From assembly GCA_032622095.1 (NCBI GenBank), contig CP136063.1, forward strand, positions 41,018,106-41,082,105: a stretch of 64,000 bases of DNA, given 5' to 3'. Position numbers and translations under genes: made by a program. This stretch comes from Siphonodentalium dalli (taxonomy: Eukaryota; Mollusca; Scaphopoda; Gadilida; Siphonodentaliidae). Positions 1 to 64,000 of the stretch are shown one piece after another. The notes below the pieces were generated by a model. It was not told the DNA's origin. It searched no databases and was given only the letters and a program-made list of their open reading frames with translations. Position 1 is the first letter of the stretch; each line of letters opens with the position of its first letter.

Positions 1-185
1 GGGCCTCGTTGACGACATCATGCGTATTTCACCAAATTTCTCCGAACGTCAAATCAGGTGTGTTTCTTTTTTGTCAAAAACATCATATTTCTATGAATAA
101 AAACACCGATTTGACTCGGGAAAATTTTATCTGTACCATTTTACCATTATCTTATAACATATTTCACTGAAAGGTAACTTCTGCA

Positions 186-251
186 AGTGCATTTTACAAC
201 GCTATCGTCTTCGAATTCATTCGAAGACTTTCGCTTTTGTTAAAATGCACT
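186..251. repeat. Imperfect hairpin
   Basis: AGTGCATTTTA near 186 is matched by TAAAATGCACT near 241, and an inner pair GTCTTCGAAT / ATTCGAAGAC closes the stem. It is an isolated fold-back with no gene beside it. The rest of 1-477 shows nothing else that I can assign. Confidence 0.6.
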
Positions 252-477
252 GGTAAAGTAGCATAATTTACCAACGCATCTAATTTTTCTCGTATTATTC
301 TAAGTTCAGTTAGTCCAGCGAAGGGGAGCGCCCTTCGCTTGCCACACTGGCATTAGAATCCGAGAAAAAATCGATACATTGGTAAATTGTGCTCTTTTCT
401 GTCATAAAAATCCCTTCGAAGCGCTCACCTTACTCTTTGGAATCTAACACATCCTCTAGACAGACCCTGGGCCGTCA

Positions 478-890
478 TTCTGGCCCACCCCCCTTCGCTC
501 GATGCCACTCTGGCCCATGGGCCAGAGTGGCATCGAGCGACGGGTTTGGATTTTTGCTGGCCCACCCCCTCGCTCGATGCCACTCTGGCCCATGGGCCAG
601 AGTGGCATCGAGCGACGGGTTTGGATTTTTTCTGGCCCACCCCCTCACTCGATGCCACTCTGGCCCACCCCCTCGCTCGATGCCACTCTGGTCCATGGGC
701 CAGAGTGGCATCGAGCGACGGGTTTGGATTTTTTCTGGACCACCACCTCGCTCGATGCCACTCTGGCCCATGGGCCAGAGTGGCATCGAGTGAGGGGGTG
801 GGCCAAACAAAATCCAAACCCGTCGCTCGATGCCACTCTGGCCCATGGGCCAGAGTGGCATAGAGCGAGGGGGTGGGCCAGAGTGGCAGC
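478..890. repeat. Palindromic minisatellite, five 32-bp palindromes
   Basis: A near-perfect palindrome (ATGCCACTCTGGCCCA followed by its reverse complement) occurs five times, centred near 518, 592, 695, 770 and 845, spaced 74, 103, 75 and 75 bases. Between them are copies of CGAGCGACGGGTTTGGATTT and CCCACCCCCTCGCTC in either orientation. Because the array is its own reverse complement and its period is close to a multiple of three, long open frames appear on both strands; these are artefacts and not genes. The array abuts a T1 remnant at 895. Confidence 0.9.
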
Positions 891-894
891 CAAT

Positions 895-1138
895 ACTACT
901 AACAGTAACCACTGTTGTTCGTTAGCTAAACAACCACACGTTTTGAGACAAGAAATTATTCGAATTACAATCAATATTAATCGATAGAAGCATTTGCGGA
1001 CAGGATTCTTCGATTCATAACTAATTTGTTATACCCCGGTAACTATATAGCACATGTTTACAAAGAGATGAACCATCTTTATACCCCGGTAACTATATAA
1101 TGCATGTACATGTTTACAAAGAGATAAACCATCTTTAA
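895..1138 (-). mobile_element. T1 element, old 5'-end fragment
   Basis: This is a diverged left-hand part of T1 (family defined at 2402). It begins at the internal TAACAGTAACC site and runs to the terminal AACCATCTTTAA. The last ~55 bases (ATACCCCGGTAACTATATA onwards) are present twice in tandem. The closest relative in the window is 36960-37144, which also shares the following flank. Confidence 0.75.
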
Positions 1139-2270
1139 TTTCCGATTAACCATTAGCCATCGTTATGATCAACTCGGGATGACGATAGACAAGCTGTGTT
1201 AATCGTGTTTACGGAAATGAAACACACGTGGATCTACAACCAGGTTGGAAACAACTAAATAAGTAGAATTGTAATTATACACGGTACTAAATAGTTATAA
1301 TTACATCCCTTTTAATTACGAATACGAGTTAAAACATCACGCGCGATTGGCGTATAATATATATGTAGTAAACTGTGGGGTTTCTCTTGTCTGAATGTGA
1401 TCGTGTCAAAACAATGGTGGGATATTGTGGCTGGATTTGAAACAATGGTGGCAAATTGTGGCTGGTTATTAAAGAGTGGTGGTGGTGGGGGAGGGACTGT
1501 GCAAATCTGACTATTTATTGAGAAACTCGTGTCGTTCAGATCAACGAAGCATATAATCTCAAACAGCATTGGCGCGAAATCTCCTGCTCGCTCGTTTAAT
1601 AACCATTTTATCAAAATGTCCACTTATTTTGAGACTTCCCACATATGGAAATTATCGGGACTTGGTGACCCTGAGGCACCCATGAATAGTATGGTCAACT
1701 GCAGACGGTACAACTCAATTTAGTTCTTTCCGTCATCTACAAAATACCGCCATACGTTTCCCGGTGGAGGGACAGGCATCGGATAGAGTGGGGATAAAAT
1801 AACCAAGATTGCTGAAGATTGATGACAAAGAGGTGTTTGAAATAAGTTTTATTTAGCAGTAGCATATGTATGGCACAGCTGGGGGCCGAGGTAGCAGGGA
1901 CCACGTGGTCTCATTTTTGCCCATCGCAAAATGATCTATATAGTTTGCTGGGTATGAAATAATAAATACGAATTGTCCGACAACGCGTCTATCAATTAAC
2001 ATATTTTTTATATTTGGAATTTTGTTCGTATAAAATAACTCCGTGTCGTTTGATAATGGTCCCTGATATTCACGGCTGTCTTTTTATTTGCGTATTTCGC
2101 GTATGTCAGTTATTTTAATCATTGAACATAAGCACATGGTACCCTCCGTGCCTTATCTACTTGATTCGCCCTTTATATTACAATAGATTCAATCAATCAG
2201 AGACATTTTGCGGCTCGCATTCGTTTGGAGCACCACGCTGGATGCTTATATCTAAAAGTTATATTTATAG
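1139..2270. other. Unannotated; contains an empty T1 target site
   Basis: Bases 1145-1202 match 37144-37201; at 1199-1202 the TTAA is uninterrupted, whereas at 37198 the same TTAA carries a T1 end. I see no convincing gene in the rest; short open frames at 1312-1723 have no recognisable domain. Confidence 0.6.
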
Positions 2271-2284
2271 AACCAAGTAGTGTC

Positions 2285-2401
2285 CCATTAATTGAATAAA
2301 ATATATATCGAAATGAAATCAATATTAATTGACAGAATCGTTTCCGGGCAGAGATTTCCAAGTATTATTTCTTACCCAGGAAACTTTCTAAAAAAAAATA
2401 T
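2285..2401 (+). mobile_element. T1-related right-end fragment
   Basis: It resembles the right terminal repeat of T1 (ATCAATATTAATTGACAGAA, then TTTCCGGGCAG) but is an older, diverged subfamily shared with 3469-3601. It directly precedes a full T1 copy. Confidence 0.6.
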
Positions 2402-2929
2402 TTAAAGGTGGATTATCTCTTTGTAAACATTTATTATATAGTTACCGGGGTATAAAATATTAGATTTGAATCGAAGACTCCTGTCCGGAAATGCTTCTGT
2501 CGATTAATATTAATTTTATTTCGAATATTTTCTGGTCTAAAAAGGTGTGTTTGTTCAGCTAACGAACAATAGTGGCTACTGTTAACAGAGACCAGAAATT
2601 ATATTGTGCAATTTTGTCACAAATAAACGTTAATTATACTCATTGTCGCTTATATCTGTGGAAGAAAACAATAGAAACAACCAATCTGTGACATTTGTCA
2701 TTCGTTGCGTAGCTGTAGGAACAGCCCAGTGCTCTATATCGCAATACGGTCTCATCCGAATGGTCGGTTCTAAAAATAGTAACATAAACGGGCCCGATTT
2801 AATATTCGAAATAAAATCGATATTAATTGATAGAAGCTTTTCCGGACATAGGTCTTCAGTTCATATCTATTATTTTATACCCACGCAACTATTTAAAATT
2901 TGTTATTTAAAGAGATAATCCATCTTTAA
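2402..2929 (+). mobile_element. T1 element, full length (reference copy)
   Basis: This 528-bp unit (counting both TTAAs) starts TTAA-AGGTGGATTATCTC and ends GAGATAATCCATCT-TTAA. The ends are long imperfect inverted repeats: the left ~125 bases and the reverse complement of the right ~135 bases align through TAGTTNCNNGGGTATAAAAT, CTGAAGACC/CGAAGACTC, TGTCCGGAAA, CTTCTATC and TTTATTTCGAATATT. There is no transposase, so it is non-autonomous (MITE-like). TTAA targeting is characteristic of the piggyBac superfamily; assignment to it is inference. An 86-codon open frame common to the family is present here from about 2661 to 2918, without an ATG at its usual first codon. It abuts another copy 15 bases away. 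Confidence 0.93.
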
Positions 2930-2944
2930 AAAGATAATCCATCT

Positions 2945-3472
2945 TTAAAGGTGGATTATCTCTTTGTAAACATGTATTATATAGTTACCGGGGTATAAAA
3001 TATTAGATTTGAATCGAAGACTCCTGTCCGGAAATGCTTCTATCGATTAATATTAATTTTATTTCGAATATTTTCTGGTCTAAAAAGGTGTGTTTGTTCA
3101 GCTAACGAACAATAGTGGTTACTGTTAACATAGACCAGAAATTATATTGTGCAATTTTGTCACAAATAAACGTTAATTATACTCATTATCGCTTATATCT
3201 GTGGAACAAAACAATACAAACAACCAATCTGTGACATTTGACATTCGTTGCGTAGCCGTGGGAACAGCCCAGTGCTCTATATCGCAATACGGTCTCATCC
3301 GAATGGTCGGTTCTAAAAATAGTAACATAAATGGGCCCGATTTAATATTCGAAATAAAATCAATATTAATTGATAGAAGCTTGTCCGGACATAGGTCTTC
3401 AGTTCATATCTATTATTTTATACCCACACAACTATTTAAAATTTGTTATTTAAAGAGATAATCCATCTTTAA
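2945..3472 (+). mobile_element. T1 element, full length
   Basis: It is nearly identical to the previous copy and lies in the same orientation, separated by a 15-base right-end scrap. The open frame at 3201-3461 is intact but opens with GTG (CTGTGGAACAA) rather than ATG. Confidence 0.93.
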
Positions 3473-3601
3473 TGATGGATTATCGAAATGAAATCAATAT
3501 TAATTTACAGAATCGTTTCCGGGCAGGGATTTCCAAGTATTATTTCATACCCAGGAAACTTTCTAAGCAAAAAATTATTTAAAAAGATAATCCATCTTTA
3601 A
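3469..3601 (+). mobile_element. Internally deleted T1 relative
   Basis: TTAATGATGGATTATC at the left is joined directly to an old-subfamily right end (GACAGAATCGTTTCCGGGCA-like) and ends AAGATAATCCATCTTTAA. It shares its left TTAA with the end of the preceding copy. Confidence 0.7.
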
Positions 3602-3895
3602 AGTGAGAAGGAACTAATACAAATAATATATCGCTGATATATCAAACTGATAAGAATGCTCTCCAGTGTCTCAATAGGTACTGACACATACGATCCCCAG
3701 TGTGTACTCTGATACACTCTCATATGAAAGGTGGCTTGATAGGTCGTAGCAAATGATTTACCACCCATGTCACATTGTATGGACGGTCGCCTGTGTAGAT
3801 TATCTTACGTGGTATCAGTTGAAACCTCTGGATGAATGATTTAGTATGTCACATATCGCACTGAAACGGACGATCGCCTTATGTTGACGCGTTAA
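3602..3895 (-). pseudogene. Decayed C2H2 zinc-finger remnant
   Basis: Read on the minus strand, scattered finger motifs survive (HTGDRP-like linkers, CD.C.K.F fragments) near 3660-3890, for example the reverse complement of ATGATTTACCACCCATGTCA. Frames are broken everywhere. It looks like a dead copy of the A/B/E type arrays. Confidence 0.6.
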
Positions 3896-4005
3896 CTACC
3901 GCTGAATAGGTCACTCTCACCGGTTTCTGTGATAAAGTTACCAAGGTTCCTGAAATTGTGATAAAGCTACCCAGGTTGGAGAAGAATGTGATAAAGTTAC
4001 CCAGG

Positions 4006-4533
4006 TTAAAGATGGATTATCTCTTTAAATAACAAATTTTAAATAGTTGCGTGGGTATTAAATAATAGATATGAACTGAAGACCTATGTCCGGAAAAGCT
4101 TCTATCAAATAATATTTATTTTATTTCGAATATTAAATCGGGCCCATTTATGTTACTATTTTTAGAACCGACCATTCGGATGAGACCGTATTGCGATATA
4201 GAGCACTGGGCTGTTCCTACGGCTACGCAACGAATGTCAAATGTCACAGATTGGTTGTTTGTACTGTTTTGTTCCACAGATATAAGCGATAATGAGTATA
4301 ATTAACGTTTATTTGTGACAAAATTGCACAATATAATTTCTGGTCTCTGTTAACAGTAACCAATATTGTTCGTTAGCTGAACAAACACACCTTTTTAGAC
4401 CAGAAAATATTCGAAATAAAATTAATATTAATCGATAGAAGCATTTCCGGACAGGAGTTTTCGATTCAACTCTAATATTTTATACCCCGATAACTATATA
4501 ATACATGTTTACAAAGATATAATCCACCTTTAA
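4006..4533 (-). mobile_element. T1 element, full length, minus
   Basis: It is a 528-bp copy with TTAA on both sides. The family open frame is interrupted because a TCA serine codon has become TAA in the right terminal repeat (AAATAAATATT instead of AAATCAATATT on the minus strand). Confidence 0.92.
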
Positions 4534-4545
4534 AGTAAAAAATAA

Positions 4546-4702
4546 TTAAAGATGGATTATCTCTTTAAATAACAAATTTCTCTTTGTAAACATGTATTAT
4601 ATAGTTACCAGGGTATAAAATATTAGATTTGAATCGAAGACTACTGTCCGGAAATGCTTCTATCGATTAATATTAATTTTATTTCGAATATTTTCTGGTC
4701 TA
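4546..4702 (+). mobile_element. Chimeric T1 fragment
   Basis: About 30 bases of a T1 right end (TTAAAGATGGATTATCTC, read outward-in) are fused to a T1 left end from CTCTTTGTAAACATG to TTTTCTGGTCTAA, where homology stops. This is evidence for recombination or template switching between T1 ends. Confidence 0.75.
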
Positions 4703-5519
4703 ATGTGTCGCATTCAACACACATGGAGCAATTTACGTCAAAAATTTACTAGTTTATGCTGCCATATCCTCTGGATATGTGGCTTGAAACCGATAGTTAC
4801 GATTATTTGTATTCGATATGTACTGCATTGTAAATTCTGCATTGATTGTAAACAAAGGACAAATCGCAGAAGAAAACAGTTGCAAACACGGAAACTACAA
4901 GCTGTCAGTACTAGATATGAACGGGGGAAAACAGAGTGTATTACTTATACTGTATGATGACGATAACGTCGATAAGATTTGATAATATACCCAATGCCTT
5001 TGATGAATATTCTCGTATTTTCGCTAGAAAATAACAGAATCACGCTGAAGAATATCAATTTGCAAAATGAAGCTGAAGGATTTCGTCAGTTCTCGATAGA
5101 TCGCGAGATTTCGCTAAAAAAGCACAATTTCATGTCCATTAAATATAGATCAATGATTAGACTGATCGGGAAAGAAGATATACGACGAAAGTACTGTCGA
5201 CCTTATTGCTCTAAAAGGTACATGTAGACTGTCTAGCCATCTATCGTTTAACGAATGGTGCTACTAAACAAAACCACATAATGAGACGCATGTTAATTTA
5301 GCAAAATACGGTATTTCCATTGTTCTTTTATCTACTTGAAAATCGATTGATACGTGATGATTCCTTTTCATGAACGATATAATTACAGTAACACTGTGTT
5401 AATGGAATTCGGTTCGAAATAGATAAGATCCCCCCTATCTTTAGACTACCGGTTCACGATATTTACAGCGGATATACTGACCAACTCCGCATGATGGGAG
5501 ATGATAAACTGGATGTCCA
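4703..5519. other. Unannotated
   Basis: Two short open frames (4703-4957 and 4979-5227, +) have no recognisable domain and I do not claim them as genes. No repeat structure was obvious. Confidence 0.4.
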
Positions 5520-5849
5520 TAATGAGTACAATAGTTTGCGTGTCCCATTCAGGACTTTACCATGATTACAACAGTGTGCATGTCCCAGACTGAATTTCTT
5601 CTATACTCAACTATAGTTTGACTATAGTTCACTGTGTTATATATAATGCCAGTAACATGTTTATTATACGCCAGTTATATAACTACATGTGCGTGGTTTG
5701 TGGCAGTGTTCAATATTTATGTGATCATAAACTGTGGATTCACTTGCCGTTGACATGGTTTTACGATATCTAATCCTTGGTCAAAGTATATGCCTACATG
5801 TTAACTTAAAACCATCTTATTTCTTATTTAGGCCACTACTATGGGGAAA

Positions 5850-7596
<1,747 letters not shown>

Positions 7597-7800
7597 CGCA
7601 CTGATATCGGCGATCGCCTGAGCGGACTCTGTTACATGTCACTATGTCACTGTTCTCGGCGAATGATTTTTCACACATACCTCACAGATCTATAAGGATG
7701 ATTATATGTGTGAATTCAGATTTCACAATCGGGCAAATAGTTTCTCACATATATCGCACTGATATGGCAGGTCACGTGTGGATTGTATCTATGTGCAGTC
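7597..7800 (-). pseudogene. Degenerate 5' fingers of array A
   Basis: The minus strand shows two or three eroded fingers ([13 protein letters not shown] is legible, followed by a stop). Related eroded fingers precede array B at 11520-11850. Confidence 0.65.
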
Positions 7801-8336
7801 ATACCCATAGAGCTTGTGAATAATTGTCCACTTGTATGAGCGAGCACACGCGTGGGGTATTTGTTTCTTCAGATTACTCGAACCAGCGAACGTTTTGGCA
7901 TAAAATAAATCGAACTAGTGAGGATTCTGATTGTCTGAATATTTTTCCATAAACATCTAACTCAAGAGGGCGAACGAGTTCTCAGATTTACTCAGTAAGC
8001 CTCCGTTAAATCTGAAAATGTAACTGTTAACAAGAAACACAGATTTCCTTTATGCAGTTAAAAGCGACAATAGATTGATATCGTACATTAAACATGTGGT
8101 TCCGGGAAATGGATTCGTGTATTGGACGATGATGTGTCAAATTAAATTTCTTCTAATCTAACCATTTGGTTAGGCTGTTTAATAACTACATAATTATGTG
8201 ATATTCATACTACTTGTGCTTCGTCTACTGTGTTAGACACTTATGATATATACCAGAAACTGATTGGTGCCTCAATAGAAGATCACAACATACCTGTTTC
8301 TACAGGGTTCTCCGAAGACAACGGAGGAAGCTACTT
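7801..8336. other. 5' flank of array A
   Basis: It is homologous to 11850-12220 upstream of array B. I see no first exon, splice-donor context or promoter that I could defend. Confidence 0.5.
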
Positions 8337-8361
8337 CAACCAACCAACCAACCAACCAACC
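8337..8361. repeat. (CAAC)n microsatellite
   Basis: CAACCAACCAACCAACCAAC runs inside duplicate 1 and is missing from duplicate 2. Confidence 0.9.
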
Positions 8362-8470
8362 ATAGCGGAAGTGATCCGTTCGACAGTAAACGTAGTTTTA
8401 CAATAGTTAATACTATTATAACAATAACATGATTTTTGAGGGCATTAATTATGGTTTCTTAACGGCCCGA

Positions 8471-8759
8471 AAGTTATCAATATGACAAATAAACTATAGT
8501 TAAACCATGGTTTTAATTTAGTATGGATTCTATGGTATTTGTGCACCATGTTTGGAATTACCATAGTTTTTGTAGTAACTGAAGTTGTTTGTTGCAAGAC
8601 GGTGATGAAAGTAAATAATGCAAAACATTGGTTTACTGGAGTAAAGTTTTGATACACCATACGGATTCTCTAAATCATATTTATTGAACTTGTTAATCCC
8701 CAACCCACCATAGTTTAAATATGATTTCAATATGATAACTAAGGTATTACAATAGCGCA
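8471..8759. other. Junction between the two segmental duplicates
   Basis: This unique sequence has no counterpart in the other duplicate. Short open frames here have no recognisable domain. Confidence 0.5.
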
Positions 8760-8934
8760 CATGTGCATGTCCCATTCAGTGCTTAATCATGATTACAATA
8801 GTTTACATATCCCATTCAGGATTTTATTATGATTACAATAGTTTGACTATAGTTCACTGTGTTATATATAATGCCAGTAACATGTATTATTATACGCCAG
8901 TTATATAACTACATGTGCGTGGTTTGTGGCAGTG

Positions 8935-9462
8935 TTAAAGATGGATTATCTCTTTAAATAACAAATTTTAAATAGTTGTGTGGGTATAAAATAATAGATA
9001 TGAACTGAAGACCTATGTCCGGAAAAGCTTCTATCAATTAATATTGATTTTATTTCGAATATTAAATCGGGCCCATTTATGTTACTATTTTTAGAACCGA
9101 CCATTCGGATGAGACCGTATTGCGATATAGAGCACTGGGCTGTTCCCACGGCTACGCAACGAATGTCAAATGTCACAGATTGGTTGTTTGTATTGTTTTG
9201 TTCCACAGATATAAGCGATAATGAGTATAATTAACGTTTATTTGTGACAAAATTGCACAATATAATTTCTGGTCTATGTTAACAGTAACCACTATTGTTC
9301 GTTAGCTGAACAAACACACCTTTTTAGACCAGAAAATATTCGAAATAAAATTAATATTAATCGATAGAAGCATTTCCGGACAGGAGTCTTCGATTCAAAT
9401 CTAATATTTTATACCCCGGTAACTATATAATACATGTTTACAAAGAGATAATCCACCTTTAA
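8935..9462 (-). mobile_element. T1 element, full length, in duplicate 2 only
   Basis: The 528-bp copy has TTAA on both sides and an intact family open frame at 8946-9206. Its absence from duplicate 1 shows that it inserted after (or was lost since) the duplication. Confidence 0.94.
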
Positions 9463-9589
9463 ATATTTGTGATCATAAACTGTGGATTCACTTGCCGTTG
9501 ACATGGTTTTACGATATCTAATGTCAACGGTCAAAATATATGCCTACATGGTAAATTAAAACCATCTTATTTCTGATTTCGGCCACTAC

Positions 9590-10003
9590 TATGGGGAAAT
9601 GATTTATTACGCACATCGCACTGGTACGAATGATCACCTAAGTAGATTCTCATATGTGTCTTGAGACTAGTCTGGACGAATGATTCATCACACACATCAC
9701 ACTGATACGGTCGCTCACCTGTGTGAATTCATATTTGTGCTATGAGATGAGATCTCTTGATGACACGGTGTGGATTTTCTAATGTATTATAAGACGATGT
9801 TTCAGGGCGAACGATTTACCAAAAATATCGTACTGATACGGACACTCTTCGGTGTGGATTCTCTTATGTGTCATTAGGTTACCGCTCTGCACGAATGATT
9901 TTTCACATACTTCGCACTGATACGGACACTCTCTGGTGTGGATTCTCTTATGTGTCATTAGGTTACCGCTCTGCGCGAATTATTTTTCACACACATCACA
10001 CTT
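9590..10003 (-). pseudogene. 3' fingers beyond the stop of array B
   Basis: About five C2H2 repeats continue after the TAA that ends array B. They include the shared nonsense TAA at 9980-9982 and further drift, as in 5850-6324. Confidence 0.7.
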
Positions 10004-11860
<1,857 letters not shown>

Positions 11861-12277
11861 AGTCATATCCACAGAGCTTGTGAATAATTGTCCACGGGTA
11901 TGAGCGCGCACACGCGTGGAGTATTTGTTTCTTCAGATTACTCGAACCAGCGAACGTTTTTTTTTTTTTGGCATAAATTAAATCGAACTAGTGAGGATTC
12001 TGATTGTCGGAATATTTTTGCATAAACATCTAACTCAAGAGAGCGAGCGAGTTCTCAGATTTACTCAGTGTATATGCAAATAAACCCTCCGTTAAAATGT
12101 AACTGTTAACAAGAAACACAGATTTCCTTTGTGCCGTTAAACGCGACAATAGATTGATATCGGTACATTAAACATGTGGTTCCGGGAAATGGATCCGTGT
12201 ATTGGACGATGATGTGAACATAGCGGAAGTGATCCGTTCGACAGTAACCGTTGTTTTACAATAGTTACTATTATAAC

Positions 12278-12458
12278 AATAACATGATTTTTGAGGGCAT
12301 TATGGTTTCTTAACGGCCCGATAGGAATGATTAACAGCCAGAGGGCCTATAAGCTGCCCGAGACGAAGTCGAGAGCCGCTAATAGGCACGAGGGCTGTTA
12401 ATCATTCCGGGAGGGCCGTTAAGAAACCATAATGCCCGAAAAATATCATGTTATTACT
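12278..12458. repeat. Large palindrome at the edge of duplicate 2
   Basis: Two ~60-base arms (AACATGATTTTTGAGGGCAT..GGCTGTTAATC type sequence) face each other around a ~55-base spacer containing CCCGAGACGAAGTCGAGAG. The arms are about 90 percent identical by eye. Only the left arm is present at 8421-8473, so the duplication breakpoint lies in or next to this palindrome. Confidence 0.85.
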
Positions 12459-12944
12459 ATTATTTCCACACACTATCATTATGTAAGTTTCGTACCCCGG
12501 CAAGTTTCGGTCAAACTTCTGCATAAAATTTTCTCAACAGGTCATTTAGACTATCTGTTGATATCGACGAGAAATCTCAACTTGTGCTTATTTTTCAAGC
12601 CAGTCTTCGAAGCGTCTCACTCCGTAAATTGTCGATCGAGATGCATGTGTTATCCGGTCTAGCACTATTTTCAAGAAAATTTAGTTGATTTTCGTCTAAT
12701 TCACTGGATTGAGAATTTTTTTTAATTTACACAAATACGCATGGATCGTCTGGTTTGTGTGCGAACAATTATCACGTGATCAAAACAAAAATCATGTGAC
12801 CAAAATACATCGAAATTAGGCAAAATATCACCGGCATCTGAGACCAAATAGCTTACGACTTTACATTTGCTTATCACTGATATCAGTATTCTTGCTATTA
12901 CCATGATATACGCAACCTCTTTTGTTATGTTAAATTGTTATCTA
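12459..12944. other. Unannotated, repeat flank
   Basis: No gene was recognised. The final ~33 bases (AACCTCTTTTGTTATGTTAA) recur at 16464-16489 directly before another Helitron-like start. Confidence 0.5.
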
Positions 12945-13505
12945 TCTCATATATATTTTGAAGACCTCTGTCTGTTTGTTTGTCTGTCTGTCTGTATGTT
13001 TGTCTGTATGTTTGTCATTAATACAAATCTACGATTCTCGACCGATCGGGACGAAACTTGGTACGTGTGTGTAGTTTGACCAGGCGGTGGACGTTGTCGT
13101 ATTGGCGAGCCCGTGCAACGCATGCGCAGACGAGATCTCGGAAACGGATGGAGCTATCGACTTGAAATTTGGTATGTGAATGTATCTTGCCCTGGATACG
13201 AATTTTATCGGGTCGCCGAGCCCGTGCGACGCCAGCTTCGCGCATGCGCAGACGAGATCTCGGAAACGGGTGGAGCTATCGACTTGAAATTTGCTATGTG
13301 AATGTATCTTGCCCCGGTTACGAATTTTATCGGGTCGCCGAGCCCGTGCGACGCCAGCTTCGCGCAGACCATATCTCGAAAACGGGTGGAGCTATCGACT
13401 TGAAATTTGGTTTTTGAATAGCCCGGACAACGTCGGGCTGGGTAGAGCTATCGACTTGAAATTTGGTTTTTGAATAGCCCGGACAACGTCGGGCTCATCG
13501 GCTAG
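12945..13505 (+). mobile_element. Helitron-like non-autonomous element H1
   Basis: It begins A|TCTCATATATATTTTGAAGA and ends with a GC-rich hairpin (AGCCCGGACAACGTCGGGCT) seven bases before CTAG|T. A 5' TC, a 3' hairpin and CTRR, with insertion between A and T, are hallmarks of Helitrons. Inside are a TCTG/TTTG-rich microsatellite and three ~121-bp tandem units (GAGCCCGTGCGACGCCAGCT ... GGATACGAATTTTATCGGG). There is no Rep/helicase. Open frames in these units are repeat-derived. Confidence 0.72.
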
Positions 13506-13908
13506 TCTCATATATATTTTGAAGACCTCTGTCTGTATGTTTGTCTGTATGTTTGTCTGTATGTTTGTCTGTATGTTTGTCATTTATACAAATCTACGTT
13601 TCTCGACCGATCGGGACGAAACTTGGTACGTGTGTGTAGTTTGACCAGGCGGTGGTCGTTATCGTATTGGCGAGCCCGTGCGGCGCCGCTTCGCGCATGC
13701 GCAGACGAGATCTCGGAAACGGGTGGAGCTATCGACTTGAAATTTGCTATGTTAATGTATCTTGCCCCGGATACGAATTTTATCGGGTCGCCGAGCCCGT
13801 GCGACGCCAGCTTCGCGCATGCGCAGACCAGATCTCGGAAACGGGTGGAGCTATCGACTTGAAATTTGGGTTTTGAATAGCCCGGACAACGTCGGGCTCA
13901 TCGGCTAG
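13506..13908 (+). mobile_element. Helitron-like element H2, head-to-tail with H1
   Basis: It starts at the base following the CTAG of H1 with the same TCTCATATATATTTTGAAGA and ends with the same hairpin plus CTAG. It has two ~121-bp internal units. Head-to-tail tandem copies with no host sequence between them fit rolling-circle replication. Confidence 0.72.
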
Positions 13909-14110
13909 TACTATATATTTTGAGACTTCGTATATATATATGTGTGTGTGTACTTCATAGAATCCAAAACGCGTGTACAGATTGAGATCAAATTTCGTAT
14001 GTAAGTGTAAAATCCCACCGACACCGCCGTAGTCGTGTTTTCGAGAAGCTCTGAGCACCCATTATCCACTCCCAAATCACCGCAAAGGCACGGCGGGGGT
14101 TAATCGCGTT
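13909..14110 (+). mobile_element. Helitron-like type 2 start fragment
   Basis: It opens TACTATATATTTTGAGACTTC followed by a TG-rich run and ACTTCATAGAATCCAAAACG, which is also seen at 15475 and 16490. It appears truncated after about CGGCGGGGGTTAA. Confidence 0.5.
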
Positions 14111-14910
14111 GATAGTTAAAGAGCGTTCCTATCGCATTGTAGTTGATAAAGAGCGTATATGCCTAATGTCATTCTTACGTCTGGGTCTCGGCGTGTGCAT
14201 GTAAGACTGTATGCAGACATGAGCGTGTTGTATGACGACATTCCCAACACCTAGCAGGGACAAATATCTATTAGCCAACTTCAAGGCGAGTTTTGCGACG
14301 TATTAATTCAAATGCTTTCGATCAAACAATATTATCTGTCGCACTCATATTTCGTCATCTGTACGAATCCACTGCAATCGACCTATTTTTAGAACGCAGC
14401 ACATGTCGCGTTGACGTTGGTGATGGGGTACACGGCGTGATTAATTTAAATATGTCATGTTGGTAACAATATCTAGCCGAGAATTCCTCAGACATACAGA
14501 CGAATGCGACCAGCAAATTTCAAAATTGGTCACTTGACCTCCCCATGAATATCTTCTTTGAAATGCCAGGGAACGTGTGCCCATTATCGGGCCATTGTGT
14601 CTGTCGCGGTCGCGAGGTAAATACACGTGGTTGTGAATTACGTCACGCCACGTGGGTCCAGGCGGAAGTTAACATGACCCTTCCAATGCCGCGTACGTTA
14701 GTGATACCGGAGTTATAGCGAGCCCGTGTCAATTAGAATAAAAAACATAAATTAAATTAAAAAAACATTTGTTTCTGACCAACCCTGCGAGCACGGATGG
14801 CGCGCTTTGTTTTTACAGTAGGTATATACCGAAATCATCCCAGATAATCACGAATATAGCATCAGATTTCTCCCCAGATATACCGTTATAAAGCTACTGG
14901 AATCTGCCAA
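14111..14910. other. Unannotated
   Basis: No gene was recognised. About 70 bases near 14830-14905 (ATCAGATTTCTCCCCAGATA) recur inverted at 33210-33280, so part of it is a dispersed repeat. Confidence 0.4.
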
Positions 14911-15474
14911 TCTCATATATATTTTGAAGACCTGTTTGTTTGTCTGTCTGTCTGTATGTTTGTCTGTCATTTATACAAATCTACGATTCTCGACCGATCG
15001 GGACGAAACTTGGTACGTGTGTGTAGTTTGACCAGGCGGTGGACGTTGTCGTATTGGCGAGCCCGTGCGGCGCCCGCTTCGCGCATGCGCAGACGAGATC
15101 TCGGAAACGGGTGGAGCTATCGACTTGAAATTTGCTATGTGAATGTATCTTGCCCCGGATACGAATTTGATCGGGTCGCCGAGCCCGTGCGACGCCAGCT
15201 TCGCGCATGCGCAGACCAGATCTCGGAAACGGGTGGAGCAATCGACTTGAAATTTGGTATGTGAATGTATCTTGACCCGGATACGAATTTTATCGGGTCG
15301 CCGAGCCCGTGCGATGCCAGCTTCGCGCATGCGCAGACCAGATCTCGGAAACGGGTAGAGCTATCGACCTGAAATTTGGTTTTTGAATAGCCCGGACAAC
15401 GTCGGGCTGGATAGAGCTATCGACTTGAAATTTGGTTTTTGAATAGCCCGAACAACGTCGGGCTCATCGGCTAG
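14911..15474 (+). mobile_element. Helitron-like element H3
   Basis: It has the same TCTCATATATATTTTGAAGA start after an A and the same hairpin plus CTAG end as H1, with three ~121-bp internal units. It is the third copy of one family within 2.5 kb. Confidence 0.72.
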
Positions 15475-15887
15475 TCTACTATATAATTTGAGACTATGTG
15501 TGTGTATATATGTGGGTACTTCATAGAATCGAAAACGCGTGTAGGAACGGGCATCCCCACGGCAATGTCGTGCTACCTACGGGAAGTGTCATATTCCAGG
15601 GAATGCCGATTGAGCTCAAACTTGCTACTTACGGGAAGTGTCATATATATGTGTGTGGCCTTTATAGACTCGAACCGATTGAGCTCAAACTTGCTAAATA
15701 CGGGAAGTGTCATGGACGGGTTCATTGAAAAAAAAAATCGGGTAAAATTGAAAAACAAAATTAAAAAGGCACAATTAACTCGTTGAAAAACCAAAAAAAA
15801 TCGATTTAAAAAGGCACAATTAACTCATTGAAAAACTAAAATATTAACTCATTGAAAAACAAAAAATTAAATTAATTAAAAAATGAT
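15475..15887 (+). mobile_element. Helitron-like type 2 element, 5' part
   Basis: It starts TCTACTATATAATTTGAGAC directly after the CTAG of H3. Inside, GAGCTCAAACTTGCTA and ACGGGAAGTGTCAT recur at a spacing of ~60 bases, then sequence becomes A/T-rich with repeated GGCACAATTAACTC. A T1 copy follows; a matching 3' hairpin (GCCGCCAGTGGCGGG) appears at about 16446-16461, so the element probably continues beyond the T1. Confidence 0.5.
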
Positions 15888-16415
15888 TTAAAGGTGGATT
15901 ATCTCTTTGTAAACATGTATTATATAGTTACCGGGGTATAAAATATTAGATTTGAATCGAAGACTCCTGTCCGGAAATGCTTCTATCGATTAATATTAAT
16001 TTTATTTCGAATATTTTCTGGTCTAAAAAGGTGTGTTTGTTCAGCTAACGAACAATATTGGTTACTGTTAACAGAGACCAGAAATTATATTGTGCAATTT
16101 TGTCACAAATAAACGTTAATTATACTCATTATCGCTTATATCTGTGGAACAAAACAATACAAACAACCAATCTGTGACATTTGACATTCGATGCGTAGCC
16201 GTAGGAACAGCACAGTGCTCTATATCGCAATACGGTCTCATCCGAATGGTCGGTTCTAAAAATAGTAACATAAATGGGCCCGATTTAATATTCGAAATAA
16301 AATCAATATTAATTGATAGAAGCTTTTCCGGACATAGGTCTTCAGTTCATATCTATTATTTTATACCCACGCAACTATTTAAAATTTGTTATTTAAAGAG
16401 ATAATCCATCTTTAA
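15888..16415 (+). mobile_element. T1 element, full length
   Basis: The 528-bp copy is flanked by TTAA, with an intact family open frame at 16144-16404 (GTG at the first position). It sits in the A/T-rich interior of a Helitron-like element. Confidence 0.93.
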
Positions 16416-17732
16416 AACTTAAAAATTGTCATGTTTCTGACTATTGCCGCCAGTGGCGGGCTAACCTCTTTTGTTATCTTAAATTGTTATCTACTATATA
16501 TTTTGAGAACTCCTTATATGTGTGTGTGTGTATGTGGGTACTTCATAGAATCGAAAACGGCTGGTCGGATCGAGCTCCAATTTCGTATATAAGGGTAAAA
16601 ACCCACAGGGATCGTCGACGTCGCGTTTTGGATAAGCTCTGAGCACTCATTCTCCACTCCCAATCATCAAAATCACCGCAAACGGCACTCCGGGGGTTAA
16701 GGCATCAACGATCTTTATATTGACCATATTTGGAGTTGTTAACCGACCAATGCTCTTTATTGCCATCGACGTTGCTAAACGGTTACCCATGCGTACGAAA
16801 CTACGGATGCAAAATGCGAAATGCATTTATCTCGATTAAAAAGGCAGAATTAACGATTTGGAAAACAATAAATGCGTGTTGTGTGATTCTTATGTCTCTC
16901 GTTCCTAGGAACGGGGGAGATTTTCATCGGGTCAGTTTTTTCCGCCCGATGTACCTTATACCTCTTTTAGGGACGGGTACCATAATTTCTCTTGATTAAA
17001 AGGCAGAATTAACTGATTGAAAAACAAAAAAATGCGTGTTGTGTGATTCTTATGTCTGTCGTTCCTATGAACGGGGGGGGGATTTCATCAGGTCAGTTTT
17101 TCCGCCCGAAAATTCAATTAAAAATTTAATTAAATTTTTTTTTAAACAATTAAATTCAAAAAAATAAATTAAATGTCATGTTTCTGACCAACCACGCAAG
17201 TGGCGGGCTAACCGCCCGAAAATTCAATTAAAAAAATTAATTTAAAAAATTTAAAATTAAAAAACAAAAACAATTAAATTAAAAAAAAAAATTAACGGGG
17301 GAAATTTTCATCGGGTCAGTTTTTTCCGCCCGACGTACCTTAAATCATACCTCTTTTAGGGACAGGTACCATAATTTCTCTTGATTAAAAGGCAGAATTA
17401 ACTCATTCAAAAACAAAAAATGCGTGTTGTGTGATTCTGATGTCTGTCGTTCCTAGGAAGGGGGGGATTTCATAGGGTCAGTTTTTCCGCCCGAAAAAGG
17501 CAGAATTAAAGGTGGATTATCTCTTTGTAAACATGTATCATATAGTTACAGGGGTATAAAATATTAGATTCCTGTCGGGAAATGCTTCTATCGATTAATA
17601 TTAATTTTATTTCGAATATTTTCTGGTCTAAAAAGGTGTGTGTTCAGCTAACGAACAATAGTGGTTACTGTTAACAGAGACCAGAAATTTTATTGTACTG
17701 ATTATCGCTTAGATCTGTGGAACAAAACAATA

Positions 17733-18596
17733 CATTCTCACTAAAAATTGCCTCTAAAATCCGGAACCTCCAAATTCCGGATATCGGACGCGTATGTCAG
17801 TCCATAATTAAGCGAACACTGTGATTATTAGCTCTGAATACCGGACGAGATCGGATGAGATCTCGTATCTGCCGATACGAGATCGGCCGAGACGAGCCGA
17901 GAGTATAGCGATTACGTACTCCAGTATAAGCGGACCATTTAATTAGCGTTCTTTTGTTCGGCGTATGCTTTGAACTGGATTGTAACAACAGGAGTCTGAT
18001 GAGATATCTACGCTCACAGATAGAGAATTAGAGCACTGACATATTGTTTTTGCAACAGCTATTACATCCAGTTAATTGGACTCTGTTTTTACAACCATTG
18101 TCAAAACAATAAATTGCTATAATTGCCCGATGTTGACGTATTGTCAGCATAACAGTTTGAATCTTTCACAATGACTGAGCCTTCACGAAACAGAGTTAAC
18201 ACTAGACCAGAAAGTCAAAGTTATTAAAGATCTCAGCTCAACGCCTAAGCCGACATGCAAAGAACAGAGTGTTAAATATGGCATCGGCAAATCAACGATC
18301 AGCGACATCGGCAAGAATCGAGACAGTTTCTTTCTAAAGTCGGACTAGTTGCACAAATCATGTTCTATATATGTTTTATATAATTTGTTATGTTTGTGTT
18401 TTACATGTACCGGTATTTCGTTCTCGTAATTATTCAATAAATTCTCATTAATCAATAATACAATCTTGGTCATTCTTGGTATTAAACGCCGGCAATATAT
18501 CACCGACGGTGACGCGATTTTCTATAAACCGGACACCTCTCTAAACCGGATGGAAGGGCCGGTCCGAAGGGTGTTCGGTTTAGAGAGGTTTCACTG
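17733..18596 (+). mobile_element. pogo/Tigger-type DNA transposon relic
   Basis: The insertion is bounded by TA on both sides (17731-17732 and 18597-18598), the target of Tc1/mariner/pogo elements. Its right end, read inward on the minus strand, is CAGTGAAACCTCTCTAAACC, the typical pogo/Tigger terminus; the left end (CTAAAAATTGCCTCTAAAATCCGGA) is a diverged version. It keeps a short piece of transposase (18187-18348) and is otherwise deleted. Confidence 0.85.
18187..18348 (+). pseudogene. Pogo transposase N-terminal HTH remnant
   Basis: In the frame beginning at 18187 the translation reads ELTLDQKVKVIKDL, then KEQSVKYGIGKSTISDI, then KNRDSF, ending in TAG at 18346. This is the CENP-B/psq-type helix-turn-helix that binds transposon ends in the pogo family. 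The nearest upstream ATG (18171) is one frame away, so the remnant is broken; the DDE catalytic domain is absent. Confidence 0.85.
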
Positions 18597-18839
18597 TACA
18601 AACAATCAATCTGGGACCTTTGATTTTTGGAGCGTAGCCATAGGAACAGCCCAGTGCTCTATATCGCAATATGGTATCATCCGAATGGTCTGTTCTAAAA
18701 ATAGCAACATAAACGGTCCTGATTTAATATTCGAAATAAAATCAATATTAATTGATAGAAGCTTTTCCAGACAGGGGTCTTCAGTTCATATCTATTATTT
18801 TATACCCACGGAACTATAATCCATCTTTAACTGATTGAA

Positions 18840-18985
18840 AAAAAAATATATATAAAAATTAAAAATAAAAAAAAAATTAAATTAAAAAAAAAAATTAATT
18901 TTTTTTTTTTTTAAATATTATAAATTTAAACTATTAAAAAATTGAAAAACAATTAAATAAAAACAAAATATTTTTTTTAATGTCA
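18840..18985. repeat. A/T-rich low-complexity tract
   Basis: Runs of A, T and AATTAAA fill this interval inside the Helitron-like element; no gene content. Confidence 0.8.
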
Positions 18986-19039
18986 TGTTTCTGACGAACG
19001 CCGCCAGTGGCGGGCTAACCTGCTAGTATTATATATTTT

Positions 19040-19246
19040 GAGATGTACACGAATGATTTGTCACAAGTATCGCACTGATATGGACGATCGCCGGTGTGGA
19101 TGATCACGGGTGTGTGTTTTCTTATGATCAGTGACTTGAGATGCAGTAGTAAATGATTTCTCACACGCATCGCACTGATACGGGCGATCGCTGGTGGAGA
19201 ATCGATTAAGTTTCGTTATGGTACTTGTCTCGGAGATTGATTTCTC
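19040..19246 (-). pseudogene. 3' finger remnants beyond array C
   Basis: Two eroded fingers are legible on the minus strand, including YQCDACEKSFTT and a linker [10 protein letters not shown]. They follow the nonsense codon that ends array C and abut the end of the Helitron-like element at 19026. Confidence 0.65.
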
Positions 19247-20875
19247 TCATATATCGCACTGATACGGACGCTCTCCAGAATGGACTCTCTTATGTCTCAT
19301 TAGGCTACTCTTCTGGGTGAAAGATTTCTCACATGTATCGCACTGATACGGACGCTCTCCAGAATGGACTCTCTTATGTTGCATTAGGTTACTCGCCCGG
19401 GTGAATGATTTCTCACATATATCGCACTGATATGGAAGCTTTCCAGAATGGACTCTCTTATGTTTCATTAGGCTACTCTTCTGGGTGAAAGATTTCTCAC
19501 ATATATCGCACTGATACGGACGCTCTCCAGAATGGATACTCTTATGTCTCATTAGGTCACTCATCCGGAGAAATGATTTCTCACATATATCACACTGATA
19601 CGAACGCTCTCCAGAATGGACTCTCTTATGTTTCATTAGGCTACTCTTCTGGGTGAAAGATTTCTCACATATATCGCACTGATACGGATCTCCAAAATGG
19701 ATTCTCTTACGCACAGTTAGATCACTCGTACGGGTGAATGATTTCTGACATATATCGCACTGATACGGACGCTCTCCATAATGGACTCTCTTGTGTCTCA
19801 TTAGGTCACTCATCCGGGTAAATGATTTCTCACACATATCGCATTGATACAGACGCTCTGCAGAATGGATTCTCATATGTCTCATGTGGCTACCCTTCTC
19901 GGTGAATGATTTCTCACATATATCGCACTGATATGGACGCTCTCCATAATGGAGTCTCTTATGCGCCGTTAGGTAACTCGTCTGGGTGAATGATTTTTCA
20001 CATATATCACATTGATATGGACAATCTCCAGAATGGACTCTCTTATGTTGCATTAGGCTACTCGTCTGTGTGAATGATTTCTCACATATATCGCACTGAT
20101 ACGGACGATCTCCAAAATAGACTCTCGTATGATTTATTAGGTGACTCTTCTGGGTGAATGATTTCTGACATATATCGCACTGATACGGACTCTCTCCATA
20201 ATGGACTCTCTTGTGTCTCATTAGGTCACTCATCCGGGTAAATGATTTCTCACACATATCGCATTGATACAGACGCTCTGCAGAATGGATTCTCATATGT
20301 CTCATTTGGCTACCCTTCTCGGTGAATGATTTCTCACATATATCGCACTGATATGGACGCTCTCCATAATGGAGTCTCTTATGCGCCGTTAGGTAACTCG
20401 TCTGGGTGAATGATTTTTCACATATATCACATTGATATGGACAATCTCCAGAATGGACTCTCTTATGTTGCATTAGGCTACTCGTCTGTGTGAATGATTT
20501 CTCACATATATCGCACTGATACGGACGATCTCCAAAATAGACTCTCGTATGATTTATTAGGTGACTCTTCTGGGTGAATGATTTATCACATATATCGCAC
20601 TGATACGGACGATCTCCAGAATGGACTCTCTTATGTCTCAATAGGTCACTCGCCCGGGTGAATGATTTCTCACATATATCGCATTGGTATGGACGCTCTC
20701 CCGTATGGATTTTCGCATGTGTTATCAGATAACTTCTATTGATGAATGATTTTTCACACACATCACACTGATCACACAGGCGATCTCCTGTGCGGATTCT
20801 CGTAGGCCTATGTGACCTATGTGCTTGCATGTCACTGTCAGTGGACTGCACTCTGCGTGTGCGTTCCTCATACAT
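19247..20875 (-). CDS. C2H2 zinc-finger array C, 18 fingers
   Basis: The frame from the ATG at 20875 (VMYEER context) encodes about 542 residues: a ~36-residue leader including QSTDSDMQ, then 18 C2H2 fingers of the form [10 protein letters not shown]....L..HKRVHSGERP. It is expected to be a nuclear DNA-binding protein; no effector domain is visible. Fingers 3-7 and 8-12 are a 420-bp tandem duplication with only two base differences that I could see. Fingers 3 and 8 have tyrosine (TRVYFG) and finger 13 arginine (VRKRIHF) at a zinc histidine. The frame ends in TGA where the next finger would have TGT (cysteine). The leader and upstream sequence match array D, so the start is shared by two paralogues and is probably real. 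Confidence 0.82.
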   Translation of the reverse strand: MYEERTRRVQSTDSDMQAHRSHRPTRIRTGDRLCDQCDVCEKSFINRSYLITHAKIHTGERPYQCDICEKSFTRASDLLRHKRVHSGDRPYQCDICDKSFTQKSHLINHTRVYFGDRPYQCDICEKSFTQTSSLMQHKRVHSGDCPYQCDICEKSFTQTSYLTAHKRLHYGERPYQCDICEKSFTEKGSQMRHMRIHSAERLYQCDMCEKSFTRMSDLMRHKRVHYGESPYQCDICQKSFTQKSHLINHTRVYFGDRPYQCDICEKSFTQTSSLMQHKRVHSGDCPYQCDICEKSFTQTSYLTAHKRLHYGERPYQCDICEKSFTEKGSHMRHMRIHSAERLYQCDMCEKSFTRMSDLMRHKRVHYGERPYQCDICQKSFTRTSDLTVRKRIHFGDPYQCDICEKSFTQKSSLMKHKRVHSGERSYQCDICEKSFLRMSDLMRHKSIHSGERPYQCDICEKSFTQKSSLMKHKRVHSGKLPYQCDICEKSFTRASNLMQHKRVHSGERPYQCDTCEKSFTQKSSLMRHKRVHSGERPYQCDI

Positions 20876-20884
20876 CACACCCAA

Positions 20885-21708
20885 GTGGACGGTCGGGTTT
20901 TAAGATTTCCCCAAATTCCGAATAATTCCCCGCTTATATCGGACTCGTATGGGGCGGATTATCTCATGTGCAATTATTGATTTGTACTGACGAAGAATTG
21001 GATTCACGGCCCGTTAATAGTGTTATCCAAATTGTCCTCTTCACCTGTTCACCACAAACGTGACAAAGCCACGGATAGTCAGTAGCAATAGGCAACCCCG
21101 AACAAGAACGATAACTCGCGTATTTCCGGAAGTAGGTAAATGATGACATCACAGGAAATCTCCAGAGTCTCGTGACTGAGGGTAATTGTAAACACCTCTA
21201 TTTTAAGCAATTACGTGAAATTTTCCAATAAAAATAGCACAATTCGGCAGCGGATAGAATATCCTTTGTTTATCAAACTGAAAACCCGCGTAAATATTTA
21301 TGTAAAGATTTTTGTTGAAATTGTGAAAATTACCCCGAATTTGAAAGTTCTGACCACCTCGATGAAACTTGATAACAATTCATTTCTCACTGGTAGGTTA
21401 AAAAGTAAAAAATTAGCAATAAAATGCCGTATTTCGATCGTAGCGAGAGTTAACGTTTCAAAGGGAACAAAAATTATTTGCCAGGAGAGATCACTCTATT
21501 GGTAGTATTACCAGCTAATGTAGTCACATGATTAAAACATGGCGGCCCCGTGAACATATCAATGATCGCACGTAAACAAATGTATTTGAAGTGAATAGTA
21601 ATGTATTCTGCTGACCATTTTGTCTTTATTTGAATGAAATTGGTTGATTGAGAAGATCTGATTTATCTAAGCCACTTTATTGTGTATTATGCCATAATTA
21701 ATGATATT
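20885..21708. other. 5' flank of array C
   Basis: The first ~70 bases (GGTTTTAAGATTTCCCCAAA) match 27765-27835 upstream of array D. AAACATGGCGGCC at about 21535 resembles a YY1-type site but this is not evidence of a promoter. No other gene was recognised. Confidence 0.5.
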
Positions 21709-22236
21709 TTAAAGGTGGATTATCTCTTTGTAAACATGTTTTATATAGTTACCGGGGTATAAAATATTAGATCTGAATCAAAGACTATTGTCCAGAAATG
21801 CTTCTATCGATTAATTTTAATTTTATTTCGAATATTTTCTAGTCTAAAAAGGTGTAGCTGTTTAACTAACGAACAATAGTGGTTACTGTTAACAGAGACC
21901 AGAAATTTTATTGTACAATTTTGTCACAAATAAACGTTAATTATACTTATTATCGGTTTTAACTATGGAACAAAACAATAAAAACAATCAATCTGGGACA
22001 TTTGACTTTCGGTGCGTAGCCGTAGGAACAGCCCAGTGCTCTATATCGCAACACGGTCTCATCCGAATGGTCGGTTCTAAAAATAGTAACATAAACGGGC
22101 CCGATTTAATATTCGAAATAAAATCAATATTAATTGATAGAAGCTTTTCCGGACATAGGTCTTCAGTTCATATCTATTATTTTATACCCACGCAACTATT
22201 TAAAATTTGTTATTTAAAGAGATAATCCATCTTTAA
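21709..22236 (+). mobile_element. T1 element, full length, ATG-bearing copy
   Basis: The 528-bp copy has TTAA ends. The family open frame at 21965-22225 starts with a true ATG (ACTATGGAACAA); nearly all other intact copies have CTGTGGAACAA. It is also more diverged (NKNNQSGTFDF), so it may represent an older state. Confidence 0.93.
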
Positions 22237-22708
22237 CTTGAAATTTAACTTGTTTAAAATAAAAATTCAGTCAACAATTGAATTAGGCCTACATGTATGA
22301 CATACGATACACGTGATGTAATACATGAATGTATCACCCCCCCCCCCCCCCTTCGGTATGCGGGATTCAGGGTGTTTTGAAGCCGTACGCAGGATTCATA
22401 CCCCGAGTTGACTGGTATTCGGGTTGAAGCAAAACATCTTGGACACATGTTTGAATGGGGCCGTGACTACCCGCCCCTGAGACAACCCGCCCCTTTCACT
22501 CAAGACAACCCACCCCCTGACAACCCGCCCCCTAAAATCACTTAGCGGTGATTAGTGGCTAATTAGGACGTGTGACGGGATTATGAGATGTGTGTATAAC
22601 GAAACTGGCCGGGTTGTCCTTTATAGGTTTTTATTTGATGCAACAACACGGACAACAAAAAACGGATTGAAGTATATAGGCTAATATAAATATGAACGTG
22701 AACGAAGA
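22237..22708. other. Unannotated
   Basis: A run of C lies at about 22337-22350, followed by repeats of ACAACCCGCCCC at 22460-22535. No gene was recognised. Confidence 0.5.
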
Positions 22709-23233
22709 TTATAGGTGGATTATCTCTTTGTAAACATGTATTATATAGTTACCGGGGTATAAAATATTAGATTTGAATCGAAGACTCCTGTCCGGAAATG
22801 CTTCTATCGATTAATATTAATTTTATTTCGAATATTTTCTGGTCTAAAAAGGTATGTTTGTTCAGCTAACGAACAATAGTGGTTACTGTTAACAGAGACC
22901 AGAAATTATATTGTGCAATTTTGTCACAAATAAACGTTAATTATACTCATCGCTTATATCTGTGGAACAAAACAATACAAACAACCAATCTGTGATATTT
23001 GACATTCGATGCGTAGCCGTAGGAACAGCACAGTGCTCTATATCGCAATACGGTCTCATCCGAATGGTCGGTTCTAAAAATAGTAACATAAATGGGCCCG
23101 ATTTAATATTCGAAATAAAATCAATATTAATTGATAGAAGCTTTTCCGGACATAGGTCTTCAGTTCATATCTATTATTTTATACCCACGCAACTATTTAA
23201 AATTTGTTATTTAAAGAGATAATCCATCTTTAA
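22709..23233 (+). mobile_element. T1 element, full length, half of an inverted pair
   Basis: The 525-bp copy has TTAT on the left (mutated TTAA) and TTAA on the right. The family open frame is at 22962-23222. Confidence 0.92.
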
Positions 23234-23263
23234 AATGTGTTATTTAAAGAGATAATCCATTCT
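23234..23263 (+). mobile_element. T1 right-end scrap between paired copies
   Basis: GTGTTATTTAAAGAGATAAT followed by CCATTCT is a third, partial T1 right end between the two facing copies. Confidence 0.75.
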
Positions 23264-23791
23264 TTAAAGATGGATTATCTCTCTAAATAACAAATTTTAA
23301 ATAGTTGCGTGGGTATAAAATAATAGATATGAACTGAAGACCTATGTCCGGAAAAGCTTCTATCAATTAATATTGATTTTATTTCGAATATTAAATCGGG
23401 CCCATTTATGTTACTATTTTTAGAACCGACCATTCGGATGAGACCGTATTGCGATATAGAGCACTGGGCTGTTCCTGCGGCTACGCAACGAATGTCAAAT
23501 GTCACAGATTGGTTGTTTGGACTGTTTTGTTCCACAGATATAAGCGATAATGAGTATAATTAACGTTTATTTGTGACAAAATTGCACAATATAATTTCTG
23601 GTCTCTGTTAACAGTAACCACTATTGTTCGTTAGCTGAACAAACACACCTTTTTAGACCAGAAAATATTCGAAATAAAATTAATATTAATCGATAGAAGC
23701 ATTTCCGGACAGGAGTCTTCGATTCAAATCTAATATTTTATACCCCGGTAACTATATAATACATGTTTACAAAGAGATAATCCACCTTTAA
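23264..23791 (-). mobile_element. T1 element, full length, second half of inverted pair
   Basis: The 528-bp minus-strand copy faces the preceding one, right end to right end. The open frame is at 23275-23535. Confidence 0.93.
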
Positions 23792-24413
23792 CCAGTTATT
23801 TCAAAACATACTTTATCATGTTGCACTGTTTACATAAAACAATGCCTCCAAACAGTAATTGAGATATAGTTTTGGCATACGCTTGAAAATAGTTTGGCTC
23901 ATGAACTTTGTGAAGGTTGACTCATATTGTGTCCATTTTCCAAGAATTAATTGACAAAAAATAAAATATCAGCTCTCATATCGATACACCAATGGCTGAC
24001 AATGGAACCTACATATGTATATACCAAAAGTTTTTTATAGTATATTGTCAACATACTTGAAAAAAAATAAAAGAAAAATAATTCATCTTTTTGATCGGGG
24101 TATACTTGGATTTTGATCAAAATTTTCTATTTTTATGAAGGAAAAGTTCTATTTCTGCATTGATTATGTAGATTGATCATTCCCGATGAGAACAACATGT
24201 GTTTGCCGTTATGCTGTGTTGTCACAATTTTGCCATTCCTCAAAAACTGCGAATTGTCGACCCCCTGACCCCCTTCCAATTATTTGAGAAAAACGTCATT
24301 TTTTTCAAACACTGCCATCCTACTGACTTTGTTTCATATTCCTAACACCCTAAAGCTGCTGTAACTGCATCTGGATATCTGGAAAATGGTTTTGAAAAAA
24401 ATCGATGCCTATT
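23792..24413. other. Unannotated
   Basis: No gene, repeat or RNA was recognised. Confidence 0.4.
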
Positions 24414-24749
24414 GCTACTAACTTAGTCGGCGAGGCGTTAAAGGAGATAATGGACACCCTTGCAGATCGACAAAGGAAGGTCTACTTTGCTCCCAATGTC
24501 AGCATACATAAAAAAAACACTTCGTTGCAGCCCCCCAAGATAATTGTCGACAAGAAATACCGATTTCCTTTGTTCCTAAAAGATTGATAACGATAACATT
24601 TCAAAATCTGGTTCTATAGAATGGATACGGCTATTGTGCGATAGTATGGTGAGAAACAGATTGTTCGATTATTGCACACGCACTCAGCGAATTTCATACC
24701 GATCTGAAAGTAAGAAAAACGTGTTCGATGCAGCTGTTCCGTGTGTATT
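24414..24749 (+). repeat. Orphan copy of the array D upstream region
   Basis: It matches 27874-28200 along its length (GACAAAGGAAGGTCTACTTT, TTTCAAAATCTGGTTCT, GAAAGTAAGAAAAACGTGTT) at roughly 80-85 percent by eye. A 60-codon frame (24405-24587) is not kept in the partner, so it is probably not coding. Confidence 0.75.
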
Positions 24750-25540
24750 CATATTACTGGTACCATAGGACTGAATTATCGCAGTATATATTTCGTTTAT
24801 ATTACTGCTACCATAGGACTGGAGTCTTATATTATATTTCGTTTATATTACTGGTACCATAGGACTGAATTCTCACAGTATATTTCGTTTATATTACTGG
24901 TACCATAAGACTGAAGTCTTATAATATATTTCGTTTATATTACTGGTACCATAGGGCTCAAATCTTACAGTAGATTTTGTTTATATTACTGCTACATTAG
25001 GACTGAATTCTTACATTATATTTCGTTTCGAATACTGGTACCATAGGACTGAAGTCTTACATTATATTTCGTTTCGAATACTGGTACCATAGGACTGAAT
25101 TCTTACATTATATTTCGTTTATATTACTGGTAACATAAGACTGAAGTCTTATATTATATTTCGTTTATATCACTGGTACCATAGGACTGAATTCTTACAC
25201 TATATTTCGTTTGTTTCACTGGTACCATAGGACTGAATTCTTACATTTCATTTCGTTATGTTACTGGTACTATAGGACTGAATTCTTACATTATATTTCG
25301 TTTATAATACTGGTACCATAGGACTGACTTCTTACATTGTATTTCGTTTATATTACTAATACCATAGGATTGAATTCTTACATTATATTTCGTTTATATC
25401 ACTGGTACCATAGGACTGAATTCTTTCATTATTTTTCAGTTATATTAATGGCGCCATAGGACTGAATTCTTACATTATATTTCATTTATATTATCGGTGC
25501 CATAAGACTGAATTCTTACATTATATTTATATTACTGTTA
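24750..25540 (+). repeat. Minisatellite, ~47-bp unit, about 16 copies
   Basis: The unit is ACTGGTACCATAGGACTGAA, then TTCTTACATTATATTTCGTT, then TATATT, with point and length variation. A single related unit survives at 28200-28250 after the duplicated flank, so the array expanded in only one of the duplicates. Confidence 0.92.
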
Positions 25541-26302
25541 TATTCTCTTTATAATGTCTAGAGTAATTGGGAAACTTCACCTTTGATAAATGCATAATGG
25601 TATTTTTAGTTTGGGCACACTTGCGGTCTGCCGCCCTTTGAAGAGAACAAACACGAGACAAGACCACAGACTGAATATTGATTACTACTAAAGGTAATGG
25701 TCCAGCGGAAGTAGGGGATAACCCAAAATTCTCTGTTATAGTAGGTTTCTTTGCTATTTATTCATGGGGAGGGTCACTGTAATGATTTCTAGGGTGGTGT
25801 AGACACCTCACTCTTGAGCATTTTGAGAAAACAAGATGGCGTCCACGATGGCCACCGGATTGCTGTATCTTATGTAATCGGTTAATAACTTTCTAGAATT
25901 GAGGTTTAATATCTCAATTTATGAAAGGAATCGTATATTATATCTGGCTCGAACTATATTTCAAAGTTTCGATGCTTGATTTTGAAGATGGGTGTAAAAA
26001 TGTCCGCCAAATACATGAAAATTATGCAATATTGCAATATATAGATTACTAAAATAATTTGTTTTATCAAAATACAAATACAATCCGAACAAACGAATAC
26101 AAAGCCAAAAGAAACCAATACGTCAGTCCCGCGAATTTTAACAACAAACGTGTTATGAAATGATACGAAAAGTATATATTTGTTCTTCGAGACATGTTTT
26201 ATTATGTTGTATCTTACCGAAACAGACAAATTAACATTGTGACAATTTCCAACAGAAAAAAATCAATCACCATACTGCATCCTCTATCTGAAACATATGT
26301 TC
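25541..26302. other. Unannotated
   Basis: AACAAGATGGCGTCC at about 25832 resembles a YY1-type/initiator context with a 13-codon frame, but nothing downstream supports a gene. No domain was recognised in the short frames. Confidence 0.4.
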
Positions 26303-26641
26303 TTAAAGGTGGATTATCTCTTTGTAAACATGTATTATATAGTTACCGGGGTATAAAATATTAGATTTGCATCGAAGACTCCTGTCCGGAAAGGCTTCTA
26401 TCGATTAATATTCATTTTATTTCGAATATTTTCTGACATAAAAAGGTATGTTTGTTCAGCTAACGAACAATAGTGGTTACTGTTAACAGAGACCAGAAAT
26501 TTTATTGTACAATTTTGTCACAAATAAACGTTAATTATACTTATTAGCGCTTATATCTGTGGAACAAAACAATACAAACAATCAATCTGGGACATTTGAC
26601 TTTCGGTGCGTAGCCATAGGAACACCCCAGTGCTCTATATT
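26303..26641 (+). mobile_element. T1 element, 3'-truncated, fused to array D
   Basis: It begins at TTAA with a complete left terminal repeat and stops inside the element at CCCAGTGCTCTATATT, where zinc-finger sequence starts. Its antisense strand supplies the last 19 codons and stop of array D. Confidence 0.9.
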
Positions 26642-27751
26642 GAATGATTTCTGACATATATCGCACTGATACGGACGCTCTCCAGAATGGACTCTCTTAT
26701 GTTTCATTAAGTCACTCATCCGGGTAAATGATTTCTCACACATATCACATTGATACAGACGCTCTCCCGAATGGATTATCTTATGGTTCACTAGGCTATT
26801 CTTCTGGGAGAATGATTTTTCACATATATCGCAATGATATGGACGATCCCCAGAATGGACTCTCTTATGTTTCATTAGGTTACCCTTCTCGGTGAATGAT
26901 TTCTCACATATATCGCACTGATACGGTCGGTCTCCAGAATGGATTCTCTTATGGCTCATTAGGCTACTATTCTGGCTGAATGATTTTTCACATATATCGC
27001 ACTGATACAGACGATCTCCAGAATGGACTCTCTTATGTCTCATTAGGTGACTCGTGTGGGTGAATGATTTCTCACATATATCACATTGATACGGACACTC
27101 TCCAGAATGGATTCTCTTATGTGCCGTTAGGGTGCTATTCTGGGCGAATGATTTTTCACATACATCGCACTGATACGGACGATCTCCAGAATGGACTCTC
27201 TTATGTCTCATTAGTTTACTCAAATGGGTGAATGATTTCTCACATATATCGCACTGATACGGACGCTCTCCAGAATGGACTCTCTTATGGGCCGTTAGGC
27301 TACTCGTCTGCGCGAATGATTTCTCACATATATCACATTGATACGGACGCTCTCCAGAATGAACTCTCTTATGTTTTATTAGGGTACTCTTCTCGCCGAA
27401 TGATTTCTCACATATATCGCACTGATACGGACGCTCTCCAGAATGGACTCTCTTATGTCTCATTAGGTGACTCGTGTGGATGAATGATTTCTCACATATA
27501 TCGCACTGATACGGACGCTCTCCAGAATGGACTCTCTTATGTCTCATTAGGTGACTCGTGTGGATGAATGATTTCCCACATATTCCGCACTGATACGGAC
27601 GATCTCCAGAATCAATACAGACGATCGCCTGTGTCGATTCTGGTATGAGCTCGCATGTCACTGTCTGTGGACTGCAGTCTGTGTGGATTCTCGTATGTAC
27701 TTGCATGTCACTGTCAGTAGACTGCAGTCCGTGTGGGCTTTCCTCAGACAT
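26582..27751 (-). CDS. C2H2 zinc-finger array D with a T1-derived tail
   Basis: From the ATG at 27751 the frame encodes about 389 residues: a ~52-residue leader (MSEESPHG, QSTDSDMQ) related to that of array C, 11 complete fingers of type [21 protein letters not shown], then a half finger ending CQKSF. The final 19 residues (NIEHWGVPMATHRKSNVPD) are read from antisense T1 sequence, which also gives the stop. The fingers show no internal stop or missing zinc ligand that I could find, making this the cleanest array in the window. The role is presumably nuclear DNA binding; no effector domain is visible. If transcribed, it would be a zinc-finger protein truncated and ended by a transposon. Confidence 0.82.
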   Translation of the reverse strand: MSEESPHGLQSTDSDMQVHTRIHTDCSPQTVTCELIPESTQAIVCIDSGDRPYQCGICGKSFIHTSHLMRHKRVHSGERPYQCDICEKSFIHTSHLMRHKRVHSGERPYQCDICEKSFGEKSTLIKHKRVHSGERPYQCDICEKSFAQTSSLTAHKRVHSGERPYQCDICEKSFTHLSKLMRHKRVHSGDRPYQCDVCEKSFAQNSTLTAHKRIHSGECPYQCDICEKSFTHTSHLMRHKRVHSGDRLYQCDICEKSFSQNSSLMSHKRIHSGDRPYQCDICEKSFTEKGNLMKHKRVHSGDRPYHCDICEKSFSQKNSLVNHKIIHSGERLYQCDMCEKSFTRMSDLMKHKRVHSGERPYQCDICQKSFNIEHWGVPMATHRKSNVPD

Positions 27752-27873
27752 CACACCCGAGTGGACAATCAGGTTTTAAGATTTCCCCAAATTCCGAATA
27801 ATTCTCCGCTTATCGGACTCGTATGGGAATCGGATTCACGGACAAAATTCCTCTCTTCCGCACCAAAGTACCG
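27752..27873. other. Immediate 5' flank of array D
   Basis: GGTTTTAAGATTTCCCCAAA and TTATCGGACTCGTATGGG are shared with the array C flank. Conservation between paralogues makes this a plausible 5' UTR or promoter; no motif proves it. Confidence 0.45.
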
Positions 27874-28255
27874 ATGGTGACGGCGAAGCGTTAAAGAAGT
27901 TAATGGACACCGCTTTCTGGTCGACAAAGGAAGGTCTACTTTGTTCCCAATGTCAGTATACATAAAAACCATCCGTTACAGCACACAAGAGCATTGTCGA
28001 CCAGAAACACCCATTTCTTTTGTTCCTAAAAGATTTATACCGATAACATTTCAAAATCTGGTTCTGTAGAATGGATACGTCTATTGGGCGATAATATGGT
28101 GAGTAACAAATTGGTTCGATTATTATACACGTACTCAGGAAATTTCGTACCGATCTGAAAGTAAGAAAAACGTGTTTGATACAGCTTTTAGGTGTACATT
28201 TATATTACAGCTACCATAGGATTTATTTCTTACATTATATTTCGTTTGTTTTACT
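27874..28255 (+). repeat. Duplicated segment upstream of array D
   Basis: It is the partner of 24414-24750 and ends with a single minisatellite unit (CTACCATAGGATTTATTTCT). It is the likely source locus because it lies next to the D leader. Confidence 0.7.
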
Positions 28256-31036
28256 GATTTATAATAATGTTATTCGATAATGCCTTTGGTACATGATGTG
28301 TACATCGAATCACTTGAAAATGCGTCGATATCATTATGCAGTGACTTATATGGTAAACTAGAAGGGTTACCCGGCGTTGCACAGGTTAAAGTGGTGTGAT
28401 ATCTGTGGATATTTTGTGGGAATAGAGAATACTCTTGCTCTCAAAGTTGTACACGTTTTCTCATAAGTTGTATATCCAAATGCCATCACAAAACATTATT
28501 CTTACACATGGAATATAAGTAGTGGCTCAACTTGTCAGGTCAGAGTGATTATAATTTTGTTATCGCGTTTAATCCGCCCCACCAATAAAGAAGTATTTAT
28601 TTATTTACAACTGCGTATACTTCAGACGTTATATCATGAACCATGCACATCATAAACACATTAGTTCGAAAACACAAAAGACGACAATTGTGTTTTACAT
28701 AGAGATGTATCGATCAATCTTCAAGAAGATGCTATTGTGGATAGAATGTGCGATTGAACAGGACACGAGGTTTAGGTTATTTGATTCGATTGTAATTCGA
28801 TTGGTAGCGCCCTCCAACGGATTTTGGACCAAGATGCAGGAGAGAATTAAAAAAATTCTGAGCTGTGGTTGGTTAATAGTAGTTTCGATATTTAAACATA
28901 TAAAATACATGCAATCACTCCTCTTGAAATTTCAGACTCCAAACAAAACATTGGCACATTGTAAAGCACGTGGTTCCTAGATTAAATTTTTTTGGTGTGA
29001 GGTAAAAAATGTCAATATTTTTTTCATGCAATTCTGACTCTCGATTATAAATCCCAAATTTAAAGGTACATTCCATGCTCGACGATATGATTTTTTTCAT
29101 GCAGAAACTTTGCGCAGATGCCAATCCTGGTGACCATGTACTCATTTATCACAATTCGTGGATAGTCAGGGCTGCAGGCCATTATATGTTAACACTGAGG
29201 CCTATGGGAAATAATTACTTCACTGTAACCTTAAGCACAAAAATTCTCATTTTTCTCATTTGGGCCCAGTGGTGGGTTTCCTATCAATATTGACCAACAA
29301 ACAATTAGGGAACTTGTAGCACGTGGCATATTATATTATATGAGTCGGTGGTAATCAATGAGAAGCCAATATTAACCCATCTGGGACAATTTTTGCTTCA
29401 AATTTTCACCTCGAAAATCTCCCTTTTTTGTCCGTTATGATGAGCCCATATGTGTACCATGAATGTCATGGTAACAAATCACGCACTGAACATCGAGGGT
29501 CAGTACACAACTGAAATACAGACTTTTCGACTAGCCATGAGAGCAAACTATACCGCTATCTGTGGCAGGTCTCTAAAATTTGATGTAAAACGTGACCAGT
29601 GCAGGGTTAAATGGCAGCCAATTAGTCTGCTTGAGGTGGCTTGTCGACAAAAAATGTAACACGGTGGTGTGTTTGAGTGATGTGGCTGTTTCCATGCACA
29701 TACATGTAGGCACAGAATAATTCTGCTGCACTCAAAACTTCAGTTTTATGCCAAAATTTCGTTTACCAGGACTCAGAATTTGTCAAGTGCGCCCAATTCA
29801 AGCTCCAGTGTGTCCATGTTTATCAGGCGAACCATCGTCCATATTTCCTCAGAGAGAAATCGGTCAGCTATAACACCAATGATGGGTATATATGCTACCA
29901 TCGTTTACTTTATCGACACGGACCTCACATGGTGACTTTTCGTGTTCATTTTAAGATATTTTGTGTTGCAATTGTAAACACGGGTGGGGTCAGGAAAGGG
30001 TTAATAAGACGAAAACAAAGTTATGGATAGAGATTTTGTATTCTATTTTCAAATGTGAAGAGTCCAGGGACCGATTTGTGTCATTTTCAGATGGCATGTC
30101 ATTGACGCTTTTGTCACTTTAGAATCCTGGCGTGCTATTCACCAAGCGAGACTATTTTATAAACCAGGTAGTTTATTTGGTAGTGGGTGAACGCAAAGGT
30201 ATCTTTGCTTTAGCGCCAACGACACACGCTGCCGATGATGTGCTTGATCCAATCTATCAGATTTGTCACTTGTCAATTGACGGCGTCTCACGACTAATTC
30301 GTGAACACTCACCGGCCACAATCGGCATGTATAACGGTATCATTTTTTGGGTATAATTGTGTGGAGACTTATGCTTGCGTTTATATATCAGCAGAATGAG
30401 TTTCAATGATATTAATGAGGTTTTTTAATAAGCACAGTGTGGAAATGAAGAGCCAAGAAGATAACGTCTCAGAAGAATTTTGTTTGTGTTTTGGTTCTGT
30501 TTGGATATTTCCCTGCCATTTCCAAAGTCATTTCTTTCCATGCATCATTTTTCCGCGCTGATGAATGGTACCGGACTCTTTGTTCTTTAATATTTTGATT
30601 CTTCTCTCCACAACGCCCAAAATAGTTTTACGCTCGTCGGCAGTGGTGGGTGTGGGGGGGGGGGGTCTGGAAAAAATTGCACATTTTGGGCCCAAAAGGT
30701 TTTTTCCGACCCCGAGGGATCCACCACCCAATTTGTTTTCAAATTTTTGTCCTCCAAATGTTGGGGACCCACCCCCTTTCTCATGTTTTTATCAAAATTT
30801 CAGAGTTTTTTAGCCGTTCTTCAATAACTGTGTTAACTGCCTTTCAATCCCATTCCACTATGGTGCAAACTGTTTAAAATTAAGACTCAAGCAATAACAT
30901 GCTTAATCGGTAAAGCACAGGTCAGAAAAACGAAAAATAAACTGTATTTCCAGGTGTTTCCAGTATCTAACAACAATAATAAAACATTGTGTAGGTACAC
31001 TGTATGTCACAAATTGCCCTAGACCGCATTATAGCC
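28256..31036. other. Unannotated 2.8 kb
   Basis: Several short open frames were examined and none has a recognisable domain. CCCGGCGTTGCACAGGTTAA at 28371 looks like a dispersed-repeat motif. A G-run lies at 30652-30665. Confidence 0.4.
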
Positions 31037-31564
31037 TTAAAGGTTGATTATCTCTTTGTAAACATGTATTATATAGTTACCGGGGTATAAAATATTAGAT
31101 TTGAATCGAAGACTCCTGTCCGGAAATGCTTCTATCGATTAATATTCATTTTATTTCGAATATTTTCTGGTCTAAAAAGGTGTGTTTGTTCAGCTAACGA
31201 ACAATAGTGGTTACTGTTAACAAAGACCAGAAATTATATTGTGCAATTTTGTCACAAATAAACGTTAATTATACTCATTATCGCTTATATCTGTGGAACA
31301 AAACAATACAAACAACCAATCGGTGACATTTGACATTCGTTGGGTAGCCGTAGGAACAGCCCAGTTCTCTATATCGCAATACGGTCTAATCCGAATGGTC
31401 TGTTCTAAAAATAGTAACATAAACGGGCCCGATTTAATATTCGAAATAAAATCAATATTAATTGATAGAAGCTTTTCCGGACATAGGTCTTCAGTTAATA
31501 TCTATTATTTTATACCCACGCAACTATTTAAAATTTGTTATTTAAAGAGATAATCCATCTTTAA
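31037..31564 (+). mobile_element. T1 element, first half of a back-to-back pair
   Basis: The 528-bp copy has its open frame at 31293-31553. Its right TTAA (31561-31564) is also the first TTAA of the next, inverted copy. Confidence 0.94.
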
Positions 31565-32088
31565 AGATGGATTATCTCTTTAAATAACAAATTTTAAATA
31601 GTTGCGTGGATATAAAATAATAGATATGAACTGAAGACCTATGTCCGGAAAAGCTTCTATCAATTAATATTGATTTTATTTCGAATATTAAATCGGGCCC
31701 ATTTATGTTACTATTTTTAGAACCGACCATTCGGATGAGACCGTATTGCGATATAGAGCACTGTGCTGTTCCTACGGCTACGCATCGAATGTCAAATGTC
31801 ACAGATTTGTTGTTTGTATTGTTTTGTTCCACAGATAAAAGCGATAATGAGTATAATTAACGTTTATTTGTGACAAAATTGGACAATATAATTTCTGGTC
31901 TCTGTTAACAGTAACCAATATTGTTCGTTAGCTGAACAAACACACCTTTTTAGACCAGAAAATATTCGAAATAAAATTAATATTAATCGATAGAAGCATT
32001 TCCGGACAGGAGTCTTCGATTCAAATCTAATATTTTAAACCCCGGTAACTATATAATACATGTTTACAAAGAGATAATCCACCTTTAA
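31561..32088 (-). mobile_element. T1 element, second half of a back-to-back pair
   Basis: The 528-bp minus copy shares a single TTAA with the preceding one, so the two form a ~1,050-bp palindrome. The open frame at 31572-31832 is intact. Confidence 0.94.
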
Positions 32089-34338
32089 TATGTGGTACTC
32101 TAAAAACTGTTGCATGTCACCTTGAAGATTTTTTTTCTATTATTTTGTGTATTAATTTCACTATACCATTGGATGTGTGAAGCGTGTGTATTATATAAAT
32201 TGAACAAGCTACCGGTGTGCGTTAAAAAGTCGAAGGAAAATATCTTGGAATTCGATTACCACCAAGAATCTTTACATCAGCGTCATTCAATCACAACATT
32301 TAACAGTAAAGTGATGAAGCCAATCAGTCAGTTGACGATTTTCATCGAATCCAGAGTTTTTCGACCCATAGCTAAAATAGCATAATAATTTTCCTGTCAT
32401 TATGTCATATCTAGTCACATTGCTATTTTCACAGTGTTCACAAATTTGGTGATAACTAATTTAACACTAATGTGGGTATACTTGAAGAGTCCGTAATTGA
32501 TTAATAATACCCATCAAGGAGAATAGAATTAAGCATTTCCAAGAGTTGCAACAGTTAGCACCCGTTTTTTCTTATCGCCAAAATGAAAGTAACAGGAGAT
32601 AGCATTCTGTCAATCGTAAAACTGCGATTAGATGTTATACAACCGGAATTGCATGCAGAAGCTATTTATAGCGACGGCTGTTTGACTGATATTTATATTC
32701 ATTAAGACTGTTACGTGTAGCTTAGTCTAGAGCCTAATTTTAATTAGAACTAATTATACACACGTGTATGGAGGTGATGTACACATGGAAAACTTGTTTG
32801 TTCGTTCGTATTGACAAGATGCAACAGGTGTATCCTCATGTCATGGCTGATTGGTTAGCTGCGTCAGGTGATAACACATGCCGTGAACATGTGATTAGAA
32901 TGCAGAGACATTTTCATTAATTATATATGCTCTTTGTCACTTTAACAGAAATAAAACTTCTGAATGCAAAACAATTATGGGCGCAGTGCGTGTTCAGCTG
33001 AAGTTAAGTTGAGATAAGAATAATATTATCCATCATGACCTGAGGTGTGGGGATGGAAAGATCTCACCCGAGGCACAATATATTTCGGCTGATTGTTCGG
33101 ACCCAATAGCTGGTCCCGAAGGTGAGATTTTTATATGCCCACATCTCGGGTCATAATGAATTATTTTTCTCCCAAACACAAGAGCCTCATACTGTTGTAT
33201 ACCAAATATTGGCACATTTCAGTAGTTTTATAACGGTACATCTGGGGAGAAATCTGATGCCACGTTCGTGATTTTATTTGTTGATTTTGGTATTCAATGG
33301 AAAAGGAACTGTTTGACGAGATGCATGGTTTATTTTCGCGAGTATGATTCAGTAAATAAATTCCAGATGGGAACCGAGCTTATAGCGAAGTTCCTCCATT
33401 TGCTGAATTATATATACGAGCAAAAATAAGCCTTGTATCTCGTCAAACTATATGGGTATTATTTTTATCCATTTTAAAAATCATTATAATGAAATTATGT
33501 GCAATTGTTGGCTAAAACAGCAGTACACAAGAGCGTTCTAAAATATGATTGTCTATACTCTTTGCTTTTGTGGATTTACGTGATACCCATACAAAAAATG
33601 GTGATGACAAGTATTTTTCCTTGTAAGCTGAACATTATCTAAGTCAATTTTGGCAAATTTGGTGATTAATATTTTCTTTCACTGCATATAACGATACCTC
33701 AAGTGGACTACACAAAATTATAAAATTATCATTTGGCTAATGGCTATGCGAAGTGTGAGGGCTGTTATGACTCTACTCGACTGAAATGGTATGAAAGCGG
33801 CTATAATACTACCAGAGCAATTTTGTATGCACAACCTTGTTTTATATACGTCCTTGAAAAACATAAATTGAGTATTAGACTAAACTATCTGGGTATCCAC
33901 CATTGCTCATGTTAAGGATGGGTTATTAGCGGGGGGGCTTCAAGTCATTTAACTATGAAGTATCTGGGATAAACAGCAGCTACAATATATGAATCCAGAT
34001 AAGGTTACATCTATCTTTTAAGTGGATAATAAATGCTCTTTATTGCTGATTAGTAGCGCATCTTTAAATAATTTGATACCCACAGTACTTATTCCATGAC
34101 ATTAACCATGCACTATTTTAGGCTTGTGCGATTTTTCCCACATATCTCCTGAACTGATAAGAAAAGCTCCTTATTGGTCATATATTTTTTGAAAACCCCC
34201 CACACCTTAGTCATCTGAGGGTCAAGAGCGTTGTTACACGCCCCTTAGTCAGCTGGGGGTCAAAGGCGTTGTTACCCGCAATTTCCTACATATTTTCTAA
34301 CGTGGTAAGGAACGCTCTTTATTGCTCATTTTGCTTCT
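32089..34338. other. Unannotated 2.2 kb
   Basis: No gene was recognised. A weak inverted pair (GACCTGAGGTGTGGG at 33039 and CCCACATCTCGGGTC at 33138) and a dispersed repeat shared with 14830-14905 lie here. AGCGTTGTTACACGCC and GGCGTTGTTACCCGC near 34230-34280 form a short direct repeat. Confidence 0.45.
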
Positions 34339-34866
34339 TTAAAGGTGGATTATCTCTTTGTAAACATGTATTATATAGTTACCGGGGTATAAAATATTAG
34401 ATTTGAATCGAAGACTCCTGTCCGGAAATGCTTCTATCGATTAATATTAATTTTATTTCAAATATTTTCTGGTCTAAAAAGGTGTGTTTGTTCAGCTAAC
34501 GAACAATAGTGGTTACTGTTAACAGAGACCAGAAATTATATTGTGCAATTTTGTCACAAATAAACGTTAATTATACTCACTATCGCTTATATCTGTGGAA
34601 CAAAACAGTACAAACAACCAATCTGTGACATTTGACATTCGTTGCGTAGCCGTAGGAACAGCCCAGTGCTCTATATCGCAATACGGTCTCATCCGAATGG
34701 TCGGTTCTAAAAATAGTAACATAAATGGGCCCGATTTAATATTCGAAATAAAATCAATATTAATTGATAGAAGCTTTTCCGGACATAGGTCTTCAGTTCA
34801 TATCTATTATTTTATACCCACGCAACTATTTAAAATTTGTTATTTAAAGAGATAATCCATCTTTAA
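34339..34866 (+). mobile_element. T1 element, full length
   Basis: The 528-bp copy has TTAA on both sides and the open frame at 34595-34855 intact. Confidence 0.94.
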
Positions 34867-35202
34867 GAGTGATTTCAACAGTATCTACGAAATGACACTC
34901 CATTTCAGTTTATCGCTATTTTTTCAAATTTGATGACCCAGATTGCAACCATTTTGGGCTAAATCAATTATTTAGATAAAATAAGTGTTAGTGTTTGAGG
35001 TCTGATACGATTCCCTGGGTAAAATTTTCAACTCTGAGAATCTATCGATTTTCACGAAAGTTACATTGTTTTTTAATCTTTTCGTGTTGGCTAATGTACT
35101 TATTCCTGGTAAGAAACCTTGTGTTGCAATTTATTTAAAGCTAAGAGTACACATGCTCTGAACTATATATATATATATATTTATGTTTATTTTGAATAAA
35201 TA
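34867..35202. other. Unannotated; (TA)n at 35165-35181
   Basis: Nothing was recognised apart from the TA microsatellite. Confidence 0.5.
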
Positions 35203-35730
35203 TTAAAGATGGATTATCTCTTTAAATAAATTTTTTTAAATAGTTGCGTGGGTATAACATAATAGATATGAACTGAAGACCTTTGTCCGGAAAAGCTTCT
35301 ATCAATTAATATTGATTTTATTTCGAATATTAAATCGGGCCCATTTATGTTACTATTTTTAGAACCGACCATTCGGATGAGACCGTATTGCGATATAGAG
35401 CACTGGGCTGTTCCTACGGCTACGCAACGAATGTCAAATGTCACAGACTGGTTGTTAGTATTGTTTTGTTCCACATATATATGCGATAATGAGTATAATT
35501 AACGTTTATTTTTGACAAAATTGCACAATATAATTTCTGGTCTCTGTTAACAGTAACCACTATTGTTCGTTAGCTGAACTAGCACACCTTTTTAGACCAG
35601 AAAATATTTGAAATAAAATGAATATTAATCGATAGAAGCATTTCCGGACAGGAGTCTTCGATTCAAATCTAATATTTTATACCCCGGTAACTATATAATA
35701 CATGTTTACAAAGAGATAATCCACCTTTAA
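35203..35730 (-). mobile_element. T1 element, full length, minus
   Basis: The 528-bp copy has TTAA ends; the open frame at 35214-35474 is intact with a changed tail (PTQLFKKIYLKR). Confidence 0.93.
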
Positions 35731-35869
35731 AATTAGTTTCTCCATTGTCATTACTCTCTTTAGCAAGATTATCCACTAAAAATTGATCAACTAGCTACTT
35801 TGAGTGATTAGATTGGACCCCTTTGAATACCTATTAAAATAGCAAGAACAACCACTCGATGTAGAATAA

Positions 35870-36190
35870 TTTCCCACCAATAGTAGTTATCAGATTAACT
35901 ACCCGCAGGTAGCAAATATTCCAACCACTCGCAGGTAGTAAATTTAAATACTGGGTAGTTCGTATTCATCCCACTACCAAAAGTAGTTAAAAATTAGCCT
36001 CCCGTCGGGTAGTTAAAATAGCCCCACAGAAGTAGTTATTTCAACTACTGAAGGTAGTTATTTTAACTGCCAAAGGTATTTAATTTTTTACCTATCCACC
36101 AGGTAGTAAGATTAACCACCCAAGGTAGCGGGGTGAATACGAACTACCAAAAGTAGTAAAAATTAACTACTTTTGGGGTTAATTTACCAA
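35870..36190. repeat. GGTAGTT/AACTACC hairpin cluster
   Basis: The motif GTAGTTA or its complement TAACTAC occurs more than a dozen times in ~320 bases, many as small hairpins (ACTACCAAAAGTAGT). On a larger scale GGTAGTTCGTATTCATCCC near 35946 is mirrored by GGGTGAATACGAACTACC near 36130, so the whole cluster can fold back on itself. Confidence 0.8.
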
Positions 36191-36631
36191 CTTTGAATTT
36201 ATTGTGTGGCCTGCAAGCGATCAACGGGTGTGAATCTAGCTGGGTGAACACAACTGGAGTGGCCTGCAGGCTTCAATTCAGTGAATGTGCCTGACACTGT
36301 CGTCTATGGGAAACCATTTAGTTCAGTGATTCATTTAACTATATCACTTACGGAGTTAGCCAAACGAGTTACCAGTCGAGAGGTGTCACTAAATTGTTAG
36401 GCATATCTCGAAAACTAAATGACTTTTTTCGATCAAAGCCGCTCTACTATGAGGGCAATATAGGCCCGTGACTATCGACAAACAAAACTGCCAGATCACG
36501 TCTGCCGGATACAAGCTGATGGTAGTTTTCTTTTTCATAAAGTGTATTATAACAAATTAGCAAGCTTATTTAGTAACATGTTGACACTCTTGTCAAACCG
36601 AGAAGACAATACAAACAGAGAACAAGCAAAG
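36191..36631. other. Unannotated
   Basis: No gene or repeat was recognised. Confidence 0.4.
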
Positions 36632-37144
36632 TTAAAGATAAATTATCTCACAATTTGAAATAGTAAATATGGATTGAAGACCCTTGTCCGGAATCCCTTC
36701 CATCAATTAATATTGATTTTATTTCGAATATTTTATTACAAAATGAGATAATTAATTGGGACCATTTATTTGTCTATTTTTGGAACAGACCATTCAGGCG
36801 ATACCATATATCGATAGAGATCATTAGGCTGTTCCCATATCTACGTAATGAACGTCAAATGTCCCAGATTGATTGTTTGCATTGTTTTATTGCAAAGCTA
36901 TAATGAGTCTACTTAATGTTTATTTGTGACAAAATTACACAATACATTTGCTCTTCTCTGTTAGCAGTAACCACTGTTGTTCGTTATCTAAACAACCACA
37001 CTTTTTGAGACATGAAATTATTCGCAATACGATCAATATTAATCGATAGAAGCTTTTGCGGACAGGATTCTTTGATTCATAACTAATTTGTTATACCCCG
37101 GTAACTATATATCACATGTTTACAAAGAGATAAACCATCTCTAA
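36632..37144 (-). mobile_element. T1 element, old diverged subfamily
   Basis: A full-length but diverged copy runs from TTAAAGATAAATTATCTC to AACCATCTCTAA. It keeps the long inverted ends but differs at many positions; the family open frame is lost. The right flank (37145-37201) matches 1145-1202, so this and the fragment at 895-1138 are related by duplication of the locus and not only by transposition. Confidence 0.82.
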
Positions 37145-37197
37145 TTTCCCATTAGCCATCGTTATGATCAACTCGGGATGACGATAGACAAGCTGTG

Positions 37198-37300
37198 TTA
37201 AAGGTGGATTATCTCTTTGTAAACATGTTTTGTATAGTTACTGGGGTATAACATATTGGATTTGAATCGAAGAGTCCTGTCCGGAAATGCTTCTATCGAT
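37198..37300 (+). mobile_element. T1 left-end fragment
   Basis: A left terminal repeat starts at TTAA (37198-37201) and stops after CTTCTATCGAT, where it joins a minus-strand right end. The TTAA target is intact and empty at 1199-1202. Confidence 0.85.
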
Positions 37301-38319
37301 TTTAAATAGTTGCGTGGTTATAAAATAATGATATGAACTGAAGACCCATGTCCGGAAAAGCTTCTATCAATTAATATTGATTTTATTTCGAATATTAAAT
37401 CGGGACCGTTCATGTTACTATTTTCAGAACAGACCATTCGGATGATACCATATTGCGATATAGATGAGTGGGCTGTTCCTACGGCTACGTAACAAAAGTC
37501 AAATGTCACAGATTGGTTGTTTGTATTGTTTTGTTCCACAGATATAAGCGCTAATAAGTATAATTAACGTTTATTTATGACAAAATTGTTACATAAAATG
37601 TCTGGTCTCAGTAAAAGATGGATTATCTCTTTTAAATAACAAATTTTAAATAGTTGCGTGGGTATAAAATAATAGATATGAACTGAAGACCTATGTCCGG
37701 AAAAGCTTCTATCAATTAATATTGATTTTATTTCGAATATAAAATCGGGCCCGTTTATGTTACTATTTTTAGAACCGACCATTCGGATGAGACCGTATTG
37801 CGATATAGAGCACTGGGCTGTTCCCACGGCTACGCAACGAATGTCAAATGTCACAGATTGGTTGTTTGTATAGTTTTGTTCCAACGATATAAGCGATAAT
37901 GAGTATAATTAACATATATTTGTGACAAAATTGCATAATATAATTTCTGGTCTCTGTTAACAGTAACCACAATTGTTCGTTAGCTGAACAAACACACCTT
38001 TTTAGACCAGAAAATATTCGAAATAAAATTAATATTAATAGATAGAAGCATTTCCGGACAGGAGTCTTCGATTCAAATCTAATATTTTATACCCCGGTAA
38101 CTATATAATACATGTTTACAAAGAGATAATCCACCTTTAACGGTAACCACTATTGTTCGTTAGCTGAACAAACACACCTTTTTAAACCAGAAAATAATCG
38201 AAATAAAATTAATATTAATCGATAGAAGCATTTCCGAACAGGAGTCTTCGATTCAAATCTAATATTTTATACCCCGGCAACTATATAATACATGTTTACA
38301 AAGAGATAATCCACCTCTA
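37301..38319 (-). mobile_element. T1 host copy interrupted by another T1
   Basis: The two parts, 37301-37611 and 38137-38319, are collinear minus-strand T1 sequence split at the internal GTTAAC site (GTCTCAGTA ... TTAACGGTAACCAC). The open frame is truncated (37318-37539). The inserted copy is 37612-38140. Confidence 0.82.
37612..38140 (-). mobile_element. T1 element inserted into T1
   Basis: A 529-bp full copy, with TAAA on the left (altered TTAA) and TTAA on the right, occupies the internal TTAA of an older copy in the same orientation. The open frame (37564-37884) reads on past the element end. Confidence 0.88.
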
Positions 38320-39066
38320 ATCATGATTACAATAGTTTGCTTGTCCCATTCAGAACTTTACCTAGATAGCAATAGTTTGCATGCCCCCTTCAGGACCATT
38401 ACCATGATTACAAGTGTGCATGTCCCATTCAGGACTTTACCATGATTACAACAGTTTGCATGTCCCATTTGGGACTTTATCATGAATACGATAGTGAGCA
38501 TGTCCCATTTAGGACTTTATCATGATTACAATAGTGAGCATGTCCCATTCATGATTTGATTATGATTACAATAGTTTGTATGTCCCATTCAGGACTTTAT
38601 TATGATTACAATAGTTTGTATGTCCCATTCAGGATTTTATTATGATTACAATAGTTTGCATGTCCCATTCAGGACTTTACCTAGATAGCAATAGTTTGCA
38701 TGCCCCCTTCAGGACCATTACCATGATTACAAGTGTGCATGTCCCATTCAGGACTTTACCATGATTACAACAGTTTGCATGTCCCATTTGGGACTTTATC
38801 ATGAATACGATAGTGAGCATGTCCCATTTAGGACTTTATCATGATTACAATAGTGAGCATGTCCCATTCAGGATTTTATTATGATTACAATAGTTTGTAT
38901 GTCCCATTCAGGACTGTATTATGATTACAATAGTTTGTATGTCCCATTCAGGATTTTATTATGATTACAATAGTTTGCATGTCCCATTCAGGACTTTATT
39001 ATGATTACAATAGCTTGCATGTCCCATTCAGGATTTTATAATGATTCCAATAGTTTGCATGTCCCA
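38320..39066 (+). repeat. Minisatellite, 40-bp unit, ~18 copies, 319-bp higher-order repeat
   Basis: The unit is GTCCCATTCAGGACTTTATT, then ATGATTACAATAGTTTGCAT. An eight-unit block starting near CCTAGATAGC (38361) recurs at 38680 with the same order of unit variants. Single units of the same type lie at 5545-5595 and 8765-8835. In all three places the repeat lies on the 3' side of an HTGERP-type finger array. Confidence 0.92.
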
Positions 39067-39489
39067 TTCAGGACTTTACCACGCACATCGCAATGATACT
39101 GGCGATCGCCTGTGTGGATTGTCTTATGTGGTATTAGACTATCTTTCACGGCGAACGATTTACCACAAATATCGCACTGATACGGACGCTCTCCGGTGTG
39201 GAGTTTCTTATGTGTCATTATGTTACCGCTCTGCGCGAATGATTTTTCACACACTTCGTAATGATACGGACACTCTCCAGTGAGTTCTCTTATGTGTCAA
39301 TAGGTTACCGCTCTGCGCGAATGATTTTTCACACACTTCACACTGATATGAACAATCGCCGGTGTGGAGTCTCTTATGTGCCATGCGCTCACAGTTCCGA
39401 GAGAATGATTTCTCACACGCATTGCACTGTTATGGGCGCTCTCGGGTGTGGATTGTCTTATATGTCATTAGGTTACTGTTCTGTGCGAA
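39036..39489 (-). pseudogene. 3' fingers of array E, frame-broken
   Basis: About five fingers follow the stop of array E. One stretch (39036-39254) is open for two and a half fingers ([15 protein letters not shown].. and CGKSFAVKDSL..) and then runs into the minisatellite, which replaces the end of the gene. Confidence 0.72.
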
Positions 39490-40275
39490 TTATTTATCAC
39501 ACACTTCACACTGATACGGACGATCGCCGGTGTGGATTGTCTTATGTGCAATCAGGTTATTGCTCTGTGCGAATGATTTATCACACACTTTGCACTGGTA
39601 CGGACGCTCTCCGGTGTGTAGTCTATTGTGATCCATCAGGCTACTGTTCCGTGCAAATGATTTCTCACACACATCGCACTTATACGGACGCAACTCTCCG
39701 ATGTGGAGTCTCTTGTGGTCCATCAGGCTTTTGCTCAGTGTGAATGATTTCTCACACAAATCGCACTTATGCGGACGCTCTCCGGTGTGGATTGTCTTAT
39801 GTGTTATCAGACGATGTTTCATGGAGAAAGATTGACCACAAATATCGCACTGATACGGACGCCCTCCGGTGTGGACTGTCTTATGTGCAATTAGGTTACT
39901 GCTCTGTGCGAATGATTTATCACACACTTTGCACTGGTGCGGACGCTCTCCGGTGTGGAGTCTCTTGTGATCCATCAGGCTACTGCTCTGTGAAAATGAT
40001 TTCTCACACACTTCGCACTTATACGGACGCTCTCCGGTGTGGACTCTCTTATGTGTTATTAGGCTACCGTTCTGTGAGAATGATTTCTCACACACATCGC
40101 ACTTATATGGACGATCGCCGGTGTGGAGTCTCTTATGACTTCTTAGGCTACTGTAATGTGCAAATGATTTCTCACACACATCGCAAAAATGCGGACGATC
40201 GCCGGTGTGGACTCTCTTATGTAACATGAGTGCCTCACCATACTTATTCCTGGAAATAAATTGGCATTTCCACAA
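39490..40275 (-). CDS. C2H2 zinc-finger array E
   Basis: The open frame of 261 codons contains eight good C2H2 fingers of HTGERP type, a degenerate first finger (CQFISRNKYGEALMLHK) and a half finger at the end. There is no ATG at its beginning; the first methionine is at 40227, in the first finger. Finger 7 has a lengthened linker (HIGELRP), which would alter spacing on DNA. The frame ends with TAA at 39490-39492 in place of the usual TCA serine of CDKSF, the same kind of change as in arrays A and B but in a different finger. It is likely a nuclear DNA-binding protein, truncated or already a pseudogene. Confidence 0.72.
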   Translation of the reverse strand: MWKCQFISRNKYGEALMLHKRVHTGDRPHFCDVCEKSFAHYSSLRSHKRLHTGDRPYKCDVCEKSFSQNGSLITHKRVHTGERPYKCEVCEKSFSQSSSLMDHKRLHTGERPHQCKVCDKSFAQSSNLIAHKTVHTGGRPYQCDICGQSFSMKHRLITHKTIHTGERPHKCDLCEKSFTLSKSLMDHKRLHIGELRPYKCDVCEKSFARNSSLMDHNRLHTGERPYQCKVCDKSFAQSNNLIAHKTIHTGDRPYQCEVCDK

Positions 40276-40920
40276 CTACCCCATTTTGTGCACAACATTT
40301 CAATATAGCAAAATACCCCCACCCCCTACCAAATTTGGCGACCAATGTAGCCGCTTGACGAACAATCCCACACAAATGGCCGAGGAATTAACATTGCCTA
40401 TGAATTTCTTTTTTCTTTCACATTAAACATACCCAAAAAAATTCAACCCAAAAAAAACAAAAACGCCCAAAGAGGCCACATCTGTATACAATGCGATATG
40501 GTATGCGCTTTCCTTTCACGAAGTCTCGAACGATATAACACTATCCCATAACAGCCGTGAGTATGTTCAATAATTTATTTTGTAATTCCAGGAATCATTA
40601 TCTCTCGTTATTAAAGTGTCCAAAGGAGATTGTATTTCAGATGTAAATTGAATGAACATCTTTGACTTATTATTCTGTAGCACGTTCATGATAATATTAT
40701 TCTAACTGGGACAATGACTCATGAAATTATGCAGAATCGGTGTGTCTTGTCGTGTGGCATTCTTAATCACCCGACATTTGGAGTTTCGTCCTTTGTTTCA
40801 TTGTTGGCCAATCAGAATGAACCACGTTACGAAAATGGACTTATCAACCATTATTTATAATCGACTATAAAATTATAAAAAGGAGACTGAACCTTTTGGC
40901 ACCACGAACATTGCGAGTTG
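40276..40920. other. 5' flank of array E
   Basis: No gene, splice site or promoter could be supported. The A-rich stretch near 40430-40465 is low complexity. Confidence 0.4.
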
Positions 40921-41221
40921 AAAATAGTTGCGTGGGTATAAAATAATAAATATGAACTGAATACCCCTGTCCAGAAAAGCTTCTATCAATTAATATTGAT
41001 TTTATTTCGAATATTTAATTGGGACCGTTTATGTGTCTATTTTAAGAACAGACCATTCGGGTGATACCATATTGCGATATAGAGCATGAGGACATTCCTA
41101 TGGCTACACACCCAATGTCAAATGTCCCAGATTGATTGGTTGTATTGTTTTATTCCATAGTTATAAGCGATAATTAACGTATATTTGTGACAAAATTGTA
41201 CAATACAATTTCTGGTCTTTG
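40921..41221 (-). mobile_element. T1 right-half fragment, old subfamily
   Basis: A diverged right half lacks the outer ~30 bases and ends at TCTGGTCTTTGTTA, directly at the start of a full copy. On the minus strand the family frame begins ATGGAATAA, i.e. with an immediate stop. Confidence 0.8.
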
Positions 41222-41749
41222 TTACAGATGGATTATCTCTTTAAATAACAAATTTTAAATAGTTGCGTGGGTATAAAATAATAGATATGAACTGAATACC
41301 CATGTCCGGAAAAGCTTCTATCAATTAATATTGATTTTATTTCGAATATTAAATCGGGACCGTTCATGTTACTATATTTAGAACAGATCATTCGGATGAT
41401 ACCATATTGCGATATAGAGCACTGGGCTGTTCCTACGGCTACGCAACGAAATTCAAATGTCACAGATTGGTTGTGTGTATTGTTTTGTTCCACAGATATA
41501 AGCGATAATGAGTATAATTAACGTTTATTTGTGACAAAATTGCACAATATAATTTCTGGTCTCTGTTAACAGTAACCACTATTGTTCGTTAGCTGAACAA
41601 ACACACCCTTTTAGACCAGAAAATATTCGAAATAAAATTAATATTAATCGATAGAAGCATTTCCGGACAGTAGTCTTCGATTCAAATCTAATATTTTATA
41701 CCCTGGTAACTATATAATACATGTTTACAAAGAGATAATCCACCTTTAA
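41222..41749 (-). mobile_element. T1 element, full length, minus
   Basis: The copy has TTAC on the left (altered TTAA) and TTAA on the right. The open frame at 41233-41493 is intact despite several differences from the consensus (KYSNMNGP, GHGYSVH). It has inserted at the internal GTTAAC of the flanking old copy. Confidence 0.92.
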
Positions 41750-41978
41750 CGTTTATTTGGGACAAAATTGTTACATAAAATTTCTGATCTCTGTTAACGG
41801 TAACCACTATTGTTCGTTACCTGAACAAACACACCTTTTTAGACTAGACAATATTCGAAATAAAAATTAATATTAATCGATAGAAGCATTTCCGGACAGG
41901 AGTCTTCCATTCAGATATAATATTTTATACCCCGGTAACTATATAATACATGTTTACAAAGAGATAATCCACCTTTAA
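41746..41978 (-). mobile_element. T1 half-element bounded by TTAA
   Basis: The 233-bp left half runs from the internal TTAACGTTTATT to the terminal CACCTTTAA. An equivalent piece with the same boundary lies at 62116-62347. Confidence 0.85.
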
Positions 41979-41984
41979 CTGTGT

Positions 41985-42600
41985 CAGACTGGTCATGAAT
42001 CCTACGGTAAATAATGCTGTCGCCAGCAAACAGTCTTAGAGAGCTATGTTTCAGATAAGTGTGGAAGTCATTGATATAGAGCAGGAAGAGTATGGGGTCA
42101 AGGACAAATCCTGGCGAACCCCAGAGGTTACTGGAATATGAGAGGAAGAGTGTCCTTCGGTGAGTACAGATTGGGTCCTACCATGTAGGAAACTGGAGAT
42201 CCAATCACAGACTTGAGAGTTAATGCCGTAATAATTTAACTTGTAGATGAGGCGTCGGTGAGGAACGTTGTCAAATACTTTTGCAAAGTCCATTATGATT
42301 ATGTCGGTTAGTATGGATTTATTATCATTCTCAGAGATTTCTTGTATAAAGTCAATAAGTTGGGTTTCGCAGGAACGTTTTCTTGGAAGCCATGTTGTTT
42401 ATTGTAGAGAATATTATTTGTTTCAAGGAAAGTCATTGTTTTGCTACTGGTGATGTGTTCAAGGATTTTGCATGAGATGCAGGTGAGGGATATTGGGCGG
42501 TAGTTAATGGGGTCATTTTTGTTGCCCTTTTTTGAAGATTGGTCTGATAATCGCGGTCTTCCAGTCTTGGTACCGGTATGACTGAAAGATATTCGAACCA
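41985..42600 (-). pseudogene. Non-LTR retrotransposon reverse-transcriptase fragment
   Basis: On the minus strand, NYRPISLTCISCKILEHI (near 42500) and DFAKVFDNVPHRRLIYKL (near 42280), followed by SGVRQDLSLTP-type sequence, match the conserved middle of LINE reverse transcriptases (the AFDxVPH and SGVPQGS blocks). Frames are broken by several indels and the YADD catalytic block is not intact; neither the endonuclease nor the 3' end is present. The style is Jockey/CR1-like, but I cannot fix the clade. It would have copied element RNA into DNA at the target site. Confidence 0.85.
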
Positions 42601-43329
42601 CGTCGCACTCGTGTGGTCGATTACCGGTGTGGATTCTTTTGTCACGGAACCGGACTCACTAAATATATTCAGTCACAAGTCACACTCGTATGGGCGATAA
42701 CTCTATGGATTATCGGGTTGACTGTTTTATGAAAATCGTCCAGCGCCCGTCGAAATTTATTGAGTCAGTTTACTTCAAAAGCTGTAATTTTGTTATTACA
42801 AAAGTGGAGACATGTTTTTTTTTTACTACAAAATCTGGCGTTTTTTACTACAAAAGCGGAGACCTCACATTACTACAAAAGCTGGCGATTTTATTACAAA
42901 AAGTGGTGAGGTACTTCAAAAGCTGGCGATTTTTACTTCAAAAGTGGAGACCTGCTTCAAAAGTGGTCATTACTTCAAAAGCTGGCGTAACACGGAGAGT
43001 GACTGCACGTTGGTCATTGGCTATCATCATCATCTAAATACAGTAGCACACATGGTATACATAATACACTCGAGCGAATGCGATATGTGTGGGGCAGTGA
43101 TCTCGAATCCACACCGCCATAGAACATACAATCATGTTGTTTCATGCGATTGACTATGTGTGAGGGAGCAATTTGTAAAGGTATCCGTTTGGCGAGACCA
43201 GGTTTTATTTTATCCTGGTTGTGATTGAGAAACGCGTGTTCTGATTTTGTTTACACGTTGTTCATTCGAATGTCTGTCGTCGTTGTGTCGAATCTTGCAT
43301 AAAGTTGTTACCTCTTACCTACTGCGCAC
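42601..43329. other. Finger scraps and an (ACTACAAAAGCTGGC)-type direct repeat
   Basis: Minus-strand finger scraps lie at 42600-42710. At 42790-42990 CTTCAAAAGCTGGCGAT / TACAAAAGTGGAGACCT variants repeat about eight times. Plus-strand ECDMCGAV (near 43075) is an isolated finger-like scrap. Confidence 0.55.
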
Positions 43330-43650
43330 AGCGAACGCCAGTATTAGTGAGATGTGTTTGAGAAATCATTCACACAGAAAGGTACGGTAATCTTATTGCA
43401 CATACATCACATGTAGATAAGAGAATCCACACTGGGGATATAACTTTTCCGTCTGTTACATGTATATGTCAGAAATAGTTTGCTGGTTCGAGTGAAAAGT
43501 ATTAAACACTCTGGATATATGACTGTAGACGTGTACGTGTATAACTATAAGACGATCCACACTGGTGATCTGTGAGAAGTCATTCACTTGATTTAGAGAT
43601 CTGAATTCACATAAACTCATCCACACCGGCTATGGTCCACATCATTCTCT
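43330..43650 (+). pseudogene. Eroded 5' fingers of array F
   Basis: Finger fragments (GAAATCATTCACACAGAAAG, then AAGAGAATCCACACTGGGGA) are legible on the plus strand but are not open. Confidence 0.6.
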
Positions 43651-44760
43651 CATAAGAGTGGCCAGATGGCACACTCGAGACTCCACACTGGAGATCAACT
43701 GTATCCGTGCGATATATGTGGGAAATCGTTCAACCAGAGAGGTAATTTGATAACACATAAGAAAATTCCACACCGGTGATCGTCCGTATCATTGTGATGT
43801 ATGTGATAAATTATTCACCCAAAACAGTGACCTAAAGAGACATAAGATAATTCACACCGGCGATCGTCCGTATCAGTGTGATTTGTGTGTGAAATCATTC
43901 GCCCAGAACATTAACTTGGTAACACACAAGAGAATCCACACCGGCGACCGTCCATATCAGTGCGATATATGTGAGAAACTATTCGCTCGATTGGGATATT
44001 TGAATTCACATAAAATAATCCACACAGGTGATCGTCCATATCAATGCGATATGTGTGAGAAATCATTTAACCGGAGAGGTCACTTGATAGCACATACGAG
44101 AATACACACAGGCGAGCGTCCGTATCAGTGCGAATTGTGTGAGAAATCATTCGCCCAGAAAAGTGACCTGATTATCCATAAGAGAATCCACACAGGTGAT
44201 CGGCCATATAAGTGTGATTTATGTGGGAAATCGTTCAACCAGAGAGGTCTATTGATAAAACATAAGAGAATACATACAGGCGAGCGTCCGTATCAGTGTA
44301 GTGTATGTGAGAAATCGTTCGCCCAGAACAATAACCTGGGTGGCGCATAAGAGAATTCACACAGGCGATCGCCCATATCAGTGTGATTTGTGTGATGAAT
44401 CATTCGCCCAGAAGAGTCATATGAAGACACACAGGAGAGTCCACACAGGTGATTACCCGTATCAGTGCGATGTTTGTGAGAAATCATTTGGCCAGAACAG
44501 TAATCTAGTGACACATAAGATAATTCACACAGGCGATCGGCCGTATAAATGCGATGCGTGTGAAAAAATCTTTTGGTCAGAAACGGGATCTGGTGACACA
44601 TAAGAGAATTCACACAGGCGATCGCCCCGTATCGGTGCAATGTTTGTGATAAATCATTCTCACAGAACGGTAACCTAATGACACATAAGCGAATACATGA
44701 AAGAACTCTCAATAAGTCATACACGAACTCCATCATAGAATATAATAGTGTATTGACATA
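43651..44760 (+). pseudogene. C2H2 zinc-finger array F, four single-base frameshifts
   Basis: About twelve C2H2 fingers run on the plus strand ([22 protein letters not shown] and HTGDRP linkers) with a tail KSYTNSIIEYNSVLT and TAA near 44760. Four one-base insertions break it: ATT before CCACACC (~43771), GGG in AACCTGGGTGG (~44338), AAAAAA in GAAAAAATC (~44567) and CCCC in CGCCCCGT (~44625). Open stretches are 43771-44350 and 44301-44603. All four lie in homopolymers, so they may be assembly errors of an intact gene. It is the only array on the plus strand. The product would be a nuclear nucleic-acid-binding protein. Confidence 0.75.
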
Positions 44761-45319
44761 AAACATCTACAAGAGAACTATGTTATATTTTAATAGGTAA
44801 AGACAGTGGGTAGTTTGGTGTGTAGATCATACGGTTTTTCCTTTCTCCTCAATATGCCACATGGGTTATTTACATAATATTATGTCTCCCGATTACATTA
44901 TATATATATATACATGTATATTTATATTTGAGTCCTCTGAAATTCCAAAAAGTTGAAAAAAGAAACAGTTTTGTTCAATTAACTGCAACAGCTATTTATT
45001 TAATTGTTATTATATGCCAAAACAAAAATGGTCACATAATCAAGTGGAAACAATTTGACACTGGCTTGCGACCTTTCACTTCTGGAATTTCGTCCCTCGT
45101 CACACATTTTTGTTCCACCGATATCGCGTATATATATATTGAAATAGTTTCGAGGGTATTATTATATATTCTTTATTTCAGATATAAATATCCATATAGT
45201 GGTGATAATGATATGAATAAATGGAGCTAATGTGTGAGCCCTATATATGTAGTCAAGTACGTGTATTATTCAGTTTTATGTTTTGAGGAAATCAAATCAA
45301 ATAGAAAAATCATCAACAT
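44761..45319. other. Unannotated 3' flank of array F
   Basis: It contains a (TA)n run near 44900. The 100-codon frame at 44928-45230 has no recognisable domain. Confidence 0.4.
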
Positions 45320-45848
45320 TTAAAGATGGATTATCTCTTTAAATAACAAATTTTAAATAGTGGCGTGGGTATAAAATAATAAATATGAACTGAAGACCCC
45401 CAGTCCGGAAAAGCTTCTATCAATCAATATTGATTTTATTTCGAATATTTAATTGGGACCGTTTATGTGTCTATTTTTAGAACAGACCATTCGGTTGATA
45501 CCATATTGCGATATAGAGCATTATGCCATTCCTATGGCTACACACCGAATGTCAAATGACCCAGATTGATTGGTTGTATTGTTTTATTCCATAGTATAAG
45601 CGATAATTAGTAATTAACGTATATTTTTGACAAAATTGTACAATAAAATTTCTGGTCTCTGTTAACAGTAACCACTATTGCTCGTTAGCTAAACAACTAC
45701 ACCTTTTTTAGACTAGAAAATATTCGAAATAAAATTAACATTAATCGATAGAAGCATTTCTGGACAGGAGTGTTCGATTCAGATCTAATATTTTATACCC
45801 CGGTAACTGTATATAAAACATGTTTACAAGAGATAATCCCACCTTTAA
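45320..45848 (-). mobile_element. T1 element, old subfamily, near full length
   Basis: The 529-bp copy has TTAA ends and diverges from the young copies at many sites (GGGACCGTTTATGTG, TTATTCCATAG). On the minus strand the frame begins ATGGAATAA, as at 40921. Confidence 0.88.
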
Positions 45849-46185
45849 CTTCAAACCGAAGATAACGAAGTAAACGTTTCCAGCAAACAACTTCATCCAG
45901 AGAAAATCGGTGTCACCATACGGTCGTCCAACAATTTAAAAAAATGTTTTCACAGCCGGCAGCAGCTTCGAATTCCGTGTGTGTCAACCGAAAGGTAGAA
46001 ATTTAATCTTCCATTAGCCAATATTCCTGCAACAAAATGACATCTGAGCGCTCACAAAGTCCCTTGACTGCGCCAAGTGAAGAGTTAACTGAATTACAAT
46101 TACATGTTATTTGAAATCAATTCATTACTATAAGTCCCCCCAAGCACCGAAAAAGTCACCACGCGTGCGTAGACTATTTCCGTCG

Positions 46186-46230
<45 letters not shown>

Positions 46231-46877
46231 GGTGATTCTTGGCCAACTTAGGCGTCGAGTAGAGTGTTGTTAATTTCTCTGTCGTTATCTTTGTCGTTCA
46301 ACCGCTGTGCTGAATGTCTCATTTACATAACTTCCTACACTACTTTCGAATGTATCTGGTGTAAATCTTGAGATGAAAACATCATGAGTGCATTGTTTTG
46401 CTGTATCCAGGATATCGTTCCAATTATGGGCGGTTGTCGCGTGTGTCTATTCCTCAGGGTAGAAAAATGTTAAATGAGTATTTGTCCGAGAAACCTTGAA
46501 ACGTTGGTCAGATTGCAAGGCTCGTGCGTAAGAAGTATAATTACACATTCTCTGGCCTATCATAAATCTGAACACGGCCATTAGCAAACTGGTATTCCGT
46601 TTCAAACGGAGCACGATCATATCGACTTTGCTGTTTATAATGAGGCTGTCTATGTTCAAACCCTGCCACTCGGCTACCACAAAATATTCTCTATGTATCT
46701 CATGTTAAATGGGAGCTGTTAAATGTTTATCATTTCAATGTTATATGGCTAGTTTAGTGTGAATAAGGTTCAAATATAACATCCAATAAAAAATTAGATA
46801 TCATTTTATCGATAAACGTGTTTTTAGCGACTTTTAAAAATCGATTATTATTTCTTAGCTGATTTTGCTCGAGTCAC
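45849..46877. other. Unannotated; 39-base poly-C at 46190-46228
   Basis: The C homopolymer is the only structural feature noticed. The short frame 46447-46680 (-) has no recognisable domain. Confidence 0.5.
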
Positions 46878-46940
46878 GTGACCGCAAAACCCGTGACGAC
46901 AAAGTGGGACTTACCCCTGCAGACGAACTGTTTACGAAAA

Positions 46941-47132
46941 ATGGCTTCTGCACACAGCATTTCCGCGTCTGAACGAGACTCTGATCACGAAAATGACGAC
47001 CAGTTACGTGTTGCGGAGGATCCTGCATCTATGGCAGATACTGAATATGCCTTTGATGGCTTGCGTTTGAATATTGGCCCATATTTACACGAACCAGCGG
47101 ACGAAGATAGTCGCAAGGACAGCGATACTTAA
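46941..47132 (+). CDS. Hypothetical 63-residue acidic protein or first exon
   Basis: An ATG in good context (GAAAATGGCT) opens a frame of 63 residues (MASAHSISASERDSDHENDD... ending HEPADEDSRKDSDT, TAA). It is Ser/Asp/Glu-rich and hydrophilic, with NIGPYLHEP near the middle that recalls the PY.FEP motif seen in N-termini of some invertebrate P2X7-C-like or transposon-associated proteins; that resemblance is from memory and weak. The frame is open upstream to 46878. It could be one exon of a longer gene; no splice donor was established. Confidence 0.35.
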   Translation: MASAHSISASERDSDHENDDQLRVAEDPASMADTEYAFDGLRLNIGPYLHEPADEDSRKDSDT

Positions 47133-48554
47133 AATTTAAATTCACCAAGTCACAGTGTCAACAATCATTGAATCGATCAAATTATCAATGTCATTCATTG
47201 TTGACGACGATTGTCATGATAATTGATTGTTATTCTACAAATGAATAATCTACATCTAACTCTAAAAATAAAATTCGAAGAAGACAAGGAAAATAAAGCA
47301 ACCAAATTTGAGGACTGCATCACTACCAGTAGGCAAGTCCAAAATTGACTATATCTTTAGTATCCCGTAGATTTTCGACTACCAGTAGGCCTATCCACTC
47401 ATTCACTGTCAGTGTGAGTGTTAGTACTGTTACTGTCGCCAGTGTGGCAGGGAGTGTCTGTCAAAATCTGGTGGAGAACTTAGGAGGTGTGTAACAAGTG
47501 CTAACAGCACCATCATAGAAGCGTTCGATCTACTGCGTACTAGCACTGTACATTACTCATTAGTCATTACGATGACTTCTTAAAAACAACCATTGAGTGG
47601 AACCGCCTTGAACAGTCAGTTGTTGATTCTGGAGATCGGTAACACTGAATGTCTGAAGGATTTATAATTATATTAAATATGGATTCGAAGTTCTAGACGC
47701 TTCATACCAGTGTCGTTGGATAGGATTCTGAACATTGTCGGAATAGAAATTGAGTACATCTGAAGTCGCACAGAACAGATGTCATATCAACTTTCACGTT
47801 GCATTATATATGTTGTGACCATATAAGTGATATACAACTACATGTATAGTGACTTCTTCATTTTTTCACTATCCGATAACATGGTCGTTTCATACCATAT
47901 TTTTTGGTTACTTATTTTTATTTCGTACTTTGCAGAAAATCATTTATTTGTTTCCCTATGGTGTGACATACATGTACATGTATAGTGCTATGTTATCATT
48001 GGTATGAAAAGACGAATTGATTTCCAACATGGTGCGAAACGACCAAACAATAAGGTACGAAACTACAAAAAATATGGTTCGAAACTACACAAAAATATGG
48101 TACGAAACGACTTAAGACGATCCAAAATGTTGTGTACCCATTTATATCTCCTCTGCAAGGGGAACAACCAAACACTGACCCTTTAGACTATCAGCATCTA
48201 ACATCATCAGACTCCACCAAAGTGCCTACTCTTGTGTGCCAAATAAATGTACCTGTATGTTTATTAATTTTATGAGAAAAATCCACCCTGCACGATGCTT
48301 ACGGCTTATTACCACACATGTAGATCTGCACATTTAAACAAAATTATGGCTCTGTTCTAAATTTAAATTACAAATGCTATACAAATAGTTTAATTACAAA
48401 TACTAGTACAAGAGACTGGATTTTTCATTTGAGATGTTGCGCACACGGGGCATTTGGACAACGATGGTTACATTTCCCCATGCATATATCAATTTTAAGC
48501 ATGTCAATTGCGAAAACTTGCTTTATAATCAAGTCTAGACACAAAAATTATTGT
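47133..48554. other. Unannotated; ATGGTACGAAAC repeats near 48030-48120
   Basis: Three to four loose repeats of ATGGTACGAAACTAC lie at 48025-48115 and single ones recur near 50890-50960 and 51530-51565. No gene was recognised. Confidence 0.45.
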
Positions 48555-49000
48555 TTAACGGTACTCAATCCGATCAGATGCTCCTAAATTACTATTTATT
48601 TGGCTTCGGGGGGTGAAAAATATTGATTCGAGTCGAGGAACCTACTCATCAACACTCCGAGTGATCAGATATCAATATATTTTTGAAGTTTATTATTTCT
48701 AATGTTTGTGGACCAAAAACACGCCGTCAAAAAGGTGGTCTCGGTCAAAATTGCGGATGGAGATGGATAACTCTAAAATCAAGTTATTATTACCACTTGA
48801 TTTTAGAATTATCCATCTTCATCCGCAATTTGTCCGTTTGACCTCGTGTTTCTGTTCCAATATTAGTACACATCTCGAGAAATAACAAACTTCAAAAACC
48901 AGTATCTGATCACTCTGAGCTTTGAAGGGTGGGTTCCTCGACTCGAATAAAATATGTTTACCCCTGAAGCTAAAGAAATAGTAATTTAGGTGCGTCTGAT
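48555..49000. mobile_element. T2 element, fold-back form
   Basis: It begins TTAACGGTACTCAATCCGAT. Two arms of ~200 bases (GGCTTCGGGGGGTGAAAAAT ... GATTCGAGTCGAGGAACC) face each other about a central hairpin (TGGATAACTCTAAAATCAAG with its complement, centre ~48797). The right arm loses homology at CTGATC (~49000), just short of the expected end. Other T2 copies are at 51014 and 58785. Confidence 0.8.
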
Positions 49001-49249
49001 CTTCCACAATATATCAACTTTTCTGTGAGAATTTATATGTTACCACAGTGAACACACACTTCTATTAAACTATGATTAATTTTTTTCCAGACATTTTCAC
49101 CCTGCACTTATATTCCACCCTGCAGTTGTATTTGGCACACAATATTATACCGGCAGCTGTAAACAGTAAAGTCTGAACAGTAGAGTCTAAAGGCTTTATA
49201 CCGAATCACAAACACTGATTTAATATCAGTTTGTGATCAGCATTTGAAG

Positions 49250-49372
49250 GTGGATATATATCTAATTATCTATAGCTTCCTAAATATGTTTTCTATAATT
49301 CCCAGGGTATAAATTTATAAAATAATATAATCGAGTCGAAGACACATGTCAGGAAATGCTTATATCAATTAT
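49250..49372 (+). mobile_element. Strongly decayed T1 left end
   Basis: AAGGTGGATATATATCTAAT, CCCAGGGTATAAA, CGAAGACACATGTCAGGAAA and TATATCAATTATCGATATTC track the T1 left repeat with many changes. Confidence 0.55.
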
Positions 49373-49384
49373 CGATATTCATAC

Positions 49385-49600
49385 CCCCTTTTAAAAAGGG
49401 GGGTATATTGTTTTGCACCTGTCTGTCCATCCGCCTGATGTCTGTTCATGGCATAACTTGAACAGTAGTGCTAATAACTGATTGGATCTCAATGAAAAAT
49501 CTTTATCTATACCTATATTTGTGAATGTCTATTCTATATTAATTCACGATTCACGAGGGGCCTTCTAGATGGCTCCAAAGGGGTCTAACAGGGGCAATTT
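49385..49600 (+). repeat. Dispersed repeat with CCCCCTTTTAAAAAGGGGGG start
   Basis: The perfect hairpin CCCCCTTTTAAAAAGGGGG is followed by GTATATTGTTTTGCACCTGT and CTGTCCATCCGCC. This arrangement is familiar from invertebrate interspersed repeats, but I cannot name the family. Confidence 0.4.
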
Positions 49601-49737
49601 CTTACGAGAAAGATAATCAACATAATTGTGCAGATTAGAAATGTATACAGCACTTGCTGGTATTGGGGTAAGGGACAAAAAGTGGGAGGGGCAAAACAAT
49701 ACCCTGATAGTTACATAATATTTAGAGGATATTACTC

Positions 49738-49872
49738 GGTTGGTTTGATATTAGACCCAATATCGGCCTGAGGTAACCTCATATCTCTATCAGCCTGACA
49801 TCGAAGGTCGAAGGCTGATATGAGGTTACCGAGGGGGCTGAAATCAGGCCTATATATTCAATCAAACCAACC
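49738..49872. mobile_element. Hairpin MITE copy 1
   Basis: GGTTGGTTTGATATTAG and its complement bracket inner arms GGCCTGA..TAACCTCATAT, giving an almost complete stem. It is one of two copies in direct tandem (next at 50061). Confidence 0.8.
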
Positions 49873-49904
49873 AAGTACATGTAATACCCTACACGTATCT
49901 ATTA

Positions 49905-50060
49905 ATTTGTTATTTCTTATGAGAAAGATAATCATCATAATGGTGCAGATTAGAAATGTCTACAGTGATGGTATCGGGGTCAGAGAAAAAAAGTTGGAGC
50001 ATTAACCTGGGCAACGACTGGTCACCCTGCTAGTTATATAATAATTAGAGGACATTTCTT
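49905..50060 (+). repeat. Direct repeat linking the hairpin MITE copies
   Basis: GAGAAAGATAATCATCATAA to AATAATTAGAGGACATT matches 49605-49737. The hairpin and its flank were therefore duplicated together. Confidence 0.75.
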
Positions 50061-50182
50061 GGTTGGTTTGATATTAGGCCTGATATCAGCCTAAGTTAAC
50101 CTCATATCACTATCAGCCTGACATCGAAGGCTGACATGATGTTACCGAGGGCTGAAATCAGGCCTATAATATCAAACCAACC
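50061..50182. mobile_element. Hairpin MITE copy 2
   Basis: It has the same GGTTGGTTTGATATTAG ends and inner stem as copy 1, with a shorter loop. Confidence 0.8.
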
Positions 50183-51013
50183 AAGTAATACCCTATCCAT
50201 AACATTAATTAGTTTGCCTCTTAGTAACAGTGTACTATTGACAACTCTTTCAAATGAGTGACATCACAAAAAATCATTGTCTATGCATTATTTAACAGTG
50301 AAATAGAATTATGCCATGTTGTAAAGCCATATTACTCGGATCCGTGATGTCATGATATCATATTACTCTGATTGGTGATGTCCTAAAACTATATTACTCA
50401 ATTAATATAGCCATCAGTAGGAAACTTCCTTCCAAGGGGTGCTGTCGTAACATACAGGTATCAATGTGGACCCCCCCCCCCCCTCCCCAATGGGGAGACT
50501 ATCTAGCCACGTCTCTGATTTCAGTGGTCACACAATGAGTGACCAAGAGATCCAGAGCTCTTTCGCAGATAAGTCGTGGCTTCCTATACTTAAACTGAGG
50601 CCACGGGGGCTTGTTAAGAAAACAAGTAAAAGTATATATACAAAAACATGCGTTTGTAAAGCATTACATGTATATCAATAGAATATTGATGCATTTATAA
50701 TGTTTGATAAAGTGGCACCCTCAATTTTACTTGTTTTCTTTACAACAAGCCCCTGTGACTATATCACATGTACAATTAGTTCAAGATTGAACTTAACAAT
50801 AAACGCTGCTTTAATATTTAGTATTACCTTTATTTGGAAATAAATTATAATGTGCAATGGACTGAACAGCCAATAGGTTGCTGGACATTTCGTGCCATAG
50901 AAGTTTGACATAGAGATGTTTCGCACCAGGATTCTGGACATTTCATACCAGTACATGTATCATTTCGACAATTTGTACCATTGAGTATACCGTATTATTT
51001 TTTTGAAATAACA
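50183..51013. other. Unannotated; short poly-C at 50468-50480
   Basis: TTACTCGGATCCGTGATGTC-like units repeat near 50330-50400. No gene was recognised. Confidence 0.45.
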
Positions 51014-51307
51014 TTAAAGGTACTCAAACCGATTCGATGGTTCCCATATAATATTATCAGATTCCAACAACAAACATTATTTTGAAATGCCGCTTCGGTT
51101 ATCAGAATCGATTAATGGCCCAAAAAAAAAATATGCTAACCAGTCAACAATATTACAATAGTAAACAATTGCCCAAAACCTGTTATTTATCAACATTTTG
51201 TTCAACACGGGTGGGTTCCTCGACTCGAATAAAATATGTTTACCCCCCGAAGCCAAGGAAATAGTAATATGCAAGCGTTAATTCGGATTACATGTATGTA
51301 TCTTTAA
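51014..51307. mobile_element. T2 element, 294 bp, TTAA-bounded
   Basis: It runs from TTAAAGGTACTCAAACCGAT to GTATCTTTAA, with terminal inverted repeat TTAAAGGTAC/TTAAAGATAC. The inner GGTTCCTCGACTCGAATAAA and CCCCGAAGCCAAGGAAATAG match the 48555 and 58785 copies. Confidence 0.75.
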
Positions 51308-52480
51308 CTTTGTTGCCACAATTTCAATTTGTTAATTTTTTTTTTTCGAAAAAAAAGAAAGAAATATGTTTACATGTAATTGTCAGGTTGTCATCATCAC
51401 TTAACTTTAAATCGTAAACATGTTCGCTTTCATTAAGTTAGGAAAATTAAAATAATTTTTAACATGGTACGCTGCATACGCATGACCAATTACCATTTGT
51501 GGGAACCAACGAAACATACAAATGTATATGGTGTGAAATAACAAAAAATATGGTACGAAACAATCAACTGTGTGGTTCAAATTAAGGGTATATATAAACC
51601 GGCCATGGTAGGAATTTCTTAGGAAACATCGTTTGAGCCATCCAACGAACCTGGGTGTATCACCGCGTGATCTATAATAGCCCGGAAGTGCTTAAATAGA
51701 CCGATCGGTCTTCCACAGTCAGCATGCATCTGGTAAGAGGGGAGTCAATCTAAACTGTTCTATAATTATCTTTCAACCAATACTAGTACTTGCAAACAAT
51801 AACAATTAATCTGATTTCTTTTGAAACAAACAGAATACTTATTTACTGAGAATATTCAATATAAACATCTACAAATTCTTAAACAAACGGAATTTCAATG
51901 TTCAAGAAATTTAGAGGTCCCCCTTCTTACAATACAACAGTGAGCAATGTGCCGGGAAGACTGATCAATGAATCTATTTTAACTCGATCAGGCTATTATT
52001 GTACAATGTATATCGGTTGTTCACCTACACTTGTCCAACTGATTTTGGAGAATATATACAAGCGAAATGGTTAAAAAATATATTTATTAATTATAATAAA
52101 TAATCATCAAATTGGAAGAGTTCAGCATCAGCTCCTTGTTGGCGTTGTTGAATACGGCCCACGTCCGATTACCATCGGAAAAAAACATCGAAAATAGGTG
52201 ATTTACTTCCCAAATTGCATCTTAGTTTAAGAATCTTTTTCCACCAAGAATGTGTTGAAAACTGCAGACAACTGTTCTATGCACATTACAGTCCAATAAT
52301 TTTGACTCTTGGTTGATAAACATTCCTCTAAAATATAAATCTGACTTTCAAAAGTGACCTGTCAGTGTCAATTTGTTTCAATTGCGAAACGTCAACCTCC
52401 AGAATCGAAAATCCAATTCACAATATTCATCGAAAATTCTCAAAACAGCGTCCAACGTATAGTCCTAGCACAACTCCGTG
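51308..52480. other. Unannotated 1.2 kb
   Basis: No gene, RNA or clear repeat was recognised. Confidence 0.4.
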
Positions 52481-53033
52481 ATATTCACGGGGGGAGAACT
52501 GCGACGTGAGGATCGGTGGCTTTCCGATAAAGAGACGGTGGAATTCCGATAAAGTGACGGTGGAAATCTGACAAACGAGACGGTTCGCTTTCGGCGACAA
52601 ACGAGATTTTCTTCGTGTTTGGGCATTCAAACGGAATTGCCGGAATTGAAGTTACTAATATCCATCAAAATCTAGACGCTACAGTGACTAAAACCAAGAG
52701 AATAGCCATTTAAAAGTCACGCGACGGTTCGTTTTCCGATAAACGACACGCGACGTTTCGTTTTTATCGGAAAACGAACCGTCGCGTGACTTTTAAATGG
52801 CGATTCTATTGATTTAACTCACTGTAGCGTCTAGATTTTGATGGATATTAGTAACTAAGATAACTATATGATGATATGAAACCTGATTTGTCACGGCAAT
52901 TCCGTTTGAATGCCCAAACACGAAGAAAATCTCGTTTGTCGCCGAAAGCGAACCGTCTCGTTTATCGGATTTCCACCGTATCTTTATCGGAATGCCACCG
53001 ATCCTCACGTCACAGTTCTCCCCCGTGATATTA
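52481..53033. mobile_element. Large fold-back element, ~270-bp arms
   Basis: The arms start ATATTCACGGGGGGAGAACT and its near complement and stay alignable to the centre at ~52752. The innermost 38 bases (52706-52743 and 52763-52800) are perfect complements. Each arm carries two to three copies of CGGTGGNNTTCCGATAAAG. There is no transposase; open frames on either strand mirror each other and are not genes. Confidence 0.85.
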
Positions 53034-54371
53034 TACACACTTCAGTCATCAATACTTTCTAAATGTCCAAATTGTTGAAAATAGTAGATTTTTATCGTAA
53101 GTCGCCATTAACAAAACAAATGAGAAACACGTGGACATGTTTACGTCTTATTCTCTCATCCGAAAAAAAGTTGCGTTCCCACTTTGACGTCACGATTCTT
53201 TGTGCACATAAAACTGGCGAGTGGCTTTTGAGTTTTTCCTTAGTATTTTCGACGTCAAAAGGGCATTAAAATCTCGATTTTTACGCTATAAGTTGGTGTT
53301 TTCGAATATGATTCGTTTTTAGTAACCTTAATTCTACATTATGACACTGGTATAGTTTATTTTACTGAACAAAAAGTTTTATTAACAGTTCCCATTTAAG
53401 TAACACTCCTCAGTTCAAACATATGTCAACATTTTATGCATGTATATTTTTACCCAGAGGCCTGTTCGGTTCTGAATTCCTTTGTGGCATTTCTTTGACA
53501 AATGAAAACTCGTTGGAAAAAGTTCACCGATTCTGCTTAAAATAAATGCAATGACTCCCTTATAGAACGCGCACATGTGTGGTACAAGGTCTGCTATGAC
53601 TATGCTGCGGCAGTTATTGATAAGAGAAAACAGTCTGCGTGGGTGTCTGCGTGACGACACATGAAAAGACACCGAAAACGATTTCCATGTCCCGTCGTAA
53701 GAGTCACCTACAACAATCTAATTGTAAAGCGTCGTTTATTTCGGAAATCATAAGAATTCTTGACAAATATAACCTTATACCCTATCTAACAGCTTTTCTA
53801 GAGGGAAACTTCCCATCAAAGGAGACATGGAAATCCCTTATATTAACAGAAATCACACATTCCAACGAGCAGGCATGGCAGACAAGATTGCGCAATGAAA
53901 ATTATCTGGTCCTATTCGCAAATAATCATAGCTCAAGTCAATCTCACCTCTTTGGCTAGCACGTAGAAGCTAACCTCAACATTGACTTGAAATTCTAGAA
54001 ATAACCAAAACCCTGATGCGAGCCTTGTTCCCAGAACACGGGTATTGTCAGATATGCCATAAACGAAATCGAACATGTAATCCTTTGACGTTCCGCCTTA
54101 GCCGAAACAAGAATCGGAATGTGGTTCCACCTGTTACCTGTGAGGGGGTGTCTTCCTCTAGGTTACTTTATAATGTATGTAAAGACTATATGATATTGTA
54201 TAATAGCTTAACTTGACAACTAGAGGAATCAAATATTGCCATGTTGCCCAGTCCCACTTCTAAATGAAAGTTCTATCTCAATGGTGAGTAGAATTAAATT
54301 CAATGAATTAATTGAATAATCAATCATTTATTCTGTACTATTCTGACAAAAGTGATATCAATTATTTATGA
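53034..54371. other. Unannotated; possible retroelement tail
   Basis: The plus-strand frame 53639-53959 (LDKYNLIPYLTAFLEGNFPS...) followed by HGYCQICHKRNRTCN near 54050 is vaguely like the C-terminal region of LINE ORF2 proteins (a CxxC element after the reverse transcriptase). I do not consider this established. Confidence 0.25.
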
Positions 54372-54536
54372 TGTACTGATTTCATGTATATACAATGGAG
54401 TACAATTTGTGACGGCTAGCTCCCTACTTGCTTCACCGTTCCCGTAATGGAATATAGGACATAAACAGAGTGTCCTGAGCTATGTCTATTAGAATTAATG
54501 TTAATTAATTCTCATTATTTATGTCGATTGATTATC
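54372..54536 (-). repeat. 3' LTR remnant
   Basis: 165 bases match 59129-59292 at roughly 94-95 percent by eye. Read on the minus strand both end ...GAAATCAGTACA, the CA expected of an LTR end. Confidence 0.7.
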
Positions 54537-54835
54537 GATCTATTCGGTCCCATTGTGCCCAATATGTCTTGGTTGTACGCGATAGCATCGAAATATGTTC
54601 CACCGGGGTTTCTCAATGCCTTGTCCCTTCCACTCAACTATTTTCCCCAAGTCCTTGTCACTGGCCTGAGCCTCTCGTATTTATATGGGGGTTCTTCCCG
54701 CTATCCATGCCTGAGCAGTTGAATTCTGTGGTTGAGAGCTCACATTGGATGGCTTTGTTTTTTGTCTCGCCACCATGTTAATGCTTTCTATATTTTCCTC
54801 GCATTGACAGTCACTTTTAATTACATCCCTTCTCA
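54537..54835 (-). pseudogene. Spacer between RNase H and integrase, truncated
   Basis: Translation fragments such as KIVEWKGQGIEKPRW and TYWAQWDRI resemble the segment preceding the H2C2 integrase domain in gypsy-type polyproteins. It is cut at the LTR-like repeat. Confidence 0.6.
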
Positions 54836-55321
54836 TTAAATGATCACACTTCGTATAATCTGTACATGGTCTTGATCGTGACAGCCCATCTGCATTGGCA
54901 TGTAACTGCCCGGATGATGCTGAATTGTAAAATTGTATGTCTCCAGAATGTTAATCCGTTGAGCCACTTGTCCCTCCGGATTCTTGAACTTCCATAGCCA
55001 ATTCAACGCTCCATGATTGCTACTGACTACAAACTTTGTATTAAATATGTATGTGTGAAAGTGTTGTACTGCATCTACAATGGCTAATAACTCCTTCCGT
55101 GTTACACAATATGAGCGTTCGGTTTTAGATAGGGTCCAGCTATAATAAGCCACTGCATGTTCCCCGTCTTCATGCGTTGGGACAACACTGACCCAATCGC
55201 ATCCTGTGAGGCATCTGTATCGACAAGAAAGGGTTTTCATAGGTCTGGGTATCTTAAGATTGGCTCTTTTATAAGAGTTGCCTTTAATGTCTGAAATGCG
55301 TCTTCGCATTACTTCGTCCAT
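54836..55321 (-). pseudogene. RNase H domain of the LTR element
   Basis: The 161-codon open frame contains AYYSWTLSKTERSYCVTRKE, LLAIVDAVQHFHTYIF and NPEGQVAQRINILETYNF, the typical Ty3/gypsy RNase H order. VSSNHGAL replaces the usual TDHGAL, so a catalytic aspartate appears lost. A frame change near 55190 separates it from the TDAS block. Confidence 0.85.
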
Positions 55322-55348
55322 GCGAACTTGGTGTCTTTTTCTGTCAAT

Positions 55349-56118
55349 TTATCGAGTGGTTTCGCAATTTTTGCAAATTTGCGAATGTGTCTCCGGTAGT
55401 ATGCACAAGCCCAAAAAACTACGGACGTCCTTGACCTTGGTGGGTATCGTCCATGTTTGTATCGCCTGTATCTTTCCTGGATCAGGCTCGACTCTTTGTT
55501 CAGAGACCATGTGTCCCAAGAATAAACACTTTTCTTTGAATATATGACATTTCTTGGGTGACATTTTTAGCCCTGATACGTGTCAGAACCTGATCTAACC
55601 TTTCGCATTGACCTTGGAATGACCTTGAGTAAATCAGGACATCGTCAACGAACAACAAGCATGTTAGTCACTGCAGTCCGGCTAGTACTGACTCCATCAA
55701 ACGTTCAAAGGTGGCTCCTGAATTGCATAACCCCATTGCCATCATACGGAATTGATATTGTGAACTGGTGACGAAAGCTGTCTTGGGCCTATCTTTCTCT
55801 GATAATGGTGTCTGCCAATATCCGGCTAATAAATCCAACGACGAGTAGTATTTTGAGTTTCTGAGACAATCCAGACAATCATCTTGCCTAGGTAGAGGAT
55901 AAGTATCACGTACAGTGACATCATTTACCTTCCGGAAATCTACACAAAACCGTATTTCTGGCGGCTTGTCACTTTTTAACGATGACCACTGGGCTAGCCC
56001 ACCCTGTTTGTGATTTCTCTATGACCCCGGCTGTCAACATTCTCTGAATTTCACTCTCGACCTGAGGTCGAAGCGCAAATGGGATTCGGCGTGGTGCCTG
56101 TTTTATGGGACGGGCGTC
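55349..56118 (-). pseudogene. Reverse transcriptase of the LTR element, frame-broken
   Basis: Recognisable blocks in order on the minus strand are SPVVIVK, FCVDFRKVNDVTV, YYSSLDLLAGYWQTPL, TAFVTSSQYQF, LLFVDDVLIYS (catalytic FVDD, about 55625-55660), then CLFLGHMVSEQRVEPDP and VRSFLGLC. It would make DNA from element RNA. The TGA at 56119-56121 separates it from the upstream HTIDT block and more frameshifts lie inside. Confidence 0.87.
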
Positions 56119-56379
56119 TCACGTGTCTATGGTATGCTCTACCAAATGTCTTCTCCCTAGATCTTCCTTATTAACAGCAAATACTGTTCTGTGTTTATAT
56201 AGCAGCTTCTTAACTATCTCTCTCTGTTCCTCTGATAACCCTTCCCCACTTTGCTCCATTAAAATTTCCATGTGTTCCGGAAATTTCAACTGGCCCCTCT
56301 GATATGTTATCTTTTCTGTTATATTACATATGGTTTCTACACCCTCTTCAATCTCTCTATTCTTTATTTTGCGCGACAT
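56119..56379 (-). pseudogene. Protease-RT linker of the LTR element
   Basis: The 86-codon frame ends LGRRHLVEHTIDT, the segment that immediately precedes reverse transcriptase in gypsy-type polyproteins; LSEEQREIVKKLLYKHRTVF is also typical of it. A TGA follows where glycine would be expected. Confidence 0.8.
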
Positions 56380-56431
56380 CGCCCTGTTTCACTGTTGTCT
56401 GAAAAGTCTGGATCTGATTTGCCAGAATGAG

Positions 56432-57196
56432 TTAACATTCGGCTACATGACTATTTTTGTATAAAGTCTTCGGTTGGCTATCCCTCTTTATCAGTCTGAT
56501 AGGCACATCATGTCGTGATGGGTCAAAAATGCTAGTGGCTAACATTAAACCATTCTTTCTGAGGCATCTCCCCCCATATGATATTATCGCATTTCTTCCT
56601 ATTATATCATCATTCTCTACCTTAACTGGCAAAATTATTGCTGATAAAGGTGGGATAATGGCATTTTCTTGCAGGGTCGGTCTGAATGTTGAGTCAACTT
56701 GACTCTCTAATTGGCACACAATTCCATGTTGTGCATCTTTAAGATCTTCTGTTTACAATTCAGCTCACATCCATTACAGTTGAGAAAATTGTACGCCAAA
56801 ATTGCTGGGGTGTCTAAATCAGCCACTATCATTTGGCATGGACAATCAAATTCTCCTAATTTAATGGAAAATATGGCAGCACCCAGGGGGTAACTTTTTC
56901 CACATCGGCATCTTTAATTGACCACAGCGACTTTCCAGTCGTGATCTAGAGCTCTCTGGTATTTTATTGAAAATATTTGAATGCAGAACTGATACCGTAG
57001 CATTGTTGTCTATGAGACACTTGACTGCTTGGCCATAAATGTTCACCTGCAAGAACATGCTATCATGTTGCTGCTCCGAAAATTCATATATCAATTTGGG
57101 TCTTGTAATATTATAAATAGTGTTCAAATCTACTGCTGCCTCTTGACCCCAGAAACAGCATCTAGCAGTTTCCCTGACCGGTCTGAGTCTCAGCAC
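56432..57196 (-). pseudogene. Aspartic protease region of the LTR element
   Basis: VNIYGQAVKCLIDNNATVSV (56861-57196) aligns with the retropepsin active site, but the expected D-(S/T)-G-A is DNNAT, so activity is unlikely. The next frame (56432-56719) holds the C-terminal linker. Frames are interrupted between them. Confidence 0.75.
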
Positions 57197-57289
57197 TGGT
57201 TATTTGTGTTGCATTGGGCCTGTTGGGTCTCATATGTTTATCTCTGTTATTGCTCTTTTCATCCCTTTGTTTCTTAAAGCATTTATCCT

Positions 57290-57330
57290 CAGTGTGATTG
57301 TCTTTCATGCAATAATTTCAATGTTTCCGC
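57290..57330 (-). pseudogene. CCHC zinc knuckle with first cysteine lost
   Basis: The minus strand reads (stop)-N-Y-C-M-K-D-N-H-T-E-D-K-C: a CX2CX4HX4C knuckle of gag in which the first cysteine codon is TGA (57318-57320). Confidence 0.75.
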
Positions 57331-57443
57331 TGGGGCCTTTCCCTTCTCATTGCTCTCTCAACTGCATCAGTCACCATTTGCTTCCATTTTCCATCCTCCA
57401 CCTACGCATTATTATTCTCTCTTTCCTCTCGTACCATATCGTC

Positions 57444-58184
57444 CTAACATTCAGTTTGCATTCGAACCCTGTTATTTTGATAACGACCATATTGGCTCCG
57501 CCTATTTCTGCTGCTCTGAAACGCCTCATATTTTAGTGCCAAACTAAGTGCATCCTCAATATTTTCAGTGCTGGTCTGGCATATAGACCATTCCATTTCT
57601 TGATCGTGGAGTGCATCTCTAAATGCTCTATATGATAAACTATCCCTAACATCCTGTGGAGCAGTAGGACATGCCATCCGAAAAAGTCGTTTTATTTCTT
57701 GTGCGAATTCAGGCAATGATTCTTTGTCACGACGTGTTCGTGCCTCCAACTGAGATCGATACATTTCAGTCTGGTTCTTGGGCTCGAAACGTGATGTTAA
57801 TACGACCAGGAGCTCATCGTAATTATCTAACTGATCTGGTCTTATATCAGCTAAAACGATTCTAGCCGATCCCCGTAAATGTATACTGAGCTGCATCAAC
57901 TTCATATCTGTTGACCACCCATTTATACGGGCTACCATATTGAAGTGGGCCATGTAATCTGACCAGCTAGATCTGCCGTCATATACATCGGGTCTCGCAC
58001 TGAATCGGTCTGCCCCACCACTGTTGTATGTTTTTCCCTCATCTGGCCTCCTAAAGGGACCACGCCTATAATAGGGAGGGATATTAGCATTGTCTTCTCC
58101 TGGATACCTGCTTACATTCCCTGACCCTGGATTCTGAAACTTATCACATGCATCTGTCACATAAAAATGTTCCATATCTCTCAT
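57444..58184 (-). pseudogene. gag capsid region of the LTR element
   Basis: The 246-codon open frame carries a retrotransposon gag domain: WSDYMAHFNMVARINGWS, LRGSARIVLADIRPD, YDELLVVLTSRFEPKNQTEM and LPEFAQEIKRLFRMACP. It would form the particle shell. The frame remains open upstream of its first ATG to about 58330. Confidence 0.88.
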
Positions 58185-58320
58185 GCCTACATCCTCATAT
58201 CGGTTGGGCTCTATGTACCTATCATCGCCTCTGATATCTACATAATGAGAATCCCCACTAATCGCATTTGTGTTGTAGTCATAATTGGGATGGTGTACCC
58301 CATAGAATTGATACCGGCAC

Positions 58321-58731
58321 CTATGTCTCCCCCATGTGGATTTGTGTCCAATTCAGCATAAGTGTCTCCACCTCCCCTTGTTTTAAATGTGAATATTCTC
58401 TATATGGCTGTATATGTGGGGTATATGCATTATTTTCATGCATTAAGTGAATGCTACTAGCGTTAGCAGTTTGCGACGGTCCCACTGGATTTGCATTATA
58501 GCCCATTAATCTCCCTGGCCTGTCTATATAAGTTGGGTTTATGTGCCCCAAATTATCTGGTATGCCATGATCTGGGTTTCGGCCTGACCAGTGTGTATAG
58601 GTGTTGCCTTCATATGGTGAGCATATGTCTTGCTTATTATTGATACCAGTACCAGTAGTCCCTCTATTGCGTGTATGAATGCCACTGTTTGTGTCTGTCG
58701 GATGTTTCTCTGTGTTGTGTGTTGTAATCAT
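58321..58731 (-). pseudogene. gag N-terminal region, one frame off
   Basis: The 136-codon open frame (starting MITTHNTEKHPTDTN) is polar and low-complexity. It ends in MGET-stop at a GGGGG run near 58335, exactly where the gag frame opens in the next register, so one extra G separates the two. Confidence 0.65.
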
Positions 58732-58784
58732 TGTTTCCTTTTTTTTGAGAACTATGTATGTCCTCTAGTTTAGACATAACTGCC

Positions 58785-58985
58785 TTAAAGGTACTCAATC
58801 CGATCAGAGGGTCCCCATCTCAACAGATTCCAACAACAACAATCCGATCAGAGGGTCCTATATTACTATGTCTTTGGCTTTGGGGGTAAAAAATATTTGA
58901 TTCGAGTCGAGGAACCCATCAAACAAAGCTCAGAGTTATTATATATTGATTTTTGAAATTTGTTATTTTCTCGAGATGAGTACTA
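58785..58985 (+). mobile_element. T2 fragment inside the LTR element leader
   Basis: TTAAAGGTACTCAATCCGAT, CTTTGGCTTTGGGGGTAAAA and GATTCGAGTCGAGGAACCC match the T2 arms at 48555. CAATCCGATCAGAGGGTCC occurs twice, 50 bases apart. It lies between gag and the 5' LTR. Confidence 0.75.
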
Positions 58986-59128
58986 ATAATTGCCCGTAAC
59001 GTCGTAACCTGCTCGAGATGTGTACACCAAATAATGTCATCTGGTTGTTTCTGACAATTTATGTTATTTATTGTGTCATCTGTCATGCAATTCTGTGTCT
59101 CATCTACAAAGTCAGCCTGTCTTTTCGC

Positions 59129-59292
59129 TGTACTGATTTCATGTATATACAATGGAGTACAACTTGTGACTGCTAGCTCCCTACTTGTTTCACCGATCCC
59201 GTAATGGAAGATAGGACATAAACAGAGTGTCCTGAGCTATGTCTATTAGAATTAATGTTAATTAATCTCATTATTTATGTCGATTAATTATC
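59129..59292 (-). repeat. 5' LTR (at least its 3' portion)
   Basis: It is the partner of 54372-54536. It probably extends past 59292, but without a second full copy I cannot set its outer edge. I found no convincing tRNA primer-binding site next to it. Confidence 0.65.
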
Positions 59293-59405
59293 AACATTTG
59301 TATTCATATATTAGTTGAATACTTCAAGATATTGCTTTACTAACAATATTCAATGTGAGAAATAAGCTTCTCAACGGATATTTACGTTGGGTGAAAGACG
59401 GTAGT

Positions 59406-59806
59406 TTAACCCTTTACCCAACGGAAGGGCCCTTTGCCAATGCATTCTCTTATATATGCGAGTCGACCATAGGTCGCCTCGCATATATAAGAGAATGCAT
59501 TGGCTTAACACATTAAAAATTATAAAATTGTTAAAGATTGTAAGAAAAAATGGTAAAAAGTGTTAAAAAAAGATTTTTTTTTAGGCCAATGCATTCTCTT
59601 ATATATGCGAGGCGACCTATGGTCGACTCGCATATATAAGAGAATGCATTGGCACAGGGTATAACTGTAACTATCACAATGTGGTCAAGGAGCCGGTTCC
59701 AATGATATCCATATTTGTATGGTTCTATTGAGACAGACCGCAGATATTTTAGGCTGTTGAAGCTTTATTTGGCCGGTTTTGGTCGGTTTGTTGGGTAAAG
59801 GGTTAA
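59406..59806. mobile_element. T3 element, 401 bp, TTAA-bounded, with palindromes
   Basis: The perfect 17-base inverted ends TTAACCCTTTACCCAAC / GTTGGGTAAAGGGTTAA include the TTAA target; TTAA-CCCTTT is typical of piggyBac-type MITEs. Inside are two 69-base near-perfect palindromes (GCCAATGCATTCTCTTATAT ... GCATTGGC), about 59436-59504 and 59584-59653, that are exact reverse complements of each other. No transposase. Confidence 0.88.
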
Positions 59807-60530
59807 CACGAACACAGGATACATCGGATTGTATCCACGATAAACAATAGTATCCAAAATAGTTCGGAAATTCCCAACGGAACGCCTACTCAAATGTAGT
59901 CAATGGGCTGACTTGTCTCAACAACGGGCGTACCTTCGTACTGCGAAATAGTTCAAGAGAACTTCAGTTTGAGATCGCTATAATATATCGTCTGGATGTG
60001 ACCAAAATAATGTCAGATTGCGTTCCCTTACGGAGGGGGAGCCTTTTATACCCGAGATTGCGTCCCCTAGAGGGCATGCAGTACGTTCCCTACGGTCATG
60101 TGACTGCGTTCCCTCACAAGACTGCTTTCCTTTACTGGGTACACACTGCGTTCCCTACTCTTGGAGGGCACGCAGTGCGTTCCTTCTGACCAAGCGCGCA
60201 GTGATTTCCCGAACCGGAAGTTAAGCTTCTGGATCGTGACGTCACCAGTAAACAATGTGCTACCAATTCACAATGAATAACATGACAAATAATATTACTT
60301 GCGCGAATAAAATACTGATATATAACGAACCAAAGTTTCCAAACGGGTGATGTTATGAATGAGGCGAAGGGTTGATAGGTGAACAAATACTAAATGAAAT
60401 GACGCGCTGCTAAACGAAAGGTGAAACCTAAATTCGTTACATACCCCTTTGAGGATTTCGGTAAAACACATGTCTTGCATATTGACAACTTGAACCCCAT
60501 ATATCAGCTGGTGATATTTCTTGCGTGCAT
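59807..60530. other. Unannotated; CTGCGTTCCCT repeats at 60015-60185
   Basis: Five to six copies of (A/T)GCGTTCCCT lie 15-60 bases apart in 60018-60185, with GAGGGCACGCAGTGCGTTCC forming local inverted pairs. No gene was recognised. Confidence 0.5.
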
Positions 60531-60554
60531 CGCACCACCCATTCGGGATTAGTC

Positions 60555-61600
60555 TAGCTCTATTTACTCTAGCTATATTTACTCTACCTATATTTATTCT
60601 AGATATATTTGCTCATGCTATATTTGCTCAAGCTATTTTTGCTCTAGTTGTATTTGCTCTAGTTATATTTATTAAGGCTATATTAACTTATTTCTATTTA
60701 TTCTAGCTATATTTACCATAGCGATATTTACTCTAGCTACAGTTCCTCTGGCTACAATTACTCTAGCTATATTTGCTCTAGCTATATTTACTCTAGCTAC
60801 ATTTAATCTAGCTATATTTACTCTAGCTATATTTACTCTAGCTATATTTGCTCTAGCTATATTTACTCTAGCTACATATACTCTAGCTATATTTACTCTA
60901 GCTACATTTACTCTAGCTACATTTACTCTAGCAACATTTACTCTAGCTATATTTACTCTAGCTACATTTGCTTTAGCTATATTTCCTCTAGCTATATTTG
61001 CTCTAGCTATATTTACTCTAACCATATTTAATCTAGCTACATTTAATCTAGCTATATTTACTCTAGCTATATTTATTCTAGCTGTATTTACCATAGCTAA
61101 ATTCACTTTAGCTATATTTACCATAGCTAAATTTGCTATAGCTACATGTACTCAAGCTATATTTTTTAGTGTAGCTATTTTTAGTCTAGCTATATTTACT
61201 CTAGCTATATTTACTCTAGCTATATTTTCTCTAGCTATATTTACTCTAGCTACATTTACTCTAGCTACATTTACTTTAGCTATATTTACTCTAGCTACAT
61301 TTACTCTAGCTACATTTACTCTAGCTATATTTACTCTAGCTACATTTGTTTTAGCTATATTTACTCTAGCTATATTTGCACTAGCTATATTTACTCTAGC
61401 CACATTTACTCTAGCTACATTTAATCTGGCTATATTTAATCTAGCTATATTTACTCTAGCTGTATTTACGATAGCTAAATTCACTTTAGCTATATTTACC
61501 ATAGCTATATTTGCTATAGCTACATTTACTCAAGCTATATGTACCCTACATTTGCTATAGCTATATGTTCTCTAGCTATATTCACTCTAGTTATTGTTGT
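60555..61600. repeat. 15-bp minisatellite, about 70 copies
   Basis: The unit is CTCTAGCTATATTTA with C/T changes (CTACATTTA) and G/A changes (TTTGCT). As 15 is divisible by three, all frames stay open and give pentapeptide repeats (VNIAR/VNVAR on the minus strand). These do not match the A(D/N)LXX pentapeptide-repeat consensus and are treated as non-coding. The homogeneous core sits between more diverged edges. Confidence 0.93.
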
Positions 61601-61611
61601 TCTAGCTATTC

Positions 61612-62108
61612 TTATAAAATATTAGATACCAATCGAAGACGCCTGTCCTGAAATGTTTCTATCGATTAATTTTGATTATATTTCGAATATTTTCTGGTCT
61701 AAAACGTGTAGTTGTTTAGCTAATGAACAATATTGGTTACTGTTAGAGAATAGAAATTCTATTATGTAATTTTGTCACAAATGCATGTTAATTAGACTCA
61801 TTGTCGCTTATTTTATTGTGTAATAAAATAATAGAAACAATTAATCGGGGACATTTGACGTTCGGGTTATAGCTATGGGAACACTCTAATGATATATGTC
61901 GCTATATGGTATCGCCTGAATGGTCTGTTCTAAAATAGAACAATAAGTGTCCCACTTGATCATCTCATCTTATAATAAAATATTCGAAATAAAATCAATA
62001 TTGATTGGGAAAAAAACTTCCAGACATGGGTCTTCAATTCATATTTATCAATTTATACCCACGAAACTATTTCAAAATTGTTATATGAAGAGATAAATCA
62101 TCTTTAAT
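61612..62108 (+). mobile_element. T1 element, old, left end replaced by minisatellite
   Basis: A diverged copy starts inside the left repeat at TATAAAATATTAGATACC and ends GAGATAAATCATCTTTAA. The outer ~50 left bases are missing where the 15-bp array begins. Confidence 0.82.
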
Positions 62109-62115
62109 TTATTAT

Positions 62116-62347
62116 TTAACGTTTATTTGTGACAAAATTGCACAATATAATTTCTGGTCTCTGTTAACAGTAACCACTATTGTTCGTTAGCTGAACAAAC
62201 ACACCTTTTTAGACCAGAAAATATTCGAAATAAAATTAATATTAATCGATAGAAGCATTTCCGGACAGGAGTCTTCGATTCAAATCTAATATTTTATACC
62301 GCGGTAACTATATAATACATGTTTACAAAGAGATAATCCACCTTTAA
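62116..62347 (-). mobile_element. T1 half-element bounded by TTAA
   Basis: The 232-bp left half from TTAACGTTTATT to CACCTTTAA is nearly identical in sequence to young T1 copies and has the same boundaries as 41746-41978. Confidence 0.87.
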
Positions 62348-62427
62348 ATTCTGTTGAATTCGAAACTGAAGTTTCAGGTCACAGTTTTGCATTGGGGGAT
62401 AATTCTGTCGCTTGAATGGCGGCCTCT

Positions 62428-63295
62428 GTTTAAAACAGGGGTGGCGCCAAGGGGGGGTCAGGGGGGGCTACAGCCCCCCCCGTCGGGGATGGTCAGCCCC
62501 CCCCCGTCGGGGATATCTGCCAAATTCGTCGGGGAGATAAAATTATGCAAAGACGATAAACATTGGAAAATCCGCGACTCGAAACACGTGCACTGGTGAT
62601 TAACAAATCGACGTGGGCGTGCAGAGTTAATGAATCACATTACCAGAGTTCTATTTTTAGTCCGACAGACTCGACACGAGTCACTCGTGAGACTACCGTG
62701 AGTCATATCGTATACTTATTAAATTCGTGCATGGAACTATAGGGTTAGGGTGTCATAGATGCCGTCACCATCCTCGTGTGTGTCGTGTTACATGTATTAC
62801 AAATTCCACACAGACTCACACTGCCGAATCTTCCCTTTCCCGTTCCCTATGCGTCGCCGAAAAAACAGCCCTGTAATGGGTGTCAAACAAGAAGACCAAA
62901 TATTATTTGACAATGACGTCTTTGTAAGTTGATCCAACTACCTGTGGCGAAAGATTTACGGTGAGTTAACTTAAGATCAATTCCATATTGTCATTACTAT
63001 TGTATATGCTGATTTTTTTTTCCAAATACTCAAGTAAAAGTGACAATTATGATCCCCTAGAACAGTGTGTATGTTGACACCAGAACACTCCAGAATCGAT
63101 CTCAGGCTATGTATTTTCAAAATTTTCGTGGGGGAGGTCCCCCAAACCCCCCGTGCGAGAGGGGAGACCCCTCTCGCGCTCTCCCTGGGGCTGCCTTCGG
63201 CAGCCGCCGATGACCTTCGGTCACCGGTCTAGCCCCCCTGTCGGGGACCATAGCCCCTCCGTCGGGGAAATCCTGGCGCCACCCCTGGTTTAAAA
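62428..63295. mobile_element. Non-autonomous hAT element with 8-bp duplication
   Basis: GTTTAAAA stands at 62428-62435 and again at 63288-63295. Between them an 852-bp element begins CAGGGGTGGCGCCAAGG and ends, read inward, CAGGGGTGGCGCCAGGA. CAGGGG termini and 8-bp target duplications are hallmarks of the hAT superfamily. CCCCCGTCGGGGA-type repeats lie inside both ends. No transposase (no BED finger or dimerisation domain) is present; the frame at 63117-63464 derives from the terminal repeat. Confidence 0.9.
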
Positions 63296-64000
63296 GCTCA
63301 GAAATACCGATATCGACATTTCCAAATGCCAGTATGTCAATATGCGGAAGATTTACGTTCTGTAACCTGTGATATAATTTCAATATCAAATAATATAAAT
63401 GCCGAATTAAGCGTGGATTGCGTTTCACTTTAAACTGAACTAAACATATCGTCGCCCAATACACGTATCCATTATACGGAACCAGATTTTAGAATATCAC
63501 TTTCAACGGCGTTTTAATTAACAAAGGAAATCGGCTCGCCGATGTTCTTGTCGGCTGCAATGAATGGGATGTTTGCGTATATTGACATTATGATCAACCG
63601 AGGGACAAATGGACCATTATTATTTTTACCAGAACTTGAGCAGTGTCAATTTAATATTTAGGTGAATTCGCGAAGAGAACAATGAGGACAGCAACGTGAA
63701 CATCCGCGTCATCATCCGATCATTGGAGCAATATGGAATACGTGTATGTGTGACCTACAACATAGTACGGTACATGTATTCACACGCCCCGGTAGTCTGA
63801 CTGCACATACCAGAATACAGGTGTGATTGTACACACGATTGTGATTATATGTGGGGAAAGGATAGGATAGGATAATATTTTATTTCACAATACAATACAT
63901 TATACATTAATACAATATAATATAAGTTAATTTATATGTGTATTGTGTGGAGTGCCGTGGCCTATAATGGCCGTCTACCCGGCACCCCTGAATGACAAAA
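63296..64000. other. Unannotated end of window
   Basis: GGATAGGATAATATTTTATT at 63862 followed by ACAATACAATACATTATAC, then an inverted pair GTGCCGTGGCC / GGCCGTCTACCCGGCAC (63951-63985), may be a fragment of an interspersed repeat running past the end. No gene was recognised. Confidence 0.4.

Follow-up and report, generated by a model that had tools for sequence, protein, structure and literature searches.

A MITE-like family in a scaphopod genome, probably of Kolobok type, with TTAA as target and long asymmetric inverted ends

The tetranucleotide TTAA serves as insertion target for more than one superfamily of transposable elements, Sola3 among them. Kolobok and piggyBac elements both use this target and differ in their termini: Kolobok ends, as described in PMC9587614, follow a 5′-RR/YY-3′ rule, while the piggyBac hallmark is CC[C/T]T, which is needed for transposition according to PMC2872659. 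In the account of Xenopus given by PMC6004289, ten full-length Kolobok elements all carry AG ends, and the T2-MITE ends in AGGRR. TTAA-flanked MITEs have also been assigned to piggyBac, as in PMC2872659.

The stretch of DNA analysed here (the window, 64,000 nucleotides of Siphonodentalium dalli) carries a family, T1, whose unit is 524 bp plus TTAA. It is read here, with a probability of about 0.8, as a non-autonomous, MITE-like DNA transposon of Kolobok type, a placement made from end structure, as compared with published descriptions. BLAST with the copy at 2402 detects 15 near-full copies (7 on the plus and 8 on the minus strand), which occupy 12.4% of the window. There are also 16 partial pieces, and the share reaches 19.2% once fragments, an element called B, the derivative of B and a diverged block at 49245 are added. 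The end motif TTAAAGRTGGATTATCTYTTT, with up to five mismatches, occurs 51 times in the window, against 0, 2, 4, 0 and 6 times in five Markov-simulated windows. High abundance of T1 across the genome is plausible.

Twelve of the 15 copies are 528 bp long with both end tetranucleotides included, the remaining three measuring 525, 529 and 529 bp. The initial annotation had named 12 copies of 528 bp, and all 12 were recovered at their coordinates: on the plus strand 2402-2929, 2945-3472, 15888-16415, 21709-22236, 31037-31564 and 34339-34866, and on the minus strand 4006-4533, 8935-9462, 23264-23791, 31561-32088, 35203-35730 and 41222-41749. To these are added 22709-23233 (plus, 525 bp), 37612-38140 (minus, 529 bp) and 45320-45848 (minus, 529 bp). 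T1 is short, gene-less, uniform in length and bounded by inverted ends, as MITEs are. The initial description was right in this respect, and right too about the TTAA target and about inverted ends that are long and differ between left and right. The duplicated target, common to Kolobok and piggyBac MITEs, is readily recognised: TTAA is intact at 27 of 30 ends, and at both ends of 12 copies, including 2402. One-base changes at one end are seen in 22709 (TTAT on the left), 37612 and 41222 (TTAC). Duplications other than TTAA in most copies, which had been named beforehand as evidence against the family, are not what is found.

The superfamily is read from the bases that lie inside the target. 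AG stands directly inside TTAA at all 30 ends of the 15 copies, in agreement with the 5′-RR…YY-3′ rule of Kolobok, with T and A as outermost bases in every copy. The left end reads AGGTGGAT in 13 of 15 copies and AGGTTGAT and AGGTGGGA in the other two, and the right end reads AGATGGAT in all 15. The initial annotation had taken T1 for a piggyBac-type MITE, which would be moved by a piggyBac transposase. The TTAA duplication is common to both superfamilies, and PMC2872659 does place TTAA MITEs in piggyBac; however, CC[C/T]T, the motif that the same source describes as a hallmark needed for transposition, is present at 0 of 30 ends, and AG, the published Kolobok pattern, at 30 of 30. The likely superfamily is consequently corrected from piggyBac to Kolobok, piggyBac being left as a decidedly improbable home for the family. 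With this correction, the unusual length of the terminal repeats by piggyBac standards no longer carries weight. Two narrower Kolobok groups do not accommodate T1 either, since its ends, AGGTG/AGATG, come close to the AGGRR of T2-MITE but do not equal it, and since they are inverted, without the long terminal direct repeats around a coding interior that define KolobokP.

The inverted ends are as long as had been proposed (about 130 bp). In each of the 15 copies the left end aligns with the right at 77-82% identity across 131-134 columns, and past ~140 bp agreement drops to about 10 of 20 columns. BLAST self-matches at the T1 ends are inverted, and the single-strand fold of one copy is far better than those of shuffles (z -15.3), as expected of inverted ends. 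The two end sequences first quoted, GTTACCGGGG on the left and GTTGCGTGGG on the right, are correct for the consensus. Each inverted end is tripartite: the 17-bp terminus is followed by sequence of lower similarity and then by a block of ~80 bp.

It had also been proposed that each end is separately conserved, and this holds for most of the older blocks. On the left, the blocks of 45320, 37144, A and 61613 are 11-14% away from the T1 left block and 19-25% from the right one. On the right, the blocks of 45320, 61613, F, 41016 and 37396 are 2-18% away from the T1 right block and 13-24% from the left, each being nearer to the right. Two blocks are ambiguous, the right block of 37144 (22 versus 23%) and the left block of element B (34 versus 34%), and many support values in the block tree are low. 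Given these side-specific blocks in older copies, the left/right difference most likely predates the recent burst of T1, and left and right ends would mostly form separate lineages. Most simply, the fixed difference was inherited from an ancestor whose ends had already diverged, with no homogenisation since.

Conservation of the ~80-bp block relative to the interior is clearest in element B (1905-2401, plus), where the end block occurs at left and right alike. The left terminus of B is unrecognisable, so its left limit is approximate. Compared with T1, the block of B differs at 31 of 147 positions (21%) and the interior at 141 of 258 (55%; p = 3e-11), a comparison affected by the fact that the interior of B may not be homologous to T1 at all. 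With one definition of the interior for all copies, 45320 shows 10 differences in 165 block positions and 33 in 264 interior positions (p = 0.03); under the same definition, excess conservation is not significant for 61613 (p = 0.08), 21709 (p = 0.14) and 37144 (p = 0.70). Leaving out consensus positions 131-180 gives p = 0.03 for 61613. These sequence comparisons, that of element B above all, suggest that the block matters for transposition.

Insertion is best documented by nesting. The copy at 37612-38140 lies within an older T1 (37299-37611 and 38141-38320), at an internal TTAA (consensus 181-184). When it is removed in silico and the flanks are joined, the older T1 is restored over 498 columns at 94% identity, and the joint is a TTAA with no base lost or added. 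The left flanking tetranucleotide is now TAAA and the other TTAA, so the duplication is deduced from one changed and one intact tetranucleotide. The copies at 31037 and 31561 stand back to back with a single TTAA in common (31561-31564), as expected if one entered the flanking TTAA of the other. The copy at 41222 is flanked by older T1 pieces (40922-41221 and 41746-41978) that overlap by ~48 bp (consensus 185-232), and this is not a simple nested insertion. By reading of the sequence, the copy at 2945 sits at the terminal TTAA of element B and the copy at 2402 occupies a TTAA close to B's right end. The copy at 22709 is followed by an extra right-end piece (23230-23267).

Nine of the 15 copies have another T1-like piece no more than 40 bp away. 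Such adjacency and nesting might be expected if the copies were a local satellite or an artefact of segmental duplication and not mobile. The likelihood of this explanation is nevertheless negligible, as the copies occur in mixed orientation, the nested copy at 37612 can be removed to leave a continuous host, and the flanks differ between copies. In comparisons of 200-bp flanks (E≤1e-4), matches are confined to T1-like pieces, to the overlapping flanks of neighbours and to one 21-bp match, which falls inside a 40-bp tandem repeat present in two places. The flanks being otherwise unrelated, the T1 copies are separate insertions. Frequent nesting moreover fits the supply of targets: T1-like sequence holds 199 of the 509 TTAA sites in the window, the copies themselves being counted, which makes this a loose null. 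With this share, special self-targeting by T1 does not have to be invoked.

Older and broken relatives accompany the near-full copies. Two are extensive, at 36658-37144 (minus; consensus 1-474, 79% identical) and at 61613-62107 (plus; consensus 50-528, 78% identical), and a diverged end block is found at 49245-49371 (plus; E = 2.5e-13). A short TTAA-bounded piece at 3469-3601 (minus) is related to the right end of element B and, by reading, is a deletion derivative. Fragments on the plus strand lie at 17506-17734 (consensus 1-274 with deletions), 18597-18830 (consensus 271-491, joined by reading to the outermost bases of the right terminus), 26303-26640 (consensus 1-338) and 37198-37301 (consensus 1-104, stopping at an internal TTAA). 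On the minus strand, 62113-62347 (consensus 1-235) breaks off no more than 3 bp from the internal TTAA at consensus 229-232, and 900-1138 starts as a left-end fragment (consensus 2-183) and continues into a further partial left end. The piece at 4546-4703 (plus) is chimeric: 34 bp of right terminus are fused to left-end sequence (consensus 15 to 139), a joint that template switching in the course of repair could produce. At 900-1180 and at 36990-37190, diverged T1 left ends are followed by non-T1 flank that, by eye, reads alike in both places, which suggests an older segmental duplication.

Some of these breakpoints fall close to an internal TTAA. This is so, within 3 bp, for 12 of 20 internal breakpoints (p = 4e-6), for 10 of 18 when the clean nested pair is left out, and for 8 of 16 when the joint of 41222 is also left out (site cover 0.146, p = 9e-4; reached by 10 of 519 rotations). 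Among 28 tetramers compared as controls, AAAA performs better than TTAA (p = 2e-4), and 5 of the 16 breakpoints cluster at a single spot, consensus 491-498. A preference of fragment ends for internal TTAA is suggestive only. Nested insertion followed by rearrangement would explain fragments that end at TTAA, and use of false ends by the transposase is a possible origin as well.

What the sequence shows directly is the unit size, the TTAA on both sides, the removable nested copy, the AG/CT termini, the inverted ends and the unrelated flanks; cut-and-paste is the presumed pathway. The enzyme would be a DDD/E transposase of Kolobok type, encoded elsewhere, with the 17-bp terminus AGRTGGATTATCTCTTT as its recognition sequence; the ~80-bp block found at both ends would probably be recognised too, as a putative binding site. 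After a cut beside the TTAA flanks, the 524-bp unit would be inserted at a new TTAA, which would thereby be duplicated. An extension of this scheme would treat the two-part ends (a 17-bp terminus and an 80-bp block kept while the interior is replaced) as an extended Kolobok-type recognition site, the same enzyme sometimes taking an internal TTAA as a false end. The internal TTAA located 33 bp inside the right end would be used in particular. TTAA-bounded remnants of such events could include 23230-23267 and, by reading, 62116-62347. This extended scheme is speculative and, as a whole, unlikely.

T1 itself does not provide the enzyme. Young copies repeatedly contain two open frames (94 and 76 aa). 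Pfam, searched at E up to 0.1, matches neither of those in copy 2402, and 45320 and 61613 have no listed frame that reaches 75 aa; protein coding by T1 is rejected. Outside ten masked repeat regions, the window has 117 stop-to-stop frames of 75 aa or more, and the 19 of them searched with Pfam, with one zinc-finger ORF in addition, revealed no transposase. Matches above the curated cut-offs were to reverse transcriptase, RNase H and gag, and the zinc-finger ORF matched C2H2 families with several cross-matches. ARAGORN, run with bacterial settings, found no tRNA in the window, and Rfam gave no match there at gathering thresholds. With no transposase in the frames scanned, and with a TTAA duplication and RR ends that are compatible with it, membership in another TTAA-inserting superfamily (Sola3, or one still unnamed) has to be considered. 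It appears quite unlikely, as the AG…CT ends fit the Kolobok rule published in PMC9587614.

As to age, the copies fall into a compact group and two outliers. In 13 of 15 copies the distance to the consensus is 0.57-3.22%, the lowest value being that of 15888, whereas 21709, an older copy, stands at 5.1% and 45320, the most diverged, at 10.1%. An alignment of the 13 is variable at 88 of 534 columns, and a variant is common to two or more copies in only 11 of these columns, the pattern of a burst from few sources. The T1 family is a recent amplification on top of an older lineage.

The surroundings of T1 are themselves rich in repeats. Six arrays of 84-bp units (6081-7677, 9807-11663, 19152-20772, 26641-27612, 39075-40222 and 43701-44694) contain open frames, the longest of 545 aa, whose translations look like C2H2 zinc fingers, as Pfam indicated for the one searched; the arrays read as a cluster of related zinc-finger genes among which T1 copies are scattered. 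One zinc-finger frame, 26582-27754 (minus), enters the truncated T1 at 26303-26640, and its last residues and stop codon (26582-26640) come from T1. A broken LTR-type retroelement at 54839-58352 (minus) has gag, reverse transcriptase and RNase H domains in Pfam. A reverse transcriptase fragment at 42054-42655 (minus), with RVT_1 above the cut-off in one frame and below it in the adjoining frame, looks like a non-LTR element. Two related tandem arrays of 122-bp and 56-bp units (13119-13495 and 15058-15464) lie in the most G+C-rich part of the window. A 40-bp tandem unit has the same reading at 38320-39081 and 8766-8844, and the long array of this unit adjoins an old T1 left end.

Four 13-base strings from the T1 ends had no match in the literature text searched, and title-level searches found none on these ends. 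Exact scans of viral contigs with two T1 end patterns gave 0 matches each. A 16-base pattern hit at least 120 stretches and a 21-base pattern 4 in genome contigs; blastn of the T1 consensus against these fetched loci returned short matches only, none above 43 columns (best E 9e-4). The contig collections scanned are viral or prokaryotic, and such results have little bearing on animals.

What the locus offers is a young family and its older relatives side by side in one window. If the partner transposase is found, the end blocks compared across subfamilies could define the ends that a Kolobok-type enzyme needs; otherwise T1 is ordinary genome content. Apart from the superfamily, it looks like an ordinary representative of a known element type.

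T1 may be compared with three described systems. The Xenopus T2-MITE, as presented in PMC6004289, resembles T1 in being non-autonomous, in using TTAA as target, in carrying AGG at one end, and in having many copies and an old lineage with recent activity; it differs in its termini (AGGRR, against AGGTG/AGATG in T1), the two being compared by description only. The non-autonomous KolobokP elements and solo LTDRs of PMC9587614 have, like T1, RR/YY ends and adjacent copies, but in that description they combine long direct repeats with an internal region and make duplications of 3-5 bp with no strong target preference, whereas T1 has inverted ends only and uses TTAA. The coral CMITEs, of piggyBac type according to PMC2872659, are also TTAA-flanked MITEs with some adjacent copies; unlike T1, they are ~100 bp long, have CC[C/T]T ends and, in the first eight found, inverted repeats of 13-14 bp.
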